Assembly: GCF_026341125.1 (NCBI RefSeq)
Contig: NZ_JAPEOR010000002.1
Span: forward strand, 868,001-932,000
DNA from: Streptomyces sp. NBC_01142
GTDB lineage: Bacteria; Actinomycetota; Actinomycetes; Streptomycetales; Streptomycetaceae
Direction: 5' to 3'
Length of the DNA stretch: 64,000 bases
Of the stretch, positions 1-64,000 are shown in pieces (position 1 is the stretch's first letter; every line of letters starts with the position of its first letter). A program made the translations under genes and the position numbers. Below the pieces are notes generated by a model. It was given only the letters and a program-made list of their open reading frames with translations, was not told the origin of the DNA and made no database searches.

Positions 1-885
1 CTGATGTTCGCCGTCACCCAGGGCGCGCAGGCCGGCTGGGGCAGCGTGCAGGTGCTGGGGCCGCTGACGGCCGGGGCCGTACTGCTGGTGGCCTTCTGGG
101 CGGTGGAGCGACGCAGCGACCACCCTGTTCTCGATCTCACGCTGGTGCGCGACCGCCGGTTCATGGGCTGGACGCTGGGCGCGATGTCCACGGCGGGCGG
201 GGCGACCGGCATCCTGGTCTTCCTCCCGACCTATCTTCAGGGCGCGGGCGGACTCTCGGCCGGTGACGCGGGTCTGATCATGCTGATGACGACCGCGCCG
301 GTCTTCGCGTTCCCCTCGGTCGGCGGCTGGCTGGTGGGCCGCGGCCTCCCGGCCCGCCATCTGGTCGCCGGTGCGCTGCTGCTCTCCGCGGCGGGCAACC
401 TCTGGCTGGCCCTGGCGCTCGCTCCGGACGCGGGCCCGGCCCGGCTGGCGACTCCGCTGCTGCTGATCGGTATCGCCAACGGCCTGGTCCTGGGCCAGAT
501 CGACGCCCAGGCGATGAGCATCGTCGAACCGGAGCGCGTGGGCATGGCATCGGGCCTCCTCAACACGGCGAGGGGCGGCACGGGCGCACTGGTCCTGGCC
601 GGCTTCGGAGCGGCCCTGATCACCCTGGTGGAGTCCCGGGTGGGCGACCGCGCGTCGGCCGGCGAGGTGACGGCGGGCCGGCACCCCGACCTGGCGGCCG
701 AGTTCACCCAGGCCTGGCAGATCACGGTGGGCACGGTGGCGGTGGTCCTGATGCTGGCGGCGATCCTGGTCCGCCACCTGCTGCGGCCGCGCACCGTCCC
801 CGTCGCGGTGCCGGCCCCCGCCGAGCCCGCCCCGGTGCAGCACGCCGCCGAGCCCGCCCCGGTGCAGCACGCCGACGCGGTCTGA
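1..885 (+). CDS. MFS drug-exporter-type transporter, C-terminal part (5' end outside window)
   Basis: The reading frame is open from the first base, so the gene starts upstream and about 294 C-terminal residues are visible. They form at least seven hydrophobic segments typical of the last half of a 14-helix major facilitator (DHA2/EmrB-QacA type), with a helix-rich core and a hydrophilic tail. The tail ends in two copies of a short Pro/Ala repeat (EPAPVQHA), which is low-complexity and probably not structural. Membrane export of drugs or small metabolites by proton antiport is the family role; the substrate cannot be read from the sequence. It converges on gltD, and a strong hairpin lies just downstream. 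Confidence 0.8.
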   Translation: MMFAVTQGAQAGWGSVQVLGPLTAGAVLLVAFWAVERRSDHPVLDLTLVRDRRFMGWTLGAMSTAGGATGILVFLPTYLQGAGGLSAGDAGLIMLMTTAPVFAFPSVGGWLVGRGLPARHLVAGALLLSAAGNLWLALALAPDAGPARLATPLLLIGIANGLVLGQIDAQAMSIVEPERVGMASGLLNTARGGTGALVLAGFGAALITLVESRVGDRASAGEVTAGRHPDLAAEFTQAWQITVGTVAVVLMLAAILVRHLLRPRTVPVAVPAPAEPAPVQHAAEPAPVQHADAV

Positions 886-928
886 GCGCGACAGCCGGCC
901 GGACCGGCGAAACGAGCGGAAACGCAGT

Positions 929-972
929 GCGGCGCCTGCCCAGTGTCCGGTCGGGGACAGGGCAGGCGCCGC
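929..972. terminator. Bidirectional hairpin terminator between the MFS gene and gltD
   Basis: A 13-bp perfect stem (929-941 with 960-972) encloses a second 5-bp stem (944-948 with 955-959) and a 6-nt loop. It sits between convergent stop codons, so it can serve both genes. There is no U-tract, as is common in Streptomyces. Confidence 0.75.
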
Positions 973-1047
973 GTTGCCGGGGCCTCGGGGGTGTACCCCC
1001 CGGAAGACCCGGCCCGTACGCCGTTGTACGGGACGTCTGGGGAGAGA

Positions 1048-2500
1048 TCAGACCGTCAGCGCGCGGTCCGTGGGACGGATCGGAGCCGGCAGCTCGCTCG
1101 CGCCGGTCAGATAGCGGTCCACACCGCGTGCCGCCGAGCGGCCCTCGGCGATCGCCCACACGATCAGTGACTGGCCGCGGCCCGCGTCACCGGCAACGTA
1201 CACGCCGTCGACGTTCGTCGCGAACTCCGCGTCCCGCGCCACGTTGCCGCGCTCGTCGAGCTCCAGGCCGAACTGCTGGACCAGGCCGTTCTCCTGGTCC
1301 GTGCCGGTGAAGCCCATCGCCAGGGTGACCAGCTGCGCGGGGATCTTCCGCTCGGTGCCGGCCTTCTGCTCCAGCTTGCCGCCCTTGAACTCCACCTCGA
1401 CGAGGTGCAGGTACTGGACGTTGCCGTCCTCGTCGCCCTCGAAGTGGGTGGTGGAGACGGAGTAGACCCGCTCGCCGCCCTCCTCGTGCGCCGAGGTGAC
1501 CTTGTAGAGCATCGGGAAGGTCGGCCAGGGCTGACCGGCCGAGCGCTCCTCGCCCGGACGCGGCATGATCTCCAGCTGGGTGACCGAGGCCGCTCCCTGC
1601 CGGTGCGCCGTGCCCACGCAGTCCGCGCCCGTGTCGCCGCCGCCGATGACGACGACGTGCTTGCCCTCCGCGGTGATCGGCGGAGCGACGAAGTCGCCCT
1701 CGACCACCTTGTTGGCGAGCGGCAGGTACTCCATCGCGAAGTGGATGCCGTTCAGCTCACGCCCGGGGGCGGGCAGGTCGCGCGAGACCGTGGCGCCCGC
1801 CGCGATGACCACCGCGTCGTACCGCCTGCGCAGCTTCGCCGCGTCGATGTCGCGGCCGATCTCGACCTCCGTACGGAACTTGGTGCCCTCCGCGCGCATC
1901 TGCTCGATACGGCGGTTGATGTGCACCTTCTCCATCTTGAACTCGGGGATGCCGTACCGGAGAAGCCCTCCGATGCGGTCCGCGCGCTCGTAGACGGCGA
2001 CCGTGTGGCCCGCCCGGGTCAGCTGCTGGGCGGCGGCCAGACCGGCCGGGCCCGAGCCGATGACCGCGACCGTCTTGCCGGAAAGCCGCTCCGGCGGCTG
2101 CGGGGTCACGTCGCCGCTGTCCCACGCCTTGTCGATGATCGAGACTTCGACGTTCTTGATGGTGACGGCCGGCTGGTTGATGCCGAGCACGCAGGCGGCC
2201 TCGCACGGAGCGGGGCACAGACGGCCCGTGAACTCCGGGAAGTTGTTGGTCGCGTGCAGCCGCTCGCTCGCCGCCGACCAGTCCTCGCGGTAGGCGTAGT
2301 CGTTCCACTCGGGGATGAGGTTCCCGAGCGGACAGCCGTTGTGGCAGAACGGGATTCCGCAGTCCATGCAGCGGCCGGCCTGCTTGCTGATGATCGGCAG
2401 CAGGGAGCCCGGAACGTAGACCTCGTTCCAGTCCTTCAGCCGCTCGCCCACCGGACGGGTCTCGGCGACCTCGCGTCCGTTGGTGAGAAAGCCCTTGGGG

Positions 2501-2508
<8 letters not shown>
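1048..2508 (-). CDS. gltD: Glutamate synthase (NADPH) small subunit
   Basis: 486 residues, the usual length for the GltD beta subunit, which takes electrons from NADPH and passes them through FAD and iron-sulfur centres to the large subunit. A cysteine-rich N-terminal segment (Cys47, 50, 55 and 59, CMDC..C..GC) fits the [4Fe-4S] ligands. A Rossmann FAD motif ([10 protein letters not shown]) lies near residue 150 and an NAD(P)H motif (GGGDTGADC) near residue 290. The start ATG at 2508 overlaps the end of gltB by 8 bp, so the two are translationally coupled and made together. The product works in the cytoplasm in ammonium assimilation (GS-GOGAT cycle). Confidence 0.97.
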
Positions 2509-7060
<4,552 letters not shown>

Positions 7061-7121
7061 CGGCTCTCCCGTCGTCGTCGTGGCATGTTCACTGCCGAGG
7101 GACGACGTTGGCCCTCGCGAA

Positions 7122-7137
7122 ATTTCGTGCAGGTTAC
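7122..7137 (-). promoter_or_regulatory. Possible GlnR half-box upstream of gltB
   Basis: On the minus strand the sequence reads GTAAC-N6-GAAAT, close to the half-site GTnAC-N6-GAAAC known for the Streptomyces nitrogen regulator GlnR. It lies about 65 bp before the gltB start. A second full half-box at the expected spacing is not evident, so this could be chance. Confidence 0.3.
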
Positions 7138-7560
7138 ATGATGGAATGCTTCTCGAAAAGTGGATAGCGCATTCCAGCATGCGGACACCGCTTCGTGCGG
7201 TGGAGGTGGATCACACGGGTCACAGTCGGACAGATCGATATCCGCACGCCCGTCGCAGAGCAGGCTTCATTGCCCGCAGCGCCTTCGGCTCATGCCCCGT
7301 GGTTAAGGGTGCGAAACCACGGAGTTACGGCTACTTATGTAGTGCCTTGCATAGTGTCTCACCCCGGGGCCGATCCGCGGAGGGGACGTACGTCACAGGT
7401 TCGGGGCCGGGCGGCACCATACGGGCGCACCGGCCCTGGTGAGGGCCGGTGCGAGGACGATTCCGAAGCAGGGCGGGGCGGCTCGGAGGCGGCCCCTCAG
7501 GGGCGGCTCGGCCGGGTCGGGAGCGGCTCGGCCCGGATCCGGCTCCGGCTCCGCTTGACC

Positions 7561-7658
7561 GGAGGCGGCGCGGATCGGCCGGAGGCGGCGCGGATCGGCC
7601 GGAGGCGGCGCGGATCGGCCGGAGGCGGCTCACCGAGAGCGGCTCACCGAGAGCGGCT
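7561..7658. repeat. 20-bp and 14-bp tandem repeats behind the VIT-type gene
   Basis: Three perfect copies of a 20-bp unit (GGAGGCGGCGCGGATCGGCC) run 7561-7620 with a partial fourth. They are followed directly by two perfect copies of CACCGAGAGCGGCT at 7631-7658. Non-coding, just after the stop of the minus-strand VIT1/CCC1-type gene; likely slippage-prone. Confidence 0.9.
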
Positions 7659-7675
7659 CACCACAGGGCGGCTCC

Positions 7676-8404
7676 TCAGACCGCGGCACCGAAGAGCGCT
7701 CCGAGGCCGTACGTCAGGGCCGCGGCCGCGCCACCCAGGACCAGCTGGCGCAGTCCGCTGTACCAGCAGGAGCGGGCAGTCACCCGGGCGACGAGCGCAC
7801 CGCAGGCGAAGAGCCCGACGAGCGCCAGCAGCACCGCGGGCCACAGGACGCTCGCGCCGAGCAGATACGGCAGGACGGGCAGCAGGGCACCCAGCGCGAA
7901 CGAGGCGAAGGAGGAGACCGCGGCGACGGTCGGCGAGGGCAGGTCGTCGGGGTCGATGCCCAGTTCCTCGCGCGCGTGGATCTCCAGCGCCTGCTCCGGG
8001 TCCCTGGAGAGCTGCATCGCCACCTCGCGGGCGAGCGCGGGCTCCACACCGCGTGCCACGTACAGCGCCGCGAGCTCCTCCATCTCGTCGACCGGGTGCT
8101 TGCGCAACTCCCGCCGCTCGACGTCCAGTTCGGCCTGTACGAGCTCACGCTGCGAGGCGACGGAGGTGTACTCGCCGGCGGCCATGGAGAACGCACCCGC
8201 CGCAAGACCGGCCAGGCCCGTGATGACGATGGTCTGCTGCGAGACCGAGCCACCCGCCACACCGGTCATCAGCGCCAGATTGGAGACCAGTCCGTCCATC
8301 GCGCCGAACACGGCGGGGCGGAGCCAGCCGCCGTTCACATCGCGGTGGGTGTGGTTGTCGCGATGCGCCGCGTGAAGCGTCGCTTCGGTTTCGATGATGG
8401 ACAC
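7676..8404 (-). CDS. VIT1/CCC1 transporter family membrane protein
   Basis: 242 residues from GTG 8404, chosen because GGGGAGA lies at the right distance upstream; the frame extends further but without a ribosome site. After a short His-rich N-terminus comes the family signature region (DGLVSNLALMTGVAGG), then hydrophobic helices split by a charged cytoplasmic segment containing repeated Glu/Arg pairs (about residues 75-140), and three C-terminal membrane helices. The family includes vacuolar iron and manganese transporters of plants and yeast; the bacterial members probably move Fe2+ or Mn2+, but the substrate here is inferred. Divergent from the ADP-ribosylglycohydrolase operon. Confidence 0.85.
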   Translation of the reverse strand: MSIIETEATLHAAHRDNHTHRDVNGGWLRPAVFGAMDGLVSNLALMTGVAGGSVSQQTIVITGLAGLAAGAFSMAAGEYTSVASQRELVQAELDVERRELRKHPVDEMEELAALYVARGVEPALAREVAMQLSRDPEQALEIHAREELGIDPDDLPSPTVAAVSSFASFALGALLPVLPYLLGASVLWPAVLLALVGLFACGALVARVTARSCWYSGLRQLVLGGAAAALTYGLGALFGAAV

Positions 8405-8573
8405 AGCTCTCCCCTTGCTCCAGAAGCGGGCCTGTTGGACCCCGCTCCCCCTCAACACCCTCGAAAGTACGCGCGATGTAAGGGGCCCGCCAGCAAGGCA
8501 GGCCGTACTTACCTGGAGTCAGGCGGGTGACAGAAGCGTTTCCCAGACTCGTCGTGCCTCGCAGGGGGGACAG

Positions 8574-9659
8574 ATGCAGGAACAGGCTCGGCTGCTCGCG
8601 AAAGGGGCCCGCCCCATGGAGTTGGTTGCATGCAATCCTGCTGATCCGGCCGACTCCACGGGCTCGGCCGCGGCATTTCATGACCGGGCCTGCGGGGCGA
8701 TGCTCGGTCTCGCCGTGGGCGATGCGATCGGCGCCCCGGCCGAGAACATGCGGCCGTCCGAGATCCGGCGCCGATGGGGCCGTATCGAAGGCTTTGTGAG
8801 CGACGACCCGGCCGGCACGGACGACACCGAGTACGCCATCTTCTCCGGGCTGTTGCTGGCCCGGCACGGCTCGGCGCTGACCGTCACCCATGTCGAGCAG
8901 GCCTGGCACCACTGGATCGTGGACCTCGACGAAGGTCCGTTCCGGGGGGCGGGGTTCAGCGAACGCGGCACTCTGGAGAATCTGCGGCGCGGGCTGACCG
9001 CACCGATCTCGGCCCAGCACCGGCACGCCTGGAGCGACGGCCTGGCGATGCGCGCGGCGCCCTTCGGAGTCTTCGCGGCGGGCCTTCCGGCCGAGGCGGC
9101 GCGGCTGGTCGCGATCGACGGAAGCGTCAGCCACGAAGGCGAGGGCATCTACGGCGGCCAGGCGGTGGCGGCCGCCGTCGCCGCGGCGATGGCGGGCTCC
9201 GGCCCGGCCGGGATGATCGGCGCGGCGCTGTCCGTGGTCCCGATGGACTCGTGGACCGCCCGCTCCCTGCGCCGCGCGGTCGTCGCGGCCCAGCGGACCC
9301 ACGCGGACACGCTCGCGATGGAACGGGCGGTGCGCTCGGCGGTCGTCATCGGCGGCTACCCCTGGACGGACCTGGCCCCGGAGGCGGTGGGTCTGGCCTT
9401 CGGCGCGTTCGCGGCGGCCCGCGGCGACTTCCGCAGGTCAGTCCTGACGGCGGTCAACATGGGCCGCGACGCGGACACGACCGCGGCGGTCGCGGGAGCG
9501 CTGGCGGGGGCGCTGTCCGGCGCGACGGCCATTCCCCCCGAGTGGTCCTCGGTGATCGGTCCGGTCCGCGGCAGCTGCCTCCCGTCGATGCAGGGCTACC
9601 ACGTCCTGGACATCGCGGAACTCCTCACCCCGGACGACGACCCCGAGGCCCGCTCATGA
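8574..9659 (+). CDS. ADP-ribosylglycohydrolase family protein (paralogue 1)
   Basis: 361 residues from ATG 8574 (GGGGGGA 4 nt upstream; an alternative ATG at 8616 also has a G-rich site). The DraG/ARH fold starts at LGLAVGDAIGAP. Both binuclear-metal signatures are present: GTDDTE near residue 85 and GRDADT near residue 300, so it should be catalytically competent with Mg2+/Mn2+. The family removes ADP-ribose from proteins or hydrolyses related N- or O-ribosides; the substrate is unknown. First gene of a seven-gene operon in which each next start overlaps the previous stop or lies inside the previous gene, so products are likely made together. Confidence 0.88.
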   Translation: MQEQARLLAKGARPMELVACNPADPADSTGSAAAFHDRACGAMLGLAVGDAIGAPAENMRPSEIRRRWGRIEGFVSDDPAGTDDTEYAIFSGLLLARHGSALTVTHVEQAWHHWIVDLDEGPFRGAGFSERGTLENLRRGLTAPISAQHRHAWSDGLAMRAAPFGVFAAGLPAEAARLVAIDGSVSHEGEGIYGGQAVAAAVAAAMAGSGPAGMIGAALSVVPMDSWTARSLRRAVVAAQRTHADTLAMERAVRSAVVIGGYPWTDLAPEAVGLAFGAFAAARGDFRRSVLTAVNMGRDADTTAAVAGALAGALSGATAIPPEWSSVIGPVRGSCLPSMQGYHVLDIAELLTPDDDPEARS

Positions 9660-11116
9660 CGCCCGCAGCGGGGGACACGAGCCGGGGAACGGCACCCGGA
9701 CCGGGAGAGGCCGACCGGGGGGCGGAAACGCCGCTCTGCGCCGGTTGCGGCGGGACCGGACTCCGCGGACCCGCGCCGGCCGCTCCCGGAACCCGGGACG
9801 AACCGTCGCCCCCGCCGGAGGGCACCGGCGCGGGTCACCGGCCCGGCCCCGGCACCTCACCGCGCGCGCACGAAGCGCCGGGCACCGGGCGGGGGGCCGG
9901 GGCCCTGTCCCCCGTTCCGGGAAGGGGCGGGGTGAGGGAAGAGCACCCCGCCCCGGTCCCCCCGGTCCCCCCGGTCGCTCCCCTCCGCCCCATCGAAGGC
10001 CTCCTCCTCGGCCTCGCCGCCGGAGACGCCGCCGGGTGGCCCGCCGCCCGGCACCGCGCCGCCCGGATGCCCGAGTGGACCCGGCGCCTCACCCGCGAAC
10101 TCGACACCTTCGCCGAGCAGAACGCGACCACCACCCTTCCCGTCCCCATCGCCCTCAACCAGCCCCCCGAACCCCTCCGGCTGGGCCCCTCCGACGATGC
10201 CGAGTGGGCAGCCTTCGCCGCCGAGACCGTTCTCATCGCCGCCGGTCACCTCTTCCACGGTCTCGCCCCCGCCCGCCGGATGCGCGCCGCCGTCGACCTC
10301 GCCTGGAACTCCCTGGCCAGCGAGGTCGCCGCGGCCGCCGACCGCGCCCCCGAGGTCGAGTCCGCCGTACTCCCCCTCCGCGCCCGGATCTCCGTACGCG
10401 CCGGGCTCGGCAATCTCGCCACCGGTCTGCGTCCACCCGCCACCGGCCACGACAACCCGCACTACTTCGACGACGCCGCCTGCGTACGCGCCGCCGTCCT
10501 CGCCGTCGTCCACCCCGGCGACCCGGCCGCCGCCGCCGAGTTGGCCGAGTTCGACGCGCGGTACACCCAGGACGGCGACGGCGTGCACGGCGCCCGCGCC
10601 ATGGCCGCCGCCGTCGCCGCGGCGCTCGGCGGCGCACCCGTCGACGACGCGGTCGACGCCGCCCTCGCCGAACTCCCCGACGCCACCGAGATCGGCCGCA
10701 ACGCCCACCACGCCGTCAAGCTGGCCCGCGACGCCGACGGCGCTTTCGCCCTCGTACCGCTCCTCGAGCACCAGATCGTCGACCACGTCTACAGCTACGG
10801 AATCGCCGCCGCCGAGACCGTCCCGGTCGCGCTCGCCGTGGCCACCGCCGCCCGCGGCCGGGTCGCCGAAGCCGTGCCCGCGGCCGCATGTCTCTCCCGC
10901 GTCGCCGACTCCGCCCCCGCGCTCGCCGGTGCGCTGACGGGCGCACTCGGCGGTGGCGAAGCCATCCCGGCGAGCTGGCGCGATGCCTGCCGCACCCTGG
11001 CGGGCTGTGCGCTCCCCCGGCTCGCCGGCACGGATCTCGTCGAACTCGCCGGGCTTCTCGCACACACGGAACTGACCGCCCGAGGTGGACAATTCCGACA
11101 TGACGCTCACACTTGA
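9656..11116 (+). CDS. ADP-ribosylglycohydrolase family protein (paralogue 2, altered metal site)
   Basis: 486 residues; ATG 9656 overlaps the previous stop (ATGA). The first ~115 residues are a low-complexity Gly/Pro/Arg extension with a CAGC pair, unlike the neighbours. The glycohydrolase domain begins at IEGLLLGLAAGDAAG. The first metal motif survives as SDDAEW, but the position of the second (DxDT in paralogue 1) reads RVADSA, so one aspartate is lost. The protein may be inactive, regulatory, or a binding partner of the active paralogues. A longer frame starting at 8774 is only the shadow frame of paralogue 1. Confidence 0.82.
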   Translation: MTPAAGDTSRGTAPGPGEADRGAETPLCAGCGGTGLRGPAPAAPGTRDEPSPPPEGTGAGHRPGPGTSPRAHEAPGTGRGAGALSPVPGRGGVREEHPAPVPPVPPVAPLRPIEGLLLGLAAGDAAGWPAARHRAARMPEWTRRLTRELDTFAEQNATTTLPVPIALNQPPEPLRLGPSDDAEWAAFAAETVLIAAGHLFHGLAPARRMRAAVDLAWNSLASEVAAAADRAPEVESAVLPLRARISVRAGLGNLATGLRPPATGHDNPHYFDDAACVRAAVLAVVHPGDPAAAAELAEFDARYTQDGDGVHGARAMAAAVAAALGGAPVDDAVDAALAELPDATEIGRNAHHAVKLARDADGAFALVPLLEHQIVDHVYSYGIAAAETVPVALAVATAARGRVAEAVPAAACLSRVADSAPALAGALTGALGGGEAIPASWRDACRTLAGCALPRLAGTDLVELAGLLAHTELTARGGQFRHDAHT

Positions 11117-12248
11117 GGACCGGATCACGGGCAGCCTGGTCGGCGCGGCGGTCGGTGACGCGCTCGGCGGCCCGGTCGAGGGCTACACCCCGGAGCAGAT
11201 CGTGGAACGGCACGGCGGCCGCGTCCACGGCATCGTCGGCCCGTGGAACGGGGACGAATGGCGCACCGCCCGCCCCCTCGCCCCGTACCACAAGGGTGAC
11301 GGCCACATCACCGACGACACCCTGATGACCCACGCGCTGATCCGCGTGTACGCAACCGTCCGTGACCATCTCGACGCGTACGCCGTCGCCGACCATCTGG
11401 TACCCGACCTGATCTCGAACCCCCGCTGGATCCCTGAGCTGGAGGCGGAGGCGCTCCCCCTTCAGCGGATCTTCCTCGCCGAGAAGTGGATCGTCGCCCG
11501 TCTCCACTACGGACACAACGACCCGCGCGAGGCGGGCGTGGGCAATATCGTCAACTGCGGTGCGGCGATGTACATGGCGCCGGTGGGCCTGGTCAACGCG
11601 GCGCATCCCACCGCCGCTTACGCCGAGGCCCTCGACATCGCGGGCGCGCACCAGTCCTCGTACGGGCGTGAGGCGGCGGCCGTCTTCGCGGCAGCGGTGG
11701 CGGCGGCGTGCGGACCGGGCGCGACACCCACCACAGTGATCGACGCGGCCCTCTCCCTGGCCAAGGACGGTACGCGCGCGGCCATCGAGGCGGTGGCCGA
11801 CGTCGCGGCCCGCCATGCGGACTTCGAATCGGCCCTCGCCCCTCTCCGTGCCGCGATCGCGCCCTTCGACACCGTCGGCCCGGACTACCGGGCCCCGTCC
11901 CTGGCGGCCCGGCGCCCCTCCCGGCTCCACGCCATCGAGGAACTCCCCATCGCCCTTGGCATGCTGGTGGTGGGCGGGGGCGACTACCGCCGTACGGTCC
12001 TCGGCTCCGTCAACTACGGCCGGGACTGCGACTCGATCGCGACGATGGCCGGGGCGGTCGCGGGAGCGCTCCACGGCGAGTCCGCGGTCCCGGGTGACTG
12101 GGCGAAACGGGTCGCCGAGGCCAGCCGCCTCGACCTGCACGCCCCGGCGGCGGAACTGACCCGGGTCACCCGCGAGGTCTTCACCCGCGACGCGGCACGC
12201 CGCCGCGCCCACGAGGCCGCGTTCGCCCGCCTGACGGAGGCGCGATGA
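11100..12248 (+). CDS. ADP-ribosylglycohydrolase family protein (paralogue 3)
   Basis: 382 residues. ATG 11100 (MTLTLED) is preferred over GTG 11085 because GAGGTGG sits about 10 nt upstream; it overlaps the 3' end of paralogue 2 by 17 bp. The domain is nearly the whole protein: GAAVGDALGGP at the N-terminus, HITDDT as the first metal motif near residue 70 and GRDCDS as the second near residue 300, followed by the usual AGAVAGAL helix. All metal ligands look intact. It is the closest of the four to standard DraG/ARH architecture, without extensions. Confidence 0.88.
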   Translation: MTLTLEDRITGSLVGAAVGDALGGPVEGYTPEQIVERHGGRVHGIVGPWNGDEWRTARPLAPYHKGDGHITDDTLMTHALIRVYATVRDHLDAYAVADHLVPDLISNPRWIPELEAEALPLQRIFLAEKWIVARLHYGHNDPREAGVGNIVNCGAAMYMAPVGLVNAAHPTAAYAEALDIAGAHQSSYGREAAAVFAAAVAAACGPGATPTTVIDAALSLAKDGTRAAIEAVADVAARHADFESALAPLRAAIAPFDTVGPDYRAPSLAARRPSRLHAIEELPIALGMLVVGGGDYRRTVLGSVNYGRDCDSIATMAGAVAGALHGESAVPGDWAKRVAEASRLDLHAPAAELTRVTREVFTRDAARRRAHEAAFARLTEAR

Positions 12249-13714
12249 CGGCCGGCCTCCGGCTCACCTGGGTCCAGCCGGAAGACCTGATCGGCCATGA
12301 GCTGCGCCAGGCGCGGGAGGACGGCCGCGACGCCTCCCGGATCCGCGACCGCTGGGTCGACGCGGGCGGCCGGGTGGCCCCGCCCCGCGCGGGCGCTTCC
12401 CCGACCGCGGCGTCCCCCGCGCTCCGCGATCTGGCGCACGAGCTGCTGGACGAACTGGCCCTGATTCCCTCCCCGTTGGCCCACGACGAACCGACGGAGC
12501 TCGCCGCGATCGTCGCGGCCTGCCCCGCGTGGCCGGCCACGCGCGACCCGTACCCGGGCCGGGCGGACGATGCACCGGCAAGCACCCCGCCCGCCCCCGG
12601 TTCGCGCGAAGCACCCAGCTCTGCCCCGGCCGCGGGCACAGGCACGGGCACAGGCACAGAGGAGAGTCATCCCCTGCACGCCGCCTGGCTCGGGCGTGCC
12701 GTGGGCTGCCTCCTGGGCAAACCCGTGGAGAAGCTTCCCCTCCACGCCATCCGCGACCTCGCCCGCGCCACCGGCAACTGGCCCCTCCACACCTGGTTCA
12801 CCGCCAAGGGCCTCCCCGCCGAACTCGCCGCCGCCCACCCCTGGAACCGCCGCAGCGCCGCCACCTCCCTCGCCGAGAACATCGACGGCATGCCCGAGGA
12901 CGACGACCTCAACTTCCCCCTCGTCAACCTGCTCCTCCTCCAGCGCCACGGAAGGAACTTCACCACCGCCCAGGTCGGCCGACTCTGGCTGGACGAGCTC
13001 CCGGCCGGGCGTACCTTCACCGCCGAGCGCGTCGCCTACCGCAATCTCCTCTGCGGCGTCGAACCCCCGCTCACCGCCCACCACCGCAATCCCTTCCGGG
13101 AGTGGATCGGTGCCGCCATCCGCGCCGACATCCACGGCTGGACGCACCCGGGCGACCCCGCGGCCGCCGCCCGGCAGGCCTACCGCGATGCCACGCTCAC
13201 CCACACCGCGAACGGTGTGTACGGCGCGATGTTCGTCGCCGCCGCCCTGGCCACCGCCGCCACCCGTACCGCCGATGTGCACGACGCCCTCTCCGCCGGC
13301 CTGTCCGTCGTCCCCCCGCACTCCCGCCTCGCCCGCGCCGTACGCCTCGGCATCGAAACAGCCCGCACGGAACGGGACTTCGCGCAGGTGGCCGACCGGC
13401 TCCACGCCGCGTACGGCACCTACCACTGGGTCCACGTCATCCCCAACGCCGCCCTGCTCGCCGCCGCCCTCACCCACGCCGACGGCGACTTCACCGCCTC
13501 CATCTGCCGCGCCGTGTCCGGCGGCTGGGACACCGACTCCAACGGCGCGACCGCCGGTTCCCTCGCGGGTCTGATCGCCGGCCATCCCGACGCGCTCCCC
13601 GACCGCTGGACCGCACCGCTCAAGAACCGTCTCGCCACCTCCGTCACCGGCTTCGACGGGATCGGCTTCGACACCCTGGCCCACCTCACGCACCAGGAGG
13701 CACTCCGCCCATGA
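12245..13714 (+). CDS. ADP-ribosylglycohydrolase family protein (paralogue 4) with N-terminal extension
   Basis: 489 residues, ATG 12245 overlapping the previous stop (ATGA). Residues 1-90 form an acidic/basic helical region of unknown function (LTWVQPEDLIGHEL...), followed by a Gly/Thr/Pro linker with a GTGTGTG stretch near residue 135. The glycohydrolase domain runs from about residue 140 (AWLGRAVGCLLGKPVEK) with metal motifs PEDDDL near 218 and WDTDSNGA near 428. The family member is more distant from paralogues 1 and 3 but has complete ligands. The extension suggests a different substrate or partner. Confidence 0.85.
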   Translation: MTAGLRLTWVQPEDLIGHELRQAREDGRDASRIRDRWVDAGGRVAPPRAGASPTAASPALRDLAHELLDELALIPSPLAHDEPTELAAIVAACPAWPATRDPYPGRADDAPASTPPAPGSREAPSSAPAAGTGTGTGTEESHPLHAAWLGRAVGCLLGKPVEKLPLHAIRDLARATGNWPLHTWFTAKGLPAELAAAHPWNRRSAATSLAENIDGMPEDDDLNFPLVNLLLLQRHGRNFTTAQVGRLWLDELPAGRTFTAERVAYRNLLCGVEPPLTAHHRNPFREWIGAAIRADIHGWTHPGDPAAAARQAYRDATLTHTANGVYGAMFVAAALATAATRTADVHDALSAGLSVVPPHSRLARAVRLGIETARTERDFAQVADRLHAAYGTYHWVHVIPNAALLAAALTHADGDFTASICRAVSGGWDTDSNGATAGSLAGLIAGHPDALPDRWTAPLKNRLATSVTGFDGIGFDTLAHLTHQEALRP

Positions 13715-14598
13715 CCGGCATCGTGGTGCTCGGCAGCACCAATATGGACCTCGTCGCGTATGTCGCCCACGCACCCAAACGCGGAGAGACCGTCACGGGA
13801 CGTGAGTTCCGCACGATCCCCGGCGGCAAGGGCGCCAACCAGGCCGTCGCCGCCGCCCGGGCCGGCGGCGACGTCGCGATGATCGGCGCGGTCGGCACGG
13901 ACGAATTCGGCGTACGGCTGCGCCAGACGCTGGTCTCCTCGGGCGTCGACACCGACCTCCTCCGCACCGCGGAGGGCCCCTCGGGCACCGCTCATATCGT
14001 CGTCGACGACGAAGGCGGCAACTCCATCGTCGTGATCCCCGGCGCGAACGGCACCGTCACCGCCCTCGCCCCCGGCGAGGAATCCCTCATCGCCACCGCC
14101 GACGCACTGCTCCTCCAGCTCGAACTCCCCCTGAGCGCCGTGCTCGACGGTGCCCAGGCCGCCCGCCGCCACGGTGTACGGACCGTCCTCACCCCCGCCC
14201 CCGCCCAGCCTCTGCCCCCCGAACTCCTCGCCGCCGCCGATCTGCTCGTCCCCAACGAGCACGAGGCAGCCACCCTCGCCGGCATCGCCGACCCGCACGC
14301 GGCGGCCGAGGCGCTGCTGCGTCAGGTCCCCGAGGTCGTGATCACGCTCGGCTCGGCCGGCAGCCTGTACGCGACCCGGGGCGCACCTCCTCTCACCGTC
14401 CCCGCCCCCCGGGTCACCGCCGTGGACACCACCGCGGCCGGCGACACCTTCGTGGGCACCCTTGCCGTCGCGCTCGGCGAGGGCAGGCCGATGCAGCAGG
14501 CCCTCATCTGGGCCTCGGCGGCCGCCGCCCTGTGCGTCCAGCGCCCGGGTGCCTCCACCTCCATGCCGTACCGCACCGAGATCGACGACGCCTCATGA
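13711..14598 (+). CDS. rbsK: Ribokinase-like PfkB-family sugar kinase
   Basis: 295 residues; ATG 13711 overlaps the stop of paralogue 4. It has the ribokinase N-terminal sugar-binding motif (GSTNMDLV), the PfkB signature GGKGANQAVAAAR at residues 34-46, and the C-terminal signature DTTAAGDTFVG with the catalytic aspartate near residue 240. It would phosphorylate D-ribose or a related furanose with ATP. In this operon it could trap ribose freed after the upstream hydrolases act, which is an inference from position only. Confidence 0.88.
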   Translation: MTGIVVLGSTNMDLVAYVAHAPKRGETVTGREFRTIPGGKGANQAVAAARAGGDVAMIGAVGTDEFGVRLRQTLVSSGVDTDLLRTAEGPSGTAHIVVDDEGGNSIVVIPGANGTVTALAPGEESLIATADALLLQLELPLSAVLDGAQAARRHGVRTVLTPAPAQPLPPELLAAADLLVPNEHEAATLAGIADPHAAAEALLRQVPEVVITLGSAGSLYATRGAPPLTVPAPRVTAVDTTAAGDTFVGTLAVALGEGRPMQQALIWASAAAALCVQRPGASTSMPYRTEIDDAS

Positions 14599-15785
14599 CC
14601 GCCGCTCCCCTCCAGGGTCTGCGCGTCCTCGATCTCGCCACCCTCTTCGCCGGCCCCCTCGCCGCCACCATGCTCGGCGACTTCGGCGCCGAGGTCATCA
14701 AGGTCGAGCACCCCACCCGCCCCGACCCCTCCCGGGGCCACGGCCCCGACAAGGACGGCGTGGGCCTCTGGTGGAAGATGCTCGGCCGCAACAAGCGCAC
14801 CGTCACCCTCGACCTGTCCGCCCCCGGCGGCCGCGAGACCCTCTTGCGTCTCGCGGCCACCGCCGACGTGGTCATCGAGAACTTCCGTCCCGGCACCCTG
14901 GAGAAGTGGGGCCTCGGCTGGGACGAGCTGAGCGTGGCCAACCCCCGCCTCGTGCTGACCCGCGTCACCGGTTTCGGGCAGTTCGGCCCGTACTCCCACC
15001 GCCCCGGCTTCGGCACCCTCGCCGAGGCGATGAGCGGTTTCGCCTCCATCACGGGTGAGCCCGAAGGCCCGCCCACCCTCCCTCCGTTCGGCCTCGCCGA
15101 CTCGATCGCGGCACTCGCCACCGCCTACGCCGTCATGACCGCGCTCACCGCCCGCACCGCGACCGGCCGCGGCCAGGTCGTCGACATGGCGATCATCGAG
15201 CCGATCCTGACCGTGCTCGGCCCGCAGCCTCTCTGGTACGACCAGCTCGGTTACGTACAGCCGCGCACCGGCAACCGCTCCCGCAACAACGCCCCGCGCA
15301 ACACCTATCTCACGGCCGACGGCTCCTGGCTGGCCGTCTCCACCTCCGCCCAGTCCATCGCCGAACGCGTCATGCATCTGGTCGGCCGCGCCGAGCTGAT
15401 CGACGAGCCCTGGTTCACCACCGGCAGCGGCCGTGCCGAGCACGCGGACGTACTCGACGAGGCGGTCGGCAGCTGGATCGCCCGCCACACCCGCGTCGAT
15501 GCCATGGCCGCCTTCGAGAAGGCCGAGGCGGCGATCGCACCGGTCTACGACATCCGCGACGTCATGGAAGACCCCCAGTACCAGGCGCTGGACAGCATCA
15601 CCGAAGTCCCGGACCCCGAACTCGGCCCCCTCCGTATGCAGAACGTCCTCTTCCGCCTCTCCGAGACCCCCGGCGCCATCCGCTGGGCCGGCCGCCCGCA
15701 CGGCGCCGACACGGACGCGGTCCTCACCGAACTCGGTCTCTCCCCCGCCGACATCACGGCCCTTCGCACCCAAGGCGCGCTATGA
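14595..15785 (+). CDS. CaiB/BaiF (class III) CoA-transferase family protein
   Basis: 396 residues; ATG 14595 overlaps the kinase stop (ATGA). The N-terminal family block is clear (GLRVLDLATLFAGP, then GDFGAEVIKVEHP and ADVVIENFRPG), as are the central VTGFGQFGP and the later CoA-binding region. Such enzymes move CoA between carboxylic acids by a ping-pong mechanism on an aspartate; substrates range from formate and carnitine to malate and mesaconate. With the CitE-like lyase just downstream, a short pathway that activates a carboxylic acid to its CoA ester and then cleaves it is plausible. Confidence 0.88.
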   Translation: MTAAPLQGLRVLDLATLFAGPLAATMLGDFGAEVIKVEHPTRPDPSRGHGPDKDGVGLWWKMLGRNKRTVTLDLSAPGGRETLLRLAATADVVIENFRPGTLEKWGLGWDELSVANPRLVLTRVTGFGQFGPYSHRPGFGTLAEAMSGFASITGEPEGPPTLPPFGLADSIAALATAYAVMTALTARTATGRGQVVDMAIIEPILTVLGPQPLWYDQLGYVQPRTGNRSRNNAPRNTYLTADGSWLAVSTSAQSIAERVMHLVGRAELIDEPWFTTGSGRAEHADVLDEAVGSWIARHTRVDAMAAFEKAEAAIAPVYDIRDVMEDPQYQALDSITEVPDPELGPLRMQNVLFRLSETPGAIRWAGRPHGADTDAVLTELGLSPADITALRTQGAL

Positions 15786-16582
15786 CCATTCCCCTCACCT
15801 GGCTGTACGCCCCCGGGGACCGCCCCGCGACCGTACGCAAGGCCCTCGCCTCCGGCGCCGACATCGTGATCGTCGACCTGGAGGACGCGGTGTCCCCCGG
15901 CCGCAAGGAATACGCCCTGGACGCCACCGTCGAACTCCTCTCCGTCCCCCAGCCCTGTCCGGTCCATGTCCGCATCAACACCCCCCATGACATCGAGGCC
16001 CTCGCCGAACTCCCCGGCCTCTGTGCTCTGCGTATCCCCAAGGTCGCATACGCCACTGACATTCAGCAGATCGCGGCCCGGGCCCCGGGTCTCGCCCTCT
16101 ACCCGATGCTCGAATCCGCGCTCGCCGTCGAGCACGCGTACGCGATCGCCACCGCCCACCCCGCCATCCGGGGCATCGTCCTGGGCGAGGCCGACCTCCG
16201 CGCCGAGCTCGGTGTACGCGGCGACACCGGTCTGGACTGGCCGCGCACCCGCACCGTGGTCGCCGCCCGCGCGGCCGGTCTCGCGCCCCCGGTCCAGTCG
16301 GTCTTCCCCGACATCTGCGACCTGGACGCCCTGGCGGTCTCGTGCGCCCACGGCCGCGCCCTCGGCTTCCTGGGCCGTGCGGCCATCCACCCTCGCCAAC
16401 TCCCGGTCATCGAGCGGGCGTTCCTCCCCTCGCCCCGGGAGATCGAAGAAGCGGAGGAGATCGCCAAGGCGGCCGCCACCGACGCGGGCGCCATGGCCCT
16501 GCCGGACGGCCGCTTCGTCGACGCCGCGATCGTGGCCGCGGCTCAGCGAACCCTCGCCCTCGCCCGCCGCGAGGAGCCCTGA
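15782..16582 (+). CDS. HpcH/HpaI aldolase, CitE-like (citrate/malyl-CoA lyase beta) family
   Basis: 266 residues; ATG 15782 overlaps the CoA-transferase stop. Family marks: LYAPGDRPATVRKA at the N-terminus, the metal-binding VDLEDAVSPGRK near residue 36, VRINTP near 63, and GEADLRAELG near 140. The C-terminal IHPRQLPVI matches CitE-type acyl-CoA lyases. It should cleave a 3-hydroxyacyl-CoA (citryl-, malyl- or citramalyl-CoA type) using Mg2+. No citrate lyase alpha or gamma genes are present, so it is a stand-alone CitE-like enzyme. Last gene of the operon, followed by a 16-bp hairpin. Confidence 0.87.
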   Translation: MTIPLTWLYAPGDRPATVRKALASGADIVIVDLEDAVSPGRKEYALDATVELLSVPQPCPVHVRINTPHDIEALAELPGLCALRIPKVAYATDIQQIAARAPGLALYPMLESALAVEHAYAIATAHPAIRGIVLGEADLRAELGVRGDTGLDWPRTRTVVAARAAGLAPPVQSVFPDICDLDALAVSCAHGRALGFLGRAAIHPRQLPVIERAFLPSPREIEEAEEIAKAAATDAGAMALPDGRFVDAAIVAAAQRTLALARREEP

Positions 16583-16626
16583 GCGCCTGAGGACCCTGGG
16601 CAGCGTCTGGGGAAAGCGGGAAAACA

Positions 16627-16662
16627 CGAGGCCGCCGGGACCTTTCGGTCCCGGCGGCCTCG
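16627..16662. terminator. Perfect 16-bp hairpin terminator between citE-like gene and lgt
   Basis: Stem 16627-16642 pairs without mismatch to 16647-16662 around a TTTC tetraloop. It lies between convergent stop codons and can end transcription from both sides. Confidence 0.85.
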
Positions 16663-16679
16663 TCGCGCAATGCCCGCAG

Positions 16680-17609
16680 TCAGCCCTGCGGTGAGCTGTT
16701 CTTGGCCGACTCCGTGTCCGTCTCTGCCTTCTTGTCCTCGTGCTCCGTGCCCTCCACGGCGTCCTCGGCGTCAGCCTCCGGCTTCGCCGTCTCCACGGCC
16801 GCCGGCTCGACGATCTCCTCGCGCCCCGGCCGCACCCTCGACGAGATCACGATGTACACGACCGCCAGCAGGAAGACGATGACCGAGGTCCAGACATTGA
16901 GACGCAGACCCAGCACTTCGTGTGCCTCGTCGACCCGCATGTACTCGATCCACGCCCGGCCCACGCAGTACGACGCGACATACAGCGCGAACGCCCGGCC
17001 GTGACCCAGCTTGAAGCGCCGGTCGGCCCAGATGACCAGGACCGCGACGCCGATGCACCACAGGGACTCGTACAGGAACGTCGGGTGGTAGAGGCCCGCC
17101 TCACGGTTGGTGCCCTCGGTGATCTTGAGGGCCCACGGCAGATCCGTCGGCTTGCCGTACAGCTCCTGGTTGAACCAGTTGCCCCAGCGGCCGATCGCCT
17201 GAGCGAAGGCGATGGCGGGCGCGAGGGCGTCCGCCCACGCCGGCAGCGGGATCCCGCGGCGCCGGCAGCCGATCCAGGCGCCGACCGCGCCGAGCGCGAT
17301 CGCGCCCCAGATACCGAGGCCGCCCTCCCAGATCTTGAAGGCGTCGACCCAGTTCTCACCGTCGCTGAAGTACAGCTGGTAGTCGGTGATCACATGGTAG
17401 AGCCGACCGCCGACAAGGCCGAAGGGCACTGCCCAGACGGCGATGTCGGCCACGGTGCCGGCTCTGCCGCCCCGGGCGACCCAGCGCTTGTTGCCGTACC
17501 AGACGGCCACAAAGACGCCGATGATGATGCAGAAGGCATAGCCGCGCAGCGGGAGCGGTCCGAGATGGATCACTCCGGTCGACGGGCTGGGAATGTAGGC
17601 AAGGTCCAT
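16680..17609 (-). CDS. lgt: Prolipoprotein diacylglyceryl transferase
   Basis: 309 residues from ATG 17609. A multi-pass membrane enzyme that attaches diacylglycerol from phosphatidylglycerol to the lipobox cysteine of prolipoproteins. The Lgt signature GRWGNWFNQELYG is near residue 145 and the conserved GGRLYHVITD near 50. About 60 C-terminal residues are a Glu/Ala/Lys-rich tail (roughly 250-309) facing the cytoplasm, a common actinobacterial extension outside the catalytic fold. It follows the DsbA-like gene by 75 bp and faces the CitE-like gene. Confidence 0.95.
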   Translation of the reverse strand: MDLAYIPSPSTGVIHLGPLPLRGYAFCIIIGVFVAVWYGNKRWVARGGRAGTVADIAVWAVPFGLVGGRLYHVITDYQLYFSDGENWVDAFKIWEGGLGIWGAIALGAVGAWIGCRRRGIPLPAWADALAPAIAFAQAIGRWGNWFNQELYGKPTDLPWALKITEGTNREAGLYHPTFLYESLWCIGVAVLVIWADRRFKLGHGRAFALYVASYCVGRAWIEYMRVDEAHEVLGLRLNVWTSVIVFLLAVVYIVISSRVRPGREEIVEPAAVETAKPEADAEDAVEGTEHEDKKAETDTESAKNSSPQG

Positions 17610-17684
17610 GGCAGGACCGACGCTACCTTGCCGGGTGGGACGTACGGCAACCCACCCGGCAACGTCTGGATAACGAGCAGTGGC

Positions 17685-18521
17685 TCAGGAGGCCGCCGGA
17701 GCCGGGCCGGCGGGTGGACTCTCGGTGCCCGGGTTCTTGCCCTTGTTCGCCTCCGCGACCCACTTCTTGAAGTTGGCGATGGAGATCTGCTCGGAGCCCT
17801 TCTGCGGGAAGACGGACTCGCCGTTGAGCTGCACAGTCGGGGTGCCTTTGAAGCCGCCGTTCTGGAATGCGGTGTTCGACTTGTTCACCCAGCCGTCGTG
17901 CTTGCCCTCTTCCACGCAGCTGCGGAACGCGGGGGTGTCCAGGCCCTCGACCTTGCCCGCGAGCGCGATCAGCTTGCTGTTCTGGGCGAAGGCATCGTCC
18001 GTCTCCGGCGGCTGGTTCTGGTACAGAACATCGTGATACGGGGCAAACTTCCCGGCGTCCTGCGCGCACGCGGCGGCATTCGCCGCGCGCAGCGAGCCGC
18101 TGCCGCCCATGTTCCCGTCGATGATCGTGGCGAGGTGGTACTCGACCTTGATCTGTCCCGCCTGCACCAGATCGTGGATCGTCTTCCTGAAGGCGTTCTC
18201 GAACTGGGCGCAGGCCGGGCAGCGGAAGTCCTCCCACACCGTGAGCGTGGACGGGGCGTCGCTCGCGCCCACCGGGAGCGCGAGCTGCTCCTTGCCCGCC
18301 ACACCACTGGGCGCCAGAAGCGGACCGGCGTCCGAGCCGCCGTCGTCCTTCCCGGCGTTGGCGGCGATCAGACCGGCCACGGCAGCCAGCCCCATCACAC
18401 CCACCACGGCCGCCGACACGATCAGCGCCCGCCAGCGCTTGTCGCGCTGCTTCCCCAGCTCACGTTCCCGCTGGAGCCGCTCGCGCGCGGACTTCATTCG
18501 TTCTTGATTCTTCTCGCTCAC
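17685..18521 (-). CDS. DsbA-family membrane-anchored thiol-disulfide protein
   Basis: 278 residues from GTG 18521 (MSEKNQERM). A basic, helical N-terminus (about 30 residues with RERLQRERELGKQRDKR) precedes one membrane helix (about 32-52), so the thioredoxin domain is outside the cell. The active site is CPAC near residue 100 in a DFRCPAC context, with the cis-Pro region GTPTVQLNG near residue 235. It likely makes or shuffles disulfides in exported proteins. Another member of the same group is at 59738 with a CPVC site. No strong ribosome site; lies after the trpA terminator. Confidence 0.87.
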   Translation of the reverse strand: MSEKNQERMKSARERLQRERELGKQRDKRWRALIVSAAVVGVMGLAAVAGLIAANAGKDDGGSDAGPLLAPSGVAGKEQLALPVGASDAPSTLTVWEDFRCPACAQFENAFRKTIHDLVQAGQIKVEYHLATIIDGNMGGSGSLRAANAAACAQDAGKFAPYHDVLYQNQPPETDDAFAQNSKLIALAGKVEGLDTPAFRSCVEEGKHDGWVNKSNTAFQNGGFKGTPTVQLNGESVFPQKGSEQISIANFKKWVAEANKGKNPGTESPPAGPAPAAS

Positions 18522-18535
18522 ATCCCACAAACGAA

Positions 18536-18563
18536 CCGGGGAGGCACGCGCATGCCTCCCCGG
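18536..18563 (-). terminator. Hairpin terminator of the trpBA unit
   Basis: Perfect 11-bp stem (18536-18546 with 18553-18563) around a CGCGCA loop, 22 bp past the trpA stop and just before the DsbA-like gene. Confidence 0.75.
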
Positions 18564-18584
18564 TCCCATATCCACCCGTATGAG

Positions 18585-19400
18585 CTACGCGCCCCGGCGC
18601 ACGCCCTTGGCGAGGTCGGCCGCCAACTCCCGTACCGCCGCCAGGCCCGCGGCGTGGTCCGGTGCGTCGAGCATCCGCTTCACGAACGCGGACCCGACGA
18701 TCACCCCGTCCGCGAACGCGGCGACCTCCGCGGCCTGTTCGGGGTTGGAGACGCCGAGCCCGACGCAGACCGGCAGCGCGGTCGTCGCACGGGTGCGCCG
18801 CACCAGGTCCTGGGCCTGTGCGCCCACCGACTCGCGCGTGCCCGTGACACCCATCAGCGAGGCGGCGTACACAAAGCCGGAACCGGCCGCCGTGATCTTC
18901 GCCAGCCGGGCGTCCTGGCTGCTCGGCGCGACGACGAAGACCGTGGCGAGAGCGTGCTTCTCGGCGTGCTCACGCCACACACCGGCCTCCTCGACCGGAA
19001 GGTCGGGCAGGATGCAGCCGGCGCCGCCCGCCTCGGCGAGCTCGGCGGTGAAGCGCTCGATGCCGTACCGGTCGATCGGATTCCAGTACGTCATGACGAG
19101 GACCGGCTTACCGGTGGCCTCGTGCGCCTCGCGGACCGTACGCATCACATCGGCGATCTTGACTCCGCCGCGCAGTGCGATGTCGTCGGCGGTCTGGATG
19201 ACCGGGCCGTCGAGGACGGGGTCGCTGTGCGGCAGCCCGACCTCGACCACGTCCGCGCCGCCGTCCAGAGCGGCCTTGACGGCATCGATTCCGCCGTCGA
19301 CGGTCGGGAAGCCTGCCGGGAGGTACGCGATGAGCGCGGCCCGGTTCTCGTTCCTGGCGTCGGCGAGCGTGTCGCTCAGCAGCTGAATGTTCCCGCTCAC
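18585..19400 (-). CDS. trpA: Tryptophan synthase alpha subunit
   Basis: 271 residues. It cleaves indole-3-glycerol phosphate to indole, which passes to TrpB. The catalytic residues are visible: Glu in [12 protein letters not shown] near residue 52 and Asp in the [10 protein letters not shown] segment near 133. The phosphate-binding [10 protein letters not shown] and GVIVGSAFV motifs are near 190-215. Its start overlaps the trpB stop by 4 bp (ATGA), which couples the two subunits. Confidence 0.97.
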
Positions 19401-20695
19401 TTCGCGTCCCTCCTGATCTCGGCGTCGCCGTTCTCCGCGGAGGCGTCGGCCGCGACCCTCGCGCCGCCCTTCGCGTCGTACAGCCCGAAGTAGCGGGCGG
19501 CGGTGTCCATGTCCTTGTCGCCACGGCCCGACAGATTGACGACGATCAGGCCGTCCTTGCCGAGTTCGCGGCCCACTTCCAGCGCTCCGGCCAGCGCGTG
19601 CGCGGACTCGATGGCCGGGATGATGCCCTCCGTACGGGAGAGCAGCAGCAGCGACTGCATCGCCTCGTCGTCGGTCACCGCGCGGTACTCCCCGCGCCCG
19701 CTGTCCTTGAGATACGAGTGCTCGGGGCCGATGCCCGGGTAGTCGAGTCCGGCGGAGATCGAGTACGGCTCGGTGATCTGGCCCTCCTCGTCCTGGAGGA
19801 CGTACGACCGCGAACCGTGCAGGATGCCGGGCTCGCCCGCGGTGAGGGTGGCCGCGTGCTCCCCGGACTCGATGCCGTGGCCCGCGGGCTCACAGCCGAC
19901 GAGCCGTACGGACGCGTCGGGGATGAAGGCGTGGAACAGGCCGATCGCGTTGGATCCGCCGCCGACACAGGCGACGGCCGCGTCGGGCAGACGGCCTGCC
20001 CGCTCCAGGATCTGCCTGCGTGCCTCGACCCCGATGACGCGGTGGAAGTCGCGGACCATGGCGGGGAAGGGGTGGGGACCCGCGACCGTTCCGAAGAGGT
20101 AGTGGGTGCGGTCCACATTGGCGACCCAGTCACGGAACGCCTCGTTGATGGCGTCCTTCAGCGTCCTGCTGCCGGATGCCACCGGGACGACCTCGGCGCC
20201 GAGCATCCGCATCCGGGCCACGTTCAGTGCCTGGCGCTCGGTGTCGATCTCGCCCATGTAGATGGTGCACTCGAGGCCGAACAACGCACAGGCGGTCGCG
20301 GTCGCGACGCCGTGCTGTCCCGCGCCGGTCTCGGCGATGACCCGGGTCTTGCCCATCCGCTTGGTGAGCAGCGCCTGACCCAGCACATTGTTGATCTTGT
20401 GCGAGCCGGTGTGGTTCAGGTCTTCCCGCTTGAGGAAGACCCGCGCGCCCCCGGCATGCTCGGCGAACCGGGGCACCTCGGTGAGCGCGCTGGGGCGGCC
20501 CGTGTAGTTGGCCATCAGGTCGTTGAGCTCGGCGGCGAAGGCGGGGTCGGCCTTGGCCTTGTCGTACTCGACGGCTACTTCGTCGACCGCGGCGACGAGC
20601 GCCTCGGGGATGAACTTGCCGCCGAACGCGCCGAAGTAGCCCTCGGCGGTGGGGACTTGACCCTCGGGGTCCGGAATGAAGAAGTCAGAAGACAT
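19397..20695 (-). CDS. trpB: Tryptophan synthase beta subunit
   Basis: 432 residues from ATG 20695 with an AGGAG site. PLP enzyme joining indole and serine. The PLP lysine is in HTGSHKINN near residue 95, the carboxylate loop ETGAGQHG near 117, and the phosphate loop [10 protein letters not shown] near 240. It has a short acidic/basic C-terminal tail beyond the fold (about 25 residues). It heads trpBA after a long non-coding gap from trpC/trpM and so probably has its own promoter or a long leader. Confidence 0.97.
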
Positions 20696-20712
20696 CCGAC
20701 GTACTCCTCAGA

Positions 20713-20729
20713 AGGGGCTTGACGCCCCT
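20713..20729 (-). promoter_or_regulatory. Hairpin just upstream of the trpB ribosome site
   Basis: 6-bp stem AGGGGC/GCCCCT with a 5-nt loop, ending about 17 nt before the trpB start. It could tune translation or stabilise the 5' end. No anti-terminator partner or Trp-codon leader peptide was recognised nearby. Confidence 0.35.
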
Positions 20730-20730
20730 G

Positions 20731-21326
20731 AAGTCTGGTGTGCAAAGGACACGGTATGCGCACGCGCCGCCGCGGTCCGCCACTGCGGTTGCGGTGCTCG
20801 GACGACGCCGCCGGCCACCGCCGCGAGCCGGGCCCGGGCGCCGGGCCGGCCCTGACGCCGGGCTCCGCGCTCCCGCCGCGACGGCGGGAAGGCGTGCGGC
20901 GGACGGGCGGTGCCGCACCCGCCGGGCGCGCCCGCGCGGCATGGAGCCGCACGGCCGCGGACCGGCGGACCGCACCGGCCGCGGCGCGCGCCCGAAGGCG
21001 GGCGAAGCCAGACGGGTGCGGACCGGCGACACCGGACCGCGAGGCGACGGACGAAGCCCGCGGCCGGCGAACGGCAGTGCCGCACCGGCGCAGCCTGCCC
21101 GCCCGCGCAACGGCGGACGGAACCCGGCGGAAGCCACCCAGCGGTGCCCACCGACGCAGCGCGTACGCACGACGGGGGCGAAGCCCGGCCACGGCGGACG
21201 GAGCCGGACCGTACCGACGCAGCGCGTACGCGCAAACGGCGGGCGAGCCCGGCAACGGCGGCCGACGGCACCGTACCCATCGGGCGCGGCCGCGCAGAGC
21301 GCGGACGGAGCCCATGGGGGCGGGAG
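20731..21326. other. About 600-bp extremely G+C-rich gap between trpM and trpB
   Basis: No gene is supported. Both strands are open over long distances only because the DNA is about 80% G+C. The translated frames are Arg/Pro/Ala-rich without family features. The second half is built of imperfect repeats of about 63 bp (listed separately). A promoter for trpBA is likely here, but none was clear. Confidence 0.55.
21084..21320. repeat. Imperfect ~63-bp tandem repeats in the trpM-trpB gap
   Basis: The 19-mer ACCGACGCAGCGCGTACGC occurs perfectly at 21150 and 21213, 63 bp apart. Degenerate copies begin near 21084 and 21275. The shared tail in each unit is a GCGGGCGAGCCCGGCAACGG-like block. Confidence 0.75.
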
Positions 21327-21680
21327 CTAGCGGTGAGGGCGCGTGGCGCGCCCGCGCCATCGCATGCCGTTGACCTGGCCCGGCTCGGAGCCGATCACAT
21401 AACGTACCCGGCGGCCGTGGACCCGGCGCGCCGGAGCCCGGCAGCCGCGCGGCCTGCAGCCGCGGGCGAGCCGCGCATAGGGGTCGCGCGCGGCGCTCGC
21501 CGCCGAACCCGACCCCGGTACAGCGGTGAGCGCCGCGCCGCGGGAGGAGGCCGTGAAAGTCCTGTACCGCGAGCCCACGGGGCTGTCTGCCGCCGCGCAG
21601 ACGCGCATGGCCGCGTCCGCCGTCTCCGGGCGCGAAGGCGTCGGGTACGGCGGGGCGACGGTGCGGGCGGCGACGGTCAC
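21327..21680 (-). CDS. trpM: TrpM-like small protein (tryptophan pathway modulator)
   Basis: Frame of 117 residues from GTG 21680, 7 bp past the trpC stop. The C-terminal ~50 residues are strongly basic with a CRPRGCRAP motif followed by RRVRYVIG and EPGQVNGMRWR. This resembles the small TrpM protein described between trpC and trpB in Streptomyces coelicolor, recalled from memory rather than compared. TrpM there is about 63 residues, so the true start may lie well inside this frame. Position in the operon supports the assignment; its biochemical action is not known from sequence. Alternative: a conserved basic peptide of unrelated role. Confidence 0.5.
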   Translation of the reverse strand: MTVAARTVAPPYPTPSRPETADAAMRVCAAADSPVGSRYRTFTASSRGAALTAVPGSGSAASAARDPYARLARGCRPRGCRAPARRVHGRRVRYVIGSEPGQVNGMRWRGRATRPHR

Positions 21681-21687
21681 GGGAGGG

Positions 21688-22497
21688 TCAGCTCCGCCCG
21701 TGCCGCAGGGCAGGGTGGGCGCCGGCGGCCACCAGGTCGGCGACGGCCGACTTCGGGTCGCGCCCGGTGACCAGGGACTCGCCGACGAGCACCGCGTCGG
21801 CGCCCGCGTTGGCGTAGGCGATCAGGTCGTGCGGCCCGCGCACACCGGACTCGGCGATCTTGACGATGTGCGCCGGGATCTCGGGGGCGATCCGCTCGAA
21901 GGTGGACCGGTCGACCTTGAGCGTCTTCAGATCGCGGGCATTGACGCCGATGATCTTCGCGCCGGCCTCCACGGCTCGCTCGACCTCGTCCTCGTCGTGC
22001 ACCTCGACCAGCGGGGTGAGCCCGATCGACTCGGCACGCTCGATGAGCGAGACCAGGGCCTCCTGCTCGAGGGCGGCCACGATCAGCAGCACCAGATCGG
22101 CGCCGTAGGCCCGGGCCTCCCACAGCTGGTAGGCGGTGACGATGAAGTCCTTGCGCAGCAGGGGAACATCGACCTTGGCGCGTACGGCCTCGAGGTCGGC
22201 GAGCGATCCCCCGAAGCGGCGCTGCTCGGTCAGTACGGAGATGACGGCCGCGCCGCCCGCCTCATAGTCGGCGGCGAGCCCGGCCGGGTCGGCGATCGCG
22301 GCCAGCGCGCCCTTGGACGGGCTGGAACGCTTGACCTCGCAGATCACATGGACGCCCTCGGCGCGCAGCGCGGCGACGCCGTCCTTGGCCGCAGGAGCCT
22401 TCGCGGCCCGCTCCTTGAGCTCGTCGAGGCTGACGCGCGCCTGCCGCTCTGCGAGGTCGGCGCGTACGCCTTCGATGATCTCGTCGAGCACACTCAC
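21688..22497 (-). CDS. trpC: Indole-3-glycerol phosphate synthase
   Basis: 269 residues from GTG 22497 (MSVLDEII), with GGAAGG about 10 nt upstream. It converts 1-(2-carboxyphenylamino)-1-deoxyribulose 5-phosphate to indole-3-glycerol phosphate. TIM-barrel marks: [13 protein letters not shown] near residue 55 with the catalytic lysine, LRKDFIV near 115, and IGVNARDL near 185, followed by AESGV. In actinomycetes the preceding isomerase step is done by PriA, encoded in the his operon of this window. Confidence 0.96.
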
Positions 22498-22613
22498 GCG
22501 AGCGGCCCCCTTCCGGGACGGTGGAGATGGATCAGGATCAGCCAATGTCGATGGTATCCGCAGGAGGGCGCAGGACCCGCATCCGGCTGACCGCTGTCCC
22601 ACTACCTGGGACT

Positions 22614-23057
22614 TTACGGAGCCAGCGCGGAGCCGAATGGCAGGTTCCGGACCACGCTGAAGATCAGCAGAGCGCCTCCGAGCGACCACCACCAGACGGG
22701 TCCTGCAGTAATGCGCAGGGGCATGGCCCGTACGGCGTGAATCAGCCACATCACCCACACCACGGCGAAGACTCCGTAGCCGATGACAGCCACGGCGTTC
22801 GCGCCCAGTGCGGTGGCCAGATCGCCGTGGATGAAGGCGTGGGCGCTGCGCAGTCCGCCGCAGCCCGGGCAGTAGATCCCGGTGTAGCGGAGCAGCGGAC
22901 AGACCGGGTAGTGGCCCGGCTCGTTGGGATCGACCGTGCCCACGTACGCGAAGGCCGCGGCGGCCCCGGCCAGGGTGGCCAGGGGCGTGGCCAGGCGACG
23001 CGCGAGCGGGGCGGGGCCGGGCCGGCGTGCGGGTGTGGGTGCGGCGGAGGAAGGCAT
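22614..23057 (-). CDS. DUF2752 family membrane protein
   Basis: 147 residues from ATG 23057 (GGGTGG upstream; ATG 23087 is an alternative). It has three to four membrane helices. The family signature is present: [18 protein letters not shown], four cysteines around residues 52-64, then a His-rich Asp/Asn segment before the next helix. The function of DUF2752 proteins is unknown; the cysteine block suggests metal or redox chemistry at the membrane. It lies 116 bp upstream of trpC and is read in the same direction. Confidence 0.82.
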
Positions 23058-23094
23058 GGCGTCCACCCGGTGATTCTCCCCGTTCATACGGAAA

Positions 23095-23123
23095 GGCGCA
23101 GCCCGGCAACGCCGGGCCGCGCC
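23095..23123 (-). terminator. Hairpin terminator after the HGxxPAAG gene
   Basis: A 7-bp perfect inner stem (GCCCGGC/GCCGGGC, 23101-23107 and 23111-23117) with a 3-nt loop, extended by a 5-bp outer stem across one A/C mismatch. It lies 26 bp past the stop at 23149. Confidence 0.65.
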
Positions 23124-23148
23124 TTGCAACGCAAGCCGGACAGCAGGG

Positions 23149-23457
23149 TCAGGAAGACGCCTGCGCGGCGGCCGGCTGCGCGGTGGCCTGCTGCGCGGCG
23201 GCCGGCTGCGCGGTGGCCTGCGCCCGGCCGGCCTGCGCCCTGGCCCGCACCTGGGCCTCGGACTCCCGCGGCATGCCGAGACCGGCGGCCTTCATGGCCG
23301 CGCCGACGATGCCGCCGAGCAGGATGATGGCCAACCCGGCCACGAAGCCGAGCGGATTGGCCGCCACCATGAAGACGCCTGCGACGCAGAACCCGATGAA
23401 GGCGATGGTGACACCGGTCCAGGCGGCCGGGGTGTGTCCGTGGTTGCTGCCCGCCAT
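23149..23457 (-). CDS. HGxxPAAG family small membrane protein
   Basis: 102 residues from ATG 23457, with GAGGAGC 7 nt upstream. The family-naming motif HGHTPAAW is at residues 6-13. Two membrane helices follow (about 14-34 and 37-57). The C-terminus is cytoplasmic and consists of Ala/Gln repeats; two exact 30-bp copies encode ATAQPAAAQQ twice. Such proteins sit beside trp genes across Streptomyces; function unknown. Part of the trpE side of the cluster. Confidence 0.8.
   Translation of the reverse strand: MAGSNHGHTPAAWTGVTIAFIGFCVAGVFMVAANPLGFVAGLAIILLGGIVGAAMKAAGLGMPRESEAQVRARAQAGRAQATAQPAAAQQATAQPAAAQASS
23161..23220. repeat. Two exact 30-bp tandem copies inside the HGxxPAAG gene
   Basis: Positions 23161-23190 and 23191-23220 are identical. 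As 30 is a multiple of three, copy number changes would lengthen the Ala/Gln tail without breaking the frame. Confidence 0.95.
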
Positions 23458-23567
23458 GAGTTTGCTCCTCGTTGCTGATGCTGTGGGGTGAGCCTTTGCC
23501 CTGTGCTGAGCCGGATGCTCACATGACATTGTCCCGTACGCCGGGGCATGATCCGGTGTGGGGGCGG

Positions 23568-24203
23568 TCACGCTTCCCGCGTCGGGTCCTCGCCGCGGTC
23601 CAGGGCCTTCCAGAGGTCCTCGGGACGGTCCGGGTCGACGGCCGGGGCCTTGCGGGGGCGGGGGCTGCCGTCCCGCTCGTACCGGCCGGACATGGCGGGC
23701 CAGCTCTTGCCGAACCACAGCGCGAGCAGCCCGGCGAGCAGGATCAGCAGGCCGCCGACCGCGGCCACATAGGGCCAGGCGGTGTGGGTGAGCGCGTCGA
23801 TCGCGGCGGCCGTGTCGCCGGTGGTCTTCGCGGCCTTCGCGTCCAGGGCCGCGCTGTCGGAGGCCCCGAGGAAGGCGGCGAGCGCCGCGCCCGCGCCACT
23901 CAGGGCGAGCAGGGCGGAGACGAGCAGCCGGCCCGCTCTGCGTACCGCGAAGACGGCGACGAGCGCGGCCAGGCCGACGATGGCGAGCGCCGTCGGGACA
24001 CCGGTGACATCGCTGCCCTGGGCGTCGAGCGGCACGGCGCCGCCCCCGACGGCGGCCGTGCCCTCGGCCCAGATCTGGCCGGAGGCGAGGAGCACGACGG
24101 TCGCGCCGACGGCGCCGAGGAACAGGGCTGCGGCGAGGCTGCGGCGGCTGCTGGTGGCGGAGGCGGCTTCGGCACGGGGCTGGGGTACGGGTACAGCACT
24201 CAC
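23568..24203 (-). CDS. Trp biosynthesis-associated membrane protein (TIGR02234 family)
   Basis: 211 residues from GTG 24203 (MSAVPVPQ); GTG 24212, which overlaps the trpE stop, is equally possible. Four hydrophobic segments at about residues 22-45, 70-88, 93-115 and 148-170, with an extracellular loop between the first two, and a charged C-terminal tail (ERDGSPRPRKAP and EDLWKALDRGEDPT). This family is found next to trpE in many actinobacteria; the role is unknown. It is directly downstream of trpE and likely co-transcribed. Confidence 0.82.
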   Translation of the reverse strand: MSAVPVPQPRAEAASATSSRRSLAAALFLGAVGATVVLLASGQIWAEGTAAVGGGAVPLDAQGSDVTGVPTALAIVGLAALVAVFAVRRAGRLLVSALLALSGAGAALAAFLGASDSAALDAKAAKTTGDTAAAIDALTHTAWPYVAAVGGLLILLAGLLALWFGKSWPAMSGRYERDGSPRPRKAPAVDPDRPEDLWKALDRGEDPTREA

Positions 24204-24211
24204 GTACCCCA

Positions 24212-25714
24212 CTATCCCCTACCGCTCGCCGCGCTGTTGAGGCGGTTCGCGCTGTGTACGGCACGGAGCACCGCGGCCGCCTTGTTGCGGCACTCGGTGT
24301 CCTCTCCAACCGGGTCCGAGTCGGCCACGACACCCGCTCCGGCCTGTACGAATGCCGTGCCGTCGCGCAGCAGGGCGGTACGGATGGCGATCGCGGTGTC
24401 GGAGTCGCCGGCGAAGTCGAGATAGCCGACACAGCCGCCGTACAGTCCGCGCCGCGAGGGCTCCAGCTCGTCGATGATCTGCATCGCGCGGGGCTTGGGG
24501 GCGCCGGAGAGGGTGCCCGCGGGGAAGCAGGCGGTCAGTACGTCGAAGGCGGTACGGCCTCCGGCGACCCGGCCGGTCACGGTCGAGACGATGTGCATGA
24601 CGTGGGAGTACCGCTCGACCGACATGAAGTCGACGACCTCGACGCTGCCCGGTTCGCAGACCCGGCCCAGGTCGTTGCGGCCGAGGTCGACCAGCATCAG
24701 ATGCTCGGCGCGCTCCTTGGGGTCGGCCATCAGCTCTTCGGCGAGGGCCTGGTCCTCCTGCGGCGTGGCGCCGCGCGGCCGGGTCCCGGCGATCGGGTGG
24801 ACCATGGCGTGCCCGTCCTCGACCTTGACCAGCGCCTCGGGGCTGGAGCCGACGACGTCGAAGCCGTCGAAGCGGAAGAGGTACATGTACGGGCTCGGGT
24901 TGGTGGCCCGCAGGACCCGGTAGACGTCCAGTGCGCTCGCGCTGCACGGGGTTTCGAACCGCTGGGAGGGCACAACCTGGAAGGCCTCGCCCGCCCTGAT
25001 CCGCTCCTTGATGTCCTCGACGGCGTCCTGGTACTCCTTGCCGCCCCACAGCGCGGAGAACTCCGGCAGCTCGGAGGGCGGCAACGCGGCGGGCACGGAG
25101 GCCAGCGGCCGCGTGAGGTCGGCCTCCATGGCGTCGAGGCGGGCGACGGCGTCCGCGTACGCCTCGTCGATGCCGGTGTCGAGGTCGTTGTGGTTGATGG
25201 CGTTGGCGATCAGCAGGACGGTGCCGTCCCAGTGGTCGAGCACCGCGAGGTCCGAGGTGAGCAGCATGGTCAGCTCGGGCAGCTTGAGGTCGTCGCGCTC
25301 GCCGGGGCCGATCTTCTCCAGTCGGCGGACGATGTCGTAGCCGAGATAGCCGACCATGCCGCCGGTGAAGGGCGGCATGCCGGAAGCGAGGTCACGCGGG
25401 GTGTGCAGCGCCTCGACGGTGGCGCGCAGGGCCTGCAGCGGGTCGCCGTCGACCGGGACGCCGACGGGCGGGGTGCCGAGCCAGTGCACCTGGCCGTCGC
25501 GCTCGGTGAGGGTGGCGTCGCTGCGTACGCCGATGAAGGAGTACCGGGACCAGGACCGGCCGTTCTCGGCGGACTCCAGCAGGAAGGTGCCTTCGCGCTC
25601 GGCGGCGAGCTTGCGGTAGAGCCCGACCGGAGTGTCGCCGTCCGCGAGGAGCTTGCGGCTGACGGGGATGACACGGCGGTCGGCGGCGAGCTTGCGGAAG
25701 GTGTCGAGATCCAT
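24212..25714 (-). CDS. trpE: Anthranilate synthase component I
   Basis: 500 residues. It makes anthranilate from chorismate with ammonia from the TrpG subunit; no trpG or trpD lies in the window. The LLES motif at residues 45-48 is the usual tryptophan feedback-binding site and is intact. Catalytic-domain marks include IAGTRPRG near 310 and [18 protein letters not shown] near 405. It starts 11 bp past the hisI stop, so hisI and trpE are likely one transcript. No Trp-rich leader peptide is visible upstream, so attenuation of the classical kind is not supported here. Confidence 0.96.
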
Positions 25715-25725
25715 GGCTCCCGACC

Positions 25726-26091
25726 CTACTTGCCCAGGGGCAGCACATCGGCGTCGAAGCAGGTGCGCTCGCCGGTGTGGCAGGCGGCGCCCACCTGGTC
25801 GACCTTGACCAGAATCGTGTCGGCGTCACAGTCCAGGGCGACGGACTTCACGTGCTGCACATGGCCGGACGTATCGCCCTTGACCCAGTACTCCTGCCGG
25901 CTGCGGGACCAGTAGGTGCAGCGGCCGGTCGTCAGGGTGCGGTGCAGGGCCTCGTCGTCCATCCACCCGAGCATCAGCACCTCACCGGTGTCGTACTGCT
26001 GGGCGATGGCCGGAAGCAGGCCGTCGGCGGTGCGCTTGAGGCGCACGGCGACGGCGGGATCGAGGGGGCTGGCGGGGACACTGCTGGTCAT
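25726..26091 (-). CDS. hisI: Phosphoribosyl-AMP cyclohydrolase
   Basis: 121 residues from ATG 26091. It opens the adenine ring of PR-AMP in histidine synthesis. The family block [11 protein letters not shown] and [16 protein letters not shown] is at residues 45-80. The zinc cysteines are visible in ALDCDADT and [11 protein letters not shown], with the Mg-binding aspartates near 85-90. HisE is not fused and is not in the window. Detached from the main his operon and joined to trpE. Confidence 0.95.
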
Positions 26092-26175
26092 ACCGCCATT
26101 GTGCCGTGCCCGCGGGGGTCCCCGGACGGAGCGTCCACTGGGCGGACCGGGTGCTCCAGTCGTACGCTGGCGTGC

Positions 26176-26814
26176 ATGTCGACCCATGCAAAGCGTGAAC
26201 GACTTCTGCTCGCCGAGCTGTTGGAAACGGCGGGCCCCGAGGCTCCGACCCTGTGCGGCGGCTGGACGACCAGGGATCTCGCCGCCCATGTGGTGGTGCG
26301 TGAGCGGCGTGCGGACGCGGCCGGCGGGATTATGATCGGCGCGCTCAGGACACGTATGGAGCGGGTGCAGGCGGAATTCGCCGCCAAGCCGTACGAGGAG
26401 CTGATCCAGCTGATCCGTTCGGGACCGCCGCGGATGTCTCCGTACGGCATCAAGCAGATCGACGAGGCGGCGAACACCGTCGAGTTCTTCGTGCACGCCG
26501 AGGACGTGCGGCGGGCGTTGCCCGACTGGACGCCGCGGGACCTGGACCAGGTCTTCGAGAACGCCCTGTGGTCGCGGCTGGAGAAGGTGGCCCGGCTGCT
26601 GGGCCGCAAGTCCCCGGTCGGGCTGGTACTGCGCCGCAGGAACGGTCAGACGGCGGTCGCCCGCCGCGGCACCCCGGTGGTGACGGTCTCCGGGGAGCCC
26701 GGAGAGCTGACACTGTTCGCGTTCGGGCGGCAGGAGGCGGCGCGGGTGGAGCTGGAGGGCGACAAGGACGCGGTCGCCCGGGTGTACGAGGCCCGGCTCG
26801 GCATTTCGATGTAG
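26176..26814 (+). CDS. TIGR03085 family protein (DinB/mycothiol-dependent fold)
   Basis: 212 residues from ATG 26176. The N-terminal pattern, with [31 protein letters not shown], matches the four-helix DinB-like family related to mycothiol-dependent maleylpyruvate isomerase, where conserved histidines bind metal (His38 and the [12 protein letters not shown] histidine near residue 101). Function unknown; a thiol- or metal-dependent enzyme is a reasonable guess. Transcribed away from hisI; a run of 10-bp repeats follows its stop. Confidence 0.78.
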
Positions 26815-26830
26815 TCATTCGACGGAGGCA

Positions 26831-26880
26831 GATGCCGACTGATGCCGGCCGATGCCGACCGACGCCGACCGATGCAGGCG
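26831..26880. repeat. Five 10-bp tandem repeats
   Basis: Units of consensus GATGCCGACC at 26831, 26841, 26851, 26861 and 26871, each with zero to three changes. Non-coding, between two convergent genes; no other terminator-like hairpin is obvious there. Confidence 0.85.
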
Positions 26881-26911
26881 GCGGGTCAGCAGATGCAGGC
26901 GTACGGGCGGG

Positions 26912-28159
26912 TCAGCGCGGCAGCTCGGCGCGGCGCAGCGCCGGGGAGCACAGTCCGTAGACCGCTCCGGCCGCGCAGACCGCCGCGCTGGCGGTGAAGA
27001 CGGGCACGGTGCCCCAGAGCCCGATGGCCGCACCCGTGAGCGGGAAGCTGAGCGGCGCGAGGCCGAGGCTGACGAGGGTCGAGACGGATGTGACCCGGCC
27101 GAGGTAGGCAGGGTCGGTCTCGGTCTGCAGCAGCGCGCTGCACATCGCGCCGCTCACTCCGGTGAGCAGGCCTATCGCCACCGCGATGCCGATCGCCGCG
27201 GCGACCTGGGTCATCAGCGCGAGCGCGCCGACAGCGCCGGCGCCGACGATCAGCGCGAGCGCCTGGACGAGTCCGGCGCGCGCCATCCGGCCCCGTACGG
27301 CCAGCAGCAGCGAGGCCGCGCCCGAGCCGCAGCCGAATCCGGCGAGGATCAGGCCCATGCCGGACGCGCCCCAGCCGCGCTCGTCCGCGAGCAGCGCCAG
27401 TCCGACGTTGAGCGGTCCGACGAAGCCCAGGTCGCCGAGGGCGATGACGACCAGCAGCGGGGCGAGGACCGGGTGGCGGCGGATGTAGCCCAGCCCGTCG
27501 GTCAGGTCCCGCCGCGGGGTGGACTTCGGCCGCGCCGCGTCGGTGGGCAGCGGCGTGATCCGTACGGCGAGCAGCAACGGCACGGAGAGCGCGAAGAGGA
27601 CTCCGGCCGCACCGAAGGCCACCGCCGGTCCGCCGACGGCCACCGCGATGCCGCCGAGGGAGGCGCCGGCCACGGTGGCGAGGCGGGAGGCGAGGCCGCG
27701 CAGGCCCTGGATCCTGGCGAGCTGTCCGGGCGGGGCGATCCGGGGCGGGAGGGCGCCGACGGCCGGCATGAAGACCGCGTCGAGGACGCCGAAGACCACG
27801 GCCACGACGGCGAGCAGCCACAGCCCCGGGCTGGTGACGAGCAGCAGGGCGGCGACGCCGAGGACGATCAGGGAGCGGGCGGTGTCGCTGACGACGACCA
27901 CGCGGCGCGGTCCGAGACGGTCGGCGAGAACTCCCCCGCCGAGCATCAGCAGGGCGCGCGGTACGGCGCTCACTGCCATGACGACTGCGGCCTGGGCGGG
28001 GCTGCCGCCACGGATGGCTGCCCAGGACAGGGCCAGGTAGTAGATGGTGTCGCCGACTGCCGATGCGGCGTAGGCGGAGAGCCAGCGCAGCACATTGGCG
28101 TCGCGGTAGGCGGGCCGCCCGGTGGTGGGGGCCACGGCCTCGGTTTCCACGGCCGGCAT
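26912..28159 (-). CDS. MFS transporter
   Basis: 415 residues from ATG 28159 (GAGAGGA about 10 nt upstream). Twelve hydrophobic segments; the loop between helices 2 and 3 carries the MFS motif A variant (GGGVLADRLGPRR). It resembles the MFS_3/enterobactin-exporter-like group, typical of multidrug or siderophore efflux; the substrate is unknown. It lies 34 bp downstream of the ArsR-type regulator in the same direction and so is probably controlled by it from the palindrome at 28807. Confidence 0.85.
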   Translation of the reverse strand: MPAVETEAVAPTTGRPAYRDANVLRWLSAYAASAVGDTIYYLALSWAAIRGGSPAQAAVVMAVSAVPRALLMLGGGVLADRLGPRRVVVVSDTARSLIVLGVAALLLVTSPGLWLLAVVAVVFGVLDAVFMPAVGALPPRIAPPGQLARIQGLRGLASRLATVAGASLGGIAVAVGGPAVAFGAAGVLFALSVPLLLAVRITPLPTDAARPKSTPRRDLTDGLGYIRRHPVLAPLLVVIALGDLGFVGPLNVGLALLADERGWGASGMGLILAGFGCGSGAASLLLAVRGRMARAGLVQALALIVGAGAVGALALMTQVAAAIGIAVAIGLLTGVSGAMCSALLQTETDPAYLGRVTSVSTLVSLGLAPLSFPLTGAAIGLWGTVPVFTASAAVCAAGAVYGLCSPALRRAELPR

Positions 28160-28193
28160 ACGGGGTCGGTCCTCTCGGGCGCGTCGGGGGGTG

Positions 28194-28781
28194 TCAGGCG
28201 TGGAACGGGAAGCCGTACACATGCAGGGCGACGTTCTCGCGCCCCGCCGTGTCCCCGGCCTCTTCGGCGGCGCAGCCGATCGCGTCGTACTTCTTGATCA
28301 GTTCGTGCATCTCGCGGCCGAGCCGGTCGAGCTCCTCGGCGGTGAGCCGCGCCAGATACTCGGAGCTGAACGACGCCCCTCGCCATGCGGGCCCCCAGGC
28401 GGACTGTGCGTCGAGGTAGCTGCGGTAGAGCTCGCCGCGCTGTTCGAAGGAGACCCGGGAGACGGCCGCGTGGGTGGCGGCCAGCTCGGGCGCGCCCCGG
28501 AAGTCCTCGTCGCGCACGCTCAGCACCTGTGAGGCGACCTGCCACCAGCGCTCGCGCCCGTCCTCGCTCTGCCGCTCGGCCTCCTCGATGAGCCCGTGGT
28601 CGGCGAGCTTGCGCAGGTGGTAGCTGACGAGCGAGACGGCCTCGTCGACCTTTTCGGCGAGCTGGGAGGCGGTGGCGGAACGGGCGACGAACAGGGCCCG
28701 GTACAGCTTCATGCGCAGGGGGTTCCCGAACGCCTTGAGGGTGTCGAGGTCGGTGATCCTGCGGGACTCCCTGTCGGCCAT
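28194..28781 (-). CDS. ArsR/HTH_20-type winged-helix transcriptional regulator
   Basis: 195 residues from ATG 28781. The winged helix-turn-helix is at about residues 10-75 (LKAFGNPLRMKLYRAL..ATASQLAEKVDEAVSLVSYHLRKLADHGLIEEA). The C-terminal half is helical with several conserved aromatic residues and is the probable ligand or dimer domain; no metal-cysteine motif is seen. A perfect 12+4+12 palindrome lies just upstream, and the MFS gene downstream. It probably represses its own transcript and perhaps the divergent VOC gene. Confidence 0.85.
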   Translation of the reverse strand: MADRESRRITDLDTLKAFGNPLRMKLYRALFVARSATASQLAEKVDEAVSLVSYHLRKLADHGLIEEAERQSEDGRERWWQVASQVLSVRDEDFRGAPELAATHAAVSRVSFEQRGELYRSYLDAQSAWGPAWRGASFSSEYLARLTAEELDRLGREMHELIKKYDAIGCAAEEAGDTAGRENVALHVYGFPFHA

Positions 28782-28806
28782 GCCGCTCACCGTAGACAGA
28801 AAGGAA

Positions 28807-28834
28807 AACTTGCGCAATATAAATTGCGCAAGTT
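28807..28834. promoter_or_regulatory. Perfect palindromic operator between the regulator and VOC genes
   Basis: Arms 28807-28818 and 28823-28834 (AACTTGCGCAAT and its complement) are perfect around ATAA. It is 26 bp upstream of the regulator start and AT-rich against the GC-rich background, so it probably overlaps the regulator promoter. Confidence 0.75.
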
Positions 28835-28944
28835 CTGTTGTGCATCTGCGATCGCGGTCGCGGAGGTCGCTGTCAGTGACACCCGGCATGATCGGACGGG
28901 AGACAGCAGACCCCACCCGACCCGAGGGATCCGAGGGATCAGCC

Positions 28945-29340
28945 ATGATCAAGATCGCCATGACCGGCGTGTACGTCGACGACGTGCGCAAGGCCCACGC
29001 CTTCTACACGGACGTGCTGGGTTTCGAGACCCGCAACAACATCGACTTGGGCCACGACCTCTTCGTCACGGTCGGCGCCGCGGGCGCACAGCAGGACGTG
29101 GAGCTGCTGCTGGAGCCGGGCGGCAACCCGATCGCGCAGAACTACACCCGGGCGCTGCGCGAGGCCGGACTGCCCTGCATCGTCTTCTCCGTGGACGACC
29201 TCCGGGCGGAGTACGAGCGGCTGACCGGCCTCGGAGTGACCTTCACCGCACCGCCGACAGAACAGGGCCCTGTTCTGTCGGCGGTACTGGACGACACGGT
29301 CGGCAATCTGATCCAGCTCGCGCAGCCGATGCAGCCATGA
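28945..29340 (+). CDS. VOC superfamily (glyoxalase/bleomycin-resistance fold) protein
   Basis: 131 residues from ATG 28945, with GAGGGA 6 nt upstream. Two beta-alpha-beta-beta-beta modules: N-terminal VYVDDVRKAHAFYTDVLGFE and C-terminal FSVDDLRAEYERLTGLGVTF. It may bind or modify a small molecule and, being divergent from a regulator-exporter pair, could belong to a resistance or detoxification unit. Its coding region contains a perfect 34-bp palindrome (separate entry). It converges on hisF with only 16 bp between. Confidence 0.85.
   Translation: MIKIAMTGVYVDDVRKAHAFYTDVLGFETRNNIDLGHDLFVTVGAAGAQQDVELLLEPGGNPIAQNYTRALREAGLPCIVFSVDDLRAEYERLTGLGVTFTAPPTEQGPVLSAVLDDTVGNLIQLAQPMQP
29251..29284. 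repeat. Perfect 34-bp palindrome inside the VOC gene
   Basis: Arms 29251-29267 and 29268-29284 are exact reverse complements with no spacer. In mRNA it could form a 15-bp hairpin with a minimal loop about 60 nt before the stop codon. Confidence 0.9.
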
Positions 29341-29356
29341 GCCGGCGGGCAAGTGG

Positions 29357-30112
29357 CTAGCGGACCGGGTGGCCTGCTTCGCGCAGGGTGTCCTTGACCT
29401 GGGAGATACGCAGATCGCCGAAGTGGAACACCGACGCCGCCAGGACCGCGTCCGCGCCCGCCGCGATGGCCGGGGGGAAGTCCGCGAGCCTGCCCGCGCC
29501 GCCGGAGGCGATGACCGGGACGGTGACGTGCTTGCGCACCGCCGCGATCATCTCGGTGTCGTAGCCGTCCTTGGTGCCGTCGGCGTCCATCGAGTTGAGC
29601 AGGATCTCCCCCGCGCCCAGCTCGGCGGCCCGGTGCGCCCATTCGACGGCGTCGATGCCGGTCCCCTTGCGGCCACCGTGGGTGGTGACCTCGAAGGACC
29701 CCGATTCCGTACGCCGCGCGTCGACCGACAGCACCAGCACCTGGCGGCCGAAGCGCTCGGCGATCTCGCGGATCAGCTCGGGGCGGGCGATGGCCGCGGT
29801 GTTGACGCCGACCTTGTCGGCGCCGGCCCGCAGCAGCTTGTCGACGTCCTCGGGCGTGCGGACGCCGCCGCCGACCGTGAGCGGGATGAAGACCTGCTCG
29901 GCAGTGCGGCGCACCACGTCGTAGGTCGTCTCACGGTTGCCGGAGGAAGCCGTGATGTCGAGGAAGGTGAGCTCGTCGGCGCCCTCGGCGTCGTACAGCT
30001 TGGCCATCTCGACCGGGTCGCCCGCGTCGCGCAGGTTCTGGAAGTTGACGCCCTTGACGACCCGTCCGCTGTCGACGTCCAGGCAGGGGATCACTCGGAC
30101 CGCGAGGGTCAT
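29357..30112 (-). CDS. hisF: Imidazole glycerol phosphate synthase, cyclase subunit
   Basis: 251 residues from ATG 30112, overlapping the ridA stop by 4 bp. It uses ammonia channelled from HisH to form imidazole glycerol phosphate and AICAR. The catalytic aspartates are in [16 protein letters not shown] (Asp11) and [14 protein letters not shown] (near 131). Phosphate-binding glycine loops VGGGVR and ASGGAG are intact. Last gene of the his operon. Confidence 0.97.
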
Positions 30113-30525
30113 TCCGCACCTCCTCGGTACGCCTCGACCTCGACCTCGACGACCAGGCTGGGGTTGACGAAGCCGGAGACGATGAGCATCGACGTGGCCG
30201 GGCGGACCTCGTCGAACAGCTCCTTGTGGGCGCGGCGGACCTCGTCCGTGTCCCGCGCATGGGTGAGGTACATCCGCGTACGCACCACATGCTCCCGGCC
30301 GAGGCCGAGTTCCTTCAGAGCGTCGAGGGCGACTTCGAAGGCGGCGACCGCCTGGTCGTACGGCCCGCCCGCGGCGATCTGGCCGCCGACGTCCGAGGTG
30401 CAGCCGGAGACCAGGACCAGGCCGTTCGGCAGCTGCACGGCCCGGGAGCTGCCGAGGGCGTCCTCCCAGGGGCCGTCCGGTCCGACCCTGCGTACGGAGT
30501 CGGTCCAGTCGCTCGCGTCGGTCAT
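30109..30525 (-). CDS. RidA family protein within the his operon
   Basis: 138 residues from ATG 30525; overlaps both neighbours by 4 bp (ATGA), so it is embedded in the operon. The fold is recognised by [15 protein letters not shown], the central [32 protein letters not shown] and the C-terminal [26 protein letters not shown]. Typical RidA arginine (in PATSML... the classic motif is R-PARS) is not clearly conserved, so classic imine deaminase action is uncertain. It might clear a reactive intermediate of the pathway. Confidence 0.85.
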
Positions 30526-31247
30526 TCCGCCACCGCCGCGAGGGCCTCTTCCAGGGTGAACGCCTTCGCGTACAGCGCCTTGCCGACGATCGCGCCCTCG
30601 ACGCCCTCGGTGACCAAGGAGGCGATCGCGCGCAGATCGTCGAGCGAGGAGACGCCGCCGGAGGCGACGACCGGCTTGTCGGTCGCGGCGCACACATTGC
30701 GCAGCAGCTCCAGGTTGGGGCCCTGCAGCGTGCCGTCCTTGGCGATGTCGGTGACGACGTAACGGGCGCAGCCCTCGGAGTCGAGACGGGCGAGCGTCTC
30801 GTAGAGGTCGCCGCCGTCCCGGGTCCAGCCGCGGCCGCGCAGCGTCGTCCCGCGGACGTCGAGGCCGACCGCGATCTTGTCGCCGTGCTCGGCGATGACC
30901 TTGGCGACCCACTCGGGGGTCTCCAGTGCGGCGGTCCCCAGGTTGACCCGGGTGCAGCCGGTGGCCAGCGCGGCCGCCAGGGAGGCGTCGTCGCGGATGC
31001 CGCCCGACAGCTCGACCTTGATGTCCATCGCGTCGGCGACCTCGGCGATCAGCGACCGGTTGTCACCGGTGCCGAAGGCCGCGTCGAGGTCGACCAGATG
31101 CAGCCACTCGGCGCCCGCGCGCTGCCAGGTGAGGGCGGCCTCCAGCGGGGAGCCGTACGACGTCTCCGTACCGGACTCGCCATGCACGAGTCGGACGGCC
31201 TGGCCGTCACGGACGTCGACTGCGGGAAGGAGTTCAAGCTTCGGCAT
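30522..31247 (-). CDS. priA: Bifunctional HisA/TrpF isomerase PriA
   Basis: 241 residues from ATG 31247. Streptomyces lacks trpF; PriA isomerises both ProFAR (histidine) and phosphoribosyl anthranilate (tryptophan). Catalytic Asp11 is in [11 protein letters not shown], and the second acid is in VGLDVRG near residue 130. Phosphate motifs LSGGIRDD and ASGGVSS are present. It links the his operon to the trp genes just upstream in this window. It starts inside the hisH stop (TAATG overlap). Confidence 0.96.
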
Positions 31248-31888
31248 TACAGCGTCTCGATCCAGTTGGTCAGCAGCTGGGCGCCGGCGTCGCCGGACTT
31301 CTCGGGGTGGAACTGGGTCGCCCACAGCACGTTGTTCTCGACGGCGGCGACGAAGCGCTCGCCATGTGTGGCCCAGGTGACCTGGGGCGCGCGGATGGCG
31401 GGGTTGGTGACTTCGAGTTCCCACTCGTGCGCGGCGTAGGAGTGCACGAAGTAGAACCGTGCGTCGGCGTCGAGGCCGGCGAAGAGGCGGCTGTCGTCGG
31501 GCGCGTCGACCGTGTTCCAGCCCATGTGGGGGACGATCGGGGCCTTCAGCGGCCCGACCGTGCCGGGCCACTCGTCGAGGCCCTCGGTCTCCACGCCGTG
31601 CTCGATGCCGCGTGCGAAGAGGATCTGCATGCCGACGCAGATGCCCATGACGGGGCGGCCGCCGGAGAGCCGGCGGTCGACGATCCACTCGCCACGGGCC
31701 TTCTTGAGGCCCTCCATGCAGGCGGAGAACGCGCCGACACCGGGCACCAGGAGCCCGTCGGCGTTCATGGCCGTGTCGTAGTCACGGGTGATCTCGACAT
31801 CCGCGCCGACCCGGGCCAGGGCCCGCTCGGCGGAGCGGACGTTGCCGAATCCGTAGTCGAAGACGACGACCTTCTTGGCTGCGCTCAT
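31247..31888 (-). CDS. hisH: Imidazole glycerol phosphate synthase, glutaminase subunit
   Basis: 213 residues from ATG 31888. Class I glutamine amidotransferase: nucleophile Cys in GICVGMQ near residue 85, His and Glu in FHPEKSG near 195. [11 protein letters not shown] is also typical. It supplies ammonia to HisF and acts as a heterodimer. The start overlaps the stop of the small membrane gene by 4 bp. Confidence 0.96.
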
Positions 31889-32052
31889 TCCCAGATCCCC
31901 TGAATCCGCAGGACACCGGCGACCAGGCACATCACGGACCCGATACCGAGAAGCACGATCAGGCCCTTGGGCATCTGCTGTTTGGAGAAGGAGTACACAC
32001 CGCCGGCCAGGAAGAGGCCGACGACGATAAGGATGGTGGAGAGGCCGGTCAT
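31885..32052 (-). CDS. Small membrane protein within the his operon
   Basis: 55 residues from ATG 32052. Two predicted membrane helices (about residues 3-21 and 29-50) joined by SKQQMPKG. It sits between hisB and hisH, 4 bp after the hisB stop and overlapping hisH by ATGA, so it is translated with them. No known his enzyme has this form. Function unknown; it may anchor pathway enzymes or be a passenger. Confidence 0.8.
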
Positions 32053-32056
32053 GTGG

Positions 32057-32650
32057 TTACAGCGCGCCCTTCGTGGAGGGGAGGATGCCGGCCGCGCGGG
32101 GGTCACGCTCGGACGCGTAACGCAGGGCGCGGGCCAGTGCCTTGAACTGGCACTCCACGATGTGGTGGGCGTTGCGGCCGTACGGGACGTGCACGTGCAG
32201 CGCGATCTGCGCCTGCGCCACGAACGACTCCAGGATGTGCCGGGTCATGGTCGTGTCGTACTCACCGATCATCGGCGCCATGTTCTCGGGCTCGGTGTGC
32301 ACGAGGTACGGACGGCCCGAGAGGTCCACGGTGACCTGCGCGAGCGACTCGTCCAGCGGCACGGTGCAGTTGCCGAAGCGGTAGATGCCGACCTTGTCGC
32401 CCAGGGCCTGCTTGAAGGCGGCGCCGAGCGCGAGGGCGGTGTCCTCGATGGTGTGGTGGCTGTCGATGTGCAGATCACCGTCGGTCTTGACGGTCAGGTC
32501 GAACAGACCGTGGCGGCCGAGCTGGTCGAGCATGTGGTCGTAGAAGCCGACCCCGGTCGCGACATCGACCTTGCCCGTGCCGTCGAGGTCGATCTCGACG
32601 ACGACGGATGTCTCCTTGGTGGTGCGTTCGACCCGTCCTACGCGGCTCAT
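32057..32650 (-). CDS. hisB: Imidazoleglycerol-phosphate dehydratase
   Basis: 197 residues, the size of a monofunctional HisB without phosphatase domain. Metal-binding histidine motifs are visible: [13 protein letters not shown] at about 35-47, [10 protein letters not shown] near 63, and NAHHIVEC near 160. It removes water from imidazole glycerol phosphate, needing Mn2+. Its start overlaps the hisC stop by 4 bp. Confidence 0.97.
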
Positions 32651-33780
32651 GCGCTCTGCTCCTTCTTGACGTCGCGTGTGGCTGTCGCCATGACTTCGTT
32701 GACCGCATCCAGGAACGCGTCGTTCTCCGCCGGGGTGCCTGCGGTGACCCGCAGCCAGCCCGGTACGCCGTTGTCACGGACCAGGACGCCCCGGTCGAGG
32801 ATCTGCTGCCAGACCTCATGGGCATCCGGGAAGCGCCCGAACTGCACGAAGTTGGCATCGGACTCGGTGACTTCGTATCCGATCGCTCGCAGCTCGGTGA
32901 CCAGGCGGTCCCGCTCGGTCTTCAGCTGCTCGACGTACCCGAGCAGCGTATCCGTGTGCTCCAGCGCGGCGAGGGCGGTGGCCTGGGTGACGGCCGACAG
33001 GTGGTACGGCAGGCGCACCAGCTGGACGGCGTCGACGACGGCGGGGTGCGCGGCCAGATAGCCCAGCCGCAGACCGGCCGCGCCGAAGGCCTTGGACATG
33101 GTCCGCGAGACCACCAGATTCGGCCGGCCCTCGATCAGCGGCAGCAGCGAGGGGCGGTGGCTGAACTCGACGTACGCCTCGTCGACCACGACCACCGAAG
33201 GCCTGGCCGCCTGTGCCGCCTCGTACAGCGCGAGGACCGTCTCGGCCTCGACCGCCGTGCCCGTGGGGTTGTTGGGCGAGGTGATGAAGACGACGTCGGG
33301 GCGGTGCTCGGCGATGACGGCGCGGGCGGCCGCCACATCGATGGTGAAGTCCTCGTTGCGCGGCCCGGAGATCCAGCCGGTGCCGGTGCCGCGCGAGATC
33401 AGGCCGTGCATGGAGTACGAGGGCTCGAAGCCGATCGCGGTACGGCCCGGTCCGGCGAAGGTCTGCAGCAGCTGCTGGATGACCTCGTTGGAGCCGTTGG
33501 CCGCCCAGAGATTGGCGAGGCCGACCTTGTGCCCCGCGGTGCGGGTGAGGTAGCGGGCCAGCTCGGTGCGGAGCTCGACCGCGTCCCGGTCCGGGTAGCG
33601 GTTGAGCTCCCGGGCGGCCTCGCGCACGCGCTCGGCGATCCGCTCGACCAGCGGCTCGGGCAGCGGATAGGGGTTCTCGTTGGTGTTCAGGCGTACGGGT
33701 ACGTCGAGTTGGGGCGCGCCGTACGGGGACTTGCCGCGCAGCTCGTCCCTGATGGGCAGGTCGTCGATGCCGAAGGTCAC
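32647..33780 (-). CDS. hisC: Histidinol-phosphate aminotransferase
   Basis: 377 residues from GTG 33780, overlapping the hisD stop (GTGA). PLP fold type I: SPNNPTGT near residue 160, DEAYVEF near 190, PLP lysine in [16 protein letters not shown] near 225, and the C-terminal arginine in GWLRVTAG. It transfers an amino group from glutamate to imidazole acetol phosphate. Confidence 0.97.
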
Positions 33781-35108
33781 TTGCCGGGCACCTTCCATCC
33801 GAAGCGGGCCTTCATGGCCGCGCCGTGCGCGGGCAGGTCCTCGGCCTCGGCGAGCGTCACCACGTGGTGGGTCACCTCGGCGAGCGCGTCGCGGGTGTAG
33901 TCGACGATGTGGATACCGCGCAGGAAGGACTGGACGGACAGTCCGGAGGAGTGGCAGGCACAGCCGCCGGTCGGCAGGACGTGGTTGGAGCCCGCGCAGT
34001 AGTCGCCGAGCGAGACGGGCGCCCACGGGCCGACGAAGATCGCGCCGGCGTTGCGGACCCGGGCGGCGACCGCGGCGGCGTCTGCGGTCTGGATCTCCAG
34101 GTGCTCGGCGCCGTACGCGTCGACGACCCTGAGGCCCTCGTCGATGCCGTCGACGAGCACGATCGCGGACTGCTTTCCGGACAGGGCCGGGACGATCCGG
34201 TCCTCGATGTGCTTGGTCGCGGCGACCTGCGGCTCGAGCTCCTTCTCGACCGCGTCCGCCAGCTCCACCGAGTCGGTGACCAGCACGGCGGCCGCGAGCG
34301 GGTCGTGCTCGGCCTGGCTGATCAGGTCGGCGGCGACGTGCACCGGGTCGGCGGTCGAGTCGGCGAGGACCGCGATCTCGGTCGGGCCGGCCTCGGTGTC
34401 GATGCCGATCCGGCCGGTGAAGTACCGCTTGGCCGCGGCGACCCAGATGTTTCCGGGGCCGGTGACCATGTTGGCGGGCGCACAGCCGTCGGCTCCCGTC
34501 GTTCCGTACGCGAACATCGCAACGGCCTGGGCGCCTCCGGCGGCGTACACCTCGTCGACGCCGAGCAGCGCGCACGCGGCGAGGATCGTGGGGTGCGGAA
34601 GCCCGCCGAACTCTGCCTGCGGCGGGGAGGCGAGCGCGACGGATCCGACGCCGGCCTCCTGCGCCGGGACCACGTTCATGATCACGGATGAGGGATAGAC
34701 GGACCGGCCGCCCGGCGCGTACAGACCGACGCGCTCGACCGGCACCCACTTCTCGGTGACGGTGCCGCCGGGAACGACCTGGGTGGTGTGCTCGCTGCGG
34801 CGCTGTGCGCGGTGGACGATCCTGGCGCGCCGGATCGACTCCTCCAGGGCGGCCCTGACCTCGGGGTCGAGCTGATCCAGGGCGTCGACGAGGGCCGCTG
34901 CGGGCACCCGAACGCGCTCCAGCTTCACCCCGTCGAATTTCTCCGCGTACTCGATCAGCGCCGCGGTGCCCCGATGATGCACGTCCTCGCAAATGGACCG
35001 CACCTTCTCCAGGGCGGCTTCCACGTCGAACTCGGCACGGGGCAGCAGGTCGCGCAGAGCGCCACCCTCGGGGAGGGCGTCGCCGCGCAGATCGATTCGA
35101 GAGATCAC
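33777..35108 (-). CDS. hisD: Histidinol dehydrogenase
   Basis: 443 residues from GTG 35108. A zinc enzyme that does the last two oxidations to histidine with NAD+. Landmarks: [18 protein letters not shown] near 130, [15 protein letters not shown] near 195, the [11 protein letters not shown] block near 225, AEHDP near 275, and the C-terminal [14 protein letters not shown]. First gene of the his operon; its leader (35109-35265) also carries the divergent promoter for the 533-residue membrane protein. No leader peptide with histidine runs was seen. Confidence 0.96.
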
Positions 35109-35265
35109 GGGACCAATTCTCTCAGACCGGAATCGGCCGCCGGTCGCCCGTATCACTGGCTGATACACGCCCACACGCCCCAGAAGTTGACCATGACCAC
35201 TAGCGTTCAGTCCGTTACTCAGCGGGAAGAACAGCTGTACGAGCCAATGAAGCGGAGGAGCGGCA

Positions 35266-36867
35266 GTGACCGAGCCGCTGGACGACGGGCCTCCCGACGG
35301 GCTGAGCCCGACCGAGCTGCATATGTGGAACGCCTTCAGAAACGGGAGTACGTACGACCTCAGCGACCCCAATCCACTCCTGAACGATCCCTTCTCCCCC
35401 CGCCCCTGGGGCCCCGAGCGCAGCGTCCGCGCCGGCATCCTCGCCCGGCTGCTGCTGAGCGGGCCTGCCGCCCGGCCCGGCCGGGTCGCCGCGCTCAAGC
35501 TGCGTGGGATCCAGATCACCGGGACGCTCAAGCTCGCGGGCGGCAGCATCTCCCCGTACGTCGAGCTGAACGGCTGCCGCTTCGAGAGCGAACTGCTGAT
35601 GCCCGAGGCGCACTTCACGACGGTGCGCATGGTCGGCTGCGCGATCCCGCGCATCGAGGCCGCCCGGCTGCGCACCGAGGGCGATCTGCATCTGCCCCGC
35701 TGCCGCGTGGAGCACGGCATCCGGCTCACCGACGCACAGATCGGCACGGATCTGCTGATCAACCAGATCCATGTACGGCCGGACCGCCGGGGCCGCGCGA
35801 TCACCGCGGACGGGATGTCCGTCGCCCAGGACTTACAGGCCGAACTGATCGAGACGTACGGCGAGTTCAGTCTGCGCGGTGCGAAGGTCGGGGTTTCACT
35901 GAGCCTGCGCGGCAGCCGGCTGCGCGCGGCGGGCGAGCGGCGGGCACTCAATGCCCCGCAGCTGAGCGTGGAGCGGACGCTCTACATGACGGGCGCGTGG
36001 GTGAGCGAGTCCACGGGAAACCAGGGCGCCACTCCCCCGTTCGGCATCGCCGCTGCCGGCACCCCGGCGCGCGGCACGCGGCTGCAGCGCTTCGAGTGCC
36101 ACGGCGGGGTGCGGCTGGACGACGGGCGGTTCGGCGACGCGGTCGATCTGCAAGGGGCACGGTTCGCGATGAGCCCGCGCGAGGAGCTGTCGCTGCGCAG
36201 GATCGCCACCCCGGAGCTGCGGTTCAACGCGGAGCGCCCGGAGGAGGGGCGCGTCGTGCTGAACGGCGCGAAGGTGGTGACGCTGATCGACAGGGCGGCG
36301 AGCTGGCCCGGTCCCGGCGGTCTGGCGATGGGCGGTTTCGTCTACGAGAACCTGGTCCCGTACGAGGTGTTCCCGCTCGGCCGAAGGCTGGAGTGGGTGG
36401 CCTCGGCGACTCCCGAGTACTCGCCGGAGCCGTACGAACGGCTGGCGACGGTCCTGCGCAACAGCGGCGAGGACTCGGACGCGCGTGAGGTGCTGCTCGC
36501 CAAGCAGCGCCGCCGCCGCGAGACACTGCCGCTGGCCGCGAAGCTCTGGGGCTATCTCCAGGACTGGACGGTGGCGTACGGCTACCGCCCCGGCCGGGCG
36601 GCGCTGTGGATGGCGGTGCTGTGGGCGGCGGGCGCGGTGGCCTTCGCCACGGTGGACCCGGCGCCGATCAAACCCGACGAGCACCCACGGTGGAATGCCG
36701 CGCTGTACGCCCTGGATCTGCTGCTGCCGGTGATCAATCTCGGCCAGGACGGATACTGGCGGATGGAGGGCCGCTGGCAATGGGCCGCGGCCGCGCTCAT
36801 TCTGCTCGGCTGGATCCTCGCGACGACGGTCGCGGCGGGCGCATCCCGCCTTCTCCGGCGCGGCTGA
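35266..36867 (+). CDS. Pentapeptide-like/beta-repeat membrane protein of unknown function
   Basis: 533 residues from GTG 35266 with an excellent GGAGGAG site. Residues 70-370 are a long stretch of short beta-repeats ([28 protein letters not shown]), suggesting a right-handed beta-helix like pentapeptide-repeat proteins. Residues 385-440 are helical and charged. There are two C-terminal membrane helices (about 445-465 and 505-525) with a loop containing [13 protein letters not shown], reminiscent of the pore-loop region of small channels. Function unknown; widely kept in Streptomyces next to hisD. Confidence 0.7.
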
Positions 36868-36969
36868 GTCACTTTCTTTACGCTCTCTTGGCTTTCGCCA
36901 GGACAACCATTCTGCCGCTACGAAAGTTTCACAGCGAGGCTCTGGCGCGCCTCCGACCTGCGGTTTTCA

Positions 36970-38016
36970 ATGGTCTGCACAATGTCATTGCTCACCGCCC
37001 TGATCCGCACCGCGCGCATGATCCGTCATACGCCGCAACTCTCCGACGGCCTGCCGCCGGACGAGGCGGTGCTGCTCGACGCTCCCGACGGGCGCCTGGG
37101 CCCGGCGCTCGTCGCGGCCGCACTGGGCGAGTACGAGCCGGCCGCCAAGGTGCTGGCCACCACCCGCGAAGGGGCCGAGTGGGAGAACCGCGACCGTTAC
37201 GTCACACGCCTCGCGGCCTTCGCGCACAACCGCGACCAGTGGCTCACCGACTGGCTCGCGGCCGCGCCCCGCGACCCCGACGCGCTGGTCGTCAAGGCGG
37301 AGCTGGCGGTGCGCAAGGCGTGGGAGTCGCCCGCGCGCGCCGAGCGGCTGCGCGAGGTCGGGCCGCTGATCGACGCGGCGGCGGAGGGCGATCACAACGA
37401 TCCGGTGCCGTGGCGGATCGCGCTGGACCACGCGCGCGGCACACACGTCACGCACACGGCGTTCGAGTCGCTGTGGGAGCAGGCCGTACGCCGCTCCTCG
37501 CACCACTACGGGTGTCATGTCGCGGCGCTGCAGTATCTGTCCGCCCAGTGGTACGGCTCACACCGCGAGTGCTTCGACTTCGCCGAGGAGGCGGCGGCGG
37601 ACGCGCTGCCGGGCTCGCTGGTGCAGGCGCTGCCGGTGCGGGCGGCCTTCGCGCAGCTGCTGACCGGGGAGACCACGTCCGTGCAGGACGATCGGATCGA
37701 CGCGGCGGCCGATCTGGCCATCACGCTCTCGGGAGACTACGCGGCGGGGGATTCCTGGCCGGCCGAGGTGCGCAACCTGCTGACGTACGTCCTGGTGGGG
37801 CGGGGGCGCTGGGAGGATGCGCTGGAGCAGTTCCGGCTGATCGGGCCGTATGCGACATCGTTCCCCTGGACGTCCGTGACCGATGATCCGCTGGGGCAGT
37901 TCCTCAAGGCGAGGGACGGTGTACGGATCCAGATCGCCTCGGCGACACCGCTGCGCGGCGGGGCCGGAGGCCGGGCGGGGGGACGGGCCGGACGAGGCCG
38001 CTTCGGCGGCCATTAG
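36970..38016 (+). CDS. Helical-repeat (TPR-like) protein of unknown function
   Basis: 348 residues from ATG 36970 (ATG 36982 possible). It is almost wholly alpha-helical with repeated pairs such as LVAAALGEYEPAAKVLA and LTYVLVGRGRWEDALEQFRLIG that look like degenerate tetratricopeptide units. No catalytic motif or membrane segment. It ends in a Gly/Arg-rich tail. Gene lies 102 bp after the repeat-membrane protein and runs directly into the Lon-like gene (11 bp gap). Probably a protein-interaction scaffold. Confidence 0.65.
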   Translation: MVCTMSLLTALIRTARMIRHTPQLSDGLPPDEAVLLDAPDGRLGPALVAAALGEYEPAAKVLATTREGAEWENRDRYVTRLAAFAHNRDQWLTDWLAAAPRDPDALVVKAELAVRKAWESPARAERLREVGPLIDAAAEGDHNDPVPWRIALDHARGTHVTHTAFESLWEQAVRRSSHHYGCHVAALQYLSAQWYGSHRECFDFAEEAAADALPGSLVQALPVRAAFAQLLTGETTSVQDDRIDAAADLAITLSGDYAAGDSWPAEVRNLLTYVLVGRGRWEDALEQFRLIGPYATSFPWTSVTDDPLGQFLKARDGVRIQIASATPLRGGAGGRAGGRAGRGRFGGH

Positions 38017-38027
38017 TCTTGACCGTT

Positions 38028-38765
38028 GTGACCATCGCTCTGCCCCTCTTCCCGCTGAACTCGGTGCTGTTCCCGGGCCTCGTTCTGCCCTTGAACGTCT
38101 TCGAGGAGCGGTATCGCGCCATGATGCGCGAGCTGCTGAAGACGGACGAGTCCGAGCCGCGCCGCTTCGCCGTGGTCGCCATCCGCGACGGCCGTGAGGT
38201 CGCGCCGACCGCCCCCGGCATGCCGGACCAGACCGCGCTGCCCGAGCGCGGACCGGCGGCGGGCTTCGGCCCGGACCCGATCCAGGCCTTCCACCGGGTG
38301 GGGTGCATCGCTGACGCGGCGACGATCCGCGAGCGCGGGGACGGCAGCTTCGAGGTGCTCGCCACGGGGACCTCGCGGGTGAAACTCCTCTCGGTGGACG
38401 CGAGCGGTCCCTTTCTGACGGCCGAGCTGGAGGAGATCCCGGAGGAGACCGGGGACAGCGCGGGCGCGCTCGCCGAGGGTGTGCTGCGGGCGTTCCGCAG
38501 CTACCAGAAGCGGCTGGCGGGCGCGCGCGAGCGGTCGCTCTCCACGGGCGCCGACCTGCCGGACGAGCCGTCGGTGGTGTCGTACCTGGTCGCCGCGGCG
38601 GCGGTGCTGGACACCCCCGCGAAGCAGCGGCTGCTGCAGGCCCCGGACACGGCGACCCGGCTGCGCGAGGAACTGACGCTCCTGCGCGCGGAGACCGCGG
38701 TGATCCGCCATCTTCCGTCGCTGCCCGCGGTCGATCTGACCCGGGCGCCGACGAGCCCCAACTGA
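38028..38765 (+). CDS. LON substrate-binding-domain protein (no protease domain)
   Basis: 245 residues from GTG 38028 (MTIALPLFPLN). The start of the frame, LPLFPLNSVLFPGLVLPLNVFEERYRAMM, is the signature of the Lon N-terminal domain. The AAA+ and protease domains are absent. The protein belongs to the stand-alone LON-like group whose role is unproven; substrate recognition or regulation is possible. It lies 14 bp before the YbaK-type gene. Confidence 0.85.
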   Translation: MTIALPLFPLNSVLFPGLVLPLNVFEERYRAMMRELLKTDESEPRRFAVVAIRDGREVAPTAPGMPDQTALPERGPAAGFGPDPIQAFHRVGCIADAATIRERGDGSFEVLATGTSRVKLLSVDASGPFLTAELEEIPEETGDSAGALAEGVLRAFRSYQKRLAGARERSLSTGADLPDEPSVVSYLVAAAAVLDTPAKQRLLQAPDTATRLREELTLLRAETAVIRHLPSLPAVDLTRAPTSPN

Positions 38766-38779
38766 CGGGAATCGCTGCT

Positions 38780-39283
38780 GTGCCCAAGAAGTCCAGGAAA
38801 TCCGGGAGTAACGGTGGCACCCCGGCGACGGTCGCCCTGACGGCAGCGGGCACCGCGTTCACCGTCCACGCGTACGACCACGACCCGTCCTCCCCGTCGT
38901 ACGGCGAGGAGGCGGCCGCGGCCCTCGGCGTCTCCCCCGACCGGGTCTTCAAGACACTGGTCGCGGACGTCGACGGCGAACTGACGGTGGCGGTCGTCCC
39001 GGTCGCGGGCCAGCTGGATCTGAAGGCTCTGGCCGCGGCGGTCGGCGGCAAACGGGCAACGATGGCGGACCCGGCCGCGGCGGAACGCACGACGGGTTAC
39101 GTACGGGGCGGAATCTCGCCGCTGGGCCAGCGCAAGCGCCTGCGCACGGTCCTGGACGCGTCGGCCGGTTCCCACGACACGATCTGCGTCTCGGCCGGCC
39201 GCCGCGGCCTGGAGGTCGAACTCTCCCCGCGGGACCTGGCGGCACTCACGTCCGCGGTGCTGGCCCCGATCGGCCGCGCCTAG
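38780..39283 (+). CDS. ybaK: YbaK-type Cys-tRNA(Pro) deacylase
   Basis: 167 residues from GTG 38780. YbaK/ProX fold marks: TVHAYDHDPSSPSYGEEAAAALGV near residue 30, VFKTLVADVDGELTVAVVPVAGQLDLKALAAAVGGKRATMAD (the catalytic lysine region is VFKTL), then TGYVRGGISPLG near 110. It should hydrolyse Cys mischarged on tRNA-Pro, correcting prolyl-tRNA synthetase errors. Confidence 0.88.
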   Translation: MPKKSRKSGSNGGTPATVALTAAGTAFTVHAYDHDPSSPSYGEEAAAALGVSPDRVFKTLVADVDGELTVAVVPVAGQLDLKALAAAVGGKRATMADPAAAERTTGYVRGGISPLGQRKRLRTVLDASAGSHDTICVSAGRRGLEVELSPRDLAALTSAVLAPIGRA

Positions 39284-39349
39284 GGACTCGACGCGCCCGC
39301 CGTCCTCGGCTACGACCGTAGGGAACACTCCGCCCGGGAGAGGACGACG

Positions 39350-39424
39350 ATGTCCAAACGCACCCGCAAACGGAAGTGGCGCATCAGAAAGCACAGAGCC
39401 AACCACGGCCGCCGACCAGCCTGA
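39350..39424 (+). CDS. Short basic protein resembling ribosomal protein bL37
   Basis: A 24-residue frame (MSKRTRKRKW..., ending ANHGRRPA) with GGGAGAGGA spaced 7 nt before ATG. Fourteen residues are Arg, Lys or His. The ANHGRRP ending and the lysine/arginine density resemble bL37, a small actinobacterial 50S protein found in mycobacterial ribosome structures (ANHGKRP ending), compared from memory. Too short for standard gene callers. It lies just downstream of the YbaK-type gene, another translation gene. Confidence 0.65.
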   Translation: MSKRTRKRKWRIRKHRANHGRRPA

Positions 39425-39429
39425 CGGCC

Positions 39430-39466
39430 CGCCCCGGGGCCGGCCGGCAGTGCCGGCACCGGGGCG
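39430..39466 (+). terminator. Hairpin after the bL37-like gene
   Basis: Outer stem CGCCCCGG/CCGGGGCG (39430-39437 and 39459-39466) and inner GCCGG/CCGGC, 6 bp past the stop codon. An internal loop separates the two. Confidence 0.55.
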
Positions 39467-39584
39467 CTCCGGGGAGCGAGAGGCACAGCACCTGGGGCTC
39501 GTGCAGCCGCACCCTGGGGCCCGTGCAGCCGCCGCACCGCCCGGGGGCCGGGGGCGGCCCGCCCTCGCTACCGCGGCTGGAGGT

Positions 39585-39622
39585 GGGATTTGAGGAACAT
39601 CGGAACGGAAACTGGCGCTGAG
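39585..39622 (+). repeat. Left terminal inverted repeat (Tn3-type, 38 bp)
   Basis: Reads inward from GGGATTTGAGG, then a 24-base block shared exactly with the right end, then CGCTGAG. Differs from the right end at positions 4, 5, 32 and 35. Confidence 0.8.
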
Positions 39623-39727
39623 CCCGTATCGCCGCTGGTCGGGGGCTGACGGGCCGTCGGCGCCGGGGCGGTCGTGGTGTTGACTGAACTAGATTCCGAA
39701 TAATCGCAGGTCAAATGCGGTTTCTGC

Positions 39728-39733
39728 TAGCTT
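39728..39733 (+). promoter_or_regulatory. -10 element of a probable leaderless promoter for the first recombinase
   Basis: TAGCTT lies 6 nt before the ATG at 39740, and no ribosome site is visible, so the transcript probably starts at the ATG. The -35 box is weak; TTGACT at 39680 is too far from this -10. Confidence 0.4.
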
Positions 39734-39739
39734 CCGGTC

Positions 39740-40996
39740 ATGCTTGAGACGGGCGGTCCCTCACGGGATCTGATCAGCTTCGCGCTACCCCAGACCGGTG
39801 CCTTGGTGGAGGTGGCGAATCCGGCCCAGCCCTATGTGCTGCTGGACGCTGGCGGGGTGGTGGTGGATCCGGTGTCTGCGTTCTTCGCCGAGTTGCAGGC
39901 GTGTTCGCGACTGCCGTCGACGATCCGCTCGTACGGAATGGATCTGCTGCGGTGGTGGCGATTCCTGCATGCCGTCGGGGTGGAGTGGCATCGGGCCACC
40001 CGGCTGGAGGCGCGGGACTTCGCCCGCTGGATGGCCATCGCGCCGAAGCCTGTGAGGCCGCACTGGCGCGGCCGGGCGGCCGGCGCCACGGCGCGGGCCG
40101 GAGTCGGTTCATCGGCTGGGGTGCCGAACACCGTGACGGGGCGGGCGGGGCCGGGGCCGATGTTCGCGGCGACGACGCGGGCGCACTACGAGACCGTGTT
40201 GCGGTCGTTCTACGACTTCCACCTGGAAACGGGTACCGGTCCGATCATCAACCCGTTCCCGACCCGCCGGGAGCGTCGTCGGCTGCCCGCGAGTGCTGGC
40301 AGGCCGATCCGGTCCGCGCCTGGTGGTCGGTATCAGCCGTCGGTGCCGGTGAGGGTCCCAGGCCGGATCCCGGACGCGCGATTCGACGAGTTGTTCGCGG
40401 CGCTGCGTCACCACCGGGACCGAGCGCTGTTGGCGTTCTGGGTCTCCAACGGGGTACGGGCGGAGGAGTTGCTGACGTGCCGGCAGCGGGATGCACTGCC
40501 GGGCGAGCAGCTGCTGGGGGTGGTGCGGAAGGGGACGCGGGCATATCAGCAGGTGCCGTCGGCGGCGGACGCATTCGTGTGGTTGCGCCTGTATCAGGAG
40601 GAGGCATGGCGGGCGGGGGTACCGCGAGGGCCGGGTCGATGGCTGTGGTGGACGCTGCGCCCGCCGTTTCGGCCACTGACCTACCACGCGGCACGGGCGA
40701 TGTTCGGGAGAGCCAACCGGTTGCTGGGGTCGAACTGGACGTTGCACGACCTGCGCAGGACGGCGGCGTACCGGATGGCGCGGGATCCGAAGCTGGCGCT
40801 GACGGACGTCCAGTGGGTCTTGGGGCACGCGCACCTGAGCACCACCCAGATCTACCTGCCCGCGGGCCGGGAGGAGATCATCGACGCCGTGCGGGCCCAC
40901 CACGAGCGGGCCGGCCGTGAGGCCCAGGTGGTGGCGGTCCCGGCCGCCGGCTACCGGCCGGACTCACTGGACGAGTTGTTTGGGAGGAACAGGTGA
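39740..40996 (+). CDS. Tyrosine recombinase (integrase), first of a tandem pair
   Basis: 418 residues from ATG 39740. The N-terminal SAM-like helical DNA-binding domain is at about residues 45-165 (ELQACSRLPSTIRSYGMDLLRWWRFL). The catalytic domain has the first Arg in VSNGVRAEELL near 238, HxxR in LHDLRRTAAYRM near 334, and the final His and Tyr in LGHAHLSTTQIYL near 357-367. All active-site residues are seen. The stop overlaps the next start (GTGA), as in tandem recombinase operons such as Tn554 tnpA-tnpB. Confidence 0.9.
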   Translation: MLETGGPSRDLISFALPQTGALVEVANPAQPYVLLDAGGVVVDPVSAFFAELQACSRLPSTIRSYGMDLLRWWRFLHAVGVEWHRATRLEARDFARWMAIAPKPVRPHWRGRAAGATARAGVGSSAGVPNTVTGRAGPGPMFAATTRAHYETVLRSFYDFHLETGTGPIINPFPTRRERRRLPASAGRPIRSAPGGRYQPSVPVRVPGRIPDARFDELFAALRHHRDRALLAFWVSNGVRAEELLTCRQRDALPGEQLLGVVRKGTRAYQQVPSAADAFVWLRLYQEEAWRAGVPRGPGRWLWWTLRPPFRPLTYHAARAMFGRANRLLGSNWTLHDLRRTAAYRMARDPKLALTDVQWVLGHAHLSTTQIYLPAGREEIIDAVRAHHERAGREAQVVAVPAAGYRPDSLDELFGRNR

Positions 40997-43434
40997 GGTC
41001 GAGGGTTCGCGACACCACCGGGGCCGCCGCCGTCAGCCCGTCCGAGCTGCCACCGGCACCACGGGCGTCCGGAGGACTGCTGGAGCAGGCCCGGTCCCGA
41101 TTCCCGGCCAGGGTGGCCGGGCACCGGTGGCCCATGACGGATACACCGGCCGACGAAGTGCTCGCCGCGCTGGAGCGGCCTCCCTTCCGGGCGGACACGG
41201 CGCACACCCGGTGGCACCGGCGGTCAGGGGCCCGCGCGCTGTTGGCCTGGCTGTCGGGCTTCGAAGGGGCGAGCTGGCAGGAGCGATGGGAGGCGTCCCC
41301 GGCCGCCGGATGCCCAAAGCTCTGGCGGCGGGAGGCAGAGACGTGGGTGGACACCGCCGCGGTGCGCGGGACCAACATCCAGGCCGGCCTGCGGATGCTG
41401 GCCGCCGCCGACGTGATCCGGCTGGCGCTGCCGTGGCAGATGGAACTCAACAGCCCCCACGTGCGCACCGTGGTCGAGGAGTGCCGCGACCCCGAGGGCT
41501 TCGCCCGTCTGAGCGAGGTTGTCGGCGACGAACGGTGGGCGTCGACGGGCGGGGGCCGGGCCCGCCGCGCGCTGACCCGGATCGTACTGGCCAAGGGCGG
41601 CGGGCTGGCGGACATCACCGTCGGCGACGCGCTCGAATACGACGCCGGCCTCCGCGCGAGCGCTCACGGCATCAGCAGCGGCGGCACCCTCTACTACGCG
41701 TGGCTGCGCGAGCTGGGACACCTGCCAGCCGACGCCCCGACCACCTTGCGGTTCCTGGAACAGGTCACCGGCCAGCTCACCTGCGCCCAGCTCGTCGACC
41801 GCCACCCCGTCGCCTCCCCGGGGATCAGGGCCCTGCTCATCGACTACCTCTAAGAACGCCGCCCCCGCCTGGACTACTCCACCCTCGACAACCTCGCCCG
41901 ACACCTGACCAGGAACTTCTGGTCCGACATCGAACGACACCACCCCGGCATCGACACCCTCCGCCTGCCAGCCGAGGCCGTCACCGGCTGGAAGGAACGC
42001 CTGCGCACCCGCGTCCAACGACGTCGACGCCCGGACGGCTCCATCGAGGAAACCGTCGTGGAACGCGCCGACCGCACGATGGTCTTCATCTACGTCCGCG
42101 CCTTCTACCTGGACATCGCCCGCTGGGCGACCGAGGAACCCGCGCGCTGGGGACCGTGGGTGGCACCCTGCCCAATCAGGGTCGCCGAGACCGCCAACCG
42201 CAAGCGCGTCACCCGGACCAAGGCCCGCATGGACCAGCGCACCCGCGAACGCCTACCGGTGCTGGAGGCCTTCGCCCGGGCTGCCGCCGACCACCACCGC
42301 CTGCGCGCGGCCCACCTGGAGATCGCCCGCGCCACCCCGCCCGGCGCCCGCTTCACGCTCGACGGCGCCCCCTACATCCGGGGCGCGAACCCGGTCGGCG
42401 CTGCCGCACGCGACGAGCAAGGCTGCCTCGTGCACCTCGACCGCGCCGAGCACCGCGCCTTCTGGGCCTGGGCGACGGTCGAGTTCCTGCGCCACACCGG
42501 CGCCCGCGTGGAGGAGATGCTGGAGACCACCCACCACGCGATGATCCAGTACCGGCTACCCACCACCGGCGAGATCGTCCCCCTCCTGCAGATCGCCCCC
42601 TCCAAGAACGACGTCGAGCGCGTCCTGCTCGTGAGCCCCGAGCTCGCCGACGTCCTGGCCACGATCATCCGCCGCGCCCGCGACCCCAAGACCGGCCTCA
42701 TCCCCCTGGTCACCCGCTACGACAGCGAAGAACGCCAGCGGGACCCGCCCGCACCCCTGCTCTTCCAGTACAACCGCGGCGGCGAACCCGCCGTCATCCA
42801 CTCCCAGACCATCCGGGAGATCCTCAAGGAGACCGTCTCCTTCATGCAGCTGACCGACGCCGCCGGCCGCCCGCTGGTATTCACCCCGCAGGACTTCCGA
42901 CGGATGTTCATCACCGACGCCATCCGCACCGGCCTGCCACCCCACATCGCCCAGGTCATCGCCGGCCACGCCAACATCAACACCACCATGGGCTACAACG
43001 CCGTGTACCCCACCGAGACCATCGAAGCCCACCGCGCCTTCATCGCCCGCCGCCGCACCCTGCGCCCAACTCAGGAGTACCGCACCCCGACCGACGCCGA
43101 GTGGGAGGACTTCCTCGGCCACTTCGAACGCCGCAAGCTGTCCGTCGGCACCTGCGCCCGCGCCTACGGCACCGCCTGCATCCACGAACACGCCTGCGTC
43201 CGCTGCTCACTCCTACGCCCCGATCCCGCTCAGCGCGGCCGGCTGGTGGAGATCCGCGACAACCTGCTCGACCGGATCGCCGAGGCTGAGCGGGAGGGCT
43301 GGCTCGGCGAGATCGAGGGGCTCAGGGTCAGCCTCGCCGGCGCCGAATCCAAGATCGGCCAGATCGATGCGGCGGCATCGGGCGGGTCTGTCCTGCTCGG
43401 TCTGCCAACGCCGAGAGCGGACCGGCAAGGGTGA
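40993..43434 (+). pseudogene. Large tyrosine recombinase interrupted by one in-frame stop
   Basis: GTG 40993 overlaps the previous stop and has GGGAGGA upstream. The frame continues to 43434 (about 813 residues) except for a single TAA at 41851-41853, after 286 codons; no other frame change is needed. Before the stop is an N-terminal DNA-binding-like region; after it the sequence runs on (ERRPRLDYSTLDNLARHL...). The catalytic part has TGARVEEML, QDFRRMF (Gln in place of the first His) and AGHANINTTMGY, then a C-terminal Cys/His cluster (CARAYGTACIHEHACVRC) like a zinc finger. Possibly a recent nonsense mutation or two separate polypeptides. An internal GTG (42058) could restart translation. 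Confidence 0.8.
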
Positions 43435-43467
43435 TCAGGCAACAGGTGGGGAAGAAGCGGCAGCCCC

Positions 43468-44337
43468 TCACTGGACCAGTTCGGTGTGCGGGTGGCCTCC
43501 GCTCGCCGGGCAGGCGTAGAGCTGGAGGTGATTGGCGTCCAGCACCGTGATCTCGGGCGGATTGGACCAACTGTCGTCGGATGCGCAGGGGACCCGGTCC
43601 TCGTGCGGGATCCAGCTCGTGCTGTTGCGGTGCCATTCGGACGAGGCGATGGTCAGCAGCGGCGTCATCGCGGTGCCGCAGGCCACACAGAACCGCGGGA
43701 CGGGGTCGGTGAGTCCCCAGGGGGCCCAGCCGCCGATCTTCCAGCCGGGGGCGTGGGACAGCGCGTGGTCATAGAGCTCCTGCGGGTCGGCGTCGTCGAC
43801 CACGATGCCCGCCGCCCGCCAGGGCGCGGGGTCCGTGATCTGCTGCTTCAACTCTGCGGGGAGTTCCAGGGAATCGGGGTACTCGGTGACCTGCTCCGGC
43901 GCGAGCACGCACGGCTCGGGCACGTAGAGGTCCTCGTCCGCGTCGAACAGCTCGGGTGGTGCGGCCAGCACGTCGGTGACGTCCGCGGCGGTCCGCCAGG
44001 ACAATTCGATCGGAATGCTTGAGTCCGGCGCGTGCTCCGAAGGGCACCACAGGACCTGCAGCAGGTCGGTCCGCCCGGGCGGTCGCAGCAGGGGTATGTC
44101 CCGCGTGTACAGCTGGGCCACGGGCACCAGGGGGTGGAGGCCTTCATGCTCGATGCGGCAGTACCGCCAGGGTTCCTGTGCGGGCCACAGCAGGGGCCCG
44201 CCGATCGAGCTGTCGTGCACCGTGGGAGAGCCGGGACGCGGGTGCAACCGCATCGCTGGGCGGGCCAGCGAGGCCAGCGCGGGGAAGACCGCGGCGATGT
44301 CGACCGGCCGCGGCGGGGTGGTACGTGTGCCGTTCAT
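43468..44337 (-). CDS. DUF1963/YwqG-like protein
   Basis: 289 residues from ATG 44337; no good ribosome site, so a later start is possible. Features of DUF1963 proteins: VPVAQLYTRDIPLLRPPGRTDLLQVLWCPSEH near residue 85, GWKIGGWAPWGLTDP near 205, and a CVACGTAMTPLLTIASSEWH block near 225 with a CxxC pair. The family is of unknown function, often cargo in polymorphic or mobile loci. It converges with the recombinase pseudogene (33 bp between stops). Confidence 0.75.
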   Translation of the reverse strand: MNGTRTTPPRPVDIAAVFPALASLARPAMRLHPRPGSPTVHDSSIGGPLLWPAQEPWRYCRIEHEGLHPLVPVAQLYTRDIPLLRPPGRTDLLQVLWCPSEHAPDSSIPIELSWRTAADVTDVLAAPPELFDADEDLYVPEPCVLAPEQVTEYPDSLELPAELKQQITDPAPWRAAGIVVDDADPQELYDHALSHAPGWKIGGWAPWGLTDPVPRFCVACGTAMTPLLTIASSEWHRNSTSWIPHEDRVPCASDDSWSNPPEITVLDANHLQLYACPASGGHPHTELVQ

Positions 44338-44611
44338 GGCGATGATCTTGCCAACACTCTCTGACAGCGGGCCTAACCCAACAGGACGAGCCGTCTTCCT
44401 GCGTGCGGCGCACTCCCTGCTGGCGCAAGGCGCAAAGCGGCACAACCGCCTATGCGCAACCGACCCCAGCCGTGTACGCACCAGAGTTCAGAGAAGTGAA
44501 GTCTTCCACAGATAACACCCCAATATCTCCGGTAGCTTGATCCGTCACCTGCGGTGACGTTCTCCGGCCGCTACGTGAAGCGGCCCTGCTATCTGCGGCC
44601 AGGGGGAAGCA

Positions 44612-45586
44612 GTGTCCACCGTCGTGCAACTGCCGACCGGGAAGGCGTTGACCGTCCGGGCGGCGGCCGACGTGTTCCTCGACTCGCTCGGCAACCCGAA
44701 CACGATCCGGAACTACGGGATCGGGGTGGGCAAGACCGCCGAGCGGATCGGCGAGGGCCGGCCGCTGGCGTCGGTCGCGGACGACGAGATCGGCGAGGCC
44801 CTCGAACTGCTCTGGGGCAGGGCGGCGGTCAACACCTGGAACTCCCGCCGGGCCGCGGTCCTGTCCTGGCTCGGCCGGTGCCGCGAGCGCGGCTACGAGG
44901 GCCCGGCGGTCTCGGCCTGGGCGAAGCGGCTGGCGGTGCCGGACTCCGGGACCTCGGCCCGCTCGAAGATGGCCATCGACCGGCTGATCGCCCGGCGCGA
45001 GGTCCACCTGCGGGAGAAGACGCTGTGGAGGATGCTCTACGAGACCTCCGGGCGGGCGGAGGAGATCCTGGGCGTCAACATCGAGGACCTGGACTTCGCC
45101 GGGCGCCGCTGCCAGGTGAAGGCGAAGGGCTCCCGGACCAAGGCCCGCCGCCGGAGCCAGGGCCGCGAGGACTTCGTGTTGGAGACGGTCTACTGGGACG
45201 CTGGCACCGCCCGGCTCCTTCCGCGCCTGCTGAAGGGCCGTACGCGCGGGCCGATGTTCGTCACCCACCGCCGTCCGGGGCCGGGCAAGGTCGTCAGCCC
45301 CCGCGACGTCTGCCCGGACACCGGCTTCGCCCGGCTGTCCTACGGGCAGGCCCGCGCCTTGCTCGACGAGTACACCGCTGTACGGGGGCCGGGCACCGGT
45401 TGGGACCTGCACGAGTACCGACATTCCTCCCTGACCCATCTCGGCGAGGCCGGGGCGAGCCTGCTGATGCTGATGGCGAAGTCCCGGCACAAGAAGCCGG
45501 AGAACGTCCGCCGCTACTTCAAGCCCTCCCCGGAGGCGATCGCTGAGCTCACCAGCCTGCTGGCCCCCGGTGACAGCAGGCGCTGA
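44612..45586 (+). CDS. Tyrosine recombinase, third
   Basis: 324 residues from GTG 44612 (GGGGGAAG upstream). N-terminal core-binding domain about 15-110; catalytic Arg in [12 protein letters not shown] near 149, [13 protein letters not shown] with HxxR near 269, and [14 protein letters not shown] with His and the nucleophile Tyr near 294-304. The Lys in the beta-hairpin ([10 protein letters not shown]) is present. This group is distinct from the first two and is transcribed alone. It may be the resolvase-like enzyme of the element or an unrelated passenger. Confidence 0.88.
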
Positions 45587-45644
45587 GTGCGGGAGCCGTT
45601 CTGTCCTGTTTCCTGTCTGCTTCGGTGTCCGTTCGGGCAGGGGA

Positions 45645-46754
45645 TCAGATGTCCAGTGAGAGTGCGTTTTTGGCGTGCGCGACGGATTCCTCCGAGGCGG
45701 GTCCGCCGGGGTTCTCGGTGGCAAGGGCCTGGTTGAGGATGACGAAGGGGCGCATCCGCCGCTCATAGCGGGCATACGCGGTGCGGTGGTCGCCGTTGGC
45801 CTGGGCTAGGCAGTCGGCCAGCACGTGGGCGCCCACGAGGGCCAGGCTGGTGCCCTGCCCGGAGAGGGGGGAAGGGCAGTAGCCGGCGTCTCCGAGCAGG
45901 GTCACCCGGCCCCGCGACCACTGGTCCATACGGATCTGGGCCATGGCGTCGCAGTAGAAGTCGGGTGCCTTCCGGGCGGCCTCGGCAAGGCGGGTCCCTT
46001 CCCACCGCATCGACGCGAGCTTGTCCACTACGAGCTGCCGCAGGGCGCCGCCGTCGCGGAGGTCGTGGGCGAGGGGGGCGGACTGGAAGCCGAAGGCGAT
46101 CCTGAGTTCGGTGTTGTCGCGTACGGGCATGATGCCGAAGCCCGTGTCGCCGTCCCGCAGCCACATCTGCCAGTCGTCCAGGGCGAGAAAGTTGTCCGCG
46201 CTGAAAACTGAGAGGTAGCTCCCGAGGTGGTGGGCGAAACGCTCCTCCGGACCGAAGGCCAGGCGCCGTACGGTGGAGTGGAGGCCGTCGGCCCCGACCA
46301 CGAGGTTGAAGGTGCGGGACGGTCTGTGCGCGAAGTCGACGCGCACACCGGTCTCACCCTCGTCGAGCGCGGTGATGCTGTCGCCGAAGAGGTGCTCGAC
46401 GCCTGCGCGCGTGTGCTCGTACACCATCCGTACCAGGTCCTCGCGCAGCACCTCGATGTCTTCGCTGTCGAGCCGACCGCTGCTGAAGGTCGCCTCGGTG
46501 GAGCGGTCGACCTCGTGGCCGTCGGGGGCGAGGATCGACATGCCGCGCATCCGGGTCCGTACACGGCTTGCCTGCTCCAGCAGGCCCATCCGCTCCACGA
46601 CTTCGAGCGCGACGCCGCGGATGTCCACGGCCTGGCCGCCGGGGCGTTGGCCTGGAGCACGTTCGACGACGGTGGGCGCGAAGCCGTGGCGGCGCAGCCA
46701 GTAGGCGAGGACGGGCCCGGCGATGCCGCCGCCGGAGATGAGTACGGTCTGCAT
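45645..46754 (-). CDS. FAD-dependent monooxygenase (PHBH/TetX-like fold)
   Basis: 369 residues from ATG 46754 with GGAGGA 7 nt upstream. The FAD motif GGGIAGPVLAYWLRRHGF is at residues 8-25, the mid-motif VVGADGLHSTVRR near 152, and the second FAD motif GDAGYCPSPLSGQGTSLALVGAHVLA near 290. Family members hydroxylate aromatic or polyketide substrates, including tetracycline or rifamycin inactivators; which substrate is unknown. Divergent from a GntR-TetR regulator with shared operator-like repeats, so induction by the substrate is likely. Confidence 0.88.
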   Translation of the reverse strand: MQTVLISGGGIAGPVLAYWLRRHGFAPTVVERAPGQRPGGQAVDIRGVALEVVERMGLLEQASRVRTRMRGMSILAPDGHEVDRSTEATFSSGRLDSEDIEVLREDLVRMVYEHTRAGVEHLFGDSITALDEGETGVRVDFAHRPSRTFNLVVGADGLHSTVRRLAFGPEERFAHHLGSYLSVFSADNFLALDDWQMWLRDGDTGFGIMPVRDNTELRIAFGFQSAPLAHDLRDGGALRQLVVDKLASMRWEGTRLAEAARKAPDFYCDAMAQIRMDQWSRGRVTLLGDAGYCPSPLSGQGTSLALVGAHVLADCLAQANGDHRTAYARYERRMRPFVILNQALATENPGGPASEESVAHAKNALSLDI

Positions 46755-46797
46755 GAGGAGTTCCTCCAGTGCTCTGTACGGTGTACGCGCGACTGAA

Positions 46798-46902
46798 CGT
46801 ACGTCGTACGCACAGACCCACTCAACTGGCCAAATGCGAGACGTGTACTAGGGCAGATGCCTTCCGTTCGGCGTTGCCGCTGCTACCCTCTGCACTAGTA
46901 CA
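46798..46902. promoter_or_regulatory. Divergent control region with inverted operator-like repeats and promoter
   Basis: TGTACTAG(G/T)GCAG occurs at 46844-46856 (plus strand) and inverted at 46890-46902, 12 of 13 identical. A third palindrome, CGTACG-T-CGTACG, is at 46798-46810. A -35/-10 pair for the regulator, TTGCCG (46874) and TAGTAC (46896), 16 bp apart, overlaps the second repeat. The repeats suit the GntR and/or TetR domain. Confidence 0.6.
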
Positions 46903-46922
46903 GGACAGGAAGGCGGCAGGAC

Positions 46923-47885
46923 GTGACGAAGACCACAGGCACAGCCGGTGATCCGCCCTATCTGCGCATCGTCGCCGTGATCCGGCGGCGCATCGCGGAC
47001 GGTGAACTCGCCCCAGGGGACCGGGTTGCCTCGACCCGACAGATCGCCGGGGAATGGGGCGTCGCGCTCGCCACCGCCACCAAGGCTCTGACCACCCTGC
47101 GTCTGGAGGGACTTGTCGAGGCCCGGCCCCGGATCGGCACGGTCGTCGCCGGAACCGCCCTCGCCGCGCCGGCCCGCAGGCGCACGTCACCCGCCCCGGA
47201 CCCCGAGCAGGAGCTGAGCCTCGACCGGATCGTCCGTACCGCCATCGAGATCGCTGACGCCGAAGGGCTCTCGGCGCTCTCCATGCGCGGCGTCGCGGCC
47301 CGGCTCGGCGTCGCGGCGATGTCGATCTACCGGTACGTCCCGAGCAAGGAAGACCTCGTCCTGCACATGGCCGACGCCGCGTTCGGCGAGGAGTCCTACC
47401 GTGCGGATGCCCCCGAGGGTTGGCGTACCCGCGTCGAGCTGGGCGCCCGGACCCTGTGGAGCCTGTACCGGAAGCACCCGTGGCTGGCCCAGCTCGGCTC
47501 CCTCACGCGCCCGTTGCTCGTACCCAATCTGATGGTCCACGGCGAGTGGGTGCTGGGCGCCCTCGACGGCCACGGCCTCGACCCCACGACGCTGTTCGAC
47601 ATCCATGTACTGATCTACAGCCATGTCCAGGGCCTGGCGGTGCACCTGGAGATGGAAGCGCACGCCGAAGCCGCCACGGGCCAGTCGGAAGACCAGTGGA
47701 TGGACAGCCGCGCCCCCGCCCTCCAAGAACTGGTGGAATCCGGCCGCTTCTCGACCTTCACCAAGGTGGTCGGAGCCTTCAAGGACGGCTACGACCTGCG
47801 TCTCGACGCGCTCTTCGAATTCGGCCTCAAGGCGCTCCTCGACGGCCTGACTTCCACCGTCGAACGTCAGGAAGCTGTCGCGTAG
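46923..47885 (+). CDS. GntR-TetR fusion transcriptional regulator
   Basis: 320 residues from GTG 46923. An N-terminal GntR-type winged helix at about residues 12-75 (YLRIVAVIRRRIADGELAPGDRVASTRQIAGEWGVALATATKALTTLRLEGLVEARPRIGTVV) is joined by a Pro/Ala linker to a TetR-type helix-turn-helix near 105-145 (MRGVAARLGVAAMSIYRYVPSKEDLV) and a TetR C-terminal ligand domain (TetR_C_1 type). Two DNA-binding domains in one chain could bridge the paired operator-like repeats. It probably represses the monooxygenase and itself until a ligand binds. Confidence 0.87.
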   Translation: MTKTTGTAGDPPYLRIVAVIRRRIADGELAPGDRVASTRQIAGEWGVALATATKALTTLRLEGLVEARPRIGTVVAGTALAAPARRRTSPAPDPEQELSLDRIVRTAIEIADAEGLSALSMRGVAARLGVAAMSIYRYVPSKEDLVLHMADAAFGEESYRADAPEGWRTRVELGARTLWSLYRKHPWLAQLGSLTRPLLVPNLMVHGEWVLGALDGHGLDPTTLFDIHVLIYSHVQGLAVHLEMEAHAEAATGQSEDQWMDSRAPALQELVESGRFSTFTKVVGAFKDGYDLRLDALFEFGLKALLDGLTSTVERQEAVA

Positions 47886-48009
47886 ATACATGAACAGGTT
47901 CAGCGAGGACCGGACCCACACGCCCCTTCCCGCTACGGGGCATCCGCCGGCGACGTGGCGGATACGACCAGAGATCACCCCGTTCATGGTCCCGGCGAGA
48001 ACAAGCGTT

Positions 48010-49119
48010 TCACTCCTCGTCGGTGGAATCCGGATTGCGCAGGGGCCGTAGGCCGCCAGGCAGGTTCGGGAGCTGGAAGGAGTACCGGCCGAGCATGTTG
48101 ATGTGATGGCGTACAAACGGCGAGAGGCGGGCCACGTCCTCGTCCCGGACCTCGAACCCGTCCGCGCGGAGCTGGGTGACGGCGGCGTCCACGTAGCGGG
48201 TGTTGAACAGCACGAGGGCGTTGAGGACCAAGCCGAGGGCGCCGATCTGGTCCTCCATGCCGTCCTCGTAGCGCTGGTAGAGCTGTCCGGCCTTGCCGTG
48301 GAAGATCTTCCGCGAGTGCGTGGCGGCCCTCCTGGAGGTTGGCCTGCACCTTGATCTGCCGCCGGTAGCCGGGCTCGTCCGCCAGGCGCAGGATGTGCAG
48401 GGTCTTGGCGATCCGCCCCTAGTGCGCGATCGCGTCCCCGAGCGGGGTCGGCCGCCCGTCACGGGACAGCATCCGGATGACGTCGTAGGCGCGGACGGCT
48501 CCGGTATGGATGGAGCCGATGATGATCCGCAGGATGTCCTCCCAATGGCGCTCGATACGAGCGAGGTCGACCCGGCCGCGGGCCGCGTCCTGGAACGCGC
48601 CATAGTCGGCGGCGCGGTCGATGCGCCACATCTTCTGGTCGGGCAAGTCGGCCAGCTGCGGCGCGTACGCGATTCCGGCGAGGGTGAGCAGGCCGAACAC
48701 GATGTCGCTGTCGCTCGCGGTGTCCGTGACGGACATCTCCGGGCGCTTGCCGCCCTCGCGGTCGTAGAGGACGTCCAGCACGTACAGCGAGTCGCGCGGG
48801 GTGCCGGCCACTACCTTGCCGCCGAGCCCGGCCGCCTGGTCGTTGATCATGTTGAGCCAGGTCGCCCCTCCCCGGCGGCCGAAGTACTTCGGGTTCGGCC
48901 GCGCGTCCACCGACGGCACCGGCACCACGAACCGCATCCCGTCCACCGAGGCGACCAGGCCCCGCCCCACGTCTGCGCGAGCGGGTTCGACGCCTGGGCG
49001 CCGATCAGCGCGGCGTTCGCGGCCGGGTAGGTCTCCAGCCGCAGGTAGGTCTGGTCGACGTGGGAGAGCCGGCCGTACTTCAGCGCGTCCAGGCCGCCGA
49101 TCACCGACTCGACCGGCAC
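48010..49119 (-). pseudogene. Truncated Tn3-family transposase (tnpA) with frameshifts and a stop
   Basis: The conserved Tn3 transposase C-terminal third can be followed in three pieces: SVIGGLDALKYGRLSH... to about 48965, then DGMRFVVPVPSVDARPNPKYF to the DSDIVFGLL and DSLYVLD segments, then to the stop at 48419, and finally EDQIGALGLVLNALVLFNTRYVDAA..LGRYSF to 48010. A 1-bp deletion near 48965, an in-frame TAG at 48419-48421 and a 2-bp deletion near 48320 all break it. The N-terminal two-thirds of the usual ~1,000 residues are missing. Inactive, and read away from the right repeat. Confidence 0.85.
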
Positions 49120-49209
49120 CCCGGACCTCCAAACAGTCGATCAATACGACTGCCGAAGGTTCTGGCACCACGGAACCCCAGGTCAAAGCCCTCTGGGCGG
49201 CCGACGGGG

Positions 49210-49247
49210 CTTAGCACCAGTTTCCGTTCCGATGTTCCTCAAGCCCC
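49210..49247 (-). repeat. Right terminal inverted repeat (Tn3-type, 38 bp)
   Basis: Reading inward on the minus strand it starts GGGGCTTGAGG and ends TGCTAAG. GGGG at the outer end and TAAG at the inner end match the Tn3 family pattern. The transposase remnant is just inside. Confidence 0.8.
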
Positions 49248-49270
49248 GAGGCGTGGGGGAGAAGCTCCCC

Positions 49271-50023
49271 TCACCGGGGCGGCGTGCCGTCTCCCGGCGG
49301 CGGGACCTGGTCGGTCGGGTCCGGGGCGGTGGGCTCCGGGTCGGTCGGGCCCGGGCGAGGGGCGGGCTCCGGCGCGGCATAGTGCGCCGGCCACTCCGGC
49401 TCAGGGTCCCTCGGGCCGAACAGGGCCGTCAGCGCCAGGTGGACCACCATCGCCGCCACCGGCCAGGCCAGCACCACACCCGTCGCCTTGAGTTCGAGGT
49501 ACGCGTCGAAGGGAACCCCCGCGCCGACCTCCCTCGCACGCGCCACCACATCGTTCGACGGGCCGAACCACACCCCGATGCCCCACGCCAGCAGCGAGCC
49601 GAGCAGGCCGCCCAGTGCCAGCCCTACGACCAGGGCGACGCCCCCGCGCCTGCGGAACCAGAAGACCGCCGCCGCGCTCAGCGCGCCGAAACCGAGCGCC
49701 AGCAGCGCGAACGTGCCGTCCGCGCCCACCGCCGACTCGCCCTCCGTGTCCTGCAGGAAGACCGCCTTGCCGTTGGAGATCAGCGGCACCCGCGGCGCCA
49801 GCCACAGCCACAGCAGCCCCAGCGCCACACCGAGGAGCGTCACCGCCACCAGCACCACGGCCGAGTCCCGCAGCTCCGTCTTCAGGTCCGGGTCCTGGTC
49901 CGCGTCCTTCGCATCCATGGACGCGAAGCCCTGCCCTGTCGGCGGCGACTGCCACGGGTCGTCGTTCGTCGGAGGCCGATGAGGCTGATGAGGCTGGTGA
50001 GGCGGCGTCAGAGGTGCGGTCAC
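49271..50023 (-). CDS. DUF2567 family membrane protein
   Basis: 250 residues from GTG 50023 (GGCGGG upstream). After a Pro/His-rich N-terminus (PPHQPHQPH) and an acidic segment there are four membrane helices (about 65-85, 105-125, 130-150 and 175-200), matching DUF2567. The tail is Pro/Glu/Asp-rich. Function unknown. It is 24 bp inside the core side of the element's right end. Confidence 0.78.
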   Translation of the reverse strand: MTAPLTPPHQPHQPHRPPTNDDPWQSPPTGQGFASMDAKDADQDPDLKTELRDSAVVLVAVTLLGVALGLLWLWLAPRVPLISNGKAVFLQDTEGESAVGADGTFALLALGFGALSAAAVFWFRRRGGVALVVGLALGGLLGSLLAWGIGVWFGPSNDVVARAREVGAGVPFDAYLELKATGVVLAWPVAAMVVHLALTALFGPRDPEPEWPAHYAAPEPAPRPGPTDPEPTAPDPTDQVPPPGDGTPPR

Positions 50024-50057
50024 CCCGCCATCGTGCCAGGCGTACTCGAACCGTGCC

Positions 50058-50939
50058 TCACCGGACTGCCGCACGCCGGTACGCCCAGGTCGCCACCGTC
50101 AGCGAGACCACGCCGACAGCCGCGCAGACCGCAAGATCCAGCGCCACGACCGCCCAGTCAGGATGGGCGTCGAACGTCCGGGCGAGTGCCTCGACGCCGT
50201 ACGTGGAGGGCAGCAGATCACGCGCGTACCCGACAGGACCGGGCAGCCGGTCGGCCGGCAGCACCCCCAGCAGCAGGGCCGCGGACATGCCCAACTGGCC
50301 CAGCAGCGTGGCGAGTTCCTGGCGTGGTGCGAGCAGCCCGAGCGCCGCGCCGAGCCCGGCGAGGGCCGCTCCGGCGAGCGGGACCACCGCGGCGAGCACC
50401 CAAAGATGTGTCAGCGGAAGCTGGAACAGGACGCTGCCCACGACGGCAGTGACCACCGTGCCGGGCACCGTGAAGGAGGCGTACGCCCCGGCCGCGCCGA
50501 GCACCACCGCCGCCGGCGGCACCGGCAGCGTCGCGTAGTGGTCGAGGCCGCCGCTGGCCCGTAGCTGCCCGAAGTACTGCGCGAGCAGATTGAGCGCGAC
50601 GAAGGCCACGACGAGGACGCTCGATCCGGCGACGACGGCCCGCGCCTCGTCACCCCCGTCGACGACCCCGCGCATCAGGACCATGATCCCGATGGACTGG
50701 AAGGTCGCCACGAAGAGCAGCGGGATCCGGGCGACCCGAGCCCGCGACAGCTGCGCGCGGTACACGGCGCCGAGCGCGGGCAGCAGCCGGGCCCGTGGCG
50801 CGAGCTGCGCGGGGGCGGCCTGCACCGCCGTCGCACTCTCCACCCCGACCTGCCCTGCCTGCCCCGCCTGCCCTGTCTCTGCCGCCTGTCCCGCCTGTCC
50901 CGCCTGTCCGGTCACTGCCTCCGCGGGCACGGTGCTCAC
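50058..50939 (-). CDS. ABC-2 type transporter permease
   Basis: 293 residues from GTG 50939, overlapping the ATPase stop (GTGA). The N-terminus is a low-complexity GQAGQAGQ repeat (residues 10-32) not expected in the fold, which could vary between strains. Six hydrophobic helices follow (ABC2_membrane type), with the second around GGLDHYATLPV. With the upstream ATPase it should form a drug- or metabolite-exporter. Confidence 0.87.
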   Translation of the reverse strand: MSTVPAEAVTGQAGQAGQAAETGQAGQAGQVGVESATAVQAAPAQLAPRARLLPALGAVYRAQLSRARVARIPLLFVATFQSIGIMVLMRGVVDGGDEARAVVAGSSVLVVAFVALNLLAQYFGQLRASGGLDHYATLPVPPAAVVLGAAGAYASFTVPGTVVTAVVGSVLFQLPLTHLWVLAAVVPLAGAALAGLGAALGLLAPRQELATLLGQLGMSAALLLGVLPADRLPGPVGYARDLLPSTYGVEALARTFDAHPDWAVVALDLAVCAAVGVVSLTVATWAYRRAAVR

Positions 50940-51919
50940 GCCTTGACCAGCCCCTTCGTCGCGTTCCCGCCGAGTGCCAAGTACACGTCCTCCAGGCTGG
51001 GCGTGGCCAGTGTGAAGTCGTCGAGCGCCGAGAACGCCGCGCCGCCCGTCACCGCCGCGACCGCCGCCCGCGCCTCGTCCGGCGCGAGCCTGAGCACCCA
51101 TCGGCGTCCCGACTCCTGCGCGGATCCGCGCAGCGCGGCCACCTCGGGCACGTCCAGCGGTGCCCGCTCACGCCACACCAGCTCGACCCGCACCTCGCCC
51201 GCGACGCGTTCCTTCAGCCCGGCCGGGCTGTCGCAGGCGATGACACGCCCGCGTTCCAGTACGGCGACCCGGTCGAGGACGGTCTCGGCCTCGATGACGT
51301 TGTGGGTGACGAGCAGCACGGTCGCTCCGTTCTCGGCCCGCCTCCGGTCGACCGCGGCCCACACCGCGCGCCGCGCGACGGGGTCCATGCCGGTGGTCGG
51401 CTCGTCCAGTACCAGCACCGGCCGCTCCCCCACCAGCGTCGCCGCGAAGCAGGCCAGCCGCCGCTGCCCGCCGGACAGCTTCTTCATGGGGCGCGTGGCG
51501 AGCCCGGTCAGTCCCAGCTCCTCCAGCACGGCGTCCCGCTCGGCCCGTGCCTCGCGTACGGAGAGTCCGCGCAGCCGTCCGGTGGTCTCGGCGGCGAGCG
51601 CGACGGTCAGTTCGTCGAGCGCGGTGGACTCCTGCCCGAGGTAGCCGATGAGCCGGGAGGCCCGCTCCGGATGGCGTACGAGATCGTGACCGAGCACCTC
51701 GACGCTTCCCGCGTCGGGCCGCATCAGTCCGGTGAGCTGTCGTACGAGGGTCGACTTGCCGGCGCCGTTGGGTCCGAGCAGCCCGAAGATCTCGCCGCGC
51801 CGGACCACGAGACTGATCCCGTCGGTGGCACGCACCTCGGGTGTCCCGGGCGTGCCCCGCCTGCCGCGCGCGGCGGGGTACGTCTTGACCAGCTCCCGCA
51901 CCACGCACACCGTACTCAC
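50936..51919 (-). CDS. ABC transporter ATP-binding protein
   Basis: 327 residues from GTG 51919. Walker A GPNGAGKST near residue 48, signature LSGGQRRLA near 147, Walker B VLVLDEPTTGMD near 165, H-loop VTHN near 203. The C-terminal ~90 residues after VIACDSP are the extension typical of DrrA/CcmA-like exporters. It is followed immediately by the permease. Multidrug or antibiotic export is likely; the substrate is unknown. Confidence 0.93.
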   Translation of the reverse strand: MSTVCVVRELVKTYPAARGRRGTPGTPEVRATDGISLVVRRGEIFGLLGPNGAGKSTLVRQLTGLMRPDAGSVEVLGHDLVRHPERASRLIGYLGQESTALDELTVALAAETTGRLRGLSVREARAERDAVLEELGLTGLATRPMKKLSGGQRRLACFAATLVGERPVLVLDEPTTGMDPVARRAVWAAVDRRRAENGATVLLVTHNVIEAETVLDRVAVLERGRVIACDSPAGLKERVAGEVRVELVWRERAPLDVPEVAALRGSAQESGRRWVLRLAPDEARAAVAAVTGGAAFSALDDFTLATPSLEDVYLALGGNATKGLVKA

Positions 51920-51930
51920 GAGATACGAGA

Positions 51931-53208
51931 CTACGGGGTCCGACCGCCCCGAATGCCCTCGGGCCCCGCCTGCTCCCCGGCAGGCGCATGCTCGGCGGCC
52001 GCCCGTACGTCGATCTCGCGCCAGAATCCGGCCCGGATCGCGTAGCGGTCGTGCTCGTCGATCTGGTCGTCCTTGTGCGCGAGGAGCCCGAAGCGCGCGG
52101 CGTACCGCAGCAGTTCGCCGTCGATGCGGTGCGGGATGCGCGGGTACATGGTGGACAGCTTCTGTACATGGCCGGCATCGGGCAGCCGTTCCATCCAGCG
52201 GCGCGCGAAGACCTGGCCGACCTCGAAGGGGTCGCCGCCGACCGTGGTGATGTCCTCCTCGCGGTCGGCCCAGCGCTGCTCCGCGCTGGTGAGCTGGGCG
52301 AGCGTCGGCAGCGAGGCGGTCTCCGGCGGCTCGCCGAGCGCTCCTGCGCCACCGGGGCGTTCGACCCAGCCCTTGTCGGAGGACCAGCGCAGGGTGGCGG
52401 TGGCAGGGTGCAGTGGGGCGGCGTTCTGGCCCGGGGCGCGCAGGCCCGCCAGATCCTTGGGGGTGGGGACCCCCTTCGGGGTGGCGGGCGCGGGGGCCGC
52501 CTCGGCACCGTTCTCCGAGGGGGCCGTCCGCGTGCCGTTGCGTACCGCTTCGGCGGCCCGTTCCTGTGACGCGGCGAGCGCGGACTCGGGCAGCGGCGCG
52601 GAGAGGATCGCCGCGATTTCGGGGCGGGGCACGGGCGGTGGGGCACAGATACCGGAGAGTTCCTTGGCCCGTACGGCACGGGTGATCCAGGCCCGGTCGA
52701 GCACGCGGCGCTCGTCGGCCTCGGCGACCAGGTCCTCGGACTGGTTGTAGTCGCCGTCGGCGGCCTGCACCGCCCAGAGGTGCACGGCGACGCCGTGCTC
52801 CTTGGCGGACATCAGTCCGGGCAGCAGATCCCCGTCGCCGGTCACCAGCACCACGTCCGAACAGGCCCGGTTTCTGGCCAGTTCGGTGAGTTCGGCGTGC
52901 ATGGCCGCATCCACGCCCTTCTGCGCCCAACGCCCGTCGCTCCGCGTCAGCGCACCGAGCCGGACCGTCACCCTCGGCATGACGCGAAGCCGCCGGTGCT
53001 CGGGCTGCGGTACGCGGTCGGGGGCACCGTCGAACCAGTAGATGCGCAGCAGCGGGCGTTCGGTATCGGCTTCGGCGAGATCGCGCAGGCCCTGAATGAG
53101 GGCGGCGTGGTCGACGGTGATCCGGGAACGCGCCGGTTCTCCGGCGAGAAGGCTCGCGGCGGCGCCCAGCAGATATCCGGCGTCCACCAGGACGACGCAG
53201 CGGTCCAC
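51931..53208 (-). CDS. NYN domain (PIN-like ribonuclease) protein
   Basis: 425 residues from GTG 53208 (MDRCVVLVDAGYLL), chosen because GAGGGTGG is about 6 nt upstream; the frame extends further. The NYN metal-binding aspartates are in VDAGYLL (Asp9) and VTGDGDLLPG near 133, with the KGVDAAMHAEL helix between them. The central region is disordered (Pro/Ala/Thr), and the C-terminal ~130 residues are a conserved helical domain (FARRWMERLPDAGHVQKLSTMYPRIP). Members may cut RNA. It lies 12 bp upstream of the ABC exporter start. Confidence 0.8.
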   Translation of the reverse strand: MDRCVVLVDAGYLLGAAASLLAGEPARSRITVDHAALIQGLRDLAEADTERPLLRIYWFDGAPDRVPQPEHRRLRVMPRVTVRLGALTRSDGRWAQKGVDAAMHAELTELARNRACSDVVLVTGDGDLLPGLMSAKEHGVAVHLWAVQAADGDYNQSEDLVAEADERRVLDRAWITRAVRAKELSGICAPPPVPRPEIAAILSAPLPESALAASQERAAEAVRNGTRTAPSENGAEAAPAPATPKGVPTPKDLAGLRAPGQNAAPLHPATATLRWSSDKGWVERPGGAGALGEPPETASLPTLAQLTSAEQRWADREEDITTVGGDPFEVGQVFARRWMERLPDAGHVQKLSTMYPRIPHRIDGELLRYAARFGLLAHKDDQIDEHDRYAIRAGFWREIDVRAAAEHAPAGEQAGPEGIRGGRTP

Positions 53209-53459
53209 GCGTTCCACCCTCTTTCGGGAACTTCGGGATCGGGGAAGGTTCCGGTTCGGGGATTGTTCCGGGTTTCCTTCGAGTCTGCCCGACCACGCGA
53301 GGGTTAACGGCCGGAACTCGATCATCGGCGTGGCGGATGCCCCGACGCATGGCGTGACATGGGCATCTTACGCACTGCAATGATCCGAAATGCGGCAGTA
53401 GGCTGCATATGTGAGTCTGGTCGCGGCCCTGGCCCCGAGAACTCCACAGGAGGCACACC

Positions 53460-53642
53460 ATGGCCAAGAACAAGAATCGCAAGCAGAGCGGACAGCAGCA
53501 GGACCGCTCGCCGGCCGCCGAACGCGGCGGCGAGCAGGCCAAGTCCACCGCCTACGAGTCCCAGGTTCGGCCCCAGTCACAGGCCCAGGGCAGCCCGGCG
53601 GACGTTGCGCGCAAGCACCAGCGGCGCTTCGGCCACAACTGA
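53460..53642 (+). CDS. Small basic, disordered protein of unknown function
   Basis: 60 residues from ATG 53460 with AGGAGG at optimal spacing. Sequence is rich in Lys, Arg, Gln and Ser (MAKNKNRKQSGQQQD...VARKHQRRFGHN) and has no membrane segment, so it probably is disordered and may bind nucleic acid. Followed by a 17-bp terminator. Conserved in Streptomyces, from recall; function unknown. Confidence 0.75.
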   Translation: MAKNKNRKQSGQQQDRSPAAERGGEQAKSTAYESQVRPQSQAQGSPADVARKHQRRFGHN

Positions 53643-53660
53643 TCGCGCCGGCAGACCGCG

Positions 53661-53698
53661 CAAGGGGCGCGCCCGTGACGACGGGCGCGCCCCTTGCG
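53661..53698. terminator. Perfect 17-bp hairpin terminator between the small basic gene and dnaE
   Basis: Stem 53661-53677 pairs exactly with 53682-53698 around GACG. It ends both convergent transcripts. Confidence 0.85.
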
Positions 53699-53730
53699 GC
53701 GTCGGGGAGTACGGGTACGGGGTAGGGGAG

Positions 53731-56700
53731 TCAGCCTGCCAGGCAGGATGCGCCGAGCAGCACCTTCAGATCTCCGAAGAGGGCCGGATCCGGCTGGACG
53801 CGGTGCCGGTCGAGCCGGAGCACCGTGGTCTTGCGGGGACCCTGAAGCTTGATCCGTACCTCGGTGTTGCCCTTGTGGTGGCTGAGGATCTCACCGAGCC
53901 TGGTGACCATCGGCGGGGTGACCTTCACCGTCGGAATGGTGACGATCACCGGCGCGTTGGTGCCGGCCGAGGAGAGGTCGGGAACCATCAGTTCCATGGC
54001 GACCAGCCGCGGGATGTCCTCGCGCTTGTCGAGCCGTCCCTTGACGAACACCACGGTGTCCTCGACCAGTTGGGTCGAGACCAGCTGATACGTCGCGGGG
54101 AAGAACATGCACTCGATGGAGCCCGCCAGGTCCTCGACGGTGGCGATCGCCCAGGCGTTGCCCTGCTTGGTCATCTTGCGCTGCAGACCCGAGATGATGC
54201 CGCCGATGGTCACGACCGCGCCGTCCGAGTGCTCCCCGCCGGTCAGCTGCGAGATCGCGGCGTCCGTCTTGTCGGACAGCACATGCTCGATACCGAAGAG
54301 CGGATGGTCGGAGACGTACAGACCGAGCATCTCGCGCTCCTGCGCGAGCAGATACGACTTGTCCCACTCGATGTCGGAGAACTCGACGTCGAGCCCGAAG
54401 CCCGGCTCGCTCGTCTCCTCGTCGCCCATCCCGCCGAAGAGGTCGAACTGGCCCTCGGCCTCCTTGCGCTTGACCGCGACCACGTTGTCGATCATCGGCT
54501 CGTGGTGGGCGACCAGGCCCTTGCGGGTGTGGCCCATCTCGTCGAAGGCGCCTGCCTTGATGAGTGATTCGACCGTCCGCTTGTTGCACACGACGGCCTC
54601 GACCTTGTCGAGGAAGTCGGGGAAGCTGGCGTACTTCCCCTTGGACTTGCGGCAGCGGATGATCGAGTCGACGACGTTCGTGCCGACGTTGCGGACGGCG
54701 GAGAGGCCGAAGAGGATCACGTCGTCGCCCTGGGCGGCGAAGTTGGACTGCGACTCGTTCACATTGGGCGGCAGCACCTTGATGCCCATGCGACGGCACT
54801 CGTTCAGATAGACCGCGGACTTGTCCTTGTCGTCCTTGACCGAGGTGAGCAGCGCGGCCATGTACTCGGCCGGGTAGTTGGCCTTGAGATACGCGGTCCA
54901 GTACGTGACCAGACCGTACGCGGAGGAGTGCGCCTTGTTGAAGGCGTACCCGGCGAAGGGGACCAGCACGTCCCACAGCGCCTGGATGGCCTGGTCGCTG
55001 AAGCCGTTCTTCTTGGCGCCGGCCTGGAACAGGACGAAGTTCTTCGCCAGCTCGTCGGCCTTCTTCTTGCCCATCACGCGGCGGAGGATGTCGGCCTCGC
55101 CGAGGGAGTAGCCCGCGATGATCTGGGCGGCCTTCTGCACCTGCTCCTGATAGACGATCAGGCCGTAGGTGAGGCCGAGGACCTCCTTGAGAGGCTCCTC
55201 CAGCTCGGGGTGGATCGGCGTGATCTCCTGCTGGCCGTTCTTGCGCAGCGCGTAGTTCGTATGGGAGTTCATGCCCATCGGGCCCGGCCGGTACAGGGCC
55301 GAGACGGCGGAAATGTCCTCGAAGTTGTCGGGCTTCATCAGCCGCAGCAGCGAACGCATCGGGCCGCCGTCGAACTGGAACACGCCGAGCGTGTCACCGC
55401 GGCAGAGCAGTTCGTACGTCGTGGGGTCGTCCAGCGGGAGGGCGAGCAGGTCGAGCTCGACGCCCTTGTTCGCCTTCACCATCTTGACGGCGTCGTCCAT
55501 GATGGTCAGGTTCCGCAGCCCCAGGAAGTCCATCTTCAGCAGGCCGAGCGACTCACAGCTCGGGTAGTCCCACTGCGTGATGGTCACGCCGTCGGTGTGC
55601 CTGACCCAGACCGGGACGTGGTCGGTGATGGTCTCGCTGGACATGATCACGCCGGCCGCGTGCACACCCATCTGACGGACCAGGCCCTCGACGCCCTTGG
55701 CGGTGTCGATGACCTTCTTCACGTCCGGCTCGTTCTCGTACATCCCCCGGATCTCGCCCGCCTCGCTGTAGCGCGGGTGCTTCGGGTCGGTGATGCCGTT
55801 GAGATCGATGCCCTTGCCGAGCACATCGGCGGGCATCGCCTTGGTGAGCCGGTCGCCCATGGCGTACGGATAGCCGAGGACCCGGGCGGAGTCCTTGATG
55901 GCGTTCTTCGCCTTGATCTTGCCGTACGTACCGATCATGGCGACCTTGTCGGCGCCGTACTTCTCGGTGACGTACCGGATCACCTCACCGCGCCGGCGCT
56001 CGTCGAAGTCGATGTCGACATCGGGCATGGAGATGCGCTCGGGGTTGAGGAACCGCTCGAAGATCAGACCGTGCTCGATCGGGTCGAGGTCGGTGATGCC
56101 CATGGCGTACGAGACGATCGAGCCGGCCGCGGAGCCTCGGCCCGGGCCCACCGCGATGCCGTTGTTCTTGGCCCACATGATGAAGTCGGCGACCACGAGG
56201 AAGTACCCCGGGAAGCCCATGTCGATGATGATGCCCATCTCGTACTCGGCCTGCTGGAGCCGGTCGTCCGGGATGCCGCCGGGGTAGCGCCGGGCCATGC
56301 CGCGCATGGTCTCCTCGCGGAACCAGGTCACCTCGGTGTAGCCCTCGGGGACCTCGAACTTCGGCATCAGGTTCCGCTCCTGGAACCAGCCTTCGGTGTC
56401 GATCTGCTGGGCGACCAGGAGGGTGTTGGCGCAGCCCTCCTGCCAGGCGTCCGAGGAGTCCACGGCGTACATCTCGTCGGTGGACTTCAGGTAGTAGCCG
56501 GTGCCGTCGAAGCGGAAGCGGTCCGGGTCCGAGAGGTTCTTGCCGGTCTGGATGCACAGCAGGGCGTCGTGGGCCGTCGCCTCGTGCGCATAGGTGTAGT
56601 GCGAGTCGTTGGTGACGATCGGCGGGATGCCGAGCTTCTTGCCGATCTCCAGCAGACCGTCGCGGACCCGGCGCTCGATCTCGATGCCGTGGTCCATCAG

Positions 56701-57270
56701 CTCCAGGAAGTACTTGTCCTTGCCGAAGATGTCCTGGTATTCGGAGGCGGCCTTGAGGGCCTCGTCGAACTGGCCGAGGCGCAGCCGGGTCTGGAGCTCG
56801 CCGGAGGGGCAGCCGGTGGAGGCGATCAGCCCCTCGGACCACTGGGCGATGGTCTCCTTGTCCATCCGCGGCCACTTCTGCAGCCAGCCCTCGGCGTACG
56901 CGTCGGAGGAGAGCCGGAAGATGTTGTGCAGACCGGTCCTGTTGTGCGCCCAGATCGTCTTGTGGGTGTAACCGCCGGAGCCGGAGACGTCGTCCCGCTT
57001 CTGGTGCGGCTGGCCCCACTGGATCTTGCGCTTGTTCCGCCGGGACTCCGGCGCCACATACGCCTCGATGCCGATGATCGGCGTCACACCGGCCTTCTTG
57101 GCCTGGTGGAAGAAGTCGTACGCGCCGTGGAGGTTGCCATGGTCGGTCATGGCGATGTGCGACATACCCATCTCGTTGCAGGCGTCGAACATGTCCTTGA
57201 GCCGCGCGGCACCGTCCAGCAGGGAGTACTGGGTGTGGACGTGAAGGTGCGTAAAAGGCGGCTTGGTCAC
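53731..57270 (-). CDS. dnaE: DNA polymerase III alpha subunit
   Basis: 1,179 residues from GTG 57270 (MTKPPFTHLHVH), with GGAGG 9 nt upstream. The PHP domain starts at HLHVHTQYSLLDGAARL; the polymerase active site has PDVDIDFDERRRGEVI near residue 415. Further domains include the finger/beta-binding region (YQEQVQKAAQIIAGYSLGEADILRRVMG near 720) and the C-terminal OB fold (VVTIGGIISGLQRKMTKQGNAWAIATVEDLAG). The replicative polymerase of the genus. Its C-terminus faces the terminator at 53661. Confidence 0.97.
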   Translation of the reverse strand: MTKPPFTHLHVHTQYSLLDGAARLKDMFDACNEMGMSHIAMTDHGNLHGAYDFFHQAKKAGVTPIIGIEAYVAPESRRNKRKIQWGQPHQKRDDVSGSGGYTHKTIWAHNRTGLHNIFRLSSDAYAEGWLQKWPRMDKETIAQWSEGLIASTGCPSGELQTRLRLGQFDEALKAASEYQDIFGKDKYFLELMDHGIEIERRVRDGLLEIGKKLGIPPIVTNDSHYTYAHEATAHDALLCIQTGKNLSDPDRFRFDGTGYYLKSTDEMYAVDSSDAWQEGCANTLLVAQQIDTEGWFQERNLMPKFEVPEGYTEVTWFREETMRGMARRYPGGIPDDRLQQAEYEMGIIIDMGFPGYFLVVADFIMWAKNNGIAVGPGRGSAAGSIVSYAMGITDLDPIEHGLIFERFLNPERISMPDVDIDFDERRRGEVIRYVTEKYGADKVAMIGTYGKIKAKNAIKDSARVLGYPYAMGDRLTKAMPADVLGKGIDLNGITDPKHPRYSEAGEIRGMYENEPDVKKVIDTAKGVEGLVRQMGVHAAGVIMSSETITDHVPVWVRHTDGVTITQWDYPSCESLGLLKMDFLGLRNLTIMDDAVKMVKANKGVELDLLALPLDDPTTYELLCRGDTLGVFQFDGGPMRSLLRLMKPDNFEDISAVSALYRPGPMGMNSHTNYALRKNGQQEITPIHPELEEPLKEVLGLTYGLIVYQEQVQKAAQIIAGYSLGEADILRRVMGKKKADELAKNFVLFQAGAKKNGFSDQAIQALWDVLVPFAGYAFNKAHSSAYGLVTYWTAYLKANYPAEYMAALLTSVKDDKDKSAVYLNECRRMGIKVLPPNVNESQSNFAAQGDDVILFGLSAVRNVGTNVVDSIIRCRKSKGKYASFPDFLDKVEAVVCNKRTVESLIKAGAFDEMGHTRKGLVAHHEPMIDNVVAVKRKEAEGQFDLFGGMGDEETSEPGFGLDVEFSDIEWDKSYLLAQEREMLGLYVSDHPLFGIEHVLSDKTDAAISQLTGGEHSDGAVVTIGGIISGLQRKMTKQGNAWAIATVEDLAGSIECMFFPATYQLVSTQLVEDTVVFVKGRLDKREDIPRLVAMELMVPDLSSAGTNAPVIVTIPTVKVTPPMVTRLGEILSHHKGNTEVRIKLQGPRKTTVLRLDRHRVQPDPALFGDLKVLLGASCLAG

Positions 57271-57489
57271 GGCGGAAGGCCTCCGGAGAACGTTGAGCAC
57301 TGTGTTTTCCCGGGGAAACCCCGGGTCCCCGGCGCTGCGGACAGTCTGGGGGGACAGCGTGGAAGTCTACGTCTTGGCACCGACAACCGGCGGGCACTCC
57401 CGGGTACCTTCGTGCGTTGGAAGGGGACGGAACAGCTGTCCCATTTGCCATGCACATCATGCATGTCCCGCACCAGGAGGCACCCAGCG

Positions 57490-58815
57490 ATGTCGGTACC
57501 GCAGCCCAGCGCTGAGCAGCGCGGCGAGCAGATCCTCGCCGTATTCGACACCGCCTTCGGCGAGCTGCTGGCCGCCGACCCCGCGGCCTTCCGGGTCAAG
57601 TTCCGGAAGATGGCCGCCTCCGCCTTCGCCTTCTACCGCGGCACGGCGTGCCTGTTCTACAACGACCTGGAGCAGGAGCAGCACGGCGGCCCGTTCCTGG
57701 ACGACCGCACCGGCCGGGTGTGGATCCACGGCGATCTGCACGCCGAGAACTTCGGCACGTACATGGACGCCAACGGCCGGCTGATCTTCAACGTCAACGA
57801 CTTCGACGAGGCGTACGTCGGCCCCTTCACCTGGGACCTGAAGCGGCTGTCCGCCTCGCTGGCGCTGATCGGCTACACCAAGGCGCTGAGTGACGAGCAG
57901 ATCACCGAGCTCGTACGGATCTACGCCGCCGCCTACCGCGAGCGCATCCACGCCCTGGCCACCGGAGCCAAGAACGACGAGGTGCCGCCCTTCACGCTGG
58001 ACACGGCCGAGGGCCCGCTGCTGGGGGTGCTGCGGGCGGCCCGCTCGCTGACCCGCTTCTCGCTGCTGGAGTCGATGACCGAGATCCGCGACTTCGAGCG
58101 CCGCTTCGCGCCCGGCGGGGGCTCCATCGAGCTGGACGCGGCCACCCGCTACAAGGTGCTTGCGGCCTTCGACGGCTATCTGGAGACACTGCCCGAGTCG
58201 AGCCTGACCCGGCCCGACTCGTACCGGGTCAAGGACGTGGTGGGGCGCCGCGGCATCGGCATCGGTTCGGCCGGCCTGCCCTCGTACAACATCCTGCTGG
58301 AGGGCAACAGTGACGCCCTCGAGAACGACGTCGTGATCTATATGAAGCAGGCGCAGACCCCCGCGGTGTCCCGGCACATCGACGACGCGGCCGTCCGCGC
58401 GTACTTCCAGCACGAGGGCCACCGCACGGTGATCTCGCAGCGCGCGCTCCAGGACCACGCCGACCCGTGGCTGGGCTGGACCGAGCTGGACAACACCGGC
58501 CAGCTGGTGGCCGAGGTCTCTCCGTACGCGGTGGACCTGGACTGGTCGGACATCGACGACCCGGCGGAGATCGCCGCGGTCGTGGCGGACCTGGGCCGGG
58601 CGACGGCCACGATGCATGCGGCGGCGGACGACGAAAGCGGCCACTCGCTGGTGCCGTTCTCCACGGAGCGCGCCATCGACGCGGCGATCGCGGCCGACGA
58701 GGAAGGATTCGGCGAGCTGCTGGTGGAGTTCGCGCACAGCTACGGCGCGCGGGCGCGGGCGGACCACCAGACCTTCGTGGACCTGTTCCGCAATGGCCGG
58801 ATCCCGGGTCTCTAG
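57490..58815 (+). CDS. DUF2252 family protein (kinase-fold-like)
   Basis: 441 residues from ATG 57490 (AGGAGG 10 nt upstream). DUF2252 marks: FYRGTACLFYNDL near residue 50, HGDLHAENFGTYMD near 80 (phosphotransferase-like HGD with catalytic Asp), NDFDEAYVGPFTWDLKRLSAS near 103, and KQAQTPAVSR near 280. The fold resembles aminoglycoside phosphotransferase kinases; the substrate is unknown. Divergent from dnaE across a 219-bp gap. Confidence 0.87.
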   Translation: MSVPQPSAEQRGEQILAVFDTAFGELLAADPAAFRVKFRKMAASAFAFYRGTACLFYNDLEQEQHGGPFLDDRTGRVWIHGDLHAENFGTYMDANGRLIFNVNDFDEAYVGPFTWDLKRLSASLALIGYTKALSDEQITELVRIYAAAYRERIHALATGAKNDEVPPFTLDTAEGPLLGVLRAARSLTRFSLLESMTEIRDFERRFAPGGGSIELDAATRYKVLAAFDGYLETLPESSLTRPDSYRVKDVVGRRGIGIGSAGLPSYNILLEGNSDALENDVVIYMKQAQTPAVSRHIDDAAVRAYFQHEGHRTVISQRALQDHADPWLGWTELDNTGQLVAEVSPYAVDLDWSDIDDPAEIAAVVADLGRATATMHAAADDESGHSLVPFSTERAIDAAIAADEEGFGELLVEFAHSYGARARADHQTFVDLFRNGRIPGL

Positions 58816-58844
58816 GGCCGACCGGATCGCCAGGACGTCCCTCC

Positions 58845-58892
58845 GCGTCGTCTCCGCGTCGTCTCCACGTCGTCTCTCCACGTCGTCTCTCC
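58845..58892. repeat. Short tandem repeats after the DUF2252 gene
   Basis: CGTCGTCTCC occurs as two 11-bp units (one ending in G, one in A) followed by two 13-bp CGTCGTCTCTCCA units. No gene is disturbed. Confidence 0.75.
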
Positions 58893-58974
58893 AGGGGCGT
58901 CGCGGATGAGATCGTGCGGTTGAGAGGGTCACGACGAGGCCGTCCGGATCCTTAGCAGCCCCTTACAGGAACAC

Positions 58975-59694
58975 ATGGGACACTCCCACGTGATGGACAT
59001 ATCCGGGATGCAGCTCAGGGGGCTGCGGGCGGCGATCTTCACGGCACTGGTCGTGACGCTGTCCGCCGCCTCCCATGTGCTGCTGTCCCGGGTTCCCTTG
59101 CCGCTGACCACGCTCGCCCTCGTCGCGGGGACCGTGTTCGGCGTCACGTTCGCACTGTCGGGCCGGGAGCGCGGCTTCTGGCGGATCGCGGGACTGCTCG
59201 TCCCCCTCGAACTGGCCGCGGACACCGTCTTCACCACCGGCCAGCATGTCTGTTACGGCCCCGCCGGAGGACCGGTCACCGGTTCGCTGCGCTCGGTCGG
59301 CTTCGACGTGCTGTGCGGCGGCGGCAGCACCGGCGTCGGTGTGCCGCTGCCCGGCATGTCTGCTCCCGCCGGCCAGGGCGGCGCGGCCGCCCTGCTGAAC
59401 TCCCCCGACCCCGCCCTGCCCTGGCTGCTGCTCGCCGCCCATGTGTCGGTCGGGCTGCTCGCCGCGGCCTGGCTGCGGCGCGGTGAGGCAGCACTGGCCG
59501 GACTCGTGCGGGCGGTGGGCGCCTTCGCGTTCCGGCCGCTGCTTCTCGCGGTCGCCGCGGTGGGGGCCGCGCACCGGACCGTACGCCGTGCGGCGCTTCC
59601 CGCGCTGCGCCGACCCCGTACCTCCCGTACCCGTCTGTTGGTGCACTTCGTCGGACGGAGGGGACCTCCGCGCTCGGCAGCAGTTTTCGCCTGA
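58975..59694 (+). CDS. Multi-pass membrane protein of unknown function
   Basis: 239 residues from ATG 58975 (GAT-free AGGA site; ATG 58993 alternative). It has five to six hydrophobic segments, a long loop with conserved Cys residues (HVCYGPAGG and DVLCGGGSTGVGVPLPG), and a basic tail that ends in VHFVGRRGPPRS. Directly followed by a DsbA-like gene (43 bp). The pair may act on extracytoplasmic thiol chemistry; this is inference from position. Confidence 0.6.
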   Translation: MGHSHVMDISGMQLRGLRAAIFTALVVTLSAASHVLLSRVPLPLTTLALVAGTVFGVTFALSGRERGFWRIAGLLVPLELAADTVFTTGQHVCYGPAGGPVTGSLRSVGFDVLCGGGSTGVGVPLPGMSAPAGQGGAAALLNSPDPALPWLLLAAHVSVGLLAAAWLRRGEAALAGLVRAVGAFAFRPLLLAVAAVGAAHRTVRRAALPALRRPRTSRTRLLVHFVGRRGPPRSAAVFA

Positions 59695-59737
59695 GCCCGT
59701 AGTCCCTTTCCCGTTTCCCGTACCGGAGTGAATGATC

Positions 59738-60559
59738 ATGAGTGCACGCAACAGCCAGGCCAACAAGGCGGCGGCCCGCGAACGACTGCGCGTGGAGCGT
59801 GAGCGTCAGGCCAAGAAGGACAAGGTCCGCCGGCAACTCGTCGTCATCGGCTCGACCGTCGCGGTCATCGCGGCGGCGGGCGGCGTCGCCTACGGCGTCA
59901 TGCAGGCCAACAAGCCGACCCACTGGGAGTCGGTGAGCAGCAAGAAGAACGTCACCGCGCCGAAGAACACCGAGGGCGAGAACGGGACGACCGTCGTCAT
60001 CGGCAAGCCGGCCGCCAAGAAGACGCTCGAGCTGTACGAGGACTCGCGCTGCCCGGTCTGCGCGACCTTCGAGCAGGCGGCGGGCGAGACGGTCAAGAAG
60101 GACATCGACGCCGGCAAGTACAAGATCAAGTACATCGGCGCCACGTTCATCGACGGCGAGAAGTCCATCAACGGCGAGGGGTCGAAGAACGCGCTGAGCG
60201 CGCTCGGCGCGGCGCTGAACGTGAGCCCCGAGGCGTTCATGGAGTACAAGGCCGCCCTGTACTCCACGAAGTTCCACCCCGCGGAGACCGACGACAAGTT
60301 CTCCAAGGACTCCTATCTCCTCGAGGTCGCCGACTCCGTGGCCGCGCTCAAGAGCAACAGCGAGTTCAAGAAGAACGTCGAGGACGGGACCTTCGACGGC
60401 TGGGCGATGAAGATGTCGGACGCGTTCGACGACAGCGGGGTCGGCGCCACGCCGACGCTCAAGATGGACGGCAAGAAGATAGTCGCGGCGGGCAGCAAGA
60501 ACGCGCCCATGACGGTCGAGCAGTTCAACGCCGCGATCGACAAGGCCCTCAAGGGCTGA
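59738..60559 (+). CDS. DsbA-family membrane-anchored thiol-disulfide protein (CPVC)
   Basis: 273 residues from ATG 59738 (GGAG 9 nt upstream). The basic N-terminus (ARERLRVERERQAKKDKVRRQ) precedes one membrane helix (about 35-55); the active-site CPVC is in DSRCPVC near residue 105 and the cis-Pro loop is GATPTLKMDG near 247. Same architecture as the protein at 17685, but a different active-site dipeptide. Its stop TGA (60557-60559) forms the first bases of a tRNA-Gly 3' half. Confidence 0.87.
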   Translation: MSARNSQANKAAARERLRVERERQAKKDKVRRQLVVIGSTVAVIAAAGGVAYGVMQANKPTHWESVSSKKNVTAPKNTEGENGTTVVIGKPAAKKTLELYEDSRCPVCATFEQAAGETVKKDIDAGKYKIKYIGATFIDGEKSINGEGSKNALSALGAALNVSPEAFMEYKAALYSTKFHPAETDDKFSKDSYLLEVADSVAALKSNSEFKKNVEDGTFDGWAMKMSDAFDDSGVGATPTLKMDGKKIVAAGSKNAPMTVEQFNAAIDKALKG

Positions 60560-60605
60560 GCTTCCCGAGGTCAGAGCGCGGGTTCGATTCCCGTCACCTG
60601 CTCCA
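60557..60605 (+). tRNA. 3' half of tRNA-Gly(CCC): anticodon arm to CCA, 5' half missing
   Basis: Positions 60557-60573 form an anticodon arm TGAGC/TTCCCGA/GGTCA with one G-G mismatch and anticodon CCC. 60578-60594 are a T-arm (GCGGG/TTCGATT/CCCGT), 60595-60601 is the acceptor 3' strand CACCTGC, then discriminator T and an encoded CCA. No GCAGGTG 5' acceptor strand or D-arm precedes it, because that DNA codes for the DsbA-like protein. It is a scar or attachment site, not an active tRNA gene. Confidence 0.8.
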
Positions 60606-60610
60606 TAGTT

Positions 60611-60637
60611 GAGGCCCAGGTCAGAGACCTGGGCCTC
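60611..60637 (+). terminator. Hairpin terminator 3' of the tRNA-Gly fragment
   Basis: Perfect 11-bp stem (60611-60621 with 60627-60637), CAGAG loop, 5 nt after the CCA. It would have ended transcription of the tRNA and may now serve the DsbA-like gene. Confidence 0.75.
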
Positions 60638-60867
60638 GCGCGTTGTCTGGACCACTTCGACGCCGCGTGCCATAAGCGTGGCCCCGACCTGCATCGATTC
60701 CACATGGCAGCCTCACCTGGCGCATCCAGCACCGCGCCCAAAGGCCGGTGCCCAGTAATCGAGCGCGCGCGGCACAAGCCTGAAGCGCCGCACAGCACCC
60801 CGCTGCTCCGGTCCACGCGGCAGCAACCGTCCCGCTCCCGCAGGCGTCTAAAGCGCGGCGGCGATGA
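60638..60867. other. Non-coding stretch between the tRNA fragment and flavoprotein gene
   Basis: About 230 bp with no gene supported: the plus-strand frame from 60704 is the shadow of the minus-strand flavoprotein. No second hairpin was seen at the end of the flavoprotein gene. Confidence 0.5.
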
Positions 60868-61425
60868 TCATGTCTGCGCGGACAGCCTGGGGGTGAGCAG
60901 TTCCAGGGCCTCCTCCCAGCGAAAGCGGTCCGCCCCGCCGCCGGCCTTGGGCTTGTGGGGTTTGTACGAGCCAGCCAGGACGCCCATCCCGCGCAGCCTC
61001 TGCAGGCTCTCGCGGTATGCGGGGTGGGCGGCCTGGGCCGAGTTCAGGTACGGGAGGACGGCGGTAGGGATGCCGAATCCATACGCCTCGCACAGGATGC
61101 CCAAGGCAAGGGTGTCGGAGATTCCTGCGGCCCACTTGTTGATCGAGTTGAAGCTGGCCGGGGCCACCGCGATGGCGTCGGCGGGCGGCAGCGGGCGAGG
61201 ATCGCCGGGTGAGCGCCAGGTCGAGCGGATGGGGTAGCCGGTCTGGGCTTCGACAGCCGCCGCGTCTATGAAGCCCAGGCCCTGCGGGGTGGCGATGACG
61301 CCCACGTCCCAATTCGCCTCCTGGGCAGCCGTGATCAGCTTGCCGACGTCGCCGGCGATTCCGGCCGCACAGACGACGACGTACAGGAACGGCTTCTTGG
61401 TCTGCTGGTCGGGCTGATCGCTCAC
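60868..61425 (-). CDS. Flavoprotein (PPC decarboxylase/EpiD-like fold)
   Basis: 185 residues from GTG 61425, overlapping the XRE stop (GTGA). Rossmann-like flavoprotein fold: VVCAAGIAGDVGKLITAA near residue 17, GVIATPQGLGF near 42, and APASFNSINKWAAGISDTLAL near 90, the usual FMN phosphate-binding segment. The group includes HFCD decarboxylases that bind FMN. The catalytic His/Asn pair is not certain, so the substrate is unknown. Co-translated with the XRE regulator. Confidence 0.85.
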   Translation of the reverse strand: MSDQPDQQTKKPFLYVVVCAAGIAGDVGKLITAAQEANWDVGVIATPQGLGFIDAAAVEAQTGYPIRSTWRSPGDPRPLPPADAIAVAPASFNSINKWAAGISDTLALGILCEAYGFGIPTAVLPYLNSAQAAHPAYRESLQRLRGMGVLAGSYKPHKPKAGGGADRFRWEEALELLTPRLSAQT

Positions 61426-62702
61426 GCGGGGACTCCCAGTTGACGGCTGAAGTGATGCAGTTCAGGCAGGGTACGGCGACGATCGCGTGCGGCCATGTCG
61501 GCGACCAGCTCCCGGACAGCGGGGCGGCGGATGTCCTGGGACGCGCAGCTCTCAGCGATGCGCAGAGCCTGGTACCCGTCGGCCAGCCGTCCTTGCTGGC
61601 TGTAGGCGCGGGCGGTCTCGACCCACAGCGCCGCGCGTCGCTCGGGCACGGGGATGTGGCGGCGCATGAGTGGACGCGCGGCCTCCAGGGCGATGCCGGC
61701 GTCGCCGAAGGCGACAGCGGCACTGACCTCGTGCAACGCCACGTTGGTGGGGCTGAAGTTGGCCCAGGCGTCCGGCCGGTCGAGGGCGACGTAGCGCGCG
61801 ACTTCCTTGGCTTCCGAGAGGAATTCCTGGGTGGCGGACCTGTTGCCGCCGCCGCTGGCGGCGGTGACGCCGCGCAGCAGAAGGAGTCCGAGTGCTGCGA
61901 GGTACCGCGGGGAGCGTTGGTCGTATGCGCTGGTGAGCTGGTCGGCGGTGTGCCGGACGAGGGTGATCGCCTGGGCGGTGTGCTTCTCGCGGGCCAGGAC
62001 GTGCGCGTGGACGCGGACGCTGGAGGCGAGGACCACCGGGTCGTCGGAACGTTCGGCCTCGGCCATGGCGCGGCCGACGGCAAGCCATGCGTTGCCGTGG
62101 TCGCCCTGCTTGAGCAGCAGGCTCACCGAGGTCTGGTACGCCGTAGCCAGGAGGCCGGAGAAGTCTGCCGATCCGGGGCTGGAGCCGACGGCCTGCCGGA
62201 GGTCGGCGATCAGGCCCGGAAGGGTGCCGACGAGTTCTGCGTAGTCGCAGGTGCAGAACAGCCGGCGCACCGCGGTGACCCGGTCTCGTAGCTCTGCCGG
62301 GGCCATGCTCTGGCTGGTGGCGTCGAGGGTGGGTCCCGGGAGGAGTGCCTGGACAAGTGCGTGCTGAGCGGCGGTAGGTGCCGCCGGAACCGCGAGTGCG
62401 GCTACACCCGCGGCGAGGAAAGTACGGCGGTGCATGTTCTCGGTCTCGGTGTCGGTGGGACTGGCCTCCGGGGCCGTACTGAGGCCCAGGCTGTGCAACG
62501 GAATGTCGAGAACGCGCGCGACCTCGCGCAGCACGCGGGCGTCCTCGGTTCCTCGGCCGCCCTCCAGGCGGCTCACCTTCGACTGGTGATAGCCCAGCAC
62601 TCGGGCCACCTCCGCCTGTGAGCGCCTCTGTAACACCCGCGCTCGGCGGATCGCCTCGCCCATCCGTCTCGCTTCGCTCTGTGCGTCGGCCATCTGCGCC
62701 AC
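61422..62702 (-). CDS. XRE-family regulator with TPR-like C-terminal region
   Basis: About 426 residues from GTG 62702 (AGGAGG close upstream; ATG 62693 also possible). The helix-turn-helix is at about residues 17-65 (RRARVLQRRSQAEVARVLGYHQSKVSRLEGGRG). A hydrophobic segment with MHRRTFLAAGVAALAVPAAP near 90-110 resembles a twin-arginine signal but is internal to a cytoplasmic regulator, as is common in this Streptomyces family. The remaining ~300 residues are helical repeats (AWLAVGRAMAEAERS, ARYVALDRPDAWANFSPTN), likely a sensor. Divergent from the ATPase gene. Confidence 0.85.
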   Translation of the reverse strand: MAQMADAQSEARRMGEAIRRARVLQRRSQAEVARVLGYHQSKVSRLEGGRGTEDARVLREVARVLDIPLHSLGLSTAPEASPTDTETENMHRRTFLAAGVAALAVPAAPTAAQHALVQALLPGPTLDATSQSMAPAELRDRVTAVRRLFCTCDYAELVGTLPGLIADLRQAVGSSPGSADFSGLLATAYQTSVSLLLKQGDHGNAWLAVGRAMAEAERSDDPVVLASSVRVHAHVLAREKHTAQAITLVRHTADQLTSAYDQRSPRYLAALGLLLLRGVTAASGGGNRSATQEFLSEAKEVARYVALDRPDAWANFSPTNVALHEVSAAVAFGDAGIALEAARPLMRRHIPVPERRAALWVETARAYSQQGRLADGYQALRIAESCASQDIRRPAVRELVADMAARDRRRTLPELHHFSRQLGVPA

Positions 62703-62869
62703 GGCTCCTCCTGCCGTCGCCGATCCTGCCTGCTCAACCGAGCGTAATTGAACCGCACTTGGCAGTGATGCAGGACGTGCATAAGCGATGCAGCGGCAGC
62801 AAGCAGCCTCGCTGCCGACCACCGCGACCCGGTTTCTTGGAGTGGCCGATCCCGACCAGGAGGTCGCTC

Positions 62870-63331
62870 ATGGAAGCGCACGAACTCAGTATTTCCGTAT
62901 CCGGAACGCCTCTGGCTGCCGCTGAAACGCGGCGGCAGATCGCGGCTGAGATACGGAGCTGGAACACGGGCTTCGATGCCGACACGCTGCACAGCGCAGA
63001 GCTGGTGGCCGGCGAGTTGATCGCCAACGCGGTTCAGCACGCGAGCGACGGTCCCGTGTCCGTGGCTGCACGGCTCAGCGGCACGGCGCTTCGGATCGAG
63101 GTCTGCGACTCCAGCAGCAAGCTGCCGAGCCCAAGCCTGCCGGACACGGCCGACGAGAGCGGGCGAGGACTGTTCATCGTCGCAGCCCTCGCCGATCACT
63201 GCGGAGTCGAACCGACCCCGTCGGGCAAGCGCTGCTGGGCCGAGATCACAGTCAGCCGCGAGTCGTCGGGCTCCCATGCCCCTGATGCCTGCCCCGCACC
63301 CCGAGCGCACCTCCCACTCCAGAGGAGATGA
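62870..63331 (+). CDS. HATPase_c anti-sigma-type ATP-binding protein
   Basis: 153 residues from ATG 62870 with an ideal AGGAGG. Fold of SpoIIAB/RsbW-like kinases: N box ELVAGELIANAVQHA near residue 48, G1 box EVCDSS near 84, and G2 box DTADESGRGLFIVAALADHCG near 95-115. It lacks other domains. Such proteins bind ATP and control a sigma factor or another regulator; the partner is unknown. It overlaps the start of the MurA-like gene. Confidence 0.87.
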   Translation: MEAHELSISVSGTPLAAAETRRQIAAEIRSWNTGFDADTLHSAELVAGELIANAVQHASDGPVSVAARLSGTALRIEVCDSSSKLPSPSLPDTADESGRGLFIVAALADHCGVEPTPSGKRCWAEITVSRESSGSHAPDACPAPRAHLPLQRR

Positions 63332-63333
63332 CC

Positions 63334-64000
63334 ATGACCAACACCCAATTGGCTGCCCATCCCGCCGAAGTGATCGCTGTCCGGCCCGGTCAGCCGCTTT
63401 CGGGTGCCGTGAAGGTCGACGGTTCCAAGAACGCCGCCCTGCCCCTGCTGGCCGCCGCTGCGGCGCTCCACCGACCGGTACGGTTGCAGAACGTTCCGTC
63501 GAGCACAGACGTTCAGACCATGATCACCCTGATGCACCAGGCAGGGTGGCGGGTGGACCACGTGGTCGGGGAGGCCGAAAGCGTCGACATCCTGCCTGGT
63601 GACACCGCACTGCCCCTTCCCGATCTCAACGGGGCGGCCCGTATCCGCGCCTCGTACTACTTGGTGCCCGCGCTCCTGGGCAGCTATGGACGGGCCCGGC
63701 TTCCCTGGCCGGGTGGGTGCCAGATCGGTGAGCGCGGAATGGAGCAGCACTTCCGGGTGTACGGGGCATTCGGCGACCGGGTAGTCGTCGACGACAGCGG
63801 ATACGCCGTCGAGGCCAGGAAGTCGGCCGCTGGGACGGTGTCGCACGTGCTGCCCTTCCGCTCCCGCGGAGCCACCGTCGCTGCGGTACTGCGTGCCATG
63901 ATCGCGGGGCAGCCTTTACGGCTCGGCCAGCCGAACCTCTCCGCCGAGGTCATCAGCCTCCTGGAGGCGCTGCGGTCCGCCGACTGGAAGAGCCGGGCCA
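63334..64000 (+). CDS. MurA-like enolpyruvyl transferase, 3' end outside window
   Basis: At least 222 residues from ATG 63334 (GAGGAG 7 nt upstream; ATG 63328 is in frame); the frame is open at the window end. Substrate-binding lysine and asparagine in GSKNAALPLLAA (near residue 31) and the PEP-reactive Cys in WPGGCQIGERG near 130 match MurA. A stand-alone copy in this accessory setting is more likely a paralogue than the essential murA, perhaps for an aminoglycan or nucleoside pathway. Downstream genes are needed to decide. Confidence 0.8.
   Translation, partial: MTNTQLAAHPAEVIAVRPGQPLSGAVKVDGSKNAALPLLAAAAALHRPVRLQNVPSSTDVQTMITLMHQAGWRVDHVVGEAESVDILPGDTALPLPDLNGAARIRASYYLVPALLGSYGRARLPWPGGCQIGERGMEQHFRVYGAFGDRVVVDDSGYAVEARKSAAGTVSHVLPFRSRGATVAAVLRAMIAGQPLRLGQPNLSAEVISLLEALRSADWKSRA

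Follow-up and report, generated by a model that had tools for sequence, protein, structure and literature searches.

A probable defunct Tn4556-branch transposon with a nested Tn554-like element in Streptomyces sp. NBC_01142

Tn4556 of Streptomyces fradiae is a class II transposon of the Tn3 family, 6,625 bp in length (PMC6403206). The TnpR of this type is a tyrosine recombinase of 324 aa, and a palindromic res site has been proposed beside its gene (PMC6403206). A second described group is formed by the actinobacterial Tn554-like elements with the Famint36/41 recombinase pair, examples of which are carried by pRHL2 and pSCP1 (Van Houdt 2012, PMC3414803). The kinship of this class to Tn554 is taken from that paper.

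The window analysed here, to which all coordinates refer, is a 64,000-nucleotide stretch of the Streptomyces sp. NBC_01142 genome. It contains a 9,663-bp insertion bounded by 38-bp inverted repeats at 39585..39622 (+ strand; the tnpR side, IR-R in Tn4556 terms) and 49210..49247 (- strand; the tnpA side, IR-L in Tn4556 terms). Repeat comparison confirmed the original prediction that these ends match each other at 34 of 38 positions; when the bases of the window were shuffled three times, the left 38-mer found no better match than 22/38 on the one strand searched. The same repeat family was found in 26 of 392 genomes of the genus, the window's own included, with zero control matches. The 32-bp repeat core recurs in 25 other genomes (≤3 mismatches), and at this threshold the window pair is the sole pair in the host genome. 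Nine complete elements with these repeats were identified in other genomes of the genus, of which eight are flanked by exact 5-bp duplications, while in one (L063) the duplication agrees at 4/5 bases. The flanks of the window element, GAGGT (39580..39584) and GAGGC (49248..49252), are those named in the original prediction; they too agree at four of five bases, and the left one is a probable target duplication with one base decayed.

In 10 of the 11 same-genus loci fetched, the gene order lon-ybaK-membrane protein-ABC permease is uninterrupted, and the two conserved genes flanking the insertion adjoin each other. This supports the view that the window element lies in an occupied site. The empty-locus comparison suggested with the original prediction thus succeeded for the flanking genes; it failed for the exact junction, as the intergenic stretch in the three relatives inspected looked too diverged for base-by-base placement.

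In all nine complete relatives a TnpR sequence is present, 80-93% identical to that of the window, and a tnpA sequence is convergent with tnpR. The relative L060 is 6,626 bp long and encodes a 324-aa TnpR; its two ends differ in their outermost base, and its tnpA starts near one of them. In these points it fits the published Tn4556 layout, and it is through this layout, not letter by letter, that Tn4556 is known here. The window element shares with Tn4556 the 38-bp ends, which belong to this sequence family, a 324-aa tyrosine-type TnpR with a palindromic (proposed) res beside one end, a tnpA that encodes a Tn3 DDE domain and reads inward from the opposite end, and cargo between tnpR and tnpA. 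Tn4556 makes a 5-bp duplication; the flanks of the window element agree at four of five bases. The window element differs in that its tnpA is a remnant, its cargo comprises a monooxygenase and a regulator where Tn4556 has a methyltransferase and an isoprenyl diphosphate transferase, and another element lies between the end and res.

Pfam searches placed three Phage_integrase proteins inside the repeats, together with a monooxygenase (FAD_binding_3), a regulator combining GntR and TetR, and a transposase of the Tn3 DDE type that is broken. The Tn4556-type leader, delimited by alignment to the leaders of 13 relatives and by global alignment to three of them, is split into two parts, 39623..39674 and 44497..44611 (both +). 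The second part contains, at the position of the proposed Tn4556 res, a palindromic res-like site (44506-44532) in which two of nine arm pairs are broken. The tnpR gene follows at 44612..45586 (+); its frame of 324 aa is intact, and the protein is identical to that of L060 at 290/324 residues. This third recombinase is a TnpR-type resolvase native to the Tn4556 lineage, and it therefore replaced nothing. The cargo consists of the FAD-dependent monooxygenase gene (45645..46754, -) and the divergent gene for a GntR-TetR fusion regulator (46923..47885, +); the original prediction had named a monooxygenase and a GntR-TetR regulator. The same monooxygenase-regulator pair also occurs on a plasmid, where the annotation shows no transposon gene within 6 kb of it.

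As had been proposed, the only Tn3 transposase inside the repeats is a broken one. In comparison with relatives, the tnpA remnant (48010..49119, -) keeps its start, lacks ~1.95 kb at 49106/49107, and has frameshifts near 48961-48967 and 48311-48315 and a TAG near 48419. Its orientation had been called unusual; since tnpA in this family reads inward from the end opposite tnpR, as in the nine complete relatives and in published Tn4556, it is in fact normal. The earlier view of a Tn3-family element that has lost its own transposase is supported, and, judged by its sequence, the window element is classed solely as a presumably defunct member of the Tn4556 branch.

A Tn3 transposase from elsewhere in the same cell might still mobilise such a non-autonomous element in trans, a suggestion consistent with the largely intact repeats (34/38) and with a long open frame in the genome that encodes one full-length Tn3 DDE domain. 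However, when the resident transposases (eight Tn3 loci and contig C13) were compared by TBLASTN, the sole complete one was only 22% identical to Tn4556-type TnpA, and the other matches reached 22-23% or, in the case of contig C13, were separate fragments at 57%, 49% and 37%. No second copy of the ends exists in the genome (≤3 mismatches), no such ends surround the complete resident tnpA (L079) within 9 mismatches, and the best match on contig C13 was 21/38 (18 of 24 kb examined). With the complete transposase so distant and the nearest relatives in fragments, mobilisation by the resident enzymes looks quite unlikely.

The two parts of the leader are separated by a 4.82-kb segment (39675..44496, +) that was recognised as a nested actinobacterial Tn554-like element from leader alignments and from the ends seen in relatives. 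It begins with a 4-bp tag, TGGT (39675-39678), followed by the left end GTTGACTGAACTA (39679-39691), and closes with the right end GAGTTCAGAGAAG (44484-44496). It contains two recombinase genes and one hypothetical gene. The short tyrosine recombinase (39740..40996, +; 418 aa; PF00589 and PF02899) has relatives in the 78 loci kept for the class. The long one (40993..43434, +; identified from Pfam and relatives) is broken by a TAA at 41851-41853; the prediction of three tyrosine recombinase genes holds, with the correction that the second is interrupted. The hypothetical passenger gene (43468..44337, -) had been described as DUF1963-like, a label that Pfam did not support (no DUF1963 match with E up to 1). 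It is matched by 48 plasmid records and has no match in loci L060-L163 (E 1e-4).

Without the nested element the leader measures 205 bases, compared to 206 in three aligned relatives. The insertion is located 90 bp inside one outer end, between the end repeat and res, and 9 bp outside the res palindrome. On these alignments, the nested element is a separate, independent unit put cleanly into the leader without loss of target DNA. The nested-type recombinase pair was absent from the fetched stretch of eight of the nine complete relatives; in fetched relatives, the pair was located at other places or not found.

These observations bear on two further readings of the three recombinase genes. Their position within largely intact Tn3-type ends might suggest that tyrosine recombinases took over the transposase function and that the whole 9.66-kb unit moves by site-specific recombination. 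This is highly improbable, given that one of them is the ordinary resolvase found in all nine relatives, and that the other two belong to an independent element with its own ends in the leader, the long one being broken, and are elsewhere or not found in the fetched relatives. The trio might also represent a RIT-like element of three adjacent co-operating recombinases, framed by Tn3-type repeats through coincidence, as all three genes share one orientation. However, a passenger gene and the res site stand between the pair and the third gene, whose product shares 80-93% identity with the resolvases of nine same-ended elements, eight of them without the pair in the fetched stretch; the third gene belongs to the Tn3 element, the relatives refute the RIT assignment, and the chance of this reading is practically negligible.

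In agreement with the 2012 description (PMC3414803), the nested element, like the Famint36/41 elements, has adjacent genes for a short and an abnormally long tyrosine recombinase, with no TnpC partner. Its DNA matches the pRHL2 example, with which it shares nearly the same terminal sequences. Compared to the elements described there, it differs in its stop-broken long recombinase, its hypothetical passenger and its location in a Tn3-family leader. No report of the ends of this class was found in the consulted portion of the 2012 description or in the literature listings searched. Of 309 related stretches, 78 were retained as loci, and the ends read from relatives are RTTRACYGAACTA ... TAGTTCRGAGAAG, with variants. 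A pattern search located both ends in 51 of the 79 loci, the window included. The ends of the nested element recur in other Actinobacteria, and those of the published pRHL2 copy are nearly identical (consensus match 12/13 left and 11/13 right).

The joins of these copies yielded a candidate landing rule, namely insertion after G with four foreign bases at the left end and no loss of target. Among the 21 copies whose target is recognisable, applying the rule restores the target motif in 17. The five target motifs were picked after reading joins by the 4-base rule, so that copies fitting other rules could be missed. In the four misfits (L087, L095, L138 and L157), the recombinase motif is present on one flank and breaks off on the other, for which nested neighbours, rearrangement or a wrongly picked right end may be responsible. 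These copies speak against the rule and slightly lower the odds of the strand-biased reading given below. The four left-end bases may be inherited or copied from the previous donor site; L134 and L135, two copies of one element, share them, as either inheritance or a common donor could explain. Two identical copies are also carried by Streptomyces sp. GQFP. Proposed target genes of the class encode Ku, DNA-ligase-like, CpaF-like, Tn3 TnpA and endonuclease-VII-like proteins, and a further proposed target is the HEHAC motif in long recombinases of its own kind. Other copies lie in tnpA or downstream of tnpR. The res site itself was considered as a target of the nested element and was not adopted, the insertion being outside the palindrome and other copies elsewhere.

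We give an even chance to the proposal that actinobacterial Tn554-like integration is strand-biased, with a 4-bp spacer that always leaves foreign bases on the left and the target's own on the right, after G, and that the class lands at highly conserved codons in mobile genes and genes of DNA metabolism, the window copy being off the target list, beside a Tn3 res. Four foreign bases on the left and the target's four on the right would suggest that a single strand exchange is kept and then followed by replication. In the strand-biased circularizing elements and Tn554, by contrast, the footprint is 6 bp with the sides reversed (PMC10214605). No Tfp or Srap/TnpC partner was seen in the nested element.

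Taken together, the locus is very probably a defunct Tn4556-branch Tn3 transposon, inverted in the window, with a cargo pair and a nested Tn554-like element, both elements being immobile on their own. By analogy with Tn4556 and the Tn3 family, the outer element would once have moved by replicative transposition through its own TnpA, and its cointegrates would have been resolved by the 324-aa tyrosine recombinase at the palindromic res beside one end, with the monooxygenase and its divergent regulator carried in the cargo slot. The Tn554-like element, with its two recombinases and one passenger, presumably entered just outside res; tnpA suffered the loss of ~1.95 kb as well as frameshifts and a stop, and a stop also arose in the nested long recombinase. 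Because tnpA and the long recombinase are both broken, the two elements should by now be unable to move on their own.

The puzzling module of Tn3 ends with tyrosine recombinases thus probably represents two known kinds of transposon, one within the other, and cautions that the normal resolvase of a Tn3 element in Streptomyces can itself be a tyrosine recombinase. For a class that was described in 2012 by its genes, terminal sequences and a candidate landing rule have been obtained from the nested insertions. A circle of the class would be expected to have the junction TAGTTCRGAGAAG-NNNN-GTTGACYGAACTA; with known ends and a rule, the class would become easier to annotate and its mechanism testable.

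The two 38-bp terminal repeats of the 9,663-bp element (39585-39622, flanked by GAGGT, and 49210-49247, flanked by GAGGC) are identical to each other at 34 of 38 positions, as claimed in the original prediction; the best match in a shuffle control (three base shuffles of the window, one strand) was 22/38. A search of the 10.1-Mb host genome with the 32-bp core, allowing up to three mismatches, found this repeat pair and no other. The lon and ybaK genes on the left of the element and the membrane protein and ABC permease genes on the right (matched as proteins and named from our reading of the sequence) adjoin each other in 10 of the 11 same-genus loci retrieved, a comparison in which the junction is not placeable base by base. 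In the eleventh locus, L050, the right-hand genes were not found in the stretch examined. This count excludes a twelfth genome, G010, which gave a weak hit.

A search of 392 Streptomyces genomes detected the core in 26, including the host, and a reversed control pattern gave no matches in the 392. Regions were fetched from 16 of the 25 other core-bearing genomes (the remaining nine are known as single matches only), and both ends were present in nine of them (loci L060-L065, L066 with L067, L068, and L069). The 5-bp flanks are identical in eight of these nine elements and agree at four of five positions in L063, the same as in the window. Sequence with 80-93% identity to the third recombinase of the window (split in two pieces in L068) occurs in all nine, together with tnpA sequence convergent with it; tnpA is also broken or interrupted in some of them. 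The aligned leaders place the start of the recombinase ∼206 bp from one end, after a palindrome. The L060 element (6,626 bp) matches the published layout of Tn4556 (6,625 bp): in both, the ends differ at a single outermost base, reported for Tn4556 as a mismatch at the 5′ end of IR-L (PMC6403206). The same source places an inward-reading tnpA at 200-3184 nt and, on the other strand, a 324-aa resolvase (PF00589) at 5445-6419; it proposes a palindromic res site at 6497-6527. Given the anatomy of the relatives and this published layout, the window element is therefore read as being of the Tn4556 type, and its tnpA orientation, originally considered unusual, as normal. The observation of tyrosine recombinases enclosed by Tn3-type repeats with a broken transposase stands, its interpretation only in part.

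In the window copy, the 5′ part of tnpA is shorter by 1,947 bp than in L060 and by 1,944 bp than in L062, the loss lying at 49106/49107. TBLASTN with an intact relative revealed frame changes near 48961-48967 and 48311-48315, and the gene also contains an internal TAG. The resolvase (44612-45586) is full length, sharing 290 of 324 residues with that of L060, while two of the nine arm pairs of the palindrome at 44506-44532 are broken, as read from the sequence. The cargo slot (∼45589-48008, bounded by comparison with L062) contains a monooxygenase (PF01494) and a GntR-TetR regulator; other Tn4556-type elements have different genes there. The pair alone (45645-47885) is 83% identical, as a unit, to sequences on Streptomyces plasmids, including one of Streptomyces sp. 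NBC_00984, on which no transposon genes are annotated within 6 kb.

Eight resident Tn3 transposase loci of the host were compared, two of which (L003 and L007) correspond to the remnant in the window. L001, L002, L004, and L006 are 22-23% identical to Tn4556-type TnpA, L008 gave no match to it, and L005, on contig C13, contains a fragment with 57% identity. The first 18 of the 24 kb of C13 hold two further TnpA fragments (49% and 37%), with no TnpR match and no Tn4556-type ends; the scattered fragments, including the 57% one, lie at 6429-14657. Elsewhere (contig C2, 1837489-1838661), a complete Tn3 DDE domain occurs in a 1,030-residue open frame, near a tyrosine recombinase 34% identical to TnpR.

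Homology to the relatives' leaders ends at ∼39674 and restarts at 44497. Without 39675-44496, a clean insertion, the leader has 205 bases, compared to 206 in three aligned relatives. L072 and L066/L067 have a recombinase pair of the same kind within tnpA, and L073 has one downstream of tnpR; such pairs were found in the fetched regions of 3 of 17 genomes (the 16 and the host). Such pairs were described by Van Houdt and colleagues as actinobacterial Tn554-like, without TnpC (Famint36/41), with pRHL2 as an example (PMC3414803). The window pair matched pRHL2 (database match H11), where two site-specific integrases are annotated, and the pRHL2 end motifs agree with the consensus of the nested class at 12/13 and 11/13 bases. 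In pRHL2 (L161, 1491-6600), ISRhosp1 (IS3-like) is inserted between the left end and the first recombinase gene. The host has a second short recombinase of this class (contig C3, 1572949-1574145; 42% identical). In L116 and L108 (the latter seemingly on the same contig as L072), Tn554-like copies lie in two distinct Tn3 tnpA genes at identical codons, immediately ahead of ANAALI. Another insertion, with ends unlike those of this class, lies at the edge of the res palindrome of a Tn4556-type element (L067, 5254-11368, genome G335) and carries, by our reading, a 384-aa tyrosine-recombinase-like gene and other genes.

When species genomes were scanned with the short recombinase, 78 of 309 related stretches were retained, giving 79 loci with the window. 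Pattern matching located both ends in 51 of the 79, a few possibly being chance right-end matches; the remaining 28 had an end that was absent from the contig, diverged or not located. The right end is variable (TAGTTC, AAGTTC or TGGTTC before RGAGAA). Two 5.9-kb copies at different sites of one Streptomyces sp. GQFP chromosome (L134 and L135) share 99.98% identity across 5,931 bp, which is evidence of recent movement; their sequences part immediately after GAGAAG.

Landing was examined in the 45 copies, other than the window copy, that have 90 or more flanking bases on each side. When the 4 bases immediately preceding the left end were removed and the flanks joined, a conserved protein motif was restored in 17 of the 45, the five target motifs having been picked after viewing such joins. 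The targets are presumably Ku (4), CpaF-like (4), HEHAC recombinase (5), endonuclease-VII-like (2), and ligase-like (2) genes, names assigned by us from the motifs. With any other left trim between 0 and 10 bases, no copy regained a motif; a 4-base trim on the right in place of the left is also compatible with 4 of the 17. Four further copies (L087, L095, L138, and L157) do not fit, having the recombinase motif on one flank only, so 17 of the 21 copies in which half a motif was recognised obey the 4-base rule; no target was recognised by the five motifs in the rest. In 44 of 46 copies with 30 or more flanking bases, a G precedes the insertion, and the left and right 4-mers are equal in one of the 46. 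The nested copy in the window fits the rule, with G, then TGGT on the left and TGAA on the right.

By analogy with Tn3 and Tn4556, the outer element would have moved by replicative transposition followed by resolution. The nested element may recombine at TAGTTCRGAGAAG-NNNN-GTTGACYGAACTA, retaining a single strand exchange. If both strands were exchanged between differing spacers, both arrangements would be expected; the rule-fitting copies show one only. A comparable 6-bp footprint has been reported for strand-biased elements and Tn554, but the sides differ (PMC10214605). The kinds of element themselves are already known, and it is the landing rule that merits further attention.
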